From: Onchocerca volvulus
Lineage: Eukaryota > Nematoda > Chromadorea > Rhabditida > Onchocercidae
Assembly: GCA_000499405.2 (NCBI GenBank)
Contig: HG738138.1
Location: 16,283,054-16,347,053 of the forward strand
DNA length: 64,000 bases
Reading direction: 5' to 3'
This document shows positions 1 to 64,000 of the stretch, in pieces. A program made the translations under genes and the position numbers. The notes beneath the pieces were generated by a model that did no database searches, was not told the DNA's origin, and was given only the letters and a program-made list of their open reading frames with translations. How positions within the stretch are numbered: position 1 is the stretch's first letter; the number at the start of each line of letters is the position of its first letter.

Positions 1-318
1 AATTGATACTTCGCAATACATTTCAGTCTTTTACCTTCTATATTTTCAAATCTTTGAAGGATTTAGAACTCGCCAACCTTTAGATTTAATTAAAAACCTT
101 AGGATTTTTCCAGAAATTTAGAAATCACCAACTTTTTAGATTTAATTTGAAGGAAATTTTTACACTGTCTCCTGCTTTTTATGGAAAATACTGGAAATTT
201 GAAGGGAAAAAGCATGAAAGTGACAAACAGTGACAACCAAAAAGATAAGCTATTTTCAAACATCAAATCTTTGGTGTACGAATCATAGTAAGATTAAAAA
301 TGAGGGAACAGGAAGTAC

Positions 319-936
319 CGCCGAGTTCGCATTCTCCAGATAATACGAATGCCGATTGGCACGTAGTGCTAAACTATTTATGGGGATTTTAGATCATCTG
401 AGACTTCTATTATCAAATTTAGGATGTGTAAGTGACTAAATATAGTTTAGCAAGAACTGGATAAAAATTAGATATCTTAAATGAAGATAGCAAGATTAAG
501 CGATGGCATTTATCCAGTTGTTTCATGTAAATTTGCTAATTTCACGTAAACTTTTCACTTAAGAAGCATATTCGCTCTTTTAGATACAATAGTAACATTA
601 GATAAGAAAGTATTCATGAAAATATCATTCGTTATATATTGAAAATAGTAGAAATTGATCGATAAAGAGACGCGAGGGGGGCAAGGTACAAATGGCAAAT
701 AATTTTGGTGTCAGAAAAAAGTGAGAGCTAAAAAAAAGTACTTTTCAGGAAATGCCCAAACATACGCTTACGTCTAATTACATCAACAATGCAAGCTAAT
801 CGATAGGAAAAAATATATGCAAACAAACCGGTAACAATCAAACCAAATGACTGGGAAAAGTGTACCAAGCTAGAATAGAAGAAAGTTCCGAAATTAGACG
901 AATTATCTGCCATAAATTCGGTTATAACATACATAT
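319..936 (-). CDS. Tentative membrane-protein gene, partial, two exons
   Basis: Not recognised by family. Exon 936..742 starts 2 nt after a TATATCAG acceptor. It reads a short N-terminal region with a glycosylation-type NSSN, a hydrophobic span (about residues 25-48, including FGLIVTGLFAYIF) and a basic segment (IRRKRMFGHFLK), as in a serpentine receptor or other multi-pass protein. It ends in phase 1 at a GTACTT donor. A second open segment, 368..319, starts after TTTAG with the matching phase and ends at another GTACTT donor; it reads LRANRHSYYLENANSA. The gene would continue left beyond the window. The overlap with a + strand 30-codon ORF (300-392) makes the second exon uncertain. The receptor idea rests only on the hydrophobic pattern. 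Confidence 0.3.
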
Positions 937-1364
937 CTGATATAATTTGGGCAATTACAAACAGGTAAGGTAAATGTTGTCACATTGTAAATGATATTTA
1001 GAAAATTTTTGGTGACAAGAAAGAAACCCGTTTTGTACATTTACACTTTCCTCTCATTTTTAACACGAAAAGAAAAAGAAAAAACGATTTTTCTATTAGC
1101 TTCGCACTATTCATTACTCTAGCTGATAAATGCAGTGAGTCATTGAAATTTTTTTCTCTCGGATGTTTAAGATTTCAAAAAGTGTGAGTACATCTATAAT
1201 GATAATTAAATTGGAAAAAAAGAAAAGGAAATGGTTGATTGTCTTTTAGACGTCAAATATACGTGATTGTCGTAATCAGTGCGAAAAAAAGATGAAAGAT
1301 AAAATTCATCTACCATTATTCTGTCTCATCGTTTAACTGGTTCAACTGCTAAAACAGCAAGAAT

Positions 1365-1624
1365 ATGATCAGAGGTAAGCTTATTTACGAATTCTTATTT
1401 TTTTTTTTAAGAAATTATTGAAGAAGACTGGGATTTTCCAGGAGCATTTAAATATACTGTAAATATATCAGTTTGGAATTATTTCAGAATTTCCAGGAAC
1501 ATCCAGATGTGGCACTTTAATTAAATTCTCAAGAAAGAACAGTTTAAGAGATAATTTGAATACTTACTTGAATATGAGGAAGGATGAAAAGGTTGCATGG
1601 AAACAGAATGAAAACAAGATATAG
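1365..1624 (+). CDS. Tentative small two-exon protein gene
   Basis: ATG at 1365 is followed by three codons and a consensus donor (AGAG then GTAAGC, exon 1365..1374, phase 1). A good acceptor (AATTATTTCAG) opens exon 1488..1624 in the matching phase. The product would be a basic 48-residue protein beginning MIREFPGTSRCGTL and ending NENKI. An in-frame TAA lies just upstream of the ATG. No signal peptide, membrane span or known domain is visible. Consensus splice signals with phase agreement are the evidence; a 112-bp intron is typical of nematodes. It could be part of a longer gene or a chance arrangement. Confidence 0.3.
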
Positions 1625-3236
1625 AAATTAGATTATATAGAAAAAAAGGTAAAAAGATGTATGAGGAGCAAGAAGTTTATCAAAACTGCTACTACTTAAA
1701 CAATCCATTCCGATCCATACTCCGTTATTGTATTTTTGATTCCAGTTTCTGCAACACTCATTAAAAAATATTCATTCATAAAAAAAAAAAAAAAGATATT
1801 ATGACAAAATATAACAATTCGAAATGGTAATTAGAGAATAAAATAGATATAGCGTTATTCCTATTTTATCAAATATTCCGAAAGCAGGATATCCTAGCCA
1901 TGATATCTAAATGAATAAAGAATTTTTGAGTACTGTTACAAATGACATATACTTGCAAATATAATATTCATATTTTCTGTATTATAATTGCATTATTTAA
2001 ATACATATTCATCATTCAGATTTTTTATTTTTTTTGTATATCATATATTATTGCATATTTAAATTATAATCAGTAATTATATTTATTATGCAATCAATTT
2101 AAAACGATAAGCAGACAAGTGTTAAACAATGCCAAAATAAATAAAAGAAAAAGAAAAAATTTTATTTACTCGACAGGTGCATTTTTTGAAGAATTTTTTA
2201 GATTTTGAAATATTTAAATAACTTAGTCATGCTTTGTTTTTTATGCATCTGATCAATTTATAAAAGCGAAATGTTTATATGTATCATTTGAATATAGAGT
2301 GATTTAAACTGAAATGAATAATCAAACATAAACACATACTGGGCATTTTTTTTTTAAATTGAAATTTCAGTGGTGAAAAATCCTGTGATTGATGAAATTC
2401 TATGATTAATGAAAATTTAGGAACAGATAAACAATGGTATTTCTTGAAATAAACAGATTTGATATTGATATTTTTGTAATATGGATAGTATAATAGATGA
2501 TTAAGGAAAAAGAGAAAAATAATAGAAATGAGTTTGTCGCAAATGTCGATAAATGTCTATGAAGCTAAATGACTATTCAACTGACAAAAAAAGTTGAGAA
2601 AAAAAGTAAATGTGATGATTTATTGCGCTGTCATCATATTTCTTACATATAAGAAACTTTTTAGATGGTAATGAAATCAATAAATAGATGCTTCTTTCAA
2701 ATAAATTTCGTGTATAAATTGAAAAGATACTAATATATCCTATCTTTATGCATTAATTTTTGAAAATGTATGTATTTTTTTTCGATAGAAGAAGCGAGAG
2801 GAACAGATTTAATTAGATCAATAGAAATGGAAATAAGAGAGATTTATTTCTCAGTTTTGAAATCTTTACAATTTCTTATTCTAAAAATTCTTACACATCA
2901 ATTTTAAACTTTGCAAATTAAGCAATAAAAAATTGGACGAAATATCATAATGATGAGTTCGGTAAAATTATTCGAATTTAAATTTATAGATTATAATGCA
3001 AATTTAATTTTAAATAATTGAAAAATTCCCGTATAATCAGTGAACCTATGAAAAATAGATAACAGAAGACTATATGGGAAATGAAAAAGATAACTATTTG
3101 AAGAATATGATCAGTAAATTTTAATCAAAATTCTATTGATGAATTCCTAAAATTTCGAAATAGTAATAATCATAAAAGACAAATATGAATACAAATGTAA
3201 TGAATTGTTTTGAGGTTAGAATTGAAGAAAAAGGCT
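1625..3236. other. AT-rich stretch without a supported gene
   Basis: Very AT-rich sequence with A-runs and no splice-bounded open segment that I could join. Nothing else recognised. Confidence 0.5.
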
Positions 3237-3568
3237 ATGAAAAGGCATAAATTATTAAGAATTATTCGGATATGTTTCGAAGAAAAATGCTTACCGGTAA
3301 TAGAGGAAATTTAATGAAATTTGTTGAAAAAGACACAAAGAGTGAGAGAAGATTTGGCAAATTTCATAGCTGTTATCAATAACATTCCACAAAAGATGAT
3401 GAGAAGAAAGGGAAAGAGACAGAAAGAAATGAAAGGAGTTTTCGAAGCAGATGTTTTAACCCATTGACGAGAAATTGAAAAAAGAATCTGAAAAGACCTC
3501 ATACCGATGGGAATTGAACAATTCATAATTTTGAAAAACAGATCATCACACATCACTCAGTGGTCACT
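3237..3568 (+). other. Purine-rich, exon-like open segments
   Basis: Several overlapping open frames occur on the + strand here, for example one starting ATG at 3237 with a GTAATA donor-like site near 3297, and one over about 3316-3468 that includes REDLANFIAVINNIPQKMM. The strand is strongly purine-rich, which makes all three frames look Lys/Arg/Glu-rich, so protein-likeness is weak evidence. They could be upstream exons of the gene model at 3950-4359. Confidence 0.2.
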
Positions 3569-3949
3569 CAGTATTGCGGAAAAAAAAAAGGAGTTAAAAT
3601 TGGTAAATAATTTTGTTATTTTTCTGTATGATTCACAGAGTTGGAATGGTTGAAGAAGTAAGTATGCATCATTTCAATATTTTCAATTTGGGAAAGTTGA
3701 GAGAACTGATAAAAAATTGAGGAGTGTAATAAATATGATGAGATGCGTTTCGAAATAATCAATTCTACGGAGCAAATCAAAATGAAAAAATCAATTAATG
3801 GAACAATTGAGCGACATAGTTCGATTCTAATGTCCATTTACATATTCTAAACCTAAAAGTTTGCAAATATTAATGTAAGAAATTCGAAAGACAGTTCGGA
3901 TTACTGACAGTTAAGATAAATGATGGATGGGTGAAGCGGAATAGAACAG

Positions 3950-4359
3950 TTGAACAGATTGATAAATCGAATTCGGAAAGATCAAAATAGAACATGGGAA
4001 GCTCTTTCTTGTAACTTAGATGAAAGGTTTCGAAAAAAGAAAGTTAAATTAACAAACATTAATGAATCATATAAAATATGTATGAAAATATCTAAGCTTT
4101 TTTTCTTGAAATTTCTGAAAGTTGGGAAAGTACTGTGTTTTAAGCGAAACAGTTGTTTTCTTGTCTTTATTTCAATTTAAAAAATTGTTTCAACTTTTTT
4201 TTTGCTTCATTTCTCTTTTTTTTTCTTTTTTTTTGAAAATTGCAGAAATATGATTTATTCCCAAGTGATTTTAAACTTAAAATCAAGAAATGTCTTACTG
4301 GAAATGAGGATGAAGAAGCCTTCCTATCAGAATCATCGAATCAATCTGTTCAATTATAA
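3950..4359 (+). CDS. Tentative gene, last two exons, unknown product
   Basis: The last exon (4246..4359) follows a long pyrimidine tract and a TTGCAG acceptor. It reads 37 residues beginning KYDLFPSDFKLKIKKC, with an acidic, Ser-rich end and a TAA stop. Immediately upstream, 3950..4129 is open in a basic, Trp-containing frame (INRIRKDQNRTWEAL near its start) and ends in phase 0 at GGGAAA then GTACTG, which joins the last exon in frame across a 116-bp intron. The left border of the first exon (after GAACAG) is weak, and further 5' exons are likely. I do not recognise the protein. The well-formed final acceptor is the best evidence. Confidence 0.35.
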
Positions 4360-6071
4360 CATAATGATAATTTAGATATATCCTTAACATGAATTTTATC
4401 ATGAAATATCTCAATTAAAACAGATGTTTAACCATTTTAGTCTACTTATCATTGATTAAATATTATTGATAAGTTAAACAAAATGAAATAGAATGGTTGG
4501 AAAGTATGTCAATTAACGTTTTGAAAGTTCTGAAAGGCCGCCGTCAAACTTTCAATTAAATAAATAAAACTTCTTCCGAACAAAATTTTTTCTTACGTGA
4601 AGAAGTTACGTAAAAATAATGCTACACAATTATTGCTGTTAATATTTAGAGATGAAAATTGGTGTAAACAATAGTTAAGCTATTTGTTTATCAGTTCCTA
4701 AAATCTAGTCTACCAATCAATTTAAACTAATTTTCGTTTGTTTTCTGAAAGATTTGAGATAGCTTAAGTTTTCAGTTTAGTCTGATTATTTTTTGGCATT
4801 AGTTTCTTGGTTTTCTGATGAACTTGAAAACTGTTAAGACTAAAAATCAATTTTTTCTAGGATTTCTTAGACTATGCCGAATATTCAACGACGCACATAA
4901 ACACGTAGAAATTAAGAAACCATCTTCAAATTATTTTTCATATTAGTTTAATGAAAAAAACTTATTCGAAAAAAAATTCTTTTTTACATGAAGAGATGCG
5001 TAAAAATAAGAACGGACTTAGAAACTGATTTATGCCGATTAAAAGAGAATGATGTAAACTCTTACAATTACTACCGTAACGAATTTTACCCGATGTTCCC
5101 GCTTTCTGAAAAGAAAAAAAAAAGAAAAAAAACGGACCTATGTCTTTCGAAGTTTTAATCTTCTGAACAGTACCGTTTTAATTACTAATAAACGAATTAT
5201 CATTTCTCAACTACACCCAGTGATAATTGTTTGTTGGCAAATGTACGATAATTTCGAAATCAACGTTGAATAATTTTTCGAAATTGAACAGCGGAAATTT
5301 AAGGGCATTTTTAAAATAAATATAATATAAATAATTTGGCAAATGAATAAATTTGAATGGGAAAAAATTTTATTAAAATAGATATGAACGGATGAAGAAA
5401 GAGGGAAAGAAAAAAAGTGAAAAATATGAGCACAGACAAAATTTATAATTTCAAAAAAAAAATTATTATTCTCATGATTAGTAATGGGAATGGAATATAC
5501 ATTGAATTAAAATAGGGACGGAGGCTGTAATAAATACATTTGAGTAATTGATGACGAATTTATGATTCCAATTATTCGATTTGAACTCCAAAACTAGCAT
5601 TAACAATTCGGATGTAAATTAATTCATTAAAGTGGGAAAACCATGCCAATTATCCATTTGCTGATATTTTTCATTAAAATAAAAAAAAAAAATGAACTGA
5701 TTAAATTTACAGTTTATACTTGATAAAAAGTAGTGCAACAAAAGATCATCGATTCTCATCATTTATCATAATGTGATAACAAGAACTAAGAGATAAGAAA
5801 GACAAAAAGCAAAAAAGAAATTGAAATCAAAAAAAGAAATTATACATTGCTGGAATAAATTTGTAAGTCATCCATCCTTCAAAATAAAGTTTACAAAATA
5901 ATTCGAAAGTTAGACGTAAAAGGATGTTAACAAAGTATAATTGTTTACATATACTTCAATTCAATCCTACAACAGAGATAATATTAAGAAATGATAAGTA
6001 ACAAATGATAAATTAGTTTTAACATCTATTGATTAAATTTAAAATGTTTTATTCATAATAAGAGACAGAAG

Positions 6072-6102
<31 letters not shown>

Positions 6103-7736
6103 TAGAATTGAAATAAACGTGTCATCTAGCGAATAATTGATTCCTGAAAGTAATTAAGAAAAAAATAAATTTAGTAATTAGAAGAAAGATTATATTATCC
6201 ATGCTCTAATCATTAGGAAAATAAAAAAAAAAAAATTTGAATTGGGAGTAAAGAAGGTAAAAAAAAGGTTAAAAAAGGTTTTTTCAAAACCTTGCAAATA
6301 TTGGCTGAACAAAAGTTATAAACATCTCCGTCTTTTTTTATGAGACATTAATTAACAATACGATTATTAGCAAATCATGATGACTTAATAATTATATTTA
6401 AATAATTGAAGAAATAATTATCAGTACGAATATTTAACAATATTTAAATGACCATGACCAAGCCATTTTATATTAGTTACAAATAAACCAAATCGTCAAC
6501 TTATGAGATATCTTATCACTTTATCAGTGATATCTATTTTTATGGCGCGGTATGTGTATGACCTTTGTTCATCTGAATTACAACATTTTTGGATGGAAAA
6601 AGAGATGCGAAGAAAGACTGACTTTATCGAAGATAGCATCAATCTTCATCGATATTTTAATATTCGAATTTCTCATTACCAGATTTGTTTGAGAAAAAAA
6701 TTGATCTATCTTCAAAAAAAATTCCTTTTTATAATTTTTTTAGCGAATGAAATAAAAAGGATGAAAATTTTCATTTTAGAAAATTTCATTTAATATTATT
6801 TCATCTAATTTACATTTTTATTGCTTCAACGTTTCTTTTTATCCAATTCATTGCTTTAACGTTTGTTTTATTCATTTTATTGCCTTCATTATTGCTGTTA
6901 GCTTGGAAGAAAAAACAATTTCAGGAAATCGAATATGAAACAAACAATGAATTTAGTTTCAGTTTAATTGCTCCAAATTTATTATCCTTGAAATCTATTT
7001 TTTGGGATAAACAATTTATAAGCCTCATTTGTTCCTATTTTCTTTATCATCTTAATAGTTAAATGTCATTTTCGATCGATACTTTTAATGTTAATGATAT
7101 TAAGAAAAATGATCGAACTGTTTTGTTCGAATCATTGGCAATTTTATAAAATTTATTTTTAATTTAATGAATAGGAAAATGATTGCTACTAGAAAATTTA
7201 CTACAAACTGAAATAAATTAAGAAAAACTATTGAAATGAAAGATGAACAATTAAAATGATGAAGCAAATAAACAATTAAATTAATGACAAAAATATATAG
7301 AGAAATTAAAAAAAAAGTATTTCAGTGAAATAATAATGAATGAAATTAAATGAAACTTTGTTTCATTTGTTTTCAAAATCATTAATCGTTGAATGAATGA
7401 TTGATAATGTATTTCGAGAATAGGAGGACTACAATCTTTTCCTAAATGCACTGATAAATTGAGGGAAAAAACACGAAATTCCTTTGAAAAAATGAATATG
7501 AAATTGAAATATATAAATGTAGTGAATAAATGGTTGACAACATGCGACATCTTCCGTCGATCAATATGTACATGAATGGAAGCAAATTGTTGGACCACAA
7601 TAACTGACAAATATGATATATCAAATGTCCACGGAGCAATTTTAGCATTTTTCATTAAAGAATGGACATAAAATATCATGAAATAATTGCTCTCAACAAA
7701 AACAAAATAAAAAAACAAAAAAACGAAATGGCTATG
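4360..7736. other. AT-rich stretch without a supported gene
   Basis: Homopolymer-rich sequence. The open frames at 6503-6793 and 6880-7062 (+) and 7281-7718 (-) are composed mainly of AT-rich codons and lack splice or start support. It contains a GA microsatellite at 6071-6100. Confidence 0.5.
6071..6100. repeat. (GA)n microsatellite
   Basis: An uninterrupted GA dinucleotide tract of about 14 units is visible. Confidence 0.95.
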
Positions 7737-8052
7737 AACTTTCTTTCCATATGAGAAAGATTAATCACAACTTTGAACTTTAACTTTATTTAATCCTAAT
7801 TTTAATTTGTTAAATTTATCTAAACAAACAAAAATTATTATTATCCAAAAACAGATGAATAAATTATGTAAAAAATTATGAAAAAAAAGAAGGAACAAAA
7901 AAATAGACTAAAAACTTTCTTTCGATGTGAAAGATTAATTATAACGTTAAGTTTTAACTTTATTCAATTCTAATTTTAACTTGTTAAATTTGCCTTAAAT
8001 TATCAAAAATTATTATTATTCAAAAACAGACCGATAAATTATATAAAAAATC
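7736..8052. repeat. Diverged tandem duplication, about 176-bp period
   Basis: A segment beginning ACTTTCTTTCCATATGAGAA (from 7738) is repeated from 7914 as ACTTTCTTTCGATGTGAAAG. The copies share the following order of motifs: TAACTTTATT, TAATTTTAA, TTGTTAAATTT, TTATTATTA and AAAAACAGA. Point changes and small indels show that it is old. Confidence 0.75.
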
Positions 8053-9330
8053 AATTATTAAGAAAAATTTCATGATGTGAATTCCATTTACAAATTGAAA
8101 TTCATATAATTAAAATTTCTAAAAAAAAAATTATATAACACTAGAAATCGTAATAAGAGGATTAAATTGTATGAAAAAAAAAAAAAAAGTTTCACGATAA
8201 AAATTAATAGAAGCATATGGAGCAGCAAAAAAGTAAACAGTAGCAAAAATGTAAAAAAAATTTTTTCCATGAAAAGTTTTTGTTAAGAAAAAAAAAAAAA
8301 ATAATTGCCAGAAAAAAGAGGTAACAATTTTATAATAAGAAAGTAGGTATAACTGAGTAAAGTTGGGAGTAAAGATGTAAAATATCTGGGAAAAAAATCG
8401 GCTAACAAAGTTTAAAAATTGAAAAAAAAAAAAGGATAAAAAAGAGAAAAAGTACATCGAATTTGCAAAAAAGCAATATAAAACTTATAAAAAACAACGA
8501 TTCCGAAATAGCCTAGTAAAATTGCTATGTTAATCAATTCTCCTAGATTGTTGTTTTACTCCTTGAAATGTTTTTTTCGCTGAAATCATACAAAATATGC
8601 GTGCAATCACATAAAATATATGCAAGAGTTTTCAATAGGCTAAATTTAAATTCAATTCTAAGATTAATTTCGAATTATATGAGCTCAAATTATAATTCAA
8701 TTCCATTAATTCTAATATGAAATGCATTCTCCTCACCAAAAATTAAAAAAATCTTTTAATTTAATCTATCGAACATTATCCATTTTTTTCTTTCCAGTTT
8801 TCATTAGTTTTAATCCGCATTTTCTTTAGTTTTGCTACATGAATAAATTTACCTGCAAAATTTTTATCGTTCTTTCTAATAATTTATCTGTTTTTTCATA
8901 AATTATCTTTTTCTGATATGTAATACCGATGGTTGGATAGGATCAAAATAAAGACTGTTAAAAAAAAAGACAGAAAAGAGAAAATATTGATTTAAATAAA
9001 CTTTTGGTTCGATTAAACTATTAGATCAGTTTTTTTTCTTTTTTTTTTTCATTCAAATTTTAATTAAATAGAACAAATAGCAGTAAATATTATATAGCAA
9101 ATACAAAACACCCGACATAATCAATATATCTAATCAACATATGAAACAAATGAAATTATTCAAAAAATTAACATCCGGAATTTCTTTTTTAGGAGGCTTA
9201 GAAGTATATTAGTGTAAATCCGGTTATAGCTATACATCCCTCTACATTCAAAAAACCGGATCATTTAGTAAATCTCATCATGATTTGCATATCAAACAAG
9301 CAAAAATTGAGCAAATATCTGACACTAAAG
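8053..9330. other. AT-rich stretch without a supported gene
   Basis: Poly-A-rich sequence; the overlapping minus-strand frames at 8088-8457 are Phe/Leu runs generated by A-tracts. Nothing else seen. Confidence 0.5.
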
Positions 9331-9339
9331 CAGCAGAAT

Positions 9340-9625
9340 TGATGTTTTGGTTGTAAAATCTACTTACGGCTTAAATTTCCATTGAAATATATCATCTTTA
9401 GATTATATATTACATCACTAAGAAAAGAGGAAATTTAGCGAAAATCAATAGATGAGATATTAGTAACGAGGTAAAAGTAGTTTCTAAGTGATGATGATAA
9501 TGATAATGATGATGATGGCAATGATGATGATGATGATTATGACAACATTTGAAAGGGAAAACATTTAAAATGGCTTCTCATAAAATTTATTTACAGCTTT
9601 AACTTCCATTAAAATATATCATCCT
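9340..9625. repeat. Two diverged direct-repeat copies flanking a GAT tract
   Basis: A block around 9345-9408 (TTTCCATTGAAATATATCAT) recurs around 9572-9622 (TTCCATTAAAATATATCATC) with similar flanks. The GAT-rich microsatellite lies between them. Confidence 0.6.
9489..9540. repeat. GAT/AAT trinucleotide microsatellite
   Basis: Runs of GAT interrupted by AAT and GGC triplets. Confidence 0.9.
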
Positions 9626-9930
9626 TGGATTATTTATCCCTTCCTTTGATTGCACTGAAGAATAATAGCGCTATATTTCTATTATTTCTACTAAATTAAA
9701 CAAAATAATCAGATATTATTCGAAAGCAAACTATGAAGAATAGCTACCGGACAAAAGGATTCCGGTAATATTCGGTTAAAAATCGGAAATATTGCCAATC
9801 TTTGCAATTCGCATGCAGTATAATAATAATAACTATTGAATTATTTAATTCAGTTTACCATTTTTTAAGCTATTATTATGTTTCCAAATTGTTTTACAGG
9901 TTGTTAGTAGCATGCAGTTCGACTAAAACC

Positions 9931-10182
9931 GGCCAGAATAGGTTAGAAATCAAAATCTCCCGGAAATAGGTTGCATGTAAAAATCTTCCAGCAACAGTTG
10001 CATATCAAAAATCTTCCGGCAGTAGGTTGGGAGTAAGTTTCATATCAAAACTTTCCGGAAATGGATGCATATCGAAACTTTTCAGAAAAAGGCCGCATAC
10101 TAAAATCTTTCAGGAATAGGTTACATATCAGAATTTTCCGGGAACAGGTTACATATCAAAACCTGCCGAGAATAGACTGCAA
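9931..10182. repeat. Degenerate 28-bp minisatellite, about nine units
   Basis: The unit is close to CCGGAAATAGGTTGCATATC followed by AAAATCTT. Successive units show CCGG(A/G)A..AGGTT(G/A)CATATCAAAA with substitutions and one longer unit. It is GC-richer than its surroundings. Confidence 0.85.
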
Positions 10183-11856
10183 CTTCTTTTCCTTTTCTTT
10201 CCTTTTTTTTTTTCTTTTCAAAAAATAAAAAAAGTGCGTAATTGTGAATTTTTAGATTTAGAAATAGGGATTTTTTGGATAGTATTATTCGGAATCCATG
10301 AAGATTTAGGATGAAACAAGTTAAAGTTCAGATACAATAAATTGTTAGAATTTGGGAAGAAAGTTTTTGCTATTCTATTGCATACTTTCGAATATTATGC
10401 AATTTTTTCTTTTCCAAATGATATTATTAGCAAAAAGTAATTCAACAATACCACAAAAAAATTCTCCAAACTTACTCGAAAGCCTCATTTTTATGTCAAA
10501 AAATTCAAGAATATCCGGTCGATTATTTGATATCTTGATCATTAGCGGAAGATCAAAAATAATTATATTTGCAATGAAGTTAATCGTTTTCCTATCAATT
10601 AATATCCTAAGTAATATTTCTTTTCCTTTGCACGTTAATGGAGCGGGAAAAAATCATATATTTATTCCAATACGATGAGTTGAAGGATAAGAAGAAACAA
10701 AAATCGATGGAAATTTCTGGATTACTTGATATTATAAAACGATGACAAATTATATATATATTTAATGAAAAAAAAATTCGAAAATTTTCAGTATGAACAG
10801 AAATAAAAGTTGTAAATTTGAAATGAATATGACAAATTGAGATATTATCAGATGACGAAATTGACTGACTTATGAATTGGAAGGGATGAAGATTTATGAG
10901 TTTAAATAGGTCAAAGAAAAGAGTTACAATCAAGTAAAACTGATAATACCATCCATGAATTTTGTTCTTTGATCTTTGAAGAATGAAGAAATGCAAGAGC
11001 TGAGAATTTCAATTATAAAACATAAAGCAATTGTCCCTTTTTTCTCGTTTGCACTTTCTTTTTTCATTTTCATAATGAGAACGCCACGACTTAAATATGC
11101 CATACATCACCGAAAAAGTTTATCAAATTGCAAATTATTTATTGATATTCAAAAAAAAAAGAACTGCTAGTTATTAAAAGATGTTAGTAATTTTCGACAG
11201 AAGAAAGACGTGAGAGAAAATGGGAAAATAGTTTTAAATTTAAATATTTTCCAGCCGAATTACTGACATCCAAAAATTATAAATTTTCAAACAAAATTGT
11301 CGGACGATAGAAAGAGATAATAGAAAGAGTTAGATAAGAAAAAAATAATTTGATTTAAATTTAAATATTCTAAGGTTATTTGATGATTTTATCAAAATAT
11401 CAAATGATAAGATTTTCGAAACATTTAGCGAATTGCTTATAGCACTAAATAGTATTCTTTAAAATAAAATGGAAAGAAATCGATGAGTGCAAGAGTGAAG
11501 CAAAATTATTGCCAAAGAAGGACAAACAAACGAAGATATTATAGGAGAGAGAGAAAGGATGGAAAAAATAGGAGAAATGATTCTGGAATTGGATTTGTAT
11601 GAAAAGGAAAGAAGCATACGGGAGAAGATGACAAGGTGACAAGTCAACAAGCAGAAATGGCTAGGTGAGGAAGAGATAGGTAACAGGCTGTCAGGGTTAC
11701 TGATAAGGAAGCAAGCTTTCGTAGTATTCCGTCTCCAACGGATGATATTATGGGATAAAAAGATATGGGAAAGGTGATACAATTGTTCAATAAATAATTG
11801 CATCATTTATCAAACACATACTATCCTTTTCAATCGGATTAATAGCCATAACGAAA
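10183..11856. other. AT-rich stretch, no firm gene
   Basis: A 108-codon + frame (10352-10678) and a 129-codon - frame (10607-10996) are open but lack splice support. A purine-rich part (11480-11760) opens a 115-codon - frame rich in Ser, Phe and Leu. I consider all of them unproven. Confidence 0.45.
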
Positions 11857-12136
11857 TTCCGAAAAGTGATGTAAATGTAAGGCATAAAAAAATTCCGGAA
11901 GAGTGACATAAACTTAAGCATAACAAAATCCCGGAAAAGTGACATAAACGTAAGCCTAATGAAATTCCGGAAAAGTGATGTAAACATAAGCATAACCAAG
12001 TTGCGAAAAAATGGCGCAAACGTAAGCCTAATGGAATTCCGAAAAAATGATGTAATGTAAGCATGAAAAAATTCCGGAAAAGTGGTGTAAACGTAAGCAT
12101 GACAAAACTCCGGAATAATGACAGAAACATAAGATT
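11857..12136. repeat. 36-bp minisatellite, about 7.5 units
   Basis: The unit resembles TTCCGGAAAAGTGATGTAAA followed by CATAAGCATAACCAAG. Adjacent units are exactly 36 bp where countable. Because 36 is a multiple of three, two minus-strand frames stay open across the array and read a 12-residue repeat such as FRNFVMLMFTSL. Confidence 0.9.
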
Positions 12137-13690
12137 TAATCCGTAATAGATCCATTAAACTATTTCAACTGCCAAATTATCTTTTCTCACTTCATTAATC
12201 AAAATGTTCAGAGGATATTGACATATTGAAAAGTATTCACCTGTTCATTGTCCAAACCGTAGATTATTGGTGATTAATCCAATATTTTTTATACGTTTGA
12301 GATATTTCGATTTAAATAACATTCTTGATGTCACATATACTTTTCGATTAACTGTTTACGAATATGCAATGATATGCTATTACGTATGAAACCACGTATT
12401 AATGTCAGATAGATCAAAAAATTTTATTTCAGATACGATTTGAATATTGAAAAAATATTCATATCATTTTAGGTGAATCTTGAAGCTATTTATTATTAAC
12501 AAATATTTTGATAAATTCTTCAGAAACAACTTAATATTTTTTCTTTTTTTTTCCTCATTGTGAACAAGTAATACGAAATATGGACAGAAATATATTTTTT
12601 CTTTTGCAAAAGAAACAATACTTAAGCTTAAGGCCTGAATAAAAATCGAATAATTTTTTTCTCAGAATTTGTTTTAGTTGCATACTCAAAGCTTATGGAT
12701 GAAAAGAAAAGAAAAAAAATAAAACTTAGCAAATTTTACATATGCATAGTCTGGGAACTAATTGCAATGCTAAGAAAAGTTTCATTCTTTTTCTTTAGTG
12801 TTTTCACTTCAAGACTTGTGAGTATTTGCTTGCAAATATTATGATGGAAGAGCTTTATAGAAGAGATCATTAATGGTAATTAATTTTCACTGAAGCAACA
12901 ATCATTTGCTTATTTCAATCGATAAAATGGTGAACTTTCATGATCAGCATGTCTTTGAATTATTGTGAAATTTCGAATTATCACTAAAGAAATTTGTAAT
13001 AATAAATAATATAAAAATCAAAGGCGACAAGAATGCAAAAAGTTTTATCCTTTATAATCTTTAATCTTATTTCTGATATTATTTTCTCAGATTTCTTTAC
13101 TTTCCATTTTTTATGGATGAAAAAAGATGTTTGTGACAATTCAAAATTTGTAATAATTCAAAAATAAAATAAAATCATGAAATCTGACGATATTTGCTGA
13201 ATTTATCGAATTATGACGCAAATACATAGCACAAAAATTTCTCCATTTACCTAATGCGCCACAAATTACCTGTCAAAAACGATGACAGAAAAAAGAGACA
13301 TGTCATCAGCAATCAGAAAAAAAAAAACTTTAATAATCTTCTTATCCATTCTGCTGATTAGATTATCAGTAATTTTCGACTTCATTCATTTCTTCGTCTA
13401 ATATTTCTAAGCCAGTACTACTTTTCGATTGATATTAAAGTTAAACAAATCATTCCTGAAATGAATTTGTCAACAATCATTTAAATAGAATATTTAACAA
13501 TTACTTAATATGGTATTTATCAAATTTGGTACGTTTTATGACAAGCATCAGCATACGTCAACATTTACCCAATATGTGTATTTCCGTTTTCATTGTATTA
13601 AAATGGTATATATTTTTACCACGGACAACGAAAATAATCATTAACATTTTTGGAAGCATTTCTATGCATTTTGAAAATTACAGTAAATAT
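12137..13690. other. AT-rich stretch without a supported gene
   Basis: No splice-bounded open segments recognised. The right end grades into the 28S rRNA pseudogene. Confidence 0.5.
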
Positions 13691-13699
13691 AACGATTTA

Positions 13700-14021
13700 C
13701 CAGCTGTATCGAGACGCATCACGTTTAAACTCAACAACGGTTCACCTTACACCGTCAGTTCTGCTTACCAAAAATGGCCTATTTGGAGCACACGTTCAAT
13801 GTCTATGCTTGATTCAAGCAAGTGAGACGTCAAACTCATTGACAGCCTGAGGATAGGTTGAAGACGTTCCGCTTTACCGAATTTAACAGCTTCATAACGT
13901 ACTCCATCTATCCTGAGGGAATCTTCAGAAGGAATCAGCTACTAGACAGTCCGATTAACCTTTCGCCCCTGTACCAAAATCAGACGATCGATTTGCACGT
14001 CAGAATCGCTTCGGACTTCTA
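13700..14021 (-). pseudogene. Degenerate 28S rRNA gene fragment
   Basis: Read on the minus strand, this stretch carries landmark large-subunit rRNA segments in the correct order: GACGTGCAAATCGATCGTC, then AGGGGCGAAAGG, then CTAGTAGCTGATTCC, then CCCTCAGGATAG, then GGTAAGCAGAACTGACG and GTGAACCG. These match conserved eukaryotic 28S rRNA, but changes at normally invariant positions (for example GGTTAATCGG for GACTAATCGA, CTGATTCC for CTGGTTCC) show decay. Only about 320 bp is clear; weak similarity may continue left to about 13550. The open frames over it are accidental. It is probably a dispersed rDNA fragment rather than a working rRNA gene. Confidence 0.88.
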
Positions 14022-14084
14022 TCTAGGTAGACGATAACGATCACGCGATCACGTTGTTGTGGCAAAATTATTTAACTGAATGTA

Positions 14085-14400
14085 TTATGATCAACTGCTA
14101 TTATGCTCTGTCTTTGACTACAACTGCACCCAGATATTCCGTTCTGCTTTTCATCATAAGTAAATTCAACTATTCACTTCATCTTTGATCATAACAATGC
14201 TGAATTATTCCGCTCCATTCCTGATCATAACTATACTCAGCTGTTTCGCTTGTCATTGGTCAAGTTACGCATAATCGTTCCGTTCTATCTTCCATTAACT
14301 ACACTCAATTCATAAATACGCTCAATTGTTTCGTTCATCTTGGTCATAGTTATACTCAGTTATTTCGCTTCGTCTTACAAGTACTCTCTGCTGTTTTACT
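14085..14400. repeat. Degenerate 36-bp minisatellite
   Basis: Units such as TCCATTCCTGATCATAACTA followed by TACTCAGCTGTTTCGC repeat with a 36-bp spacing and many substitutions. The array starts just beyond the end of the 28S fragment. Confidence 0.75.
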
Positions 14401-17400
14401 TTATGTCTACCCTTTTTTACACCAACATATTGGCTTTTCAATTAAAAAAGTCATAAGCACACAATTTTCAGCAAATAAAATCATCTCAATATAGTGTCAC
14501 ATCTAAAAAGAAAATATTTGATGGACAATTCTTCTGCAAACTGAAGGATTCATTGTTTGTTTTCTTGGCGCCAGTATTGTTCTTTTAAGAATTTAAGTCA
14601 TTTGCATTTATATCATCTGATGGTGCCACATTCATCAGAGATATCCAGTAGCTTTGGAAATGAGACATTGAGTTGTCACGATCATGTTAATCTTTATTTT
14701 TTGACATTTCAATATTAAATGAAAGTCGAATCCCATTTAACTTTTAATATGCTAATTACCAAACAGAATATTACCTAATAGTCTGCTGTATTTTCGCTTG
14801 GCACCAAATGCTTTACAATCGAAATGATACTCCCAAAAAAAGAAAAATAATTTGCGGATGTTAGAAATTTCCCATTGTTACCATCTGCTAGTCGAATAAG
14901 AGAATTATGCGCTGTTTTTTTTTTTTCGGAAATTGCACGAAATTGATTTAAAATGTCTTTTTTCTTGTCATTCAAGGCATCTAAATAAATTTGACAAAAA
15001 AAGAGAAAAATAAAAATTACCTGAAAAGGTATGAAATGGAAAAAATAGATAATAGTTAACCTTTATATCATCTGTTACAATATAATGAGCATAACATGAT
15101 TGCGCTTGATAACAGAGCTAGTGATAAGATCGATTTCATCAGTTCGTTATCAGTAAGCCAAGCAAACGTCCAAGATGACAGCAGATGTAAAATTATTGCA
15201 AAATCTATTGAAATAAAAAATTTATTAATGCTTAAAAATAGGTATTTTAAGTTTTAATAAAAAAGTAGATTCAAAATTTTTTTAGAAGTAGAAAAATGAA
15301 GAAGCTTTCCTAGATATAATGAAGGAAAAGTCTAAATTTGAGATTGAAGAAAATGAAAAATGATGAGGTAGAAAAATAGTGAAAAAAGAACAAGATTAGT
15401 GGCATCAGTATATTGGACTCATTTTTTTAAGGATTCAATCCAGCTTGCTATTTCCTTTGCAACCATTAAATTTAATTGCTTGTTCCTTTCTCTTCTTTTG
15501 TAGAATCAAAAGATTGCGTAAATGATAGGCAAATGCAAACATTAAACAATCATATATCATTATTTCATATTCACTAAAGTAAAAATGACAAAAAAAAAAA
15601 AAAAAAAGAGAAAAAAAATTGCATTCGTTCTTACAACCTATCGAATTGATAAAAATATCAAGTAACGGTACTTTTTAATTTCTTATAGTCTATTCATCGA
15701 ATAATGATGAAATACTAATAATCGTATTGTTCTATCTCTCCTTCCTATAATTCTTCATCATCATTAGAAATTCAAAAGATTTCAGATCAGAAATGAAATC
15801 TTTGACCTTATATATTTGTATACTTGCTGCAAAAATAAAATATCATATTTTAATTAATTCTATCCATTGGTTTTAATTTTACCAATAACTTGATATAATT
15901 TCCTTGATTTGATTTAATATATTTTGCAGAGATCTCAAGATAATGTCAAAGATTCTAGATTACGTTGCATACGAGAGAACATACTGTCTCAAATATATAA
16001 AAGTGAAAAAAAAAAAGGAAATTAATACTATTTTTGAAATCTTTTGAAAGATAAAACCTTGAAACTTTTTGAAAGGAATATTTTCTTTTCTCCATTTTGT
16101 ATTTATGTGAATTGAAAATAAGCATATTTGAAAATAAATTCCAAATTAGGAGAGTCATGTTAAAAAAAATTTTTTTTATTTTTGAAACGAAAGAAAAAGA
16201 CTAGGTAGCAATATCGCTAATTTTTAATTTCTCTTTCTTCTTCCTTTCATTCTATCTCGAGAATCATCTTCATATCTCGAGAGAAGATATAATATCAATC
16301 AACGATGCCATGACAACGAAGTGATTCATTTAATGTAACATGAAAAATTCCACTGAAAAAAAAAGCCTTATAGGAATATGAAAATGAGCCTAAATTAAAA
16401 AGAAGAAATAATTTCAGTCTCAACAAACAACATTAATTCCAATAAAAAAACTATATATAGAATAATTGGGTTTTAATTAAAAATAAAAAAGATTACTAAA
16501 AATTTTGAATAACTGTCAAGTGGAATAAAGAAAAAAATTTTTTTTTCTTTTTTTTTGTTCATTTGTAGAAAAAGAAACCATCCGTGAAACTCATTCCATA
16601 TGATTTTGAATGTTTTATAAGTAATAACAATTGAAAACCAAAGAGTAAAGAGAGTTTGATTCAGATGTATGGTTTAATTAAAAAGAAAAGGGATTCGAAT
16701 GATTAATATTCATGTACTAATTTACAAAAGAGTCATAATTTCGATATACGGGATTGTTGCAATAATTAAGCTGAATTTCAAAGATTATTTAAGCAGGCAA
16801 GAAGAGAATGATATTAGATATCGTTATAGAGGAAGCAAATAAAAATTCAAGTGAAAGAACAGAATAGAAAACGTTCGGGAAATTATTCTTTCTTACTGAA
16901 TGAAATTGACATTCTTTTCGTAATTAAATGCTAAGAAAAATGAAAGAAAGAAAAGCGAAAAAATGAAAATGATTTAGTCAATAAACGAATAAAAAAAAAC
17001 CAGTTGTCAGCTTTCCTCTCGCTTCAACAGAGAAATAAACTTATTCATATTGCATACAATTAAATATTTAATCGACACATAGATTGAAAAAATAATGAAG
17101 TAGTAACTATAATGAATAGATATATTAATATTTCTGTATTAATATCTCTGTATAAGTGTGTATAATGCGAAAAGTTAATCTATTTTATACTTCATAAATG
17201 AAGCATGAAGTTTAGAAATCCATGATTTAAATAATTGATTTAACGAAATTTGAAGATGTTAGTGAGTCTTTCCAACAGTTAATAATGTGATTCCAGGAAT
17301 AAAATAGCAAAGCTGAGCTGCTTTAGGCGTTTATCATCGAAATTTTTCATCCTCTTAATTTCATGTTTACTCAGATGAAATGGCTCTAATTAAACTTTAA

Positions 17401-19370
17401 TATTTGAGTATCAAAGCCTAATTGGAGCCATTTCATCCATTTAACAACATTGAATGTATATTCAATACATACCAAAATGAATGTTATAGAACGAAATAAA
17501 TGATGTAAATTTGTATTTCCTCAATTTTATCTAATCAATATTAAATTAAAAAGAAAGAAGTAGTGATGTATTCCACAAGTCATTTCGTGTGTCAAGATTT
17601 TAAAAGAAATTATCATACCATCTGATGCCTTTAGAAGTACACTTAGTGCAACTGAGAGTTACGTGAAAACAGCGTGATATTTCAATATAAAGAAATATAG
17701 CGTCTGAGAAAAAATCTTAAAAAAAAAAGAAGGAAAGAACTAATAGAATTTAATGATATGCCATCGTGAATAAAAAAAAGGAGATGAAATCGAAATTATA
17801 GCATATATCAATGATGTAATTATGAATCACTGCTGATTAAATCTGGGCTACGTTTTTATGTAATTATGTCATCAAAAAACATAGCAGAAATCAGAATCTC
17901 AACCATTATTGAATGACACGAGACAGGATGCATCATTGATAACATCACTATAATATTTTAATTTAAAGTCGATGTAATAGAAGCTAAAAAATTTGAGGCA
18001 AGTGATTTTTCAATTTAATTCCAATTCACGTTCATGACGATGGAACAATAATTCTTTTAGGCTAAAATAGAACATAATAGAAAAATCAGCAACAGTAATA
18101 GTTGTTCCAAGTTTGGAATCCGGAACAATTACTCAGTTGACAAAGATTATTTCATTGATCGATTTTGATATGGAAATGGAATTCGATTTGTTGCAGCTTC
18201 CTTCTAGATCTTCTGATAAAAGATTATTTTTCTTTACATAAGCAGGTGTAAACAATTGCTAATAAGTAAGTTCCAGTTGATACTTTGCTAATAAAGTTGA
18301 AAATGAAAAAATAGTTTATCGAATTGTAAACTATCAATTGGAAAAATTTATGAATAATAGCAGAAAAACTTCGCCCATTTTGAATTGTCTGAAAAATTAG
18401 TTCTTTCATATCTAAATTGCCATTTAGAAAATATTTCAACCGGCTGAGGAAATTCAGACCAAATCCTGAATTATTTATACATTAGATGAAATGAGTGGAC
18501 GGCTGTTTTTAGAAACGATCTTCAAGAGACGAATTCATATCCTTGTTCTGAAACAGAATTTTGTCATCAAGATAAAACATGTTGTTGCACTAATGATTGA
18601 AAAGTTCTGAAGAACTATTTTGTGATATTTTAAACTTAAGTTCTAAAATAATCTTTTTATAGTTAAGAATTTAAAACAAAACTATTTAGTTAAGTTGTAA
18701 TAAATTTATCGTACAAATTGGGAAATTTTATTACTTTACATATACATGAATAAAAGTAACTTTTGTAGCATAGAAAAATAAATCCTTAGTTTTGGAAATT
18801 CAAATATTAAATGTGAATAATGGTAGTTGATAATTATAATACATTGATTAGATATCAGAGAAGGGGTGGGGAGAGAATTGAAAAAATTCGTGGGATGAAA
18901 TATTAAAGGTTATTGTCCTCATTTGTTAACGTTTGTCGAAACTTCGAATGGACTGATCATTGGCATCGATGTGTGCAATATCAAACTCTTCGATTGTACC
19001 AAAATATATTCAAAATTTGTCCCTAATATATTTGCTAAGAATTTACTAATTACAGAATAATATATCTCGTTTAGGATTTAAAAATGATCGGGAAACTATG
19101 TCACATAAGGATCAATGTAATATGATCATTTCATTTAAACATCAATCAAACATTAATAGTAGTATCATCTTTATTCTGAATATTAATTAGAACACTGTCA
19201 TTAATAAGTCTAATAATTCCAGGACATCTCAGGATATCCACGGTAGGAAATAATGGACTATATATTGTTATATTGGTATTTTGAAGTTATTATTTGCTTA
19301 AAACAATACATCATACCCTAAATTTTACATATTACCATAGGGAATTCAAAAACTTTCGGGACTATTTCTT
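14401..19370. other. AT-rich stretch without a supported gene
   Basis: Long non-coding stretch; short frames at 14775-14975, 15955-16158 and 18224-18439 (-) lack support. It contains the long hairpin at 17374-17437. Confidence 0.5.
17374..17437 (-). ncRNA. MicroRNA-precursor-like hairpin
   Basis: A 25-bp arm GATGAAATGGCTCTAATTAA... (17374-17398) faces its near reverse complement (17413-17437) across a 14-nt loop. On the minus strand the stem has one C-A mismatch and two G-U pairs; on the plus strand there are one U-G pair and two A-C mismatches, so a minus-strand transcript folds better. The size (64 nt) fits a pre-miRNA core. I do not recognise the arm as a known family. A miniature inverted-repeat relic is the alternative. 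Confidence 0.35.
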
Positions 19371-19374
19371 CTGT

Positions 19375-19740
19375 AATCTTTTGATATGCATCATATCAAA
19401 TCGTTTCCTTATCGTTATTACTTGGTGATAAAACATGAAGAATGATAATCATAAGCTAAGCTATCATTAAATCTTTTCCTCGCTATTATTAATTTTGTTT
19501 CGTTGCGACAAAGCGTTTACATCTGGTTTTTCCACCGATACAGGAAAAAACATTTTTCTAGGAATATTTTGATATGCGATATTTATAATCCTTTTCATTA
19601 TCATTTGTTGCTAAAATATCGAAGTTGATAATCACAAGCTAAGTTATCACTAAATTCTCTTCCCACCATTATGAATTTTCTTTCGTTACAATAAATCGCT
19701 CACATCTGGCTTTTTGGTCGATAGACGAAAAAAAAGGTTA
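19375..19740. repeat. Diverged tandem duplication, about 189-bp period
   Basis: The block from about 19378 (TTTTGATATGC..., GATAATCATAAGCTAAGCTATC, TTTCGTTGCGACAAAGCG, ACATCTGG) recurs from about 19567 (TTTTGATATGC..., GATAATCACAAGCTAAGTTATC, TTTCGTTACAATAAATCG, ACATCTGG). Confidence 0.8.
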
Positions 19741-19835
19741 TTCATGTGCTTGCCACAGTGAATTTGTGATAAGGATGGGAAGCAAATGTGTTCAACATTA
19801 TTACCATCAACACGAACCAGTAGACAAGCGTATGT

Positions 19836-19902
19836 ATCATTATCATCATTATCGTTATCATCATTATCATTATCATCATTGTCATTATCATCATCATCAA
19901 TA
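19836..19902. repeat. ATC/ATT trinucleotide microsatellite
   Basis: Interspersed TCA and TTA triplets with a few substitutions. Confidence 0.9.
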
Positions 19903-22841
19903 GGACATTTTAACTTGTTCTATTTCAAGAAAGATATGCAGCATCACAGTTGTTCATTTGCTTAGTTCTTCCTACTAGCGATTGTTTCCTCTTTCTTTAA
20001 TCATTCCATATCAATGCAATTTTTTATGATTGATAAAAAAAAATACATGTGTACGGAATGATTTTCAAAGATTTTCTCAACAATGTCTTTTTTTTTTATT
20101 GTTATTTTTTAATTGCATAGCATCATATGTTTTCTATTCATTAATAACAGATATTGAAATGACTTCCGAAAACGATTTCGATCAGTTCCAAAAATCAAAA
20201 TTATCGTCATTTCTGAGTAAAAATTGTTTGTTTTGCAAGTATTGATATGTCATGTTTGTTTACTCGCTTTTTGAAAAAATTTTTTGGAAAAGAAGCAATT
20301 AAATTATTGATACCATTCGAATCATTTGATTTTACTATGATAAACACAATGTCGTAATATAGTTTAACATCTGTAATCTTTTATGAATTCATTCTATTTA
20401 ATTTCAATGTCAGCTGATCATAGGTGACATGAGTAATTTTTATGAAAACAGAAAATACACAATATTTAAAAATAAATTATTAATTGATTCCTAAGTTTTA
20501 AGAAGGAAATCTGTTGAAAAAAAAAACTTATGAAATCTAATAAAAAAGAAATTCGTTAATTTAAAACTAATTTTATAATTAACGAATTTCTTATTCAGTA
20601 TATTTCGTAAGATTATTCATTTCATTATTTTTTTATGATATTTTGATAACGAATTGAAATTCATGAAATGTTTCTCTTTTTGTTCATTCTCAAACAAACT
20701 TTCATAGATGTAATAAAACGGAAGAGAAAGAACTATGCAACGGTTTGTTGATTTTTGACCTTTTTACATTTGTTGAGGAATAAATAGTATGTGAAAGTAA
20801 AGTATTGGATAAAAAGATAATACTGAATCCTCTGATCTATTCTGTCTTCAGTTCGAATTATTTATTTTGTTTCTTATTCCTCTAAACTGCACTCGGAAAT
20901 TCAAATTTGTACCAAATTTTTTCATTTTACCATCAAATTTGTGCTTCTCATTTAAATATCGTTTGTTCTGCTTAACTGCTTTCATCGAACCGATTCTTCG
21001 GTATGTCTTTTAAGATTTTCCTTTATTTTTTGTTTTTTCTTCTCTTTTTTTTTTTTTTTTTTTGTTTGTTTTTATTTCGATGAATTAAAGGACAAAATTT
21101 GGAATGACAAAAAGAATTTGACAAAGTCAATGAGCGTTGAGAAAGATAAGCAATGAATTGATTAAAGAAGAAATAGTATTTAGTTTACTTTACTACAATT
21201 AACTACAATTTGCGAATTTTTCTTCGGTATTTATCTTAAGGTCACCTTATTCATTTTGACTTATTTTATTGACAATAAAAATTTTTAGATTGACGAAATA
21301 TTCTGTAAATTATATAACTGAAAGGAATTTTCTTTTCGTTTTTTTTTTTTTTTGAAAAATAAGTACCGGAAATTTTAAACATATTTATTTTGAATTTGTT
21401 TAGCTCAACAATGAACTTTAATTAGAATTAATGAATTATTACAAGAAGAAATAAAGATCATCGTAATTTCCTGCTTTTATTAATAGTTAAAATGAGGGCA
21501 TAAACATTGTAAATTATCTAATATTTAGAACTGTTGAATGAATTCTTCGATATTTCTATAAATTTTGAAATTTTATAAACAGCCGTAAAATCTAAATGTA
21601 AAAGAAGTTTTAACAGCATTTTCAAAACTTCAGAAGCTGAAGGCAGATTATTTTAAAAGAAATTCCTCCATCGTTGCATGCAGTTTTGAAACTTAATAAT
21701 TAACGGTTAATAACAGATGTTGTTCGCCTCGAAATTTGAAAAAAATTCGAAGAAAGTTCAGCTTTTGAAACCTTCAAAATAAAGGGCATTTTTTTTTCCA
21801 CATATTCTTGCTTCCTGGAAAAAGTTCGACAAAGAAAATCAGTTAATGTTTATTTTTTCGAGGTCTGAATCAGATGTAATTTACCCTCATTCTTTGTGTT
21901 GTATTTTTCTGCATAAAATTTCTTAAAAGTTAGTTTGATTGATATTTGATTCAGAAAAAAAATAATAAAAAGAAAGAAAAATCAGCACGGCGAAACATGT
22001 GAAGTTTAACACGATATTTGTAAACAAGCATTTTTCAACTCTAACTGATTCCAAGATAAGAAGAAATATATTATGTGAAATATATTAAAGTGGTTTGGTA
22101 TTCTGATAGTAATTGATCATACATCTATTAACCCAGATTACTATTAAAAAAGTTTTCATTAATTAGTTTCTAATTACAATTAGCCAACGAAATTCAGTAC
22201 ATTGCCTTTGCAGTTATAGCATCATAAAAAACCATCGGCTAGCATAAAAAGAAAAACAGGAGAATTTCTTCCATTTTTTCTTATTTATTAATAATTAAAT
22301 TTAATTTTAAATTATTTCCTACTAAATTGTCATTAAAATTTATTTCTTCTTTTATTTTAATTCTCTTCTAACCATATGTATCAAATTACTTCCTCACTGT
22401 AATTTAATTAAAAGTAAACAAAAATCTGGTTTATTTTTTATTTAGAGGAGTTTCTGAAACAAAGCACGACAATTATTATTGATTATGAAGATAAGTTGAT
22501 AGTGAGCTATATTATCCTACATTCTATATTTCAGTATGGTTTAGAGCGAATTTTAAAATAAATTTAAGAATTTTTCAGAAATTCGTATCTTGTACTATGT
22601 TAATATAGAGTGATATCATTTAGTAATTTGATCTTTACCTTTCCTAAATTTTTTCGAACTTATCATTTTGCTCTCATTATAGAATGAGGATTTTATGCCT
22701 GTTTTATCTATCCATATTTGTATATTTCTTGGATCAGTATCTGACTCATTGAATAGATATAGAGCCTTATTCAAACTGTTAAAATATAACTCGGTAAAAT
22801 CTTCTAAGTATATTTGTAGAAGTTTGAATAACATTTATTTG
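19903..22841. other. AT-rich stretch upstream of the large gene
   Basis: One exon-like segment (about 20149-20216, after TTAATAACAG) reads MTSENDFDQFQKSKLSSFL and ends at CTGA then GTAAAA in phase 1, which would join the exon beginning at 22848 in frame. This is the only candidate for a 5' exon of the large gene. Otherwise AT-rich with a perfect 16-bp hairpin at 20546-20592. Confidence 0.3.
20546..20592. repeat. Perfect inverted repeat, 16-bp arms
   Basis: AAGAAATTCGTTAATT (20546-20561) and its exact reverse complement (20577-20592) are separated by 15 nt. Confidence 0.9.
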
Positions 22842-22847
22842 TTTCAG
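22842..22847 (+). promoter_or_regulatory. Probable spliced-leader (or cis) splice acceptor of the large gene
   Basis: TTTCAG, preceded by a T-rich tract (ATTTATTTG), lies two bases before the ATG at 22850. This arrangement is typical of trans-spliced nematode mRNAs, but a cis-spliced upstream exon is also possible. Confidence 0.6.
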
Positions 22848-22849
22848 TA

Positions 22850-25800
22850 ATGGCGGAGAAGAAAAATGGTAAGGAAGTAGAAGATAATGCTCAGGTACAT
22901 GTTGAGGAATCGTTTGATAATTCAAAACTGCGATATATCAAATCCGGAAACGGTATTCTAGAAGCTGACGACGCAATAAATTCGCAAATTTTGACACTTG
23001 AAGATCAACAACAGTCTAAAAAAGATTTATTAAGAAGTCAAAAAGTGCTGAAAAAAGAGCCCATTAATATAGCCACCCAATCAGGAATTCCCTCTACTAA
23101 TCTTGTAGAAGCGACAAGCATGCCTATTGATTCAATTTTGGGAAATCGGAATACATTCCAGCAGCAGAATAACTTTCATACTAAACAACCGCTCATTACG
23201 CCGAATTCTGAGACATCATATGAAACTGAAGCTCAACAAATTTTGGAACAGAAATTCATACAACCGTTTATTGAATTTGAGAATATTACAACAGAAATAA
23301 TCAAAGATCAGGTTGTTGATGCTTTCGGGCTTTCTCAAGTTATTGATGATTTGCAAGATCAACAAGAGATGAATGATGAAATCGTGGACATTTCAGAGTC
23401 GCTTAGAAATTTCCGGCAGAAATCGCCAGTCGAAAAACAAGCAGACTTTATGACTTTAAATGACGATGAAAGCTTAAGCAAAAATGAGGCAGGAATAACT
23501 GATGACACTGTTCATAAGAATTTAGGAGATTGGGGTTCCGGACATGAATTTGAGAAATGTGAATCAACACATAACGTTTTCAGCGAAGAAAAGACCAAGC
23601 ACCAAAATTTGGTTCAACAATTAGTTCCGAAAATTGCCGGAAATGTGATCCCTGAAAATGAGCAGGATTTTAAGATAAATGCTATTTTCACCGGGCTTCA
23701 GTCCATCGATGGAGAATTATTTGAGGTAATTAACGGATTAAGTAATGTCGTCGATGATTCTGAACGAGAAATTCATCTTCTAAAAATGGATTACCAAAAA
23801 TTAGAAGAAACAGAAATTCCGAACGAAACATTACATCCAATATCGGAAATCAATGAGGAATCTCAAGAAGTTCCGCTTGCTGCGGGATTTTCTGAGACAG
23901 TTTTTGCTGAAGAATTTAACGAAACAGAAATCCATCCAAGAACAGAATATTCTATTTCAGGAATCATGGTTGAGAAGGAAAAAATTAAGGCAGATGCAAT
24001 TCATTTGACAATGATTGCTGGGGCCCAAAGTATCACAGAAGAAGTTTCTTTAGAACAAGATCAATTTGAAACAACTTCAATCGGAGAAAAATGTTTCAAA
24101 AACATGGATTTTTCCGAAAGTGAAAAGGGATTCACTGTAAAAAAAGATGAAATTAGTCGTATAAAAGAGCTTACGAAATCAACAGTGTCGAAACAGGATC
24201 CGGAAAATACGAGTCAAGGAATTTTAAGAGGGGCTGAATTAGAAAATGAATCTGTATCATCTGATAATGAAGTAAGATCTGAACAGTTTTTGGTGGATTT
24301 GAAATCAACGAAAGTTGCGGAAAATTCTGAAAATGTAAACAAAATTCATGGTGAATATCGAGAATTACTTGAAAGCAAAAAATTTCGGGAGCAAGCACTT
24401 TATGAAAAGCAACAAGAAAATGCAATAAGTGTTGATATTGGAAAGAATATAATATCTCCGATTAAACTCTTGGAAGAAAAGAAGAAAAGTTCTGAAGCTC
24501 ATGAAAATAAGGCAATATCAAAGGATGATAAAAAGTCTGATTCTGTATCAACCACGTCGGATCAAAAACATGAAATGGATAGACAAGAAAACGATGAAAA
24601 TATTAAAGTAGACAATGCTGATAAACTTATAGTGAAGTCTCTTAAATTTGTGAATATGCGAAAAGACAAAAAGTTTGAAAATAATAAAAGAAATAAACTT
24701 TTTCTACAAAAAGAATTGAAAAACGTTAGTAAAGATGCCTCAAGTACCGTACCACCTAAATCAACTGTAAAGAGAACCACGAAAACATTGTCAACAACTG
24801 CTGCTAAAATAGTATCAAAATCGAAAGATGCAAAGAAAAGCAATCAAATGATGGTTGATCAGAAATCGACAACAAAATCATTTGTCCTCTTACCCTTAAT
24901 TTCTGGGAAAACTGCGATCTTGAAAGAAAAAAATGTCGAAGAAGTTGGATTGAAGCATACAAAAAATGTTACAAACAGTAGAAATGTTCAATCATTAAAA
25001 CAAAATACTACGCCGACAAAAACATCAACAGTATCGTTAAAATTAACTCAGAAAAAGCCTCAAGAAAGTCGAAATTTTGCAAAAATAAAATCAGAATCCA
25101 ATAACGACTCTAAAAATATACCAAAAGATATTATCAGAGATAATCAGAAAACAGAAAAAGATACGGAAAATAATGAAAAGGAATTGGCAAAAAAGGACAA
25201 AAAAATTGGGATCATCGACTTGGAACCATTAATTTGGATGGAAACTTTAGTGCCCACATACGAGCAAACTTGGAAAATTTACGAATCAACAAATCAAATC
25301 ATTGATAAAACTGATATATTATTTGAGAAAATGACGGAAAAGAAATTGGAAATTGATGGGAAGATTGAAAACTTGGAAATTAATAGTCCTAAATTAATAT
25401 GGGAAATTAAGAAGATTTCAGAATTTATGGAAGCTGAAGTTACAAAATCTCTTACTTTATCAAATAGAGGTGAAATCAATATTCCAGAATGTTATACTTC
25501 ATCAAATAAGGATAAGGAGTTTCTGAGTCTTATAGATTTTTCAAATATAAGGAAAGAGCAGCAAGGAAAAATATCCGTTGAAGAAGAGATAAGCATGGAA
25601 GACAGCAACGGAAAACGTAAAATGGAAATTTCCCGCTTGATACCATCTAAATCATTCGAAGTAATAGAACTGTCGCTAAAAGTGGAATCAGAAATTTCCT
25701 TGGAACAAAAAATTCTCGATATTATAAAACGACAAGACATTGGAAGTGATACAAGCAAAGATTCAGGCAATTCTCATGAAAATATAGAAGAGGATAAGGT

Positions 25801-26440
25801 ATTACCGTTTAAGTCAAAAGCATCAGAAATACGAAGTGAAGTAGAAACGGATACTAATGAAAGAATCGATAAAACGATTGCTGTTGAAGATGTGGACAAA
25901 ATGGAACGAATAAATGAAAATGAAGAAGAAAAATCGGACATAAAACTTGAAAGAGGTGATGATGGTAAAGAATCAGAATCCCGAATTGTAAATGAAATAA
26001 TAAGCGCAGAGATACAAACTGGAGGAAAAATCATATTAGCAGCGGGATCAGGTTTTGGACAGCAATCACAACCGGAATTAGAAACGAATGATGACAGACA
26101 TGATCAGGAATCTCACAGTAAGCATCATCAGCATCAACGAAGAGGTCAGTTTGGTGGGATGTATTCAGATGTACCGGGAGAATGTAGACATAACACTGCC
26201 GGGAAAGATAGTTCACGTGAGTATCAGCAAAATTTTTCACAAGAAAATAGCGGAATTTCTGGTAACACCGAATTACAAGGCAATCATCAGCTACAATCAA
26301 CTGAAAATCAGAATCATTCACGGAAGCAACAGCAACAAGATAATACTAACAGAGGTTACAATCAGGATTATGCCGGTCAACAAGGACATCGGAAACAAAA
26401 TAAACGAAACAAGAAATCACGTAATTGGTTTAAACAATGA
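22850..26440 (+). CDS. Large charged, probably disordered protein (1196 aa)
   Basis: A single uninterrupted frame of 1196 codons, far longer than chance allows here, starting MAEKKNGKEVEDNAQ and ending KKSRNWFKQ. The start is chosen because it follows a TTTCAG acceptor by two bases. I recognise no catalytic domain. Residues 1 to about 780 are low-complexity Lys/Glu/Ser/Asn/Gln sequence with a basic Thr/Lys/Ser-rich middle (about 620-770). About residues 787-870 form the most globular-looking part (IDLEPLIWMETLVPTYEQTW, then amphipathic helices). About 1063-1196 are Gln/His/Asn/Gly-rich, with RRGQFGGM and a basic tail, suggestive of nucleic-acid or condensate association. There is no signal peptide or membrane span. 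An AATAAA lies at 26471. Function unknown; possibly nematode-specific. Confidence 0.9.
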   Translation: MAEKKNGKEVEDNAQVHVEESFDNSKLRYIKSGNGILEADDAINSQILTLEDQQQSKKDLLRSQKVLKKEPINIATQSGIPSTNLVEATSMPIDSILGNRNTFQQQNNFHTKQPLITPNSETSYETEAQQILEQKFIQPFIEFENITTEIIKDQVVDAFGLSQVIDDLQDQQEMNDEIVDISESLRNFRQKSPVEKQADFMTLNDDESLSKNEAGITDDTVHKNLGDWGSGHEFEKCESTHNVFSEEKTKHQNLVQQLVPKIAGNVIPENEQDFKINAIFTGLQSIDGELFEVINGLSNVVDDSEREIHLLKMDYQKLEETEIPNETLHPISEINEESQEVPLAAGFSETVFAEEFNETEIHPRTEYSISGIMVEKEKIKADAIHLTMIAGAQSITEEVSLEQDQFETTSIGEKCFKNMDFSESEKGFTVKKDEISRIKELTKSTVSKQDPENTSQGILRGAELENESVSSDNEVRSEQFLVDLKSTKVAENSENVNKIHGEYRELLESKKFREQALYEKQQENAISVDIGKNIISPIKLLEEKKKSSEAHENKAISKDDKKSDSVSTTSDQKHEMDRQENDENIKVDNADKLIVKSLKFVNMRKDKKFENNKRNKLFLQKELKNVSKDASSTVPPKSTVKRTTKTLSTTAAKIVSKSKDAKKSNQMMVDQKSTTKSFVLLPLISGKTAILKEKNVEEVGLKHTKNVTNSRNVQSLKQNTTPTKTSTVSLKLTQKKPQESRNFAKIKSESNNDSKNIPKDIIRDNQKTEKDTENNEKELAKKDKKIGIIDLEPLIWMETLVPTYEQTWKIYESTNQIIDKTDILFEKMTEKKLEIDGKIENLEINSPKLIWEIKKISEFMEAEVTKSLTLSNRGEINIPECYTSSNKDKEFLSLIDFSNIRKEQQGKISVEEEISMEDSNGKRKMEISRLIPSKSFEVIELSLKVESEISLEQKILDIIKRQDIGSDTSKDSGNSHENIEEDKVLPFKSKASEIRSEVETDTNERIDKTIAVEDVDKMERINENEEEKSDIKLERGDDGKESESRIVNEIISAEIQTGGKIILAAGSGFGQQSQPELETNDDRHDQESHSKHHQHQRRGQFGGMYSDVPGECRHNTAGKDSSREYQQNFSQENSGISGNTELQGNHQLQSTENQNHSRKQQQQDNTNRGYNQDYAGQQGHRKQNKRNKKSRNWFKQ

Positions 26441-26470
26441 TGATACGATGAATTCCTTCCACGTAGCAAA

Positions 26471-26476
26471 AATAAA
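26471..26476 (+). terminator. Polyadenylation signal of the large gene
   Basis: AATAAA 31 bp after the stop codon. Confidence 0.55.
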
Positions 26477-28366
26477 GTTAACATCAGAATCAAAACTTTA
26501 TCATCAACAGGTATGAATCTTAATTCACTTTTTCAGATTTTGCTTGCAAAATCTTATCGATTATTTCTAAACATTCGGAATGTTAGCATTTGAAAAAATT
26601 AGAATATATTGAAGCATATTGTTTAGAAGTTCTAAGAGGTCCAAAAAGTATCAGCATATTTTATTCCTGTTGCTAACAATAATAATAAGCATTCCAAAAA
26701 TATTTTCTACCTATCAGGTAAATTTCGAGAAAGGGTTTGATAAGCTATCATTCTGAATCTCATTCTCTGAATTCTTTCTTTTTCTGCAGGAATAATGCAT
26801 GATGGTTTTCCTCTTTGCTAATGGTATTTTGGTATTTTGAACATAAACAGAAGTATATTCTTACTCTTATGCGAATTTACTGCGATTATTGTTAAAATTT
26901 GAAATTTATTTAAATAATCAAAACAATTATCAAAATGATTGCTCAATTATTGTTACAACGCAGAATTGGTAAATTCATACTGAATATCGGTATGAATACC
27001 GGTATTGAAGCATAAAAAATCGGTAACTAACTGTTCATACTGTATCAGATATACTAATTTCATATTATATTTTAGTGATTTGTTGATATGTTTTGCATGA
27101 TATATGTTTATACCCGAAATTATAAATCAATTATTTGCAACCAGTGTATGAAAATTGCAAGGAGTTTGTGCAATAAACATATACTGCCACCAAAAAGGCA
27201 GTAAAATTTGATAAGAAATCGATAAGCTATAGTTTGCACAATGATTCTTATGATAATTATAAGCTTTTTTAGAACATATAAAAAAAGTTTTTATTATACT
27301 TCCTTATTCAGTATCACAGAATATTGTTAAATATAAAAACGAATTTCGAAGTTTTATTTCATATTTTAACATATCATAAACTTGTTTCATATATTTAGAA
27401 AATTTGTTATCATCCATAATTACAAGCGAAAAATCAATAGAATTTATATCAAATTATATCTCCAACTGTTGTGGAAAGTTTTTAGTTATTCTTATCAGGA
27501 AATGAAATTTCACTAAATTTTCGATTCATTTTTCGGCTCACATCAAAACTTTTTTATCAGATCATGCAATGAAATTCTTTCATTCAGCTTCAGATTTCAT
27601 TAACATCCTAGCGTAAATGTATTCTTGAAATTATCAGATAAGTTCAGATTTTGACATGTGCTATCAAAAAATCAAAAGTTCTGTTGAAAAAAATTTTCAC
27701 TTATGTTGAAAGTGTTGGAATTTTTTTGAAAATATTTGAAAAAAGTTTTGAATATGAGGTTGTATTCTTACTGTTTTACAACTGCTATGTTATGATTACC
27801 TATGGATGATTAAAAGATTAAAAATAAACTACGCAAAAAATTTAAATCCGCCAAATTTTAATTCTCGAAAATTTTGAAGCAGATTTTTTCTGATTCTCAT
27901 TTTCTTCGGATAATCGCTTTCATACCTTTAAAATTAGATTTAAATGCATCAGGTATGAGAAAGCTATATTGCGGTTGCTAAGAAATAATTCGCTAATATT
28001 GTATTAATTATCAGCAGGGATGAAGAGAGGAAAGATGTGATAATTGTGACGGCAGAAAACGTTCTCATTTTTCTCGAATAATCGTTATCGTATCTTTGAA
28101 GTAGATATGCTCATAATCTTTTATCAATAGAATTATTTTTGCTGATGAATAAGAGTAAATTTCACAAGCTACCGTTATTTGTGTGATATGAAAAATGAAA
28201 ATTAAGATCAAAAGCTGAAACCGCTCTAATATGATAACGATATGGATGAATGCAAACATGTCACAGCATGAAACGATGACACTCATCAAAAATTGATTCT
28301 TAAATCGATAATATATAAATAAATGAACAATTATGCACACTTTATCCTAGTTTTCGACAAATAAAA
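26477..28366. other. AT-rich intergenic stretch
   Basis: No supported exon. A 91-codon minus frame (28065-28340) is hydrophobic but has no start or splice support. Confidence 0.5.
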
Positions 28367-28631
28367 ATGCTGAATTTATCATACTTGGTTTTGATTTTCC
28401 TGAATTTATCAGCTTTTGTTTCATCTGCACAAGAAATCACTTACTTGGTTATATGTTTTAGCTGAAGTGATAACAAGAAAGCTTCAATAAAAACGATAAT
28501 GAATTTATTCCTAAGAATTTTAAAGAAGTTGTATAAATATTTCTTTTCAGATAATTCAAAAAATGTTAGTAGAATTTAATTGGTTTCTAAAGAAGCATAA
28601 AATTATTCCGTCATTTATACTATTTGACTGA
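28367..28631 (+). CDS. Tentative small secreted protein, two exons
   Basis: ATG at 28367 (context AATAAAAATG) opens a typical signal peptide, LSYLVLIFLNLSAFVSSA, with a likely cleavage before QE. A donor-like GTTATA follows codon 27 (exon 28367..28447, phase 0). A good acceptor (TATTTCTTTTCAG) opens 28551..28631, reading 26 residues (IIQKMLVEFNWFLKK...) to TGA, with AATAAA overlapping the stop at 28631. The product would be 53 residues, about 32 after cleavage. Without splicing the frame stops after 32 residues. The signal peptide is the strongest evidence; the second exon is inferred from the acceptor and phase. Confidence 0.35.
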
Positions 28632-30319
28632 ATAAATTGTAGAATTACGATAATTGATAAAACAGTATATTTCTCTTCTCAAATGAATTTCATACCATAT
28701 TTCATACCGTACAAGTACTTGAGGAAGTTATTTAAATTTAGCATGACATGCGTTATTTATATTGAATACAAAAATATTTAAAAAAATAATAGCTGTACTA
28801 ATTAGTTGCAGACATATTGATACATAAATTAGTTGGCACCATATGATCCTTTAATCCGTTATTGATTCATTTTATTTCACGTTAAGTTGCATAAAATTTC
28901 ACATTACAGTACTAATTAGGTTTTTAAAGGGAAAAGCGTATTTGTAAAGAAGCCACAATTTACAATCCTAGATAGGAATTCCGTTATTTCACAAAATAAG
29001 CCGTTTGGGGTTTATTTCACTTCAAGAACCTTAGAATGTAACAGATTAAATAGTTTAATTACACTTCAACTTAGATTGGTAGTATATTGATTATATCATA
29101 TCAAAATGATCGCACAATTGCCAAAAGTTTCTTAAAAGAAAATATATAAATACAAGTAAATAATAATTTATTCAAATGAATAGTATGATTTGAAATGCAA
29201 ATAAAAAATAAGAGAGAAAGTTTTCAATATTTCAAATCGTATTTTTAATAATAATTTTGCAATATTTCATTGAGTTTAAACAATAATTTTAATATCAATA
29301 GGAGGACGTAATATGCTTTTCTTGCACACTGATATCAAAGATAATACTAAGATATGTATCAGCATTTACTGGCTTATAATCCCCACTGATAATCTGTTGG
29401 TAATTTCTGCAAAATAAAATATTATATGCTTTGTCAGTTTTTCGGTTGATAATATGTTAATGTTTTTGGGTGAATAATTGATAAGCTTAATTTGATAAGC
29501 TCTAATACCACCTTAAAACAATTCCGACTGATAACTTGTCGAATTATAATTGAATTCGATATTAACTCCTGCATCAAAATTGTTCGATAATTTAATTTAC
29601 TAATTATACAGAATTTGCTGAACCATTTGCTTGTATTATCTTATAACTTATTATTGAAAAATTTTTGCAAAATATACTTAAATATCAACTTATAAATAAA
29701 AATTGCTTGAGTAATTTAAATATAGGCAGTAATAAAAAAAAGCACAGGTAGGATAATATGAAGAGAGCTGAAATAATCAACAAAAAAAAGCAATTTAATC
29801 CAGTAATATTTAAGTAAAATTAACATTATTGAATACAATTTTGGAAATTTTGTAAGCAGTGTAGGAAAAAAAACATTGAAAAAATAAAATTAATTAAAAA
29901 AAAAAAAACGGTCCATGAAAAATGATGAAATAAAATTAACTTAAAGAAAACAACGCTCGAAAAATTATTTTTACTTATTGAAATTACAGCTCATTTGAGT
30001 AACTAATCAAAATATATGCTTATAGTAGTTGATCTTAACAAAGTATGAAAAGTTATCACTTTTTATTACCAATTATCAGTTGCATTATCACTTGAAAAAT
30101 TATCAATCATCAATCACTTTTTTCTAACGTTTTGCTTCGTTATTCTTACCTAATACGGTAGCTACAATTGTTGTTATTCACGATAATCATAATTGACCTT
30201 GTGAACTTTCTTCCCCTTTTCTGGTCTTTTTTTGATCATTTCTTCTTGTGCAATTGCTATGCTTATTTGATGGGCGCATAAATACTGTTTGTCGTATGTT
30301 CATTGAATCATTATTAAAG
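28632..30319. other. AT-rich intergenic stretch
   Basis: No exon-like segment recognised. Confidence 0.5.
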
Positions 30320-30529
30320 CTATTGAGAATGACGAAGATAACCACTTAAGATATTGGATATTTCCTTTTGTCCAATTCCTTTTTTACCATATAATAACCG
30401 CTTTCCGGTAAACTTATTCCCATTTCGATTAAATAAACATACAAAAAGAGTGACTAGCAAAAATAGCACGCTTAGGAAAATAGGACGAAGAGTGATTCGG
30501 AAGATGTGTGTCCTCGGATGACATGACAT
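30320..30529 (-). CDS. Possible neuropeptide precursor (69 aa)
   Basis: A single-exon frame starts MSCHPRTHIFR, has a 17-residue hydrophobic core (about 17-33, IFLSVLFLLVTLFVCLF) that could act as a signal peptide, and is then short and basic. After the core it contains two textbook amidation-plus-dibasic sites close together: NRNGNKFT-GKR and LLY-GKK. Family knowledge says that Gly-Lys-Arg and Gly-Lys-Lys direct prohormone-convertase cleavage and C-terminal amidation. The remainder (GIGQKEISNILSGYLRHSQ) would be a C-terminal peptide. The 16-residue region before the hydrophobic core is long for a signal peptide, so a signal anchor is possible. I cannot assign it to a known peptide family. 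Confidence 0.4.
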   Translation of the reverse strand: MSCHPRTHIFRITLRPIFLSVLFLLVTLFVCLFNRNGNKFTGKRLLYGKKGIGQKEISNILSGYLRHSQ

Positions 30530-33500
30530 TTGACATTTGACATCTTCTTCTTGCTATCCGAGAACCTTCAAGAGATTCTTGTTTACCGCTCTATGATTAT
30601 CCCTTTCGTAAGATATTCTTGTTAACCTTTTCTTGCCTTTCCTTTTTCACAAATAACATTCATGTATCGTTCTCGCTTCAAATTACCACATTTCGGTATC
30701 TTTTGAAATATAATTGCTCTAAATCAATTCTTACATTTTCATTCTGAAACAAAAAAAAAAGGAGAAAATCAAATGCTTTTTTTTGATGATTGATCATCTG
30801 AAGGATAATTATCTTTAAATGGTCCAAATTATATTGCTCATAAATTGATTTTCCTAATTTGTTCATTAAAAATACAATACGAATTCCATTTATTATTTTA
30901 AATTTAAATTTTTGCACCAAATTTAAGTTAATCTTACAGTGCATTATTTAGTTCAGTCAAACTTATCTTATCAATTAATTATCTTGGATCCATTAAAAAT
31001 TAACAGTATCGAGCGATTCAATAGTTATTAAAAACATTTGAAAAGTTTTATTGCATCTTTAGAATTAAATTTTTTTGCAAAGCTTTCTGTTTCGATTGCA
31101 TTCTTAATCGAAAGATTGAGTTATTCATTTTTGGAATTTCTTTTAAGAAAAAAGATAAATATAGCGAATCAAATTATGAATTAACGATTTGTTTCAAATC
31201 TATCTTCAAATTATTTCGTAGTGAATTTCTTAGTGATTAAAACCGAACATGAATACGTGAATTCTGATTTGAACTTAGGCTAGACTATCATAATATATAG
31301 GTTAACTTCAGCTTATTAAATGCTGGAGAAATATAACGTGAATATTTACCATCATCATTTGGCAATAAGTGGATGATGAAATAAGCCAAGAAGGAAATTG
31401 TTGTTGAGACAGTCCAAATTGTCCAGGCTAATTAGATTAGAAAGAGAAGCTAATTTATTAGAAGCTTAAGATGTTTATAATGATTGTACCTACTGACAAT
31501 ATCATCCTTGCCCTCTCATCTTAACTGCTAGGCTCTTTTATCTCGAAATTTATTGTTCTAAAGATGATTAAAAAGGTAGTATTGGCCAAGGCTAAATCTC
31601 CAGCTGCTAAAATTCAAATTTCATATTTCATGTACCTCCTTATAACCATCTTATTTTCTTTTCTTGATATTAACTATTTTCTTATAAACTGTGCTAGTTT
31701 TATGCAAAAATTATTTCTTTAATCTTGGATTTTCCTATTTTATTATCCCGGAAACCTTGGTCCCTCACTTATCAGCTATAATCCTAACAAAAAAATATTA
31801 ATAGAATACTTAATTGAATAATTAAACAAAAAAATTGAGTAACTACAGTAATCCTTAAGGAATGATTGCTGAGGCGTTAATTTAATGCATTGCAGAACGA
31901 CACGAAATATATCGTATTATGACAAAGGCACAGTGTTTACACCATACTTGAAGTAAAAACAAAGAACTGTAAATCTGATTCTGTCAGAGTGATATCGCTG
32001 ATTTGATAAGAGCAAATAATATACAGAAACAAGATTGATCAAGTCACTTCTGTGACGATTAATTAATCTATGATCAATTATAGTAAGTTCTTTTTACGGC
32101 GCGAGAAATACTATAAATCACGGAAAATACGCCAAAAAGTGTTATAAAGCTATGAAATAAACATTGAACTGTAAATTAAGTTATGAAAATATCAAATGAT
32201 TACTTCAGTGACAAATGATATAATAGTGACATTTGTTGAAAAAAATACAGTAATAATCGAATGATCAAATGACTCAACTAAGGAATGTATATTTGCGGCT
32301 GTTAAGATGGCAATAATCATGTCACAGCTAAGAGAAATTTCACATAAATTCCGAGATATTGTCAGTGACACATAATAATGTTTTGTTTTTATAATTAACA
32401 GAAAAATATTAATAATTAGCACAAAAATGTTAATGATGTAAATGATAGAATAGTGAAAATCAGTTTTAATTATGTCGTTGAAAGTTTGCTTATTCAATCA
32501 AGATATGATATGATAACTGTTATGATTCATATTTTCATTCTATTCAAATATTCGATATATTCACCTGATATAATAACAAAAAAAAGGCGACCCATGGCTT
32601 ATGGATCTTTGTATCATCTTATTTATATAGTTTAATCTGTTTTGATCAGTCCGCTAGTCATTATATATTTTAACTACGTTATTGACACCGTAATATAATA
32701 TGATCGACGTAATTGATACCGTAATATGACCTTTATCCATCAAATTAAAGTTAATTACTTTTTATCAACCAAATTGTCGGCTTTTTACTTCTATAAATGT
32801 CATCATTTTTTATTTAACCGACGATAATCACCTATTAGCGATAATTCATCTCTGCTCTACTTCTCCGTTATACATTTATTTGCAAATAATTATCGCATTT
32901 TGCTACCTTTAATTGCTTTTCTTCATACTGATCCGAGAAATGTTTCAAAAAGGAAATCATTTAATTGAATTGACACATCAAAGAGTATATGGTATTTTAC
33001 GCTTGATAAAATCTGATCTGAGCTGAGGTGAAAATCAGGTAATGATGACTAAAGCATGAAGAAAGATGCACCTTACTCTCAAGAATAATCTTTCAAAAAT
33101 TCCCAATTTTTACAAACAAAGGAAATGGAATATCTAGGAACACGTCTATCAATATCGAATCTGTTTGAGATGAAATCCAGGAAAGTTTAATTGTAGACTT
33201 CGAAAGAAGAATCTGTCATCATCTGAAACCTAACTGGTGACAGATAATGCGAGAATGAATTTATCGGCTGAAGTCAAAGTTTTCATTAAAAATGGAGTAC
33301 TTCCGTTGCCTAACATAGATAACATGGAAGATAAAGTCAGGAATGATTCCATTGAATTCCAACAATTTAGAAATCAAATCGGATCAATTCTCATCTCAAC
33401 TTTTAATTATTTTTAGAAGTCCAAAATACTAATGATTGCAAATGATCGAAGTAAAAATAATGTAATATTGCGTATGCGACAAATAGTTCTCCCGACTAAC

Positions 33501-33654
33501 TTTTTGATATTACCGACCATTTCAGCAGTTCGAACATGAACAGAAAAGCAAATGATAATTCCGGATCAGGTACAACATTTTTCACGCTTAAGAAATAACA
33601 CTGTATGGATGGATATCAATCTGTCCTTTCTCTTTTTCAATTTTTTGTATTTAG
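30530..33654. other. AT-rich stretch left of the inverted arm
   Basis: No firm gene. At 33526-33569, after a CATTTCAG acceptor, a short frame MNRKANDNSGS ends at a GTACAA donor in phase 1. One phase-consistent route links it through a 20-nt segment (33655..33674) to an alternative acceptor at 34140 in BH3 gene A. This 5' part is speculative. Confidence 0.3.
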
Positions 33655-33713
33655 CGCACTGTGACATTCCTACCGGTAGGAGGAGCGTCGTCGTCGTGCG
33701 GTAGTCCATCCCA

Positions 33714-33834
33714 CATGCACCAATACATGCAAGTTGCAGTCATTGGCACTACGACTGCTTCTGTTAAGCTTCTCGGATCATTCCGCAGAAGGCTATCCGT
33801 GCGGATTCGTCATCTCCCCCCGGTGATACGGTAA
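33714..33834 (+). other. GC-rich open segment upstream of gene A
   Basis: A GC-rich patch is open on the + strand. It includes MHQYMQVAVIGTTTASVKLL and an Arg-rich part, and stops at 33834, with a GTAACT donor-like site at 33831. It may be a 5' exon, an upstream ORF or a promoter island for the BH3 gene. Its phase does not fit the TTTCAG acceptor at 34121. Confidence 0.3.
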
Positions 33835-34111
33835 CTAATCTATCTCTTATCATTGAAATTCTTCTGCAAGCAGTGAACCCTCCTAGACGCAGTAATTTCT
33901 TGCAAATTCATCACCCATTGAATTGGAACAGCATATTGCGATAGGCACTGAATGGACGTTTGATCAAACGAATGAGAATCTCACCAAATCAGAATCTTTC
34001 GTTTAGATGCTGCGAATAACTAACTGGGCAGAAAAGTGCTATTCATAAACTATCAAATACGTGCATTCTTTCCGATGATTTCCATTAAAGCAACTTGAAT
34101 TTACGAATAAA

Positions 34112-34859
34112 ATGGCGAGATTTCAGATGTTATGCACAGCTCTATTCTCCGACAGATATTCCTCATCGCTAGGATATATTCCGTGTTGGACAACGATTCT
34201 TTCAAGCTTCATCGAATCAGCAGCGACGGATACTGCACGAATCGTACCGATCGGCAATCACATCTCCGTATTCTTCCCCGCATCGGAAACCGAACGAAAG
34301 GCTAAATTTATGGATGCCATCATGCAAACATCGCCTGGTTTGTCATTTTCTTGAAGGATTTATATCAGAAAAGGTGCAAATGCTCGTTTCCAAGAATCTC
34401 GCCTTTATTTGCACAATGTGAATCGAATTTCAGAAATGCAACTAAGTACGTCAATGATAGCTCGTCAATTGCGTGATATGGCTGACAGATTCGAGTACCA
34501 TTACATGGAGGAAGAACAACGTTCCAAATGTACACCTGTGCCATTATCGTCGCAGTCACAGGTCAGAGTTCGTTACATAACCTTTCGTGGAACTATCCCA
34601 TACAGCTAAAATGTGACTCACATAAATTAAATAAATCCTTCATATTAGATTTTATGCAAATAAAGAAAATGGCATGCACTGTCGTACAGCCCCAATCACT
34701 CGTAAAGGTTTAAAGTTACAATTATTGCGCAAATCATCAAAAATATGCTGATGACGCATCTTTCTGAGCATCGCACAGTGACATACTGCCTGGAAATTTC
34801 TAAATCTTTCAAATTTTTCTGAACAGATCATTAAACATTTGCAAATGGCCAAGAGATAA
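34112..34859 (+). CDS. BH3-only apoptosis activator, EGL-1-like (gene A)
   Basis: Model: exons 34112..34337, 34434..34561 and 34827..34859, 128 residues; donors GTTTGT and GTCAGA, acceptors AATTTCAG and TTTTTCTGAACAG. The BH3 motif lies at residues 84-99, IARQLRDMADRFEYHY. The hydrophobic positions I84, L88, M91 and F95, small A92 and invariant D93 all fit the BIM-type BH3 helix (known BIM: IAQELRRIGDEFNAYY). No other BCL-2 homology region or membrane tail is seen, so it is a BH3-only protein, expected to bind the CED-9/BCL-2 groove and release CED-4. A TTTCAG directly before Met6 (34127) could be a spliced-leader site, giving 123 residues. Without the second splice, exon 2 reads on to a stop at 34609. 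I prefer the three-exon form because paralogue B has the same structure. AATAAA motifs follow at 34866. Confidence 0.82.
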
Positions 34860-34865
34860 AATTAA

Positions 34866-34875
34866 AATAAATAAA
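34866..34875 (+). terminator. Polyadenylation signals of gene A
   Basis: Two overlapping AATAAA motifs, 7 and 11 bp after the stop codon of the three-exon model. They are duplicated in the right arm at 52012-52021 (minus strand). Confidence 0.6.
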
Positions 34876-35859
34876 AAAATTCAATTCGGAATTTGCCAGC
34901 CTTGTACCATCGGAGCTTTTATCCAACATTTCAACGTTTCGATAATTGATCGATCAGTCGTTAAATACGAGAAACAAAATTTGCTATTAATTTTACTCAA
35001 TAACACGCGCATTTAATGTAATTAATTTTAGTTGCGAAGTTTATCGCTCCCAGTTTTCATCGCATTCACTGCGAAAAATTTTGTCAACGCTTTGCTGAAG
35101 CGAATATTCGAACGATTTTATGTGAGGAAAAAGTGAATTGTATGCTTAATCTATCCCTATTTGCGTTTGTGTTAATTGTAATAAATAACTATTGGCCATC
35201 ATATCAGTGGTAATTATTTCACAAATAATTAGTGATTCTGACTTATCTGACAGTGTCATCCAAATAGTTTTCTTTTATAACTCCAGTGTGCTTGATATTA
35301 CATTCAGAAAACTTAATTTTAACTATTGACTGCATAATAAGGATTAGATTCAGGCATTTCACACTGATAAATGATTAGTAAGCGATTTATGACTGGATTA
35401 GCATGCATTTGTGTAATATAGGTTGATAAGGCCACTCAATATCACACATTGATTATCGAATATAATTCTAATCACTAATCAATTTTTGTGTATTAATTGG
35501 TCTATGCGATTTTATCAATCATTAAATGGAAAAAACATTTCGAAATTTTGCTGAACAAAGTTGTCGCTGTGAATTTGTGGTAAATGAAACTTACATATTA
35601 TAACTTTGCTATATTTTGTAGAAATAATTGATTATTTGATAAAATCGTTTCCAAGAAATTCCTTCCAACCTTTTATGGTAAATTCCAATTTTATTATAAA
35701 AAGAGATTTAATTAAGAAAGTATTTCAAGATTTTGAGAGAATGGACAGAACATAAATCAGTTTACACACTTTAATTTGTTTCCGAATTTTGCTGAATATA
35801 AAAACAGAGGCGCGTAAATAGTGGTAACGCGGAGATTACGGTATCAATAGCCGAAAGAT

Positions 35860-36042
35860 TCACTGTGCGGTTGGTGGCTCTATAAATGACGTAATATGGA
35901 GTGACACCTGGTCATTCAACTTTGGCACTTTAATTAATTCAACTGTGAAGAATTCAATAATCTTGAGCCGAAAGCATTTTTTACCACCATTTACAAGTAC
36001 CCAAAAAGTGCTTCCGCGTAATGACCACTGTTTAAAGTTCAC
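35860..36042 (-). other. Exon-like open segment in the left arm, unknown
   Basis: After a TTTAAACAG acceptor (minus strand) a frame reads WSLRGSTFWVLVNGGKKC and continues to PPTAQ and TGA. The codons look less AT-driven than the surroundings. I recognise no family and find no partner exon. An identical copy is at 50845-51027 (+). It could be a coding exon or a conserved control element. Confidence 0.25.
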
Positions 36043-36592
36043 ATTTATCCCAATGAAAGAACTAATTCCATCGAACTAATTGTTGCGTGATGTGGTGATC
36101 TTCACAAGAAGATGAAAGAGAGGGCTTAAGCCAAAAATGGAATTGGAATTTCTGGATATGCAAAATATTGTAAAATATCTTTTGCAAATCTATTAAGTAT
36201 TTTGTTCCTATTAAATCTAATCTATATTACGTTAATGACTTACCTGATCTTTTATATTTCAATCAAAATAGCGATAAGATTAGGTAAAACATATGGCATT
36301 TGTTTAAGTACTTCTATTCAAATGATTAATGGTAGATTTTTTGCGCTAAATCGTGGACATATGTAAACTAAGATGACAGTGGACAATGACCTTGAGTCCG
36401 GTCAGTTATCCAGGAAGAACTTCTTCAACCTGTGTTGTTGTTGCTGTCTCGCCTGAATTCACACCTGCGTAAACGTTCACCAAAAAATGATGGATGAGCA
36501 ATTATGAGAGATGCATTCACATTTGCTTACTCATATCGAATTACATATTATTGAGCAAGATTAGCAACTCACACTTATAAATAAGCTTGTCT

Positions 36593-39500
36593 ATAACAAA
36601 TTAACTAATTAACTATGCATCTTATTTATCTCAACGATGATCAGTTTGTATTAAACATTTACAAAGAAATGAAGAGTCAGAACTCTGTTTGCATGTCCGT
36701 TTTTACCATCAAATCTTCATTGATTTTTTTCCCATAAGTTAAATAATCAAGTCCAAAATGCAAAAAAATATATCACAGTAATGATTATTTCATAATTTTT
36801 TAAAATAATTATTAATCATTCCAAAAAAAAAGGGTCAAAGAAAATCTGTCACAGTAGGAATCGTCAAAGTATTGTGAAATTCAAACCCTCACTAATGAAT
36901 ATGAATTTAATATTTCAGCGATCAGTCTAACAATTTGACGAGTGGAAATTTCTCTTTTTCTCTTTCTCTTTCACTCGATAATTTATTTGTCACTATTATA
37001 GAATAATTATTGATTTTATAAAATTTACTGAATTATTTGCCTTCCAGTTGATCCTATCCTTGTTAGTTTTGCTATTATTGTCATTTCAATTTGTATATTT
37101 CACAGTCGAAACTACAATTTAGGTTATAGGCCATTATTCGCTTCATAACTCTCATTCAGTCATTTTAAATGGAAATTAGAATGAATAGAATCTGAATTAA
37201 AAATTTATCAAGTGAAGAAGAGTCATCAGTTTAAATGAGCTGTATTTCTTTATTTATCCTGAATTGTTTCTCTAATTATAATATCCTTCATTCTTTTCTT
37301 CGCATTCGATAATTTTGGTATTAACTTTTAAAGTTATATTATCGAAATCTTCAGAACCCTCTTTTATTTTATAAAGTTGAACTATATAAATGAAATCGAA
37401 AGAGAAATTACAGTATTTCGTTGATATGAATTAGTTTCGAGCTGTAATATTTTTTTCTTTTTTTTTAATAATCATCAATCATTCTAAGAAAAAGGGTCAA
37501 AAAAATTGTCATTACTGCGATTCCCGAGAGTATTATGAAATTCGTACGCATCATTTAATGACCAAGTTTTATCATAGAAAAAATTTCGACAATCGGTAAA
37601 ATAATTTAACAAATGAAAAATCTTTCTTTTGCCCTTTCTCCTTCACTACCTGACAATTTGTTCATCTTGCAGAAAATGAATAATTACTAGCTTCCATTTC
37701 GTAATAAACAACAGTGAATGATTACCTGACTTTTACCACGAGATTTTATCCGAAAAAATTACCTGACAGTTTTGCTATTGTTGTTGTTGTTGTTATTGCT
37801 GTCATTTCGATCAATGTCTTTCATAATTGGATCGTACCTATTTAGGAAATAGGCCTATTATTCGCTTTATAATTCTCATTCAAGCATTTTAAATGGAAAC
37901 CTTAGAATGAATAGAATTTAAATGCAGCAAAGCATTGCAAAATGTCAACATTCATCCTACTACAAATTAGAACGATCTGTCAAATTCATAATCCAAAATA
38001 TTCCAAAAAATAATATTCATCGAAACTTCAATTGTTGACGACAGTAAAACTAATCCTTTAGTTTAAAAAAGGATAAACTTTAAATGGTGAATTAAAATTA
38101 ATTCATTTAATCATTTAAATTAATCCCTCAATACTTTCCTCAATTCTAATTCCTATTTTGTCATTTTTGCATATATCGCATTTGTCAGACATCTAAATTA
38201 ATGCATTTTTCAATGATTATCGTAAAAATTATTCACTGTTTGTCCTATTTGGTTGTTTGGAAGAGAATGAAATTTTGAACTAAATTAAATCAAATGAGTT
38301 TGCACATAGAAAAAAAAAAGAACTTCACTTAAAATCGTCATAGTAAACTGATTGAGATCAAAAAAAAGAAAAAAAAAAAAGAGAAAAACGGTTATTTATT
38401 TTAATGTGCGCCGCGAAAGTCGCCAACTTCTTTTTCAATTGGCAATCATCACTTCACACTATTCTTTGTGTCCATAATTTTCAACTTTTTTTCGTGATAT
38501 GTTACAACGAACAAAAACGATCATTAATGATCGATCCTCTTCATTTTATCTATATAATCATCCGAGTATACCGCATAGACACACACACTTATCAATAACT
38601 ATTCACTCGGGTATGAACAACTTCTTTTGTTAATTGTTATTTAAGAAATTAATTTTTTATAACACAAATATGAAATATTCGGTAATAAAAGAAAAACTGA
38701 AATGTCATCAGGTTTATTTCATTTTATTTTTAAACTTACAATGCATTAATTATAAATTTAATTGAATAGTCTTCAAGCAGCTGAAATTGTACGTATATTA
38801 TCGGTTGCGGTAAATACGGAGAGATTTGAATTTACAAGTACAAAAGAATATTTATGTAAATATAGTGAGTAGATGTAATGAATGAAAATTGTTATTGATT
38901 GGTAGATACGAATAGAACTATGACAACGTTAATTTTCTTTAAAATACTTTAATTCTTTTAGAAGCTTAAAAGTTATAGGAAAGCCTGAAAAAAAATGTAA
39001 ATATATTTATTCAAGAAAAGCAAAATTAGTTTGTATAATCCGATCAAATTTTGACTTAACCAATTCTCGAACATTTCATCTTTTCCATCTCTGACCTCTT
39101 CAAAATTGTCCCGTCTAACTTAAAAGATATTTTATCATATAAATATTATTCATTCTATAGTCCATAATCGGAACATCCATGTAAGATTAAGAGTAAGGAT
39201 AATTTAATTGATATACTGATTTGTTGCTGATCAAATTTCAATTAATTATGAGGTAATTCCATTAAAGACAAGAAGAAGTAGAGGCTTGAAGATTTCATAA
39301 ATAATCGTTAAACAAAATTCGAAAAGAGGATACAAAATATTAAAATTTGCAGATAACTCGGGAAAGTAAGGATATCCAATAATTAACACCTCTTTTAATA
39401 TTTGCATAATTAATAAAAATTTGAATAGAAGAATGATCTCTTCTGTAGTGTGCTATTCTTGTGAAAATATTGTTGTGGTAAATTGTTGAATTATTAAAGT

Positions 39501-42500
39501 TCATTTATTTATTATCTTCTTTTGTATCTGATTTTAAAGTAATCCGAGAAGTTAATGTTCTTAAAAAACGAAATGAATGCTAAAAGTTGAAAATTGAAAA
39601 AATGATTTAAATCAAATTGCTGAATAATTGAACCATTAAAAAAATTGAGACTTTTTGTCTTCCAATTTACAAAATAAAATAATTGGTACTTCCGAAAAGT
39701 ACCTTGTCCTAAATAAACATCCAATAATTCCTAATAATAGAGATTATTTTTTTTTTGATTCAATACTGATCATTGAAATTTATTCAAAGAATTCTGTATT
39801 TCTGAAATGGAAAGATTTACCGACTTTTGGTGAATTCTCGCTCCATAAAGTCACAAAAACGAAAACGGAATTTTGTGCCTCATGCTTATTAACTTCATTC
39901 TAACATCTGCTATAGTTATTTATTATGAGTAAAATAAAAGTAAGCTTTGAAGTAATCCGATGAAAGGAAGAATAATTTGAAATGCATTGTTCTAAAGAAT
40001 AATTGACCTATGTCTATGTCTCATATACTTTACTTTTAAACAATGAAGTATTCATTGTTTAGAAGAGAGGATCAATAACTGTTAATAAAACCAAACAATT
40101 ATATTCCACAAAGCATAAATTGAATTGTTTTTCTTTTCGTCGCATAAATTACGATCTTTCTTCGATCAGATATCTCTCAAATCGATATTGCTACTAAAAT
40201 GAACGAACAAATACGCCAAGCTTATAGTATTATTTAACTAGCAATTAATGCAATTACTAACTGTTGCTACTAATAATGTTCATCAAATATGGTTGGTTAG
40301 AGAATGGAGATTGCTATTAAGCATATGTTCGAATAAATTTGATCTACTCATTCATAAGTGTCTAAATAAAGAAAGGAAACAGCTTGAGCTAAATAGGATC
40401 ATTTTACCTAAGTAGGAGCAAATGGTATTTAAGTGAATGGCAGTAAGCTTCTTCGATCAATAAAATCAACTAAGCGTCTTAAATGAAATATTCTTACTAT
40501 TAATTAAATTATGATCATATTATAAAAACGGTAATTTCCCGCATATTTTTTATTCGTTATTGTACTTGCATATAATTTTCTGTTAAGTCAAAGCACAACA
40601 GTTATTTCCTGTACCGGCTGAATAAGTTATTTCAATTCTAGTTATGATTTCCTTATTAAACTTGAAATCCCAAAAATTTTGAAAATGGATCATTTATTTT
40701 GAAACGAAAATTACATTATCTGAAAAAAAAATTAGTCTACGGGCATTTTCCATAATTCTTCTAAAAAAATATGCTATGAAACGGAAAAAAAAAACGAATC
40801 AATTTCTTTGTTAAATTATAGATATGTTGTATTACGGCTTTAATTACTGTAAAACATCAGGATAGCATGGAGTTATCTTTTCTATCTGTAACCTTTATTA
40901 CTATATTTACGCAATTTCACTTTCTTAAATTTTATTGGAAGGCAGGCAATCAATTTTTTCCCTATTAAAATACGTTTCTTTGTGTGTCTTTGAAAATAAC
41001 CAAAATTGGTTGCTACCATTCATATAGCAAATTATCAATATTCAGTTGTCACAAACTGTCATCACAAGCCATCCGTCCAATTGATGCCATTTGTTCATTC
41101 ATTCATCAGTGAATTTGTCTGTTGCCAAACCATGTCCGGGTATGGATGAAATTGCTTTATTTGTTTATTCTTTTGGAATAGAAAATAAGATAGATGAATC
41201 ATTCGCTACCGTGACAAAACTCAAATTTAGTCTTTAAAATAGCGATCAAGCAATGTGTCCATTTCCTTCTACGCTGCGAAATATCCATAATTGAAATGAA
41301 GAGGTTAAAGAATGTCATTTATTCAAAATTTAAGATAAGGGAGGAAAAAAATATGAAGACGCAACAAGATTTATCCTTGTTACTAATGCATCGATGACAT
41401 CACTCATAGCATCAAAACAATGGATTCATACAATCCATATTATTAAAATTACAATTATAACCTATTGACACGATGCATTCTTCCATTTCTCAAGCACCGG
41501 ACATTACCATTATTGTCACAAAAAAATGTGTCAAACTCATAAAAATAACAAACAAACCAACAAACAAATGACAGAAAAACATACAGAAAGGTAAATGGAA
41601 GCATGATAAATGGATGGGCTAACAAATAAATGATGGACGAAGAAACATATGCTCCATGGAATACGAAAAAATCTCTATGTTTTTTTATTAGAAAAAGTAA
41701 GTATCCTTTATTTTGAATGAAAATTTTCAGTGGAATATCAAAAATGCTAATCTTCGTAGGGGAGTTAAAATAGCAGATAACGCAAGCAAAGGAAGCACCT
41801 GAAGAATACAGGCACCCGTGGTCAGATTAATAGATATATAAAACAGTGCAGTAAATGAAAAAACAAAATTGAGTAAGCGTATCCGAAAATACTATATCAT
41901 ATCATTACAATTCAATCAATTGGAATCATTATAGGAATAATAGAGAGCTATAGTCAAGTCGGATAATAAAAAAAACAAACAAACAAACAATTACAGTGGT
42001 CAAAAAAATTACAATGATGAAGATAAAATTTTTCAATCGTTTAAATCACTAACATTTGAAATTTTAACCCAGAAGTATAGAAATTTTTTACTTTGACAGA
42101 GGCGAAAAATTCTCAAGGCATAAAAATTTCGAAAAATACTTGAAAATTATTCTAAGTTTATTTCACTTGGTTAAAAATCTCGTGAAACAACAATGAGTCA
42201 ACCAAGAGGCCTCGTTCTTTTTAAATGTTCGAAAGTAAAAGAAACTACATCATGCATTTGCTTCTTAAGCAAAAGCAATTGAATAAAATAATCCTCAAAC
42301 ATTAATGTCTGATAAAGCAAACATAAGATTCGCAGTAAGTAGCTCATTCTTATCAGAGCAAAGATTGACGAAGATACACAAATAATTAGAACAAATGTAA
42401 AAATTTGCTAACAAGTTGAGAAAACACCATTCTGATAATAAGAAAATTACGGTAAAATAGGAACTTTGCTTTGCTGGAATAATTTTCAAAATCCATTTCA

Positions 42501-42509
42501 TATGATCAA
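36593..42509. other. Loop of the inverted structure, left part, no firm gene
   Basis: AT-rich. It contains a pair of diverged direct repeats (36804-37195 and 37466-37919). Frames at 38404-38598, 39512-39724, 39655-39903 and 42295-42501 lack splice or start support. Confidence 0.5.
36804..37919. repeat. Diverged direct repeat, about 400-450-bp copies
   Basis: Copy 1 (36804-37195) and copy 2 (37466-37919) share blocks in the same order: AATCATTC, AGGGTCAAA, GTATT(G/A)TGAAATTC, AGTTTTGCTATT, TTGTC/CTGTC plus ATTTC, GGCC(A/T)ATTATTCGCTT, CTCATTCA, CATTTTAAATGGAAA and AGAATGAATAGAAT. Confidence 0.75.
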
Positions 42510-43350
42510 TTAAACACTACCAGTCAACCTTACGATATCGGTAATGTATTTAATGATGCTGGAAAACTGTAATAAAAGTTCAACAGATTAATTCGACCAT
42601 AATATTCCTTGTTTAGTGGCAATCATTTAAATAAATATTTCAATCCTTCATAATGTAGAGAAAACAAAAATTTTTTATATTTGCTGAGTATATAGAGTAC
42701 CGATATTTAAAATGAGATTCACTATATCAAACTATATAATGATTAACAATTTTTATCGGCTACTATAGTGAATCCTTCTTATTTTCAATTCAAAAACAAC
42801 TTACATGCGAAGAACTACTTTTATCTCGATGTGACTGGATGGTAATGCAAGCTTTCTGAAATTCAATTTCGAATTGATCCGCAAAATATCGGAGCTGTTT
42901 AGCAATTAGGATGCTCAATTCTTCTCGTTCTCCTAAAAAATACAAAAATAAGTGTTAAAAAAAACAGGCAGCAAAAGAAAGATCTGATTGAAAAAACGGT
43001 TTATGCTCCAGCAGATAAATGAAAAATTGGCTGTTGTAAAATGATATAAGAAAAAGGAAAGCAAAACCATTACACTAACTTTCAGAATAGATATATGTGC
43101 TTATCCCAACCATCTTCTACAGTTGATTAATTGATTATAAAGGATATTTAAAATATAAATAAATAAAAAACAATTTATATCTGCAGATTAAAAAAAATCA
43201 AATAAGACTCGCAATACCTTTGCAATTCTCTTCATCCAGCTCGTTGATGATTTTCCTAGATTTAATTTCATCACTTTCAAAATTTATACCGAAAAACATA
43301 TTTCTTCGAATAACCGATTCATTTTCTTCCATCCAATTCCCTTGCACCAT
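42510..43350 (-). CDS. BH3-only apoptosis activator, EGL-1-like paralogue (gene B)
   Basis: Exons 43362..43218 (ATG at 43350), 42932..42805 and 42566..42510 encode 105 residues. Splice signals are ATTTTAG, AAG-GTATTG, TATTTTTTAG, CAT-GTAAGT and TTTATTACAG. Phases agree throughout (1, then 0). The BH3 is at residues 54-69, IAKQLRYFADQFEIEF: I54, L58, F61, A62, D63 and F65 fill the canonical positions. It shares I-A-x-Q-L-R-x-x-A-D-x-F-E with gene A. The preceding intron has the same phase, the BH3 exon has the same length (128 nt), and both last exons contain IIK, so A and B are paralogues. The rest is divergent. A possible extra 5' exon (43746..43630, ATG right after TTCCAG, GC-type donor CAG-GCAAGT) joins in phase and would give 148 residues, but another frame there is also open. 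Expected role: trigger of apoptosis through CED-9. Confidence 0.82.
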
Positions 43351-43565
43351 TCTTATACAACCCTAAAATGTAAATCTAACGAGTGGAACTCATTTGACGA
43401 AATATCGTTATTACAGTAAAAGTGTAACCTCCATCCTCACTAAGGGTACTGCAGAATAGTTGAAATCGATCAAGCAAATAAGATCATGCTGAATGTAACT
43501 CGAACATAATCTGTTATCTTTTCATTTTTGTTTTTAAATAAAATGAAGGCATAGGAAAAAAAGAG

Positions 43566-43784
43566 CTATTTATCGAGTTCCTTTGCAAGAATCAGGATGA
43601 ACCGCAAATGAAATGACCCAAAAACTTGCCTGAATGCAGCATTCGATTTGGTCACCGAGCGATGTAATAGTTTCATATGAGTATGTTGGTAAGACAAGCG
43701 AATAACCCAAATAAGCACAGTCAATAATACCACCAATGCAATGCATCTGGAATTATTTTCTAGCATAAATAATATCATAAACAA
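43566..43784 (-). other. Ambiguous open region upstream of gene B
   Basis: Two frames compete. One (72 codons) has a hydrophobic span CIALVVLLTVLIWVIRL. The other (43746..43630) starts MHCIGGIIDCAYLGY directly after TTCCAG and ends in phase 0 at a GC donor, compatible with gene B. I cannot decide between them. Confidence 0.3.
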
Positions 43785-44090
43785 GAAATATTTGAGAAGA
43801 AAATATGCATGCGTAGGGATAAGATAAACTTTTATCTAAAATATCAAAATATTCTATATGTTACATTCTAAATTTCAAACAAAAGATGAAAAATATAGAG
43901 AAATAACTCAGAGTAAACAAGGCTGTCTGCATGATTCATATATCAATTTCTCGCTTGCGTGTATTTCTTAAGATAGGATCAAGCATTTTCTTATGAACTT
44001 ATTTTTATCAGCCAATTTAGGACAAATTTTTTAAACTGAAATTTGAAGTTACCTTTAAAGCATTAATTTATTTTTACTTTTGCTTTTTAG

Positions 44091-44202
44091 AAACATTTCT
44101 CTCTTTTTTTGTATCGTATCAGCCTGTCTGCTTGCAGTAGTTGCGGTAATTTCCGTCATGAAGTTCATCATCGATTCGGATGACAAGCATGATAAAGGTT
44201 AA
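44091..44202 (+). CDS. Tentative last exon of a membrane protein
   Basis: A strong acceptor (long T-rich tract then TTTTTAG at 44085-44090) opens a frame that reads a single hydrophobic helix, ISLFFCIVSACLLAVVAVIS, followed by a short tail, MKFIIDSDDKHDKG, and TAA. This pattern suits a C-terminal membrane anchor. The upstream exons were not found. It lies divergently from gene B, about 0.7 kb away. Confidence 0.35.
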
Positions 44203-44882
44203 AGCGTTGCAAGACAGTTTGTGAATTCATTTACCAGAACAAAAAAACATTTAATAATGTATAGATCTAAGTGAACTACAATATGTCTATCCTCAAGAAG
44301 CGGAAGTTTTTCTTAAACATTTTAATCCATCAAAAAATCTATATCTGCGTGTTACTTACTTGCATGCGTATGTGTGAGCACGTTTCAGTACATGTTTTAT
44401 GATATATTTGTTAAGTATAAGATACACAACGCATTACAAATAAATGTATTTGTGAATGTATTTATGCGTATATTTGTTGTGTGAACGGTATTTTTGTTAA
44501 GGTTCAAATAATTCCTACCAAACGAATATTATGGTCGTTATCACAGCTATAAATCTGTCAATTATGAGCCACATTTTCATGGCTACCAGCTGTTAGCATT
44601 TACCACATAACAAAAAAGATAAGAGTTAAAAAGAATTTTGAAATGTAATTATGGGAATCATTTTCGATTCTTTCTCTATACCAACCGTTTCTCTTCCTCA
44701 GCTAATGACATTAATGCTCATAAATGACAACTCAAAAATAATGCTTTGGGAGATTATTATAAAACACAGAATAAAAAAACCAAGTATGACGTTTTTGCTA
44801 TAATAGCGTAAAGCAGTGTAATATGGTATTAATTTTTTTGTAATATAGTTTGATATAGCACAAAATACAAGATATGACACAA

Positions 44883-44927
44883 AATATTGCAGTTTCAAAC
44901 AATCATATTGTTTGATACTGCAATATT
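44883..44927. repeat. Near-perfect palindrome, 21-bp arms
   Basis: AATATTGCAGTTTCAAACAAT is followed, after only three bases (CAT), by ATTGTTTGATACTGCAATATT. The arms differ at a single position, so the DNA could extrude a cruciform or its RNA a tight hairpin. Confidence 0.9.
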
Positions 44928-45227
44928 ACAGGATAGAATAGAATATTAAATTATTTAAATATTTCTTATTTTTCTTACTATTTCTAAGAAATTCCTTATT
45001 AACTTAATTCTCATTAATTTTTGATAAAAAAGTTTTATCAATATACTAAAAATTTCTCATTAATTTAATTTTTATCATTTTCATTTCCGTTTTTAACGCG
45101 AAATTTAATAATTTCGAAGATTTCAATTCTAAATAATCATCACTGGCATTATTCATAAATACTTTTTATATTTTGCAAGACTTCCAAATCTCCCTCGCAA
45201 ACATTAATATTCAGAAATTAATTTCCA

Positions 45228-45560
45228 CAAAACAAGAGATCCGGATTGAACGACCCCAAAGACTAATTCACTCGTACAAACACCACGCAAATCGACGAAG
45301 TCAGCAAAAGAAGCAGGCGAGAATGACGGTGGCACGTTTTTTCGCGCAATTTCACGCTCGTATAGATAGTGTAGTGTGAACTCTGCCACGCTATGCAAAC
45401 TGCCCGTCCCGCTCTTGAAGGAAAAAAACTCGGATCCTTAATTATGATATTTTATTACTGCGATGAAATTGTTCGCTATCGACTGATGTTATTGAGGAAC
45501 GTCGGTTTCTACCACTCCCACAAACGCTATTTATTGAGCATTAAATTGTTCTATCTTTCT
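45228..45560. promoter_or_regulatory. CpG- and GC-richer island in the loop
   Basis: A 300-bp patch is much richer in CG dinucleotides than its surroundings (GATCCGG, ACGACC, GACGAAG, GGCGAG, TTTTTTCGCGCAATTTC, GTCGG). Both strands have short open frames (45173-45379 +, 45204-45398 -), but no splice pattern joins them. It may be a promoter or enhancer for gene B or another gene; this is inference from composition only. Confidence 0.3.
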
Positions 45561-48120
45561 TGATCGGCCAAAGTTAAAGTTCAAATCCAGGGGGAAAACA
45601 TGAGCAGCAAAACCACTTGTGTTGAATGATAGCAATCATCTCTTACTTGTATTCAGCAATGATTTTTTCTTTTTTTCACAAACTGATATTTGTTTACAAA
45701 AATAGCAGCTTAATCTCTTCCTTTTCTCTCTGTTCAACCGTTGCAAATACAAATTGTCAGGAATTTAATCTGCTATTGGCATCAAATCAGGAAATTAAAA
45801 TCGAGAAAAAGGCAAGAGTGTTCGGCTTAGTGTTAATTCTGTTTGTTTATCCTGGAATCAATTGATAATTTTTAGAAGCAAATCAAATTTCTAGCCAATT
45901 CTGAAATCTCTGATGTAACTTACTGATGTTAAAAGCTATTTGTCGCATATTTTCCTTTGACTTAATATTTTCGTTAACAAAAATGACGAATATGCTGAGT
46001 GTATTGAAAGGAATTGAAGTAATTTATCAGCAGGTTTCATTATTTAATAACCTAATATTTATATAGTTGGAACTCTCGATATTCCGATAATATTTCAAAA
46101 GAATTTGAAAAACTGTTTCCACCGAAATTGAAAGCCTTGATTGCCTCAGAAAAAGAATAAACATCAATTCTGATGCTTTAAAATCCAATGAGGGAAATCA
46201 AGCTTCTCCCATCAGTCCAATTGCAATACTCTCAGGTAATTTCCCTAATTATTGAAATAATAGGAACATAAAGTCATTCGAGTCGATCGGTCGGTATCTG
46301 AGAAAGCTCTGTCCTCTGTTGTCCTAATCCATCTGTCTACCAATTAACAATTAACTGTCTTCTCTATTCGATGGGATTTCTCCGATAAAGAATGGATTCT
46401 CTCACGCTAAATAATAACAAAAATAGCGGCTTTTCGATTGATTACTTGATTTACCTGAGGTAAAAGCTAATCATTCCATATGTAATTTTTGGTTCACGTA
46501 ATTTGAGCTGCTTCTAAAATTACGAAAAATCATTAGCTGAAATAATCAATTATCTTTTACTTTTGATTGCTTCAAATGACTTTCAAAAATTTAGCACCAT
46601 TATCTTACGTCAAATTTTGATAAACAGTTGTTAGCATTATGAAATATTTGACAAATAACAATTCTCTTTCACATCATTTCGCGCTAATTTCGTTCTCTCA
46701 ATTAGATATTAATGAAATTCCAATATCTCAAATAAAGTTGTCACTTTCAGATGATGTCATTTCAAACTTTTTTACTATGTGAACTTTACGACAATAATTT
46801 CTGAATTAATTCTCTTTTAGCAAAAAAGAAATAAAAATCCGTTTTATTATTCAGAAAGTCATTTGAACGGTCCGGAACAATAGTACATCAACGATACAAG
46901 CGAAACGATCAGTGGTTGAACGATGATAATAACGTCAGCGAGAGATGGCAATTAAATATTTTGAAAATGCACTAAATGGTTAACATTCGGTCATTTTAAT
47001 TGATGACAAACAAAGAAATTGTGTTTTACTAATCCACTAAAAAAACCGATGAGCGCATTCGTTAGTCATCACCATTAATGCATTAGAAAAAAAAAAATTA
47101 AATTTGCATAAAATTGCAACAATTTTTTTTTTTTGATTGGAAAAGAAAGGATTTATTTCGACAAAAAAAAGGACAAAAAGAGAAATTTAAAAAAAATTTT
47201 AGATTTTTTGTCTTGGTTTTCTTACACTGATCGTTGTTTATGAGAAAGAAAAAAAGAACAAAATGTAAATTTATAAAATTGTAAAATTTTTGCTGAAAAA
47301 AAGATTTAAATTGTGAAAAGAGTATATATTAGCATCTAATAATATTTATTGCCAAAGGATATTGATTTCTCAAATTTTCCAGTCTTTTTATCTTTTATTT
47401 TTTTTTTTTTTTTTTTTTTTTACACAATTATGATTTTGCAAGGTTTCTTTAATTAAGCCATAAAATTTATAAAATTGAATGTAATTTTTATTTTCTAATT
47501 TTTCATTTTTTCATTCTATCAAAGTGACAACAGATGTATATAATTCATTATAATGGATATTGTTTTTGTTAACTTGTAAAAACTGAAAAAAAAAATTTCA
47601 TTTTAATTTTTCGCGCTTTCACAAATGCTGTTGTACTAGAAATATTTTTTGAAGAAGTCAAATTTGTTTATTTCTCTTCAAATGCATGCTCAGTTAATAA
47701 ATTTTTATAATAGATTTTGAAATAGTTTTGATCGATGTTATAGCTTTTATTCAAAAATATCAGGTTATTTTATAGCCTATCGCAGTTATATTGAACGAAA
47801 GAGTTGTGAGTGGTACGATATAATTCGTACGTTTTTGTCGTAATTTTATTTGCTTTGAAAAAAAAAAAAAGCCATTAAAAATCACAATCAATTGAATTTG
47901 AGTGAGAAAAAATTTTGAAACTTTAATTTTTTCCTCCTTCATTACTTTTGTAAATAAAATAAGCTAGAAAAAGTGAGCTAAATGTTCGAAAATGATTCAA
48001 TTCGATTTATAGACGATTAAGTTCGGATAAAACAGTTTAATAGATGACCCGATTAAGGAATGAGCATAATTTTGAAATAATTATGCAACTTTTTTAATGA
48101 GTACTTATAATTTAAGAATT
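45561..48120. other. AT-rich loop sequence without a supported gene
   Basis: Contains a T-homopolymer at 47398-47421 and A/T-rich frames only. Confidence 0.5.
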
Positions 48121-48627
48121 CTAAGCTAACTCACTGTAACATGTTAAGACTGAGATGATTATTTTATTGGTGACACTTATGAGCCATTCTGAAATTTCTT
48201 CAAATGAGCATGTAAATTGTTGAAGGTCATCCGAGTGGAGATAGGATGAGGTTCGGGAAGTGTCAAATTGTTATAATTCGATGTAGTGGAAAGGAAAGGA
48301 CTCAATCATGCATGGTTGAATCAATTGTTTCGGTCGTACTTACGGTTTTGTGGTTGATTCTCGGACGCGACCTTATCTGATCTGCTAAATAATAAATTAT
48401 ATGAGATAGAATTCAATATCCCTTAGAATATAACACAATCTACAATTATCTATTCGATAATCGCCTTACTTCAAAAGCTTACTTTACCAACTTGGGTGTT
48501 GCAATACTGTGGCAGGTGTTGCATATAGGACAGTATGTCTCCGCAAATGAGGATTGAATTTCTTGGGATTTTGTCCGGTATAAATCCCGGAAATTTAGAA
48601 ATCTTTCCTTCTCACAAATATTTATTG
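48121..48627 (-). CDS. Tentative cysteine-rich protein, internal and last exons
   Basis: Exon 48627..48483 reads ICEKERFLNFRDLYRTKSQE, then the Cys/His cluster TYCPICNTCHSIATPKL, and ends in phase 2 at a GTAAGC donor. Exon 48384..48344 (41 nt, TTATTTAG acceptor, GTAAGTACG donor) continues in phase as RSDKVASENQPQN. A TTTCAG acceptor at 48189 would give a last exon ending at 48121. The C-x2-C-x2-C-H spacing suggests a metal site, but I do not recognise a family. Several consensus splice sites with matching phases support it; the 5' exons are unknown. Confidence 0.35.
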
Positions 48628-50294
48628 CTTTGGTTTGATTTAATTATATCTATTATATGCATTATTATTCTTACTGTAATTATGAAATTAGCATAAAACT
48701 AGATGTCTTTATCTTGGATAACTAAAGTAACTCAAACAATTATATGAGCAATTATCCGGAAGAGATCCGTATCAGATATGATAGGAATATCATTTGTCAG
48801 ATTTCACAATTCAAAAAACATTTAATTAGGTTTTATCGGATTCCATAATTCAAGAATACTTTGAAGAACAAAAAGATATGCTTTTACATTTCAGAATACT
48901 TTAAATGTATTTCAGTATATTTTGAGTATTTTAACTTTAAAATACTTCATCCGTTGTTCTCTATTTGCTTTCTGTTTTATTTCATATTACTTAATGATCT
49001 CATATTAATGCTTCACTTCAAATGAATAATAATAATATTAAATAATTTGTTTTGATTGTTGGTATAAATCATCGTTGTCCGGTTCCATTCATATAAAATA
49101 ATTTCTGAAGAGATCCTTTCCATTGTTGTTCATTGCCCTTTGTCCTATTGTCACCTTGTAAATTCAAGAGGTACCAATGGCGATACTAATTACTATCTAT
49201 CATTTCATTATGTTCCTGAATTAATTTCATTTTGAGATTTTGTTCAATTTCATTCATTTCTTCTTAATTTAATTTAGGCTTAACAAAGCGATAGTTATTA
49301 GCTAAAGGAAATCAACAAACAGCAATATTCAATTGCTTATTGAATTCTAATCAATTCTGGTATCAAAAAGCAAATTTGTTAATTCGAAAGAAAATTTACG
49401 CGTTTTCCGAAATATTATAGTATGATGGAAATTAAACTAGAAATTTGAAAATATAATGAAGTGGACAACTGAATTCATATATTCCTTGAATTATTATACC
49501 AAGGATAGAATTAAATTAGAAATTTAAAAATCTTGTGAAATGAACAGCTCTTTCATTCTGAGGTAAAAAAAAGCTTGGCTTAGGGCAAATTTCAACGGAC
49601 ATATTTGGATATATTAAAAGTATGACCAAAATGGTCTTAACGTTGCAGCAAAATCTTGAGTAATTGCAAAGTATTGCGAAGTAGCCATTGGTCATTTTCT
49701 ATTGATTACCAATGAGTACTTCGGACAGAGTTAATACAAAATAACTTTTTTTGCTACAACAGTATATTTCAATGTGTATTATTATTCATCAAAAGCGATT
49801 GTTTAACGGTTGAACACATAATGCTATTGAAAAGTGCACGCCTATGTCTTATATAAATGAAAAAAACGAATAAAAAGTTTAGTATAGAAAAAAAAAAACC
49901 GCTTGAAAAATTTATGAATATAATTAGTTGTTAGTTGTATCTCATTTTGGCCTTGAATGAAGTTTTTTATTCAGTAAATTTAACTTAATTTAATCTAGAA
50001 ATGTTCAAAATATTTTTGGATGAAATTGGACAGAACAATTTCATAGTTATTATTGTAAATATTATCCAAGGAGAAACCGATGATTAACAAATCTACGAAA
50101 GATTCTCATAATTTGATTAAACTATAAAAGGTTGATATGGAGGAAGTATTTCGAATATTTCTAAACTGCAACAATTAGACTTCAAAATTGGCTGTAAGAC
50201 TTGTAGAAAATTTTTCACAGATGAATGACTATCATATGCAAAGTCAGAGACATATTCCAAGTTTTAGAAATACTTAAAAAAGTCAATTTTTTGC
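48628..50294. other. AT-rich loop sequence, right part
   Basis: One exon-like minus-strand segment (about 49180-49055, after AATTAG) reads YRHWYLLNLQGDNRTKG and could be an upstream exon of the cysteine-rich gene, but no phase-proven link was found. Otherwise nothing. Confidence 0.4.
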
Positions 50295-50844
50295 AGACAA
50301 GCTTATTTATAAGTGTGAGTTGCTAATCTTGCTCAATAATATGTAATTCGATATGAGTAAGCAAATGTGAATGCATCTCTCATAATTGCTCATCCATCAT
50401 TTTTTGGTGAACGTTTACGCAGGTGTGAATTCAGGCGAGACAGCAACAACAACACAGGTTGAAGAAGTTCTTCCTGGATAACTGACCGGACTCAAGGTCA
50501 TTGTCCACTGTCATCTTAGTTTACATATGTCCACGATTTAGCGCAAAAAATCTACCATTAATCATTTGAATAGAAGTACTTAAACAAATGCCATATGTTT
50601 TACCTAATCTTATCGCTATTTTGATTGAAATATAAAAGATCAGGTAAGTCATTAACGTAATATAGATTAGATTTAATAGGAACAAAATACTTAATAGATT
50701 TGCAAAAGATATTTTACAATATTTTGCATATCCAGAAATTCCAATTCCATTTTTGGCTTAAGCCCTCTCTTTCATCTTCTTGTGAAGATCACCACATCAC
50801 GCAACAATTAGTTCGATGGAATTAGTTCTTTCATTGGGATAAAT

Positions 50845-51027
50845 GTGAACTTTAAACAGTGGTCATTACGCGGAAGCACTTTTTGGGTACTTGTAAATGG
50901 TGGTAAAAAATGCTTTCGGCTCAAGATTATTGAATTCTTCACAGTTGAATTAATTAAAGTGCCAAAGTTGAATGACCAGGTGTCACTCCATATTACGTCA
51001 TTTATAGAGCCACCAACCGCACAGTGA
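50845..51027 (+). other. Exon-like open segment in the right arm, unknown
   Basis: Identical to the segment at 35860-36042 in the left arm, in the opposite orientation; see that entry for its reading. The product is not recognised. Confidence 0.25.
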
Positions 51028-52027
51028 ATCTTTCGGCTATTGATACCGTAATCTCCGCGTTACCACTATTTACGCGCCTCTGTTTTTATATTCAGCAAAA
51101 TTCGGAAACAAATTAAAGTGTGTAAACTGATTTATGTTCTGTCCATTCTCTCAAAATCTTGAAATACTTTCTTAATTAAATCTCTTTTTATAATAAAATT
51201 GGAATTTACCATAAAAGGTTGGAAGGAATTTCTTGGAAACGATTTTATCAAATAATCAATTATTTCTACAAAATATAGCAAAGTTATAATATGTAAGTTT
51301 CATTTACCACAAATTCACAGCGACAACTTTGTTCAGCAAAATTTCGAAATGTTTTTTCCATTTAATGATTGATAAAATCGCATAGACCAATTAATACACA
51401 AAAATTGATTAGTGATTAGAATTATATTCGATAATCAATGTGTGATATTGAGTGGCCTTATCAACCTATATTACACAAATGCATGCTAATCCAGTCATAA
51501 ATCGCTTACTAATCATTTATCAGTGTGAAATGCCTGAATCTAATCCTTATTATGCAGTCAATAGTTAAAATTAAGTTTTCTGAATGTAATATCAAGCACA
51601 CTGGAGTTATAAAAGAAAACTATTTGGATGACACTGTCAGATAAGTCAGAATCACTAATTATTTGTGAAATAATTACCACTGATATGATGGCCAATAGTT
51701 ATTTATTACAATTAACACAAACGCAAATAGGGATAGATTAAGCATACAATTCACTTTTTCCTCACATAAAATCGTTCGAATATTCGCTTCAGCAAAGCGT
51801 TGACAAAATTTTTCGCAGTGAATGCGATGAAAACTGGGAGCGATAAACTTCGCAACTAAAATTAATTACATTAAATGCGCGTGTTATTGAGTAAAATTAA
51901 TAGCAAATTTTGTTTCTCGTATTTAACGACTGATCGATCAATTATCGAAACGTTGAAATGTTGGATAAAAGCTCCGATGGTACAAGGCTGGCAAATTCCG
52001 AATTGAATTTTTTTATTTATTTTAATT

Positions 52028-52775
52028 TTATCTCTTGGCCATTTGCAAATGTTTAATGATCTGTTCAGAAAAATTTGAAAGATTTAGAAATTTCCAGGCA
52101 GTATGTCACTGTGCGATGCTCAGAAAGATGCGTCATCAGCATATTTTTGATGATTTGCGCAATAATTGTAACTTTAAACCTTTACGAGTGATTGGGGCTG
52201 TACGACAGTGCATGCCATTTTCTTTATTTGCATAAAATCTAATATGAAGGATTTATTTAATTTATGTGAGTCACATTTTAGCTGTATGGGATAGTTCCAC
52301 GAAAGGTTATGTAACGAACTCTGACCTGTGACTGCGACGATAATGGCACAGGTGTACATTTGGAACGTTGTTCTTCCTCCATGTAATGGTACTCGAATCT
52401 GTCAGCCATATCACGCAATTGACGAGCTATCATTGACGTACTTAGTTGCATTTCTGAAATTCGATTCACATTGTGCAAATAAAGGCGAGATTCTTGGAAA
52501 CGAGCATTTGCACCTTTTCTGATATAAATCCTTCAAGAAAATGACAAACCAGGCGATGTTTGCATGATGGCATCCATAAATTTAGCCTTTCGTTCGGTTT
52601 CCGATGCGGGGAAGAATACGGAGATGTGATTGCCGATCGGTACGATTCGTGCAGTATCCGTCGCTGCTGATTCGATGAAGCTTGAAAGAATCGTTGTCCA
52701 ACACGGAATATATCCTAGCGATGAGGAATATCTGTCGGAGAATAGAGCTGTGCATAACATCTGAAATCTCGCCAT
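52028..52775 (-). CDS. BH3-only apoptosis activator, second copy (gene A')
   Basis: Exons 52775..52550, 52453..52326 and 52060..52028 mirror gene A exactly, so the predicted 128-residue protein and its BH3 (IARQLRDMADRF) are identical. All splice sites, the Met6 TTTCAG site and the polyadenylation motifs (52012-52021) are kept, so both copies look usable. The sequence upstream of the arm differs from that of gene A, so the two copies may be controlled differently: here the boundary falls at an ATGATG (53214-53209) rather than in the left copy's acceptor-bounded segment. Confidence 0.82.
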
Positions 52776-53052
52776 TTTATTCGTAAATTCAAGTTGCTTT
52801 AATGGAAATCATCGGAAAGAATGCACGTATTTGATAGTTTATGAATAGCACTTTTCTGCCCAGTTAGTTATTCGCAGCATCTAAACGAAAGATTCTGATT
52901 TGGTGAGATTCTCATTCGTTTGATCAAACGTCCATTCAGTGCCTATCGCAATATGCTGTTCCAATTCAATGGGTGATGAATTTGCAAGAAATTACTGCGT
53001 CTAGGAGGGTTCACTGCTTGCAGAAGAATTTCAATGATAAGAGATAGATTAG

Positions 53053-53214
53053 TTACCGTATCACCGGGGGGAGATGACGAATCCGCACGGATAGCCTTCT
53101 GCGGAATGATCCGAGAAGCTTAGCAGAAGCAGTCGTAGTGCCAATGACTGCAACTTGCATGTATTGGTGCATGTGGGATGGACTACCGCACGACGACGAC
53201 GCTCCTCCCATCAT
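53053..53214 (-). other. 53-codon open frame upstream of gene A'
   Basis: Starts ATGATG exactly at the arm boundary and reads MMGGASSSCGSPSHMHQYMQ, then an Arg-rich end. Most of it lies in the duplicated arm, but the two start codons come from flanking or junction sequence. It may be a 5' exon or upstream ORF of gene A'. It has Ala where the left copy has Val (53123 versus 33764). Confidence 0.3.
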
Positions 53215-55950
53215 GATCGGGATTCAGTAATATATTGCGCCAAATTGATGCTCATCATTAATAGAGATTGGCGTGCGTATGAATTCAGATTCCTCCCCAT
53301 TCTTGGTTCCACCCTTCTTCCAATACAGCACTAATTGAGAGGCTAATAATTATGCACCTGGCAATTGGTTGCAATCGGAACGACTGATTATTTTTCAGGA
53401 ATTGAAAGGAAGTAATTATACTGAATGGAATATATGCACTCCGGATGTACCGTAGTGGTGTTGTTGATGAAGTTATATGCACTGGTTTAGGTTTTAATTG
53501 AGGAAGTAATTTGGAATTAAAGTTTGCAGTAATTAGTCAGTATTTTAATTTTAAATATAGATTCTGGCTTAATTTGATTACTGAAATTAATCGCTAATTA
53601 CTTCTATTCCACTTATTTGCACTTTTCTAGAATAGTTTTATTACTTATCTCTCACCTTTTTTTTTTTTTTTTACGCTAGGAATTCGTCTTCCAAATTACT
53701 AGGGTCAAATGGATTGGCTAACAAAAAAAAACGCTCAGTAGTTCGTTACTATGATTATTGAATATTTTTTGGCAATTTTTCAAATATATTTTAAAATGTA
53801 TTAAATCAATCATGTATGATGAATCATTAAGCTTTAGAATTTTTAAGATTTTGTAAATAATTAAAATATTCTTTTTCACAGTGGTAGTTTCCCTCGAAAA
53901 AAAATCTGGAATTCCTAATTATCAGGGCTGTAAAAAGAAAAGGTGTGAATCAAATTAGCATATTGTATCTTCTAGAAAGACTTTTCCTAAATTTAAAAAA
54001 AATTTTTTTCAAAAATTCAAAAATGAACTATATTGTATTGCGGTAAAATAAAATCATAACATGTTATCAAGAATCTGACTCAAATTTGCCAAAAAAGACA
54101 GGATATGTCTATTTTTTTAAGATAATTTCCAGTAAAAAAACATGATAATTCACGATGACGAAAAGGAAAAGACTTTTGAATGTTACGAAACGTGTGCTGT
54201 GACGTGTTGTAAACACGAAATGAAGCTTAACATTTTCAGCTATTCGCCATTGCTTTTCTATTGAAAAGATATGAATATGGCAATTGATGTGGGATTGAAA
54301 ATTTTTATAATTTAAAATTTTGTTTCGTAATTTATTTTCTTTAAAATTTGAGCTCAGATTTGAATTTTGATAGAAAGCATCGAAATTTTGTAATTATTGT
54401 CAAATGAATACGTAATTATAAGATCTATGGTTATTGGTGGATTAGTGCAGAATCGTCATACAATGGGATAATAATAATAATATCTTTTGAACGGAACCGA
54501 CAGTTAGAGTGGCAGGAAGTAATCGAATTAGTATTTCCTGAAGATAAAGGATAATCATTCGGTTACATGGATAATACTCATGAACTAATTGGTGTGAACC
54601 AATCTTCTATCCGGTATATCGTTTGTGAGGAGATAAAAACGGTTTTACAGTAGCTAGCCAGATGTCAAGAACAGTCGAGATTGAAATGAAATGGATGTGT
54701 GGAGTAAAATGACAAAACAGTATTTTAGTGATGATAGTTTGGACTAATATTTGTTAGTTATCGATAAGTACCAAAATTTTCAAGTTTTAATCTATTACTT
54801 TAAATTGTTAAATGATGTAATATATCTTGGAAATGTGAAAATTTAAATTTCGAGATAACTGCAATATATTTCAGCTATTATGAAAATTGTCAAAAGTGTT
54901 AAAACAAAATATAGGCCAGAAACGTTCTGTTCATTCAATACATTGTATAGTTTATAACTTTTAATTGAAGGATTTATACTTAATCAAATGTTGTAATATT
55001 CAATGATAAATCAAATATCAGATTTTTATAAAATTAACAAGTAATCGTTAATTTATTTTTCTTGATATGTGAAAATCAAACAGAAATTTTCTAAAATCTT
55101 GAGGTATCTATTTTCTGATTACATAAAAGATTTTGAAACTAATTAAATTTAATTTAATTCTGATATCTGAACTTCATGAAAATTCATGGAAAATGATATG
55201 TTGCAGATGTGTAAAGGAATAAAATGTCAAAAAACCTGCTTTCTGTAAAATTAATATTTTTTCAGAATTTTCACTCTTTTCTTCAAAATTTTTCTGCATA
55301 CAAGCATCGAAAAAATCAACCGGTTGATTAATTAATATATGAAAAAACTAGAAAAAAATCTAAAAAATAATTGAGAATAATTTTTGGTTCTGAAATATAT
55401 ACTTGTTGTTTTATTTATTAAGTTATTACAGCGTTTTAGCCTGATTTTTATTATATCCAATTTTCTATTTTCGTTAATTTATTTGGCATATTTCATTCCG
55501 GTTCTTACATAACAGGATTCCGGAATGAGAGTGAACGAAGTCTCTTATTTCAATTAGTTTCATTATTACTATTGTGAATGGGTGACATTTGGTGAATTGT
55601 ATGTTCGTGTCAACCAATTAGTCTTCTTTAAGTCTCCCATAAACAATACATCGAGTTAATGCTACCACTTCGATTGCACCTGCTTCTTCCGGGCTTCAAC
55701 CTATGGTACTTCATCCAGTAGTAATGAACTGTATGCTTCACTGATTACTGTAGGGTTGTTAAAATTAACTAAGCAAATTGTACTTCTTGCTTCGTTGATT
55801 ACTTTAATAATAGTTAAGCCTTCATTTTTTTTTTCTTAGCAATGAACATTATACGATAATTAAATTTATTTGTAGCAATAAAATGTACCTTTAAGGCCGT
55901 ATTTGGGAATATTAAAATAAGCCAATGGCTTGTTAATAGTTTATGAATAA
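53215..55950. other. AT-rich stretch right of the inverted structure
   Basis: Two weak exon-like segments: 53399-53446 (+), after a good ATTTTTCAG acceptor, reads ELKGSNYTEWNICTPD; about 55700-55840 (-) reads a 45-codon open segment including TIIKVINEAR. Neither could be linked to a gene. Confidence 0.35.
54567..54653 (+). pseudogene. Possible transposase helix-turn-helix relic
   Basis: A 28-codon open frame reads THELIGVNQSSIRYIVCEE, resembling the second part of a pogo/Tigger-type DNA-binding helix-turn-helix (small-G-V-x-x-S-T/S-I/V-R). No catalytic domain or inverted repeats were found nearby, so at most it is a decayed fragment. Confidence 0.2.
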
Positions 55951-56112
55951 CTAGTTCTGTCGAGCATCAGATACTATATAAACAATCGAAAAGTATCCAT
56001 CAGGACGGGATGATTCACCGCAACCAAACATTTTTACTCTGAAAATTTCACTTTCTAAACAAGAAGCATAGGCTTGTTTATATGGAATGTTTATTTCGCA
56101 GGTTATGAAATT
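55951..56112 (-). CDS. Tentative netrin/TIMP-like (NTR) domain exon
   Basis: After a CATATTCCAG acceptor (minus strand) 53 codons read NFITCEINIPYKQAYASC, ESEIFRVKMFGCG and DGYFSIVYIV, ending RQN and TAG. The order C...AY-x-C-x-(S/E)-x-(I/V)-x-R-V/A-K-V...Y-x-I is like the first beta-strands of NTR domains (TIMPs, netrin C-terminus). A GTATCT inside could be a donor to further exons. No signal peptide exon was found. It may encode a secreted protease-inhibitor-like protein or be a fragment; the family call is inference from pattern alone. Confidence 0.35.
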   Translation of the reverse strand, partial: NFITCEINIPYKQAYASCLESEIFRVKMFGCGESSRPDGYFSIVYIVSDARQN

Positions 56113-56220
56113 CTGGAATATGAACTTGATGAGATACTGAATCTTTAGAATTATTTTGAAGATAACTATATGGTAGATAGTGTGCACATTCATAAAAATA
56201 AACATTTTTGTATTCTTTAG

Positions 56221-56407
56221 CAAATATCTCAGAATACTTACTGGTAGGCAGTACTTATTGGAAAAGAATAACAAAGTAAGTACTGAAAACGAAACTGAAC
56301 AAATACTGAAAGTGCAAATGACCAGGTGGGGTCACCTCATGAATTCTTCTTTCAGCACTCTTCAAATCCTTGAAGATAATAGAAAGGAGGTCAACAATGG
56401 AAGATAA
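56221..56407 (+). CDS. Tentative last two exons of an unknown gene
   Basis: Exon 56221..56275 is bounded by TATTCTTTAG and AAA-GTAAGTACTG. Exon 56356..56407 follows TTCTTCTTTCAG. Phases match (ends with two bases, next supplies one), giving NISEYLLVGSTYWKRITNTL then QILEDNRKEVNNGR and TAA. The 80-bp intron and three near-consensus signals are good evidence for a real 3' end. YLLVG resembles the late YLL-x-G strand of NTR domains, and an NTR-like exon lies nearby on the opposite strand, but the two cannot be in one simple transcript. Upstream exons were not found. Confidence 0.4.
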
Positions 56408-58369
56408 GTACTCTAATCATAACAGATATCTTAATTTCTTCAACAGATTATCTGTTCTTATCCTCATTTGCATAACTAATACCATACGATGGAAAAATCC
56501 ATTTTCAGGTCGTCTTTAATTAGCAAAATCGGATCATTAATCGAAAATTTTTTTTGTCCTTTTTTACTAGAATTTTTGGACAAACCGGAAAATCGAAAAA
56601 CAGTCAAGGATTAAGAATAAATGAATGCAAGTTGAATAAAATTGTAAAATTGTAGCAATTTTATTTGTTGAAATTGCTAAAAAATATAAATGAAGGATAA
56701 GTTTTAGCAATTTAACAATAATGCTCATATACTAATTAAATTTTTGTAGTTTATTGGATTTTTCAGAAGTCGAATTTTTCTTTTTTTTCGGTAATTTAAT
56801 ATTGGAACTTATATATGAATTAACTGGTCCACTAGTTTTACCGTTTTCTCAGCTAATTATCTCACTAAAATGGAACTTAATTAAGTAATAAAATCAGATT
56901 CATATCTCATAGCATACAATTTCTTGTATTCATCAAATGAAGAGACTACTGTAGAGTTTTAGGTGTGAAGAATCAATTGCTCAAAAATATATTTTGTCTA
57001 ATGATGACCTTTGATAATGTTGGCTATTTCCTCTTGTTATATTGTGTTGACCTATGCATTGTTCGTTTTGTGGTATGAGCGAAGGATGGATAAGGTTTGG
57101 ATAATTGGTTAGATTCAGTTTACACTAATTCTTAGTTTGGATAGGAAGGAAATATGATGAAGAAAGAAATTAGGTGGGAAATCTGTTGATTGATCGATAA
57201 CCGAAAATTTGATTCTTCCAATAATTAACTATTACCATATTTTCCTCAATAATCTACTTGAACTTTAATGAACTTTATTGTCCTTTTGTTGTCATATAAA
57301 TAGTTCCAGGAAATGTGCAGAATTCTTTTGTTGTTTGGCAAATTTTCAATCTATTTTAAAATTAAAATTATTAGCTGTAGAAAAAGACAACATTCTGAAC
57401 GATTTCTTTTTCCTAAAATATTATTTTCTTCCGATTTTATTTTATGCATTACTTTTTCTTTTTTCTTGAAATTTGCCTATTTTTCAATAGAAATTACAAA
57501 TTTATTTTATGCTACATCGTCAAAAAGTGAATAAAATATTAAGCCAAGTATAATTTCGTGTTTCAATACATTCCTATTTAATAGCAATTTGGACCAAGTA
57601 AATGAGAAAAAAAGCAAATAACTTGTGTTCCTGAAGATGCAAGGATGATAATTAAGGTGCTAAGTAATTACAAAAAAAGATAAAAAATGAATTTGAATAA
57701 ATATATTTCAAAGATAAAATTTAGATTCGTTTGAGCATCTGCAAAAGTTTCAGTTTATGAAATAAATATCTGAATGAAATCTGCAAATCGTGCACTTCTT
57801 CGAGAGAAAGGAAACGTAGAAATAATCATTTGTTTATCCGAAATTTATTTCAACATGATTTTAGTATTATTCAGTAATTTCAACAGGATTTTGTAAATTT
57901 TTTTCTCAAAAATCACTTGAAATTGACAATAAAGATTTGTTAAAATAAAAATCTGTCGCATGTCAATAAACGATACCAGCAAGGTGATTTGATTCGCTAA
58001 CACTGTTAATGATATTTTAATTATTTTTTTCTAATAATGACAGAATAGATATTTTCTGGTTTAGTAAAAATTTTAGACCAAAATTTTTCTATACCATTAA
58101 TTACCATTAATTCATTAATTTAGACTTTCAGAATAGAGTTTAAAATTAATATTTAAATTAATATTTGTAATATAAATAAAATCTAGGAAAACATAATAAA
58201 AAGAACGGAAACCTTAAAAAATGTATTACGACCTATTAAACTACTAATTATAATTATAACTTTAGTACAAGTTAGATTACGATAAAATTATAATTACTAC
58301 CTTCAGAAATAGTCATTTAGTTAGATTATTTATGATGTTGCCGAGAAAAAATTGCTTCCAATCAGAGAT
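56408..58369. other. AT-rich stretch without a firm gene
   Basis: Open frames at 57278-57534 (+) look weakly protein-like but have no splice or start support. Confidence 0.45.
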
Positions 58370-58612
58370 TTAATTATTTAAATGGGAAGATAAGTAATGT
58401 TCCAAACAATTAAAATATATTTCAATGTCAAAGGGCACCGAAGAATAGTAATGTGAAACAAAAGTAGGCGGAAAATTGTGTATTCCAGGAAGAGATGAAG
58501 ACAGGAAATGGTTTACAAGCACATCTTCAAAAGGATAATCACAAGGCGGTGAATAATTTAAGGAGCTGTCTAGTAGCCGATTGATTGCAAAAGGTGTCAA
58601 ATGTCTTGTCAT
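58370..58612 (-). CDS. Possible small protein or exon with an EH1-like motif
   Basis: An 80-codon frame begins MTRHLTPFAINRLLDSS and ends YLSSHLNN. Its codons are less AT-biased than those around it. The N-terminal TPFAINRLL fits the engrailed-homology-1 pattern (F-x-I-x-x-L-L) that recruits Groucho/TLE and often opens homeobox proteins. No homeodomain was found downstream, and several GT sites inside could be donors. It may be the first exon of a transcription factor, a small protein, or chance. Confidence 0.3.
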   Translation of the reverse strand: MTRHLTPFAINRLLDSSLNYSPPCDYPFEDVLVNHFLSSSLPGIHNFPPTFVSHYYSSVPFDIEIYFNCLEHYLSSHLNN

Positions 58613-61600
58613 ATGAGGTCATGACCCCATTTGTCACCTTTTTCGCTTCGTCAAGTATGTTTTGTTATTCACCATCATCATATTTTTTGTATTGTTTATT
58701 TATCCGCAGTTTACCTTCAATCAAATAAGATTGTCGGTTTGTTGTGAAGCGCTTTTTGTATCTCACCAGAAAAATCGAAGAAGAATTCCTTTTCATATAT
58801 CGGAAAACTTGAAGTGTTAAGTGACAGCGAACAATTCGATGAACAAATGACAAACATTGACTTAGACAATCACTGAAATGAATAGCGATTGTCTTTTTTG
58901 ATGAAATCTCTGATTTTAGTATAAAGATAGGGAAATTAGAAATCGCTAAATTTTTCGGAAATATACGGATGACTTTTGAGCTTGTCGCCAATTTTTGACA
59001 GATTAAACTAACCACTTCGACATAAATTCATTGAGAGTGAAATTACATTGGTAAGTAAATTGCATCTCATAGTTATAGAAGTTGAAATAGCTCAAGTATT
59101 TGAACTTTAGACTTTGTAATTTAATTGAAGTGATGAAAATAAAAGCCAAAGAACCAAAAAATCTGTATGTTGAAATAAATAAATTCATAATGAATGAAAC
59201 TAAAGTGATAGCATTAATTATTGCCAATATCTTGAACTAAGATATTTTTGGGAAAACTAGTTTATTATCAGTGAAATTAAATTAGCTGTATCTTAATTTT
59301 TCGAAAATAAAAACCACATTTTTTGAGGAAAATAAATTTATTATGAGTGAAATTAAAACAATAGCATCAAGCATATTGTAATTTTCTGTTTAATTTTTTG
59401 AGCTTATCGCCATTCTTAGATAAAAATTGAATTAATTCACCAAATCACTTATAATTATCAGGTAATCTGATATAAGCTTAGCTTAGTATGGTGCAAATTC
59501 AGCCAGGTAACTTGGCTGATTATTCTCCAGCAATAATTGTAAGTTAACATCTGGACTGAAATATTTTATAATATGGAATAAAAAAAAGTTTAATAGCACT
59601 TTGGAGAGATGTGCTATTAAGTGATTTAAAATGGATTAAATAAGTGACATGACCTCAGTTGATTTATGACGCTGACCTATTGATTGGACGATTATTCTGG
59701 AATAGATTTATTCGGTGGAACAATCATTTATTACGCAATATAAAAGCTCTGGAATAGTCGATCGCCGGATGTTTCACATACCACTGACCGTTTATTAGCA
59801 CTTTATTTCAGCAGTGATCTTCAACTTTTAGCTCTGGACACATTTTACGACAAACATTTTACAACAGCTTCAATGGATCAAATGATTATTTGTATGTTTT
59901 ACTATTCATGTATTGACATAGAGAGAAAGGGATCATCGTGAAAATGGTATGTGACAAATTCAGATCAGCAAGCAAACCAGCAATCCAATTAATTAGTCGA
60001 TTAATAATAGATTAGTCGAATCTCCATCTGTAATTAAATTAGTCTGTTAGATCATTATTCTTTATTTCAAAAAACTGTAGAAGTATTTTTTTCGTAATGT
60101 TTATGAAGAAAATATAACCTTTAATTTTAATTTTTAGCAAAAGTATGGAACAAAAATAAGATCATCAATAAAACGAATAAATCGATTAATTGATTAATTA
60201 ATTAATAATATATTGTTTTTATATTTTTCCGATTAAAGTAATAACCTTTAGGCTATTAATTTACTTTAGCTTGCTAAGGTTTTTTTTTTGTGAGAAAATT
60301 TTAAATTATTCTTTCATAATGCATGTGAAGAAATCATAATGTTTAATTCCAATTTTTTAGCAAATTATGACTATCAATATATTGTAGTGAAAATTAATGC
60401 ATATTTGTTTACTTAAAAATAACCCATTTATAAATTCAGGCATTAAATTCAGCAATCAAGTAATATCTTCTAGTTTCGTGCAATAATTTCAAGTAATAAA
60501 ATTTCATCCTATAATTTCGATTAGTTTTTCATATTTAGTTCTTTTTTTTTGGATAATATATTACAGAACTTTATCCATTATAAATCCTCATATTAAACGT
60601 GTAACTTTATCATCTTAGTGTGAAGGAAATCATGAAATCCGGACTGAAAACAAACGAAAGATATTTCCGGAAGAAAAAAAGAATTAGATCATTGATAAAG
60701 TCAAAAATCATTCAAACTAATTAAGTATAGGAGTTATTATAATAAAACATTTTAAAATAAATCCGAATAAATATGACTGTTTAGGAATGTAGCAGAAATT
60801 GTTGCGTCATTAGTATTATCAATATTGTTGCATAATTTATGATATAGCAAAATGGATAAAACATCTTTATTGCTATGGTTGTGTGTACATAATAAAAGAA
60901 GTAATTGATAATTGATTACAGCACATGAAGTAATTGAATGTAATAACAATTCTTGACAAATAATTTTGTTTTTTTATTACAAATATTTTGTGTCCTGTTA
61001 CATTACATACATATATTTATTGGATTAATTAATTTATATATACATAAATAACATCAAAATTTGTTCACTAGCGCGACATTTCTCATCAACAACATCGTTC
61101 TAAAAATTTTTGAATATTTGCCATGAATTGTCAAATGAACATAGCAACTCGTCTCGTACAATCACTTACGTATAAGTTCAATGAAAGAAAAATTATTTGT
61201 CGATACTATTAGCAAAAACCGTCGAATTACTGCAATAAATAATGAATAAGATTATTTTATTTATATGAATAAGAAATTTAAAAAAAAAAATTTTTTTTTT
61301 CTTTCAAAATATAAATGTAAAAAGTTTCATGAAAATAGTTGACGAGATGTTTCCCTAATTGACTGAATGATTCATGTGTAATTGTAGAAGGTGTGATCTA
61401 TGTTCAGTTGCAAAAATTGGCTTTAGGAAGTCACCATCGGAGTAAAAATGTTCGTTGTATCAGATAAATAATGTTTATTTTTTACATACATCTACTATTT
61501 GCGGTTGGAAAAATTTCAGGTATTATAATAAATTGAAAAAAATTCTCAAATCAGATGAATCAGATAGATGAATAATTATCTGAATTATAATTATTTGCAT

Positions 61601-61646
61601 AGTATTTGACGATTAGTTTAGTTGATGACACGAATTTAGGTTGCAG
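58613..61646. other. AT-rich stretch without a firm gene
   Basis: A 116-codon minus frame (58665-59015) is basic but shows competing frames on the other strand and no splice pattern; other frames are AT-driven. Confidence 0.45.
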
Positions 61647-62437
61647 GTGACATCTATCGTTCCAGGTTTGCTAAAACGATTTGTAATTGGATACAGCAAC
61701 ACATGTCACACTACTTTAATCCAAACCTTTCAGGAAGCAATAATATGGATAATTCGATACAGTTAATGTTCTCTTCTGTACTTTTACAATCTGTTCACAC
61801 AAGCTTAGATTACTGTCGAAGTGTACGATGATAATTAACAAAGATGGGGATTTTTTTTTTTTTAAATTTTTATATTCGAGATTTCATTCCTTTTGAGTTT
61901 ATACTTTAATTCGGACTTTTCCTGGCTTATTTTTTGAGCCTTTCATCCATTTGGCATATCTTGGATTTTGAATTCTTACTTTATTGGCTACAGTATTCAT
62001 CGTTTTCGTTCTTAGGGATTTATCATCCTTTGAAAGAAGTTATCATTGATATATCATCTCATTTAATGGTTTATTTCAGATGATTGATTTTTTTTAGGTT
62101 TTTAATAAAAAGAAACAATCTTTGGCATCGGACTAAAGTTGACTTATAATATGATGAATCGATAGGAGTGATTGAAATGATTGTTTTGTTTGGCACAGTA
62201 GAAATGATTTCTCTTTTCCCATAGTTGTTTGTTCATTTGTGCATTAAAACCTTTCACGCACGAAAGGTCAATACTTCAGGAATTCGTTCAAGTAGTTCTA
62301 TGCATTCAGAAGTATCATCATTGCATGCCGCGCAACACTTACTTTCCGTATTAATCGTGCCGACTTTTGATGTGATGAGCCATTTGATTCGCATTTTTGA
62401 TACTACAGAAGTCACTTCATCCCGTATCAGCAAATAG
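61647..62437 (+). CDS. Tentative gene, two exons, unknown product
   Basis: Exon 61647..61822 (acceptor GGTTGCAG, donor GTACGA, phase 0 at its end) reads DIYRSRFAKTICNWIQQHMS and on to SVHTSLDYCRS. Exon 62225..62437 starts right after TTTTCCCATAG in phase 0 and reads FVHLCIKTFHARKVNTSG, then SSMHSEVSSLHAAQHLLSVL and IRIFDTTEVTSSRISK before TAG. GC content rises over both exons. I recognise no domain. A third open segment in another frame (about 62410-62515, KKRSREVLPLVATLLPSITEYF) overlaps the end and might be an alternative last exon. Confidence 0.35.
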
Positions 62438-64000
62438 TTTCACCGATAAGAAGCGGTCACGCGAAGTACTTCCACTTGTTGCAACACTATTGCCAAGTAT
62501 CACAGAATACTTCTGAACAAATAAGCTGAACTTTGATGATAACCGCTTAACCTTTTGACCTAATGAAATATATATATATATATATGATAGTGCTCTTCTA
62601 GGGATATGTATATCAATAATATGTCATCAAAAATCTAGAGCAAAAAAACTATGGTAGTTTTTGTATAAATTTAACCAGTTCTTTAGTTCTTTTACTTGCA
62701 GTTGGCAATGATACAAATGGTATAACCTTATTTCAAAAAAATTTAAAAACAGCTGGGAAGAGAGTGTGAGTGCCAGTTCCATCCTTTTTCCTATTTTAAC
62801 ATTTCTTCAGTTCTCCTAAATGCATCGCGAGTTATAATTGTGATGTGCTTATTCCACTTCATTTACTTCATTAAAATGTATGTTTTCTTTTAAAATGCTA
62901 TTAAATCGTAATAGAAAAGAAAATATTAATGAAAACTAGAAAGCATAAATGGATATTACAGGAAATAAATTACTAGAAAGTCAGAATTTCTTAAGGAATT
63001 TAATTCTTTATAGTCGATCCAATAAATGACGATATCTGAAAAATCTTCCTATTCTTATGTGATTTAATGAAAACAAACTTGATCTTGAAGAATATGAATG
63101 TTTTCGAAATATCTTAATTTGTTTTTTGACATTATCAAGTTTTGAATATTTTGACGTTGAAGCCATAATATGATAAAATTAGTGATAGGTATACTTTATG
63201 AAATGTCATCTTGTATACTGATTATGTCCATCAAAGTTCGCTTTGTTTCGTTTTGTAAGCCATTAATTCATTTGTTGCTGTGTTAGCAGATTCATATCAC
63301 TCTCAAAGTACAGAAATGAAATTTTTATGGTTCTTTTTACTTTCAAATTTGTGACAGTACTTTTTCTTTATTGTCCTTTTATCAGTTAGTGATGTAAAAA
63401 GGAATAAAATGAATTTAAACTTCTCGATATTTGAAAAATTCAGTAATTTTTATTAGAGAGAAGTGAGTTTATTTGGTATCATTGACTTTCTGAAACTTCA
63501 AAAGCCATTTCATTCATACGATTCCCGTGTGAGAATAAATTAAAGCCAAAGAACTTCAGACTAAATCTTTTTTTTTTTTCTACTATAAGCGGAACATATC
63601 TTATTGATAAGCTCATTTTACTTGTATATCATTCAGCTTATCATATTACCATTGGCTGATCAGCTGTCTGCTACAGAAATCGAAAGTTGGAATTACACTT
63701 TCGGCATACCTTTTTTGTAAAGTATATTGATAATTGTAACAAAGGTGTTATAATTGGCTATGCGATTGGATTACATCTTGCACGACGAAACTATCAAATG
63801 TCGGATGTAGTTCTAAAAAAAAAAAAGTAAGACAGGTGTATAATTGGAGAATAAAAAAAAAAAAAAAAAAAAAGGAGTAAAAGGAGTGGAAGTTATGAAT
63901 GAGAAGAAAAAAGGAGAAAAGAAGAAAGGTAAATAATAAAAAAAGAAAAAAGAATATTGAACAGATAATGAATAAATAAAGTAAGCATTAAGAATTTGCA
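62438..64000. other. AT-rich right end
   Basis: Contains (TA)n at 62568-62585, an A-homopolymer at 63853-63873 and no supported gene. Confidence 0.5.

What the first reader, a model, noticed from the sequence alone, without database searches (positions are those of the whole stretch)
33679..53214. Cluster of three BH3-only (EGL-1-like) cell-death genes in a nematode
Three complete small genes within 19.5 kb encode BIM-type BH3 helices: two identical copies (A, A') and one paralogue (B). By established knowledge, C. elegans triggers apoptosis with the BH3-only proteins EGL-1 and CED-13, which are hard to find by similarity because only the BH3 is conserved. A clustered, multi-copy set would be a new arrangement of the apoptosis trigger.
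Basis: partly seen in the sequence, partly recalled or inferred. Interest (0 to 1): 0.92.

Follow-up and report, generated by a model that had tools for sequence, protein, structure and literature searches.

The report
Cell-death trigger genes in parasitic worm
A stretch of a parasitic roundworm's chromosome appears to carry two kinds of small gene that switch on cell suicide, one of them in two mirror-image copies, giving a concrete candidate for how such worms start programmed cell death.

Summary
A 2,928-base inverted repeat (5 mismatches) carries two identical copies of gene A; a related gene B lies between them. A and B each encode one BH3-type helix (IARQLRDMADRFE; IAKQLRYFADQFE), the only BH3 matches above 8 bits in the 64 kb. 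Splice sites ranked separately at each locus gave the same BH3 exon: 128 nt, same phases. The host genome (94.7 Mb; probably Onchocerca volvulus, inferred from scaffold sizes) encodes a CED-9 and caspases. Most likely A and B are BH3-only triggers that bind CED-9, as EGL-1 does.

Limits: motif score alone is not significant genome-wide (27 or more sites as good as A expected by chance). No transcript or second species could be examined. Orthology with EGL-1 is not shown: the block recalled to flank C. elegans egl-1 seems to lie 6.2 Mb away without a BH3. The perfect identity of A and A' may partly come from assembly. A 2022 survey knows BH3-only proteins in C. elegans but not other nematode branches; drug papers report filarial 'EGL-1' by immunoblot, with no gene sequence in the passages seen. 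New members of a known kind.

The parts
33679..36606 (+). left arm of inverted repeat (2,928 nt, 5 mismatches to right arm), carries gene A
50281..53208 (-). right arm of inverted repeat, carries gene A'
34112..34337 (+). gene A exon 1 (CDS from ATG 34112; a good acceptor at 34126/34127 directly before a second in-frame ATG is a candidate trans-splice site)
34434..34561 (+). gene A exon 2, 128 nt, BH3 helix SMIARQLRDMADRFEYH
34827..34859 (+). gene A exon 3, IIKHLQMAKR then stop; AATAAA at 34866; its acceptor is the weakest splice site of the model
52550..52775 (-). gene A' exon 1
52326..52453 (-). gene A' exon 2 (BH3)
52028..52060 (-). gene A' exon 3
43218..43350 (-). gene B exon 1 (CDS from ATG 43350; acceptor candidate before 43362)
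42805..42932 (-). gene B exon 2, 128 nt, BH3 helix ILIAKQLRYFADQFEIE
42510..42566 (-). gene B exon 3, FSSIIKYITDIVRLTGSV then stop

Best explanation
Two diverged paralogous BH3-only genes (A and B), with A present twice in mirror image. Each makes a small protein whose only recognisable part is one amphipathic BH3 helix. Inferred mechanism: when transcribed in a doomed or stressed cell, the helix fits the hydrophobic groove of the worm's CED-9 (four hydrophobic positions I-L-M/F-F, small residue A, and the invariant Asp pairing with the Arg of CED-9's BH1 'YGR'), CED-9 lets go of CED-4, and the CED-3 caspase is switched on. Shown here: gene structures, BH3 pattern, helix prediction, presence of a CED-9 gene and of caspase exons in the same genome. 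Inferred from the EGL-1/CED-9 pathway: expression, binding, killing.
For: Only three sites above 8 bits in the window, all in these genes. Independent splice ranking gives the same 128-nt exon and phases at both loci, with exon-2 acceptors 8.5 and 8.8 (98th percentile of 3,148 plus-strand AGs is 8.3) and donors 6.4 and 9.5 (95th and 98th percentiles of 2,557 plus-strand GTs are 6.1 and 7.5). A and B share 9 of 17 residues across the BH3, and 7 of those 9 use different synonymous codons. Both third exons carry IIK[HY]. All six aligned BH3 sequences (A, B, BIM, EGL-1, BMF, PUMA) share the I, L and D columns. AlphaFold2 makes exon 2 of A a helix over residues 5-32, mean pLDDT 97 over residues 11-20. 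CED-9: C. elegans CED-9 is the best PDB match of both main exons, BH1 'SYGRL' kept, Pfam Bcl-2 over cut-off, a C-terminal hydrophobic exon open. Caspase exons over cut-off.
Against: A BH3 match of A's strength is expected about 27 times per such genome in Markov DNA, and real DNA outside the window gave 3 sites above 8 bits where 1.0 was expected. A scores below all nine known BH3s in leave-one-out. Exon-2 peptides do not find BIM or EGL-1 in the PDB by phmmer at E up to 10, and no Pfam family matches. The acceptor of A's exon 3 is poor (2.9, under the 80th percentile of 3.4). A and B were both picked for BH3 likeness, so their likeness to each other is partly built in. No transcript data and no second species could be examined. 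CED-4 was not clearly found (below cut-off).
Confidence: 0.73

Rival explanations
1. A and B are small unrelated or related genes of other function that contain a BH3-like amphipathic helix by chance.
For: About 27 sites of A's score expected per genome in Markov DNA, perhaps more in real DNA; no hit to any Pfam family; A below the range of the nine known BH3s.
Against: Two different sites 8.5 kb apart, in exons of identical length and phase, with a similar third exon, and the key BH3 positions filled in both.
Confidence: 0.22
2. There is really one A gene: the second copy is an assembly duplicate, or a diverged copy overwritten with the same consensus. (Not exclusive of the best explanation.)
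For: If the genome is the published O. volvulus one (PMC5310847, passages seen), it was started from short reads and mate pairs and improved with an optical map and manual work; all 5 arm mismatches lie within about 90 nt of unique flanking sequence, as expected if the inner part of each arm was filled from one pooled consensus.
Against: Both arms join unique, gap-free flanks with one difference inside at 33764/53123; the 1,733-nt arm stretch 34860-36592 and the 126-nt BH3 exon each match exactly these two places.
Confidence: 0.3
3. The 19.5 kb unit is a mobile element with 2.9 kb terminal inverted repeats carrying captured genes.
For: Size and long inverted ends recall giant DNA transposons (recalled comparison).
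Against: The longest closed open frame in the 13.7 kb between the arms is 123 aa; the two arm stretches searched match only here (the outer 433 nt of the arm were not searched as DNA); no matching short repeats seen by eye at the outer ends.
Confidence: 0.03

Closest known systems
C. elegans EGL-1 (BH3-only trigger; PDB 1TY4 with CED-9)
   Same: Small protein with a single BH3 helix; host has CED-9; I-x-x-x-L-x-x-[M/F]-[small]-D-x-F pattern shared.
   Different: No likeness detected outside the BH3; not beside the prenyltransferase/CBF-gene block; two paralogues, one mirror-duplicated.
C. elegans CED-13
   Same: Second C. elegans BH3-only protein (named in PMC7456325, passages seen).
   Different: Sequence not compared here.
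Human BIM and BMF BH3 domains
   Same: IA[x][x]L[x][x][I/M/F][A/G]D[x]F core; BMF core IARKLQCIADQF is especially close (BMF letters recalled; BIM confirmed).
   Different: No family relation implied; the rest of the human proteins was not compared.

Membership tests
BH3-only proteins | BH3 pattern: four hydrophobic positions, small residue, invariant Asp | tested here: met
   I, L, M/F, F with A and D in both A and B
BH3-only proteins | No other BH domain or known domain | tested here: met
   no Pfam family for either protein at E up to 10
BH3-only proteins | Motif forms an amphipathic helix | tested here: met
   helix predicted, exon 2 of A only; amphipathy read from the sequence
BH3-only proteins | Score within range of known BH3s | tested here: inconclusive
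   B above 1 of 9, A above 0 of 9 leave-one-out scores
BH3-only proteins | Transcribed and spliced as modelled | not testable with these tools
   no transcript data held
BH3-only proteins | Binds a pro-survival BCL-2 protein and kills cells | not testable with these tools
   no complex modelling or bench work available
EGL-1 orthologues | Same gene neighbourhood as C. elegans egl-1 (fntb-1 and the CEBPZ-type gene; recalled) | tested here: not met
   a prenyltransferase and a CBF-domain gene lie together at C3:22.49-22.50 Mb, 6.2 Mb away; best BH3 score in the 100 kb around them 10.1. That they are FNTB and CEBPZ is inferred from the pairing, not tested
EGL-1 orthologues | Same ancestral chromosome element (C. 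elegans V) | tested here: inconclusive
   NOC3 at C3:15.957 Mb and the prenyltransferase/CBF pair at 22.49 Mb are on the same contig; their C. elegans positions are recalled, and OM2 is a fusion of two elements (PMC7181701, passages)
EGL-1 orthologues | Sequence likeness beyond the BH3 | tested here: not met
   EGL-1 (1TY4_C) not found with the exon-2 peptides at E up to 10; exons 1 and 3 were not searched against the PDB
EGL-1/CED-9/CED-4/CED-3 pathway | CED-9 present in the genome | tested here: met
EGL-1/CED-9/CED-4/CED-3 pathway | CED-3-type caspase present | tested here: met
   four Peptidase_C14 matches at two places on C5, all over cut-off; which is CED-3 was not tested
EGL-1/CED-9/CED-4/CED-3 pathway | CED-4 present | tested here: inconclusive
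   two NB-ARC matches, both below cut-off

The most novel reading that the evidence does not exclude
In this filarial lineage the apoptosis trigger has been multiplied into a cluster in which one trigger protein is produced from two mirror-image loci that share only about 430 bp of upstream DNA, so that two different regulatory neighbourhoods drive the same killer peptide, kept identical by exchange between the arms, while the pro-survival side lost its second CED-9 copy. Such a shift of balance could underlie the worm's readiness to die when its cells or its bacterial symbionts are stressed.
Probability: 0.12. Interest if true: 0.85.

Novelty: new member of a known kind. Interest (0 to 1): 0.6.

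Why it matters
The 2022 survey PMC8998228 (12 of 15 matching passages seen) says BH3-only proteins are identified in C. elegans but not in other branches of the nematodes. The 2020 survey PMC7456325 (abstract, passages and Discussion seen) treats BCL-2 and CED-4 proteins of many nematodes and, in the parts seen, names BH3-only proteins for C. elegans only among nematodes. Against this, a drug study reports EGL-1 of the filaria Setaria cervi by immunoblot (PMC6089915, passages), and a review lists EGL-1 qPCR and immunoblots for filariae (PMC10538269, passages); the passages seen give no gene sequence. A concrete pair of candidate genes makes the trigger step of filarial cell death testable, and gives a template (128-nt exon, phases 1 and 0, I-A-[R/K]-Q-L-R-x-x-A-D-x-F-E) for finding the gene in other filariae.

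Tried and rejected
Protein database search for relatives: not available. Pfam and PDB searches with the genes: nothing relevant (the one PDB hit is an ESAT-6-like protein, E 1.1, taken as chance). Own-genome search with gene A: besides A and A' one weak match to exon 1, C2:12597033-12597161, E 0.065, 42% over 43 residues, not followed up. Bacterial and archaeal genome contigs with gene A: 29 pattern matches, 0 confirmed. Search for a BH3 near the presumed egl-1 block: none above 10.1 bits in 100 kb. Diverged homology beyond the arm ends: none found. Mobile element: no long frame, no further copies of the stretches searched. miRNA sites known for C. elegans egl-1 (seeds recalled): CCCGGTG occurs upstream of A and of A' and once more at 23695, not downstream of A, A' or B; CGATCTC does not occur; rejected as evidence. 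Rfam and tRNA: nothing. Neighbouring frames in Pfam: 0 of 10 matched at E 0.1. A genome-wide scan for further BH3 genes could not be done with enough sensitivity: a protein search with B's exon found only B, not even A.
Full report
WHAT IS THERE. The window is G000:C3:16283054-16347053 of a genome of 94,684,704 bases in 115 contigs. Contig C3 is 25,485,961 bases and C4 16,639,409. The published Onchocerca volvulus genome is 97 Mb, with four scaffolds of 16-31 Mb, the X scaffold OM2 being 25.5 Mb (PMC5310847, passages seen). The window holds one long inverted repeat, 33679-36606 and 50281-53208, 2,928 nt per arm with 13,674 nt between, and 5 mismatches. No diverged homology was found beyond the arm ends. 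The window has no runs of N.

GENES. Gene A (+): exons 34112-34337, 34434-34561, 34827-34859; 128 aa. A' is the same on the minus strand in the other arm, coding sequence identical. Gene B (-): exons 43350-43218, 42932-42805, 42566-42510; 105 aa. In both genes intron 1 is in phase 1 and intron 2 in phase 0. With a rough splice-site score (recalled nematode consensus), the best acceptor/donor pair around the BH3 frame was computed for each locus on its own: 34434/34561 for A and 42932/42805 for B, both 128 nt, both ahead of the next pair (14.9 against 12.7; 18.3 against 12.3). The other sites: A exon 1 donor 6.6, B exon 1 donor 5.0, B exon 3 acceptor 6.8, and A exon 3 acceptor only 2.9, below the 80th percentile, so the last exon of A is the least certain. 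Acceptor-like sites lie just before the starts (34127 and 43362), as trans-splicing would need; AATAAA follows the stop of A at 34866.

BH3 TEST. A score matrix from nine BH3 sequences (eight human, letters recalled, BIM checked; EGL-1 checked) was run on six frames. Three sites exceed 8 bits in the window: B 15.7, A and A' 13.5. In 200 Mb of third-order Markov DNA trained on the window, 57 sites reach 13.5 and 13 reach 15.74: by arithmetic about 0.018 per 64 kb and 27 per genome for A's level. A smaller 3 Mb run found 0. A control on real DNA, 154,909 bases of this genome outside the window, gave 3 sites above 8 bits (8.4, 9.0, 10.1) where the Markov rate predicts 1.0, so true chance rates may be higher. 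A single hit is thus weak genome-wide, and the case rests on two different hits 8.5 kb apart in exons of equal length and phase. Leave-one-out scores of the nine known motifs are 15.5-33.0, so A is a little below the known range and B at its lower edge. Across 26 aligned codons A and B agree at 11, 15 and 7 of 26 first, second and third positions; 7 of 9 shared BH3 residues use different synonymous codons, so the split is old, though this pattern is partly built in by choosing both for BH3 likeness. BLASTP of the two proteins aligns only the BH3 (9 of 17, E 3e-4 for the single comparison). AlphaFold2 (two-sequence alignment, exon 2 of A) gives a helix at residues 5-32 with mean pLDDT 97 over residues 11-20.

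PARTNERS. C4:4.451-4.454 Mb encodes a CED-9: Pfam Bcl-2 over cut-off; two main exons match C. elegans CED-9 best in the PDB (E 1.4e-4 and 6.6e-8); BH1 'SYGRL' is kept. A first exon and a C-terminal hydrophobic exon were assigned by eye. Upstream lies a second ced-9-like stretch (74.7% and 75.0% DNA identity over 79 and 52 nt) whose frames look interrupted (by eye); two BCL-2 genes close together are reported for clade III Spirurida (PMC7456325, passages). An SDHC-like frame lies further upstream (identified by eye, and its pairing with ced-9 in C. elegans is recalled). Caspase domains are present (4 matches over cut-off at 2 places on C5); NB-ARC matches are below cut-off (2 of 2), so CED-4 is undecided.

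LINEAGE. C. elegans egl-1 is recalled to lie on chromosome V near fntb-1 and the CEBPZ-type gene. Here a prenyltransferase (one of three such loci) and a CBF-domain gene (one of three) sit together at C3:22.49-22.50 Mb (prenyltransferase confirmed), 6.2 Mb from the window; that they are FNTB and CEBPZ is inferred. The 100 kb around them (ten loci, L021-L030) hold no BH3 score above 10.1. NOC3, recalled on V, is at C3:15.957 Mb. This fits a shared chromosome element but is weak evidence, and local order is not kept. I therefore call the genes EGL-1-like in expected action, not EGL-1 orthologues.

THE DUPLICATE. Identity of A and A' is complete in the coding part, and the only mismatches lie about 85 nt from the outer end and within 14 nt of the inner end. 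The arm stretch 34860-36592 matches exactly two places in the genome, and so does the BH3 exon. In a short-read assembly (12 of 30 matching passages seen) a 2.9 kb repeat can be filled from one pooled sequence, so interior differences could be hidden, and an outright artefact cannot be excluded. If real, A and A' share about 430 bp upstream and then have different neighbours.

PRIOR KNOWLEDGE. Eight paper searches bore on BH3-only genes of nematodes and one on the genome. Of the listed papers six were opened on this point, in passages or sections only (PMC7456325, PMC8998228, PMC10538269, PMC4826884, PMC6089915, PMC13303787); others, such as PMC7724845 and PMC2246300, were seen only as listings. 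PMC8998228 states that BH3-only proteins are identified in C. elegans but not in other branches of the nematodes. PMC6089915 reports EGL-1 by immunoblot in the filaria Setaria cervi and PMC10538269 builds a filarial EGL-1/CED-9/CED-4/CED-3 scheme; neither gives a gene sequence in the passages seen. The library lacks most subscription papers and preprints, so this is not proof of absence.

VERDICT. Real structure, probable BH3-only genes (0.73; 0.77 before the real-DNA control), function inferred, duplication probable but unproven. New members of a known kind, of real use to filarial biology if transcripts confirm them.

Noticed in passing
L005 5760-6320 (G000:C4 about 4449260-4449820): Second ced-9-like stretch upstream of the CED-9 gene, with frames that look interrupted; paired BCL-2 genes are reported in Spirurida, here one looks broken.
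   Followed up: partly
window 22832-26440 (+): 1,202-aa open frame, acidic/lysine-rich with a Gln/Arg/Gly-rich end; no Pfam match.
   Followed up: partly
window 33680-33830 and mirror 53057-53207: G+C 0.55 against 0.29 for the window, just inside the outer end of each arm, with open frames; could be a 5' exon or promoter of A.
   Followed up: no
window 11844-12133; 7704-8067; 19366-19733; 36796-37923: Local diverged direct repeats, 70-82% identity.
   Followed up: no
G000:C3:22492338-22500584: CBF-domain and prenyltransferase genes side by side, as recalled for the C. elegans egl-1 neighbourhood, on the same contig as the cluster.
   Followed up: partly
G000:C2:12597033-12597161 (L011): Weak match to exon 1 of gene A (E 0.065, 42% over 43 residues, open frame of 50 aa).
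   Followed up: no
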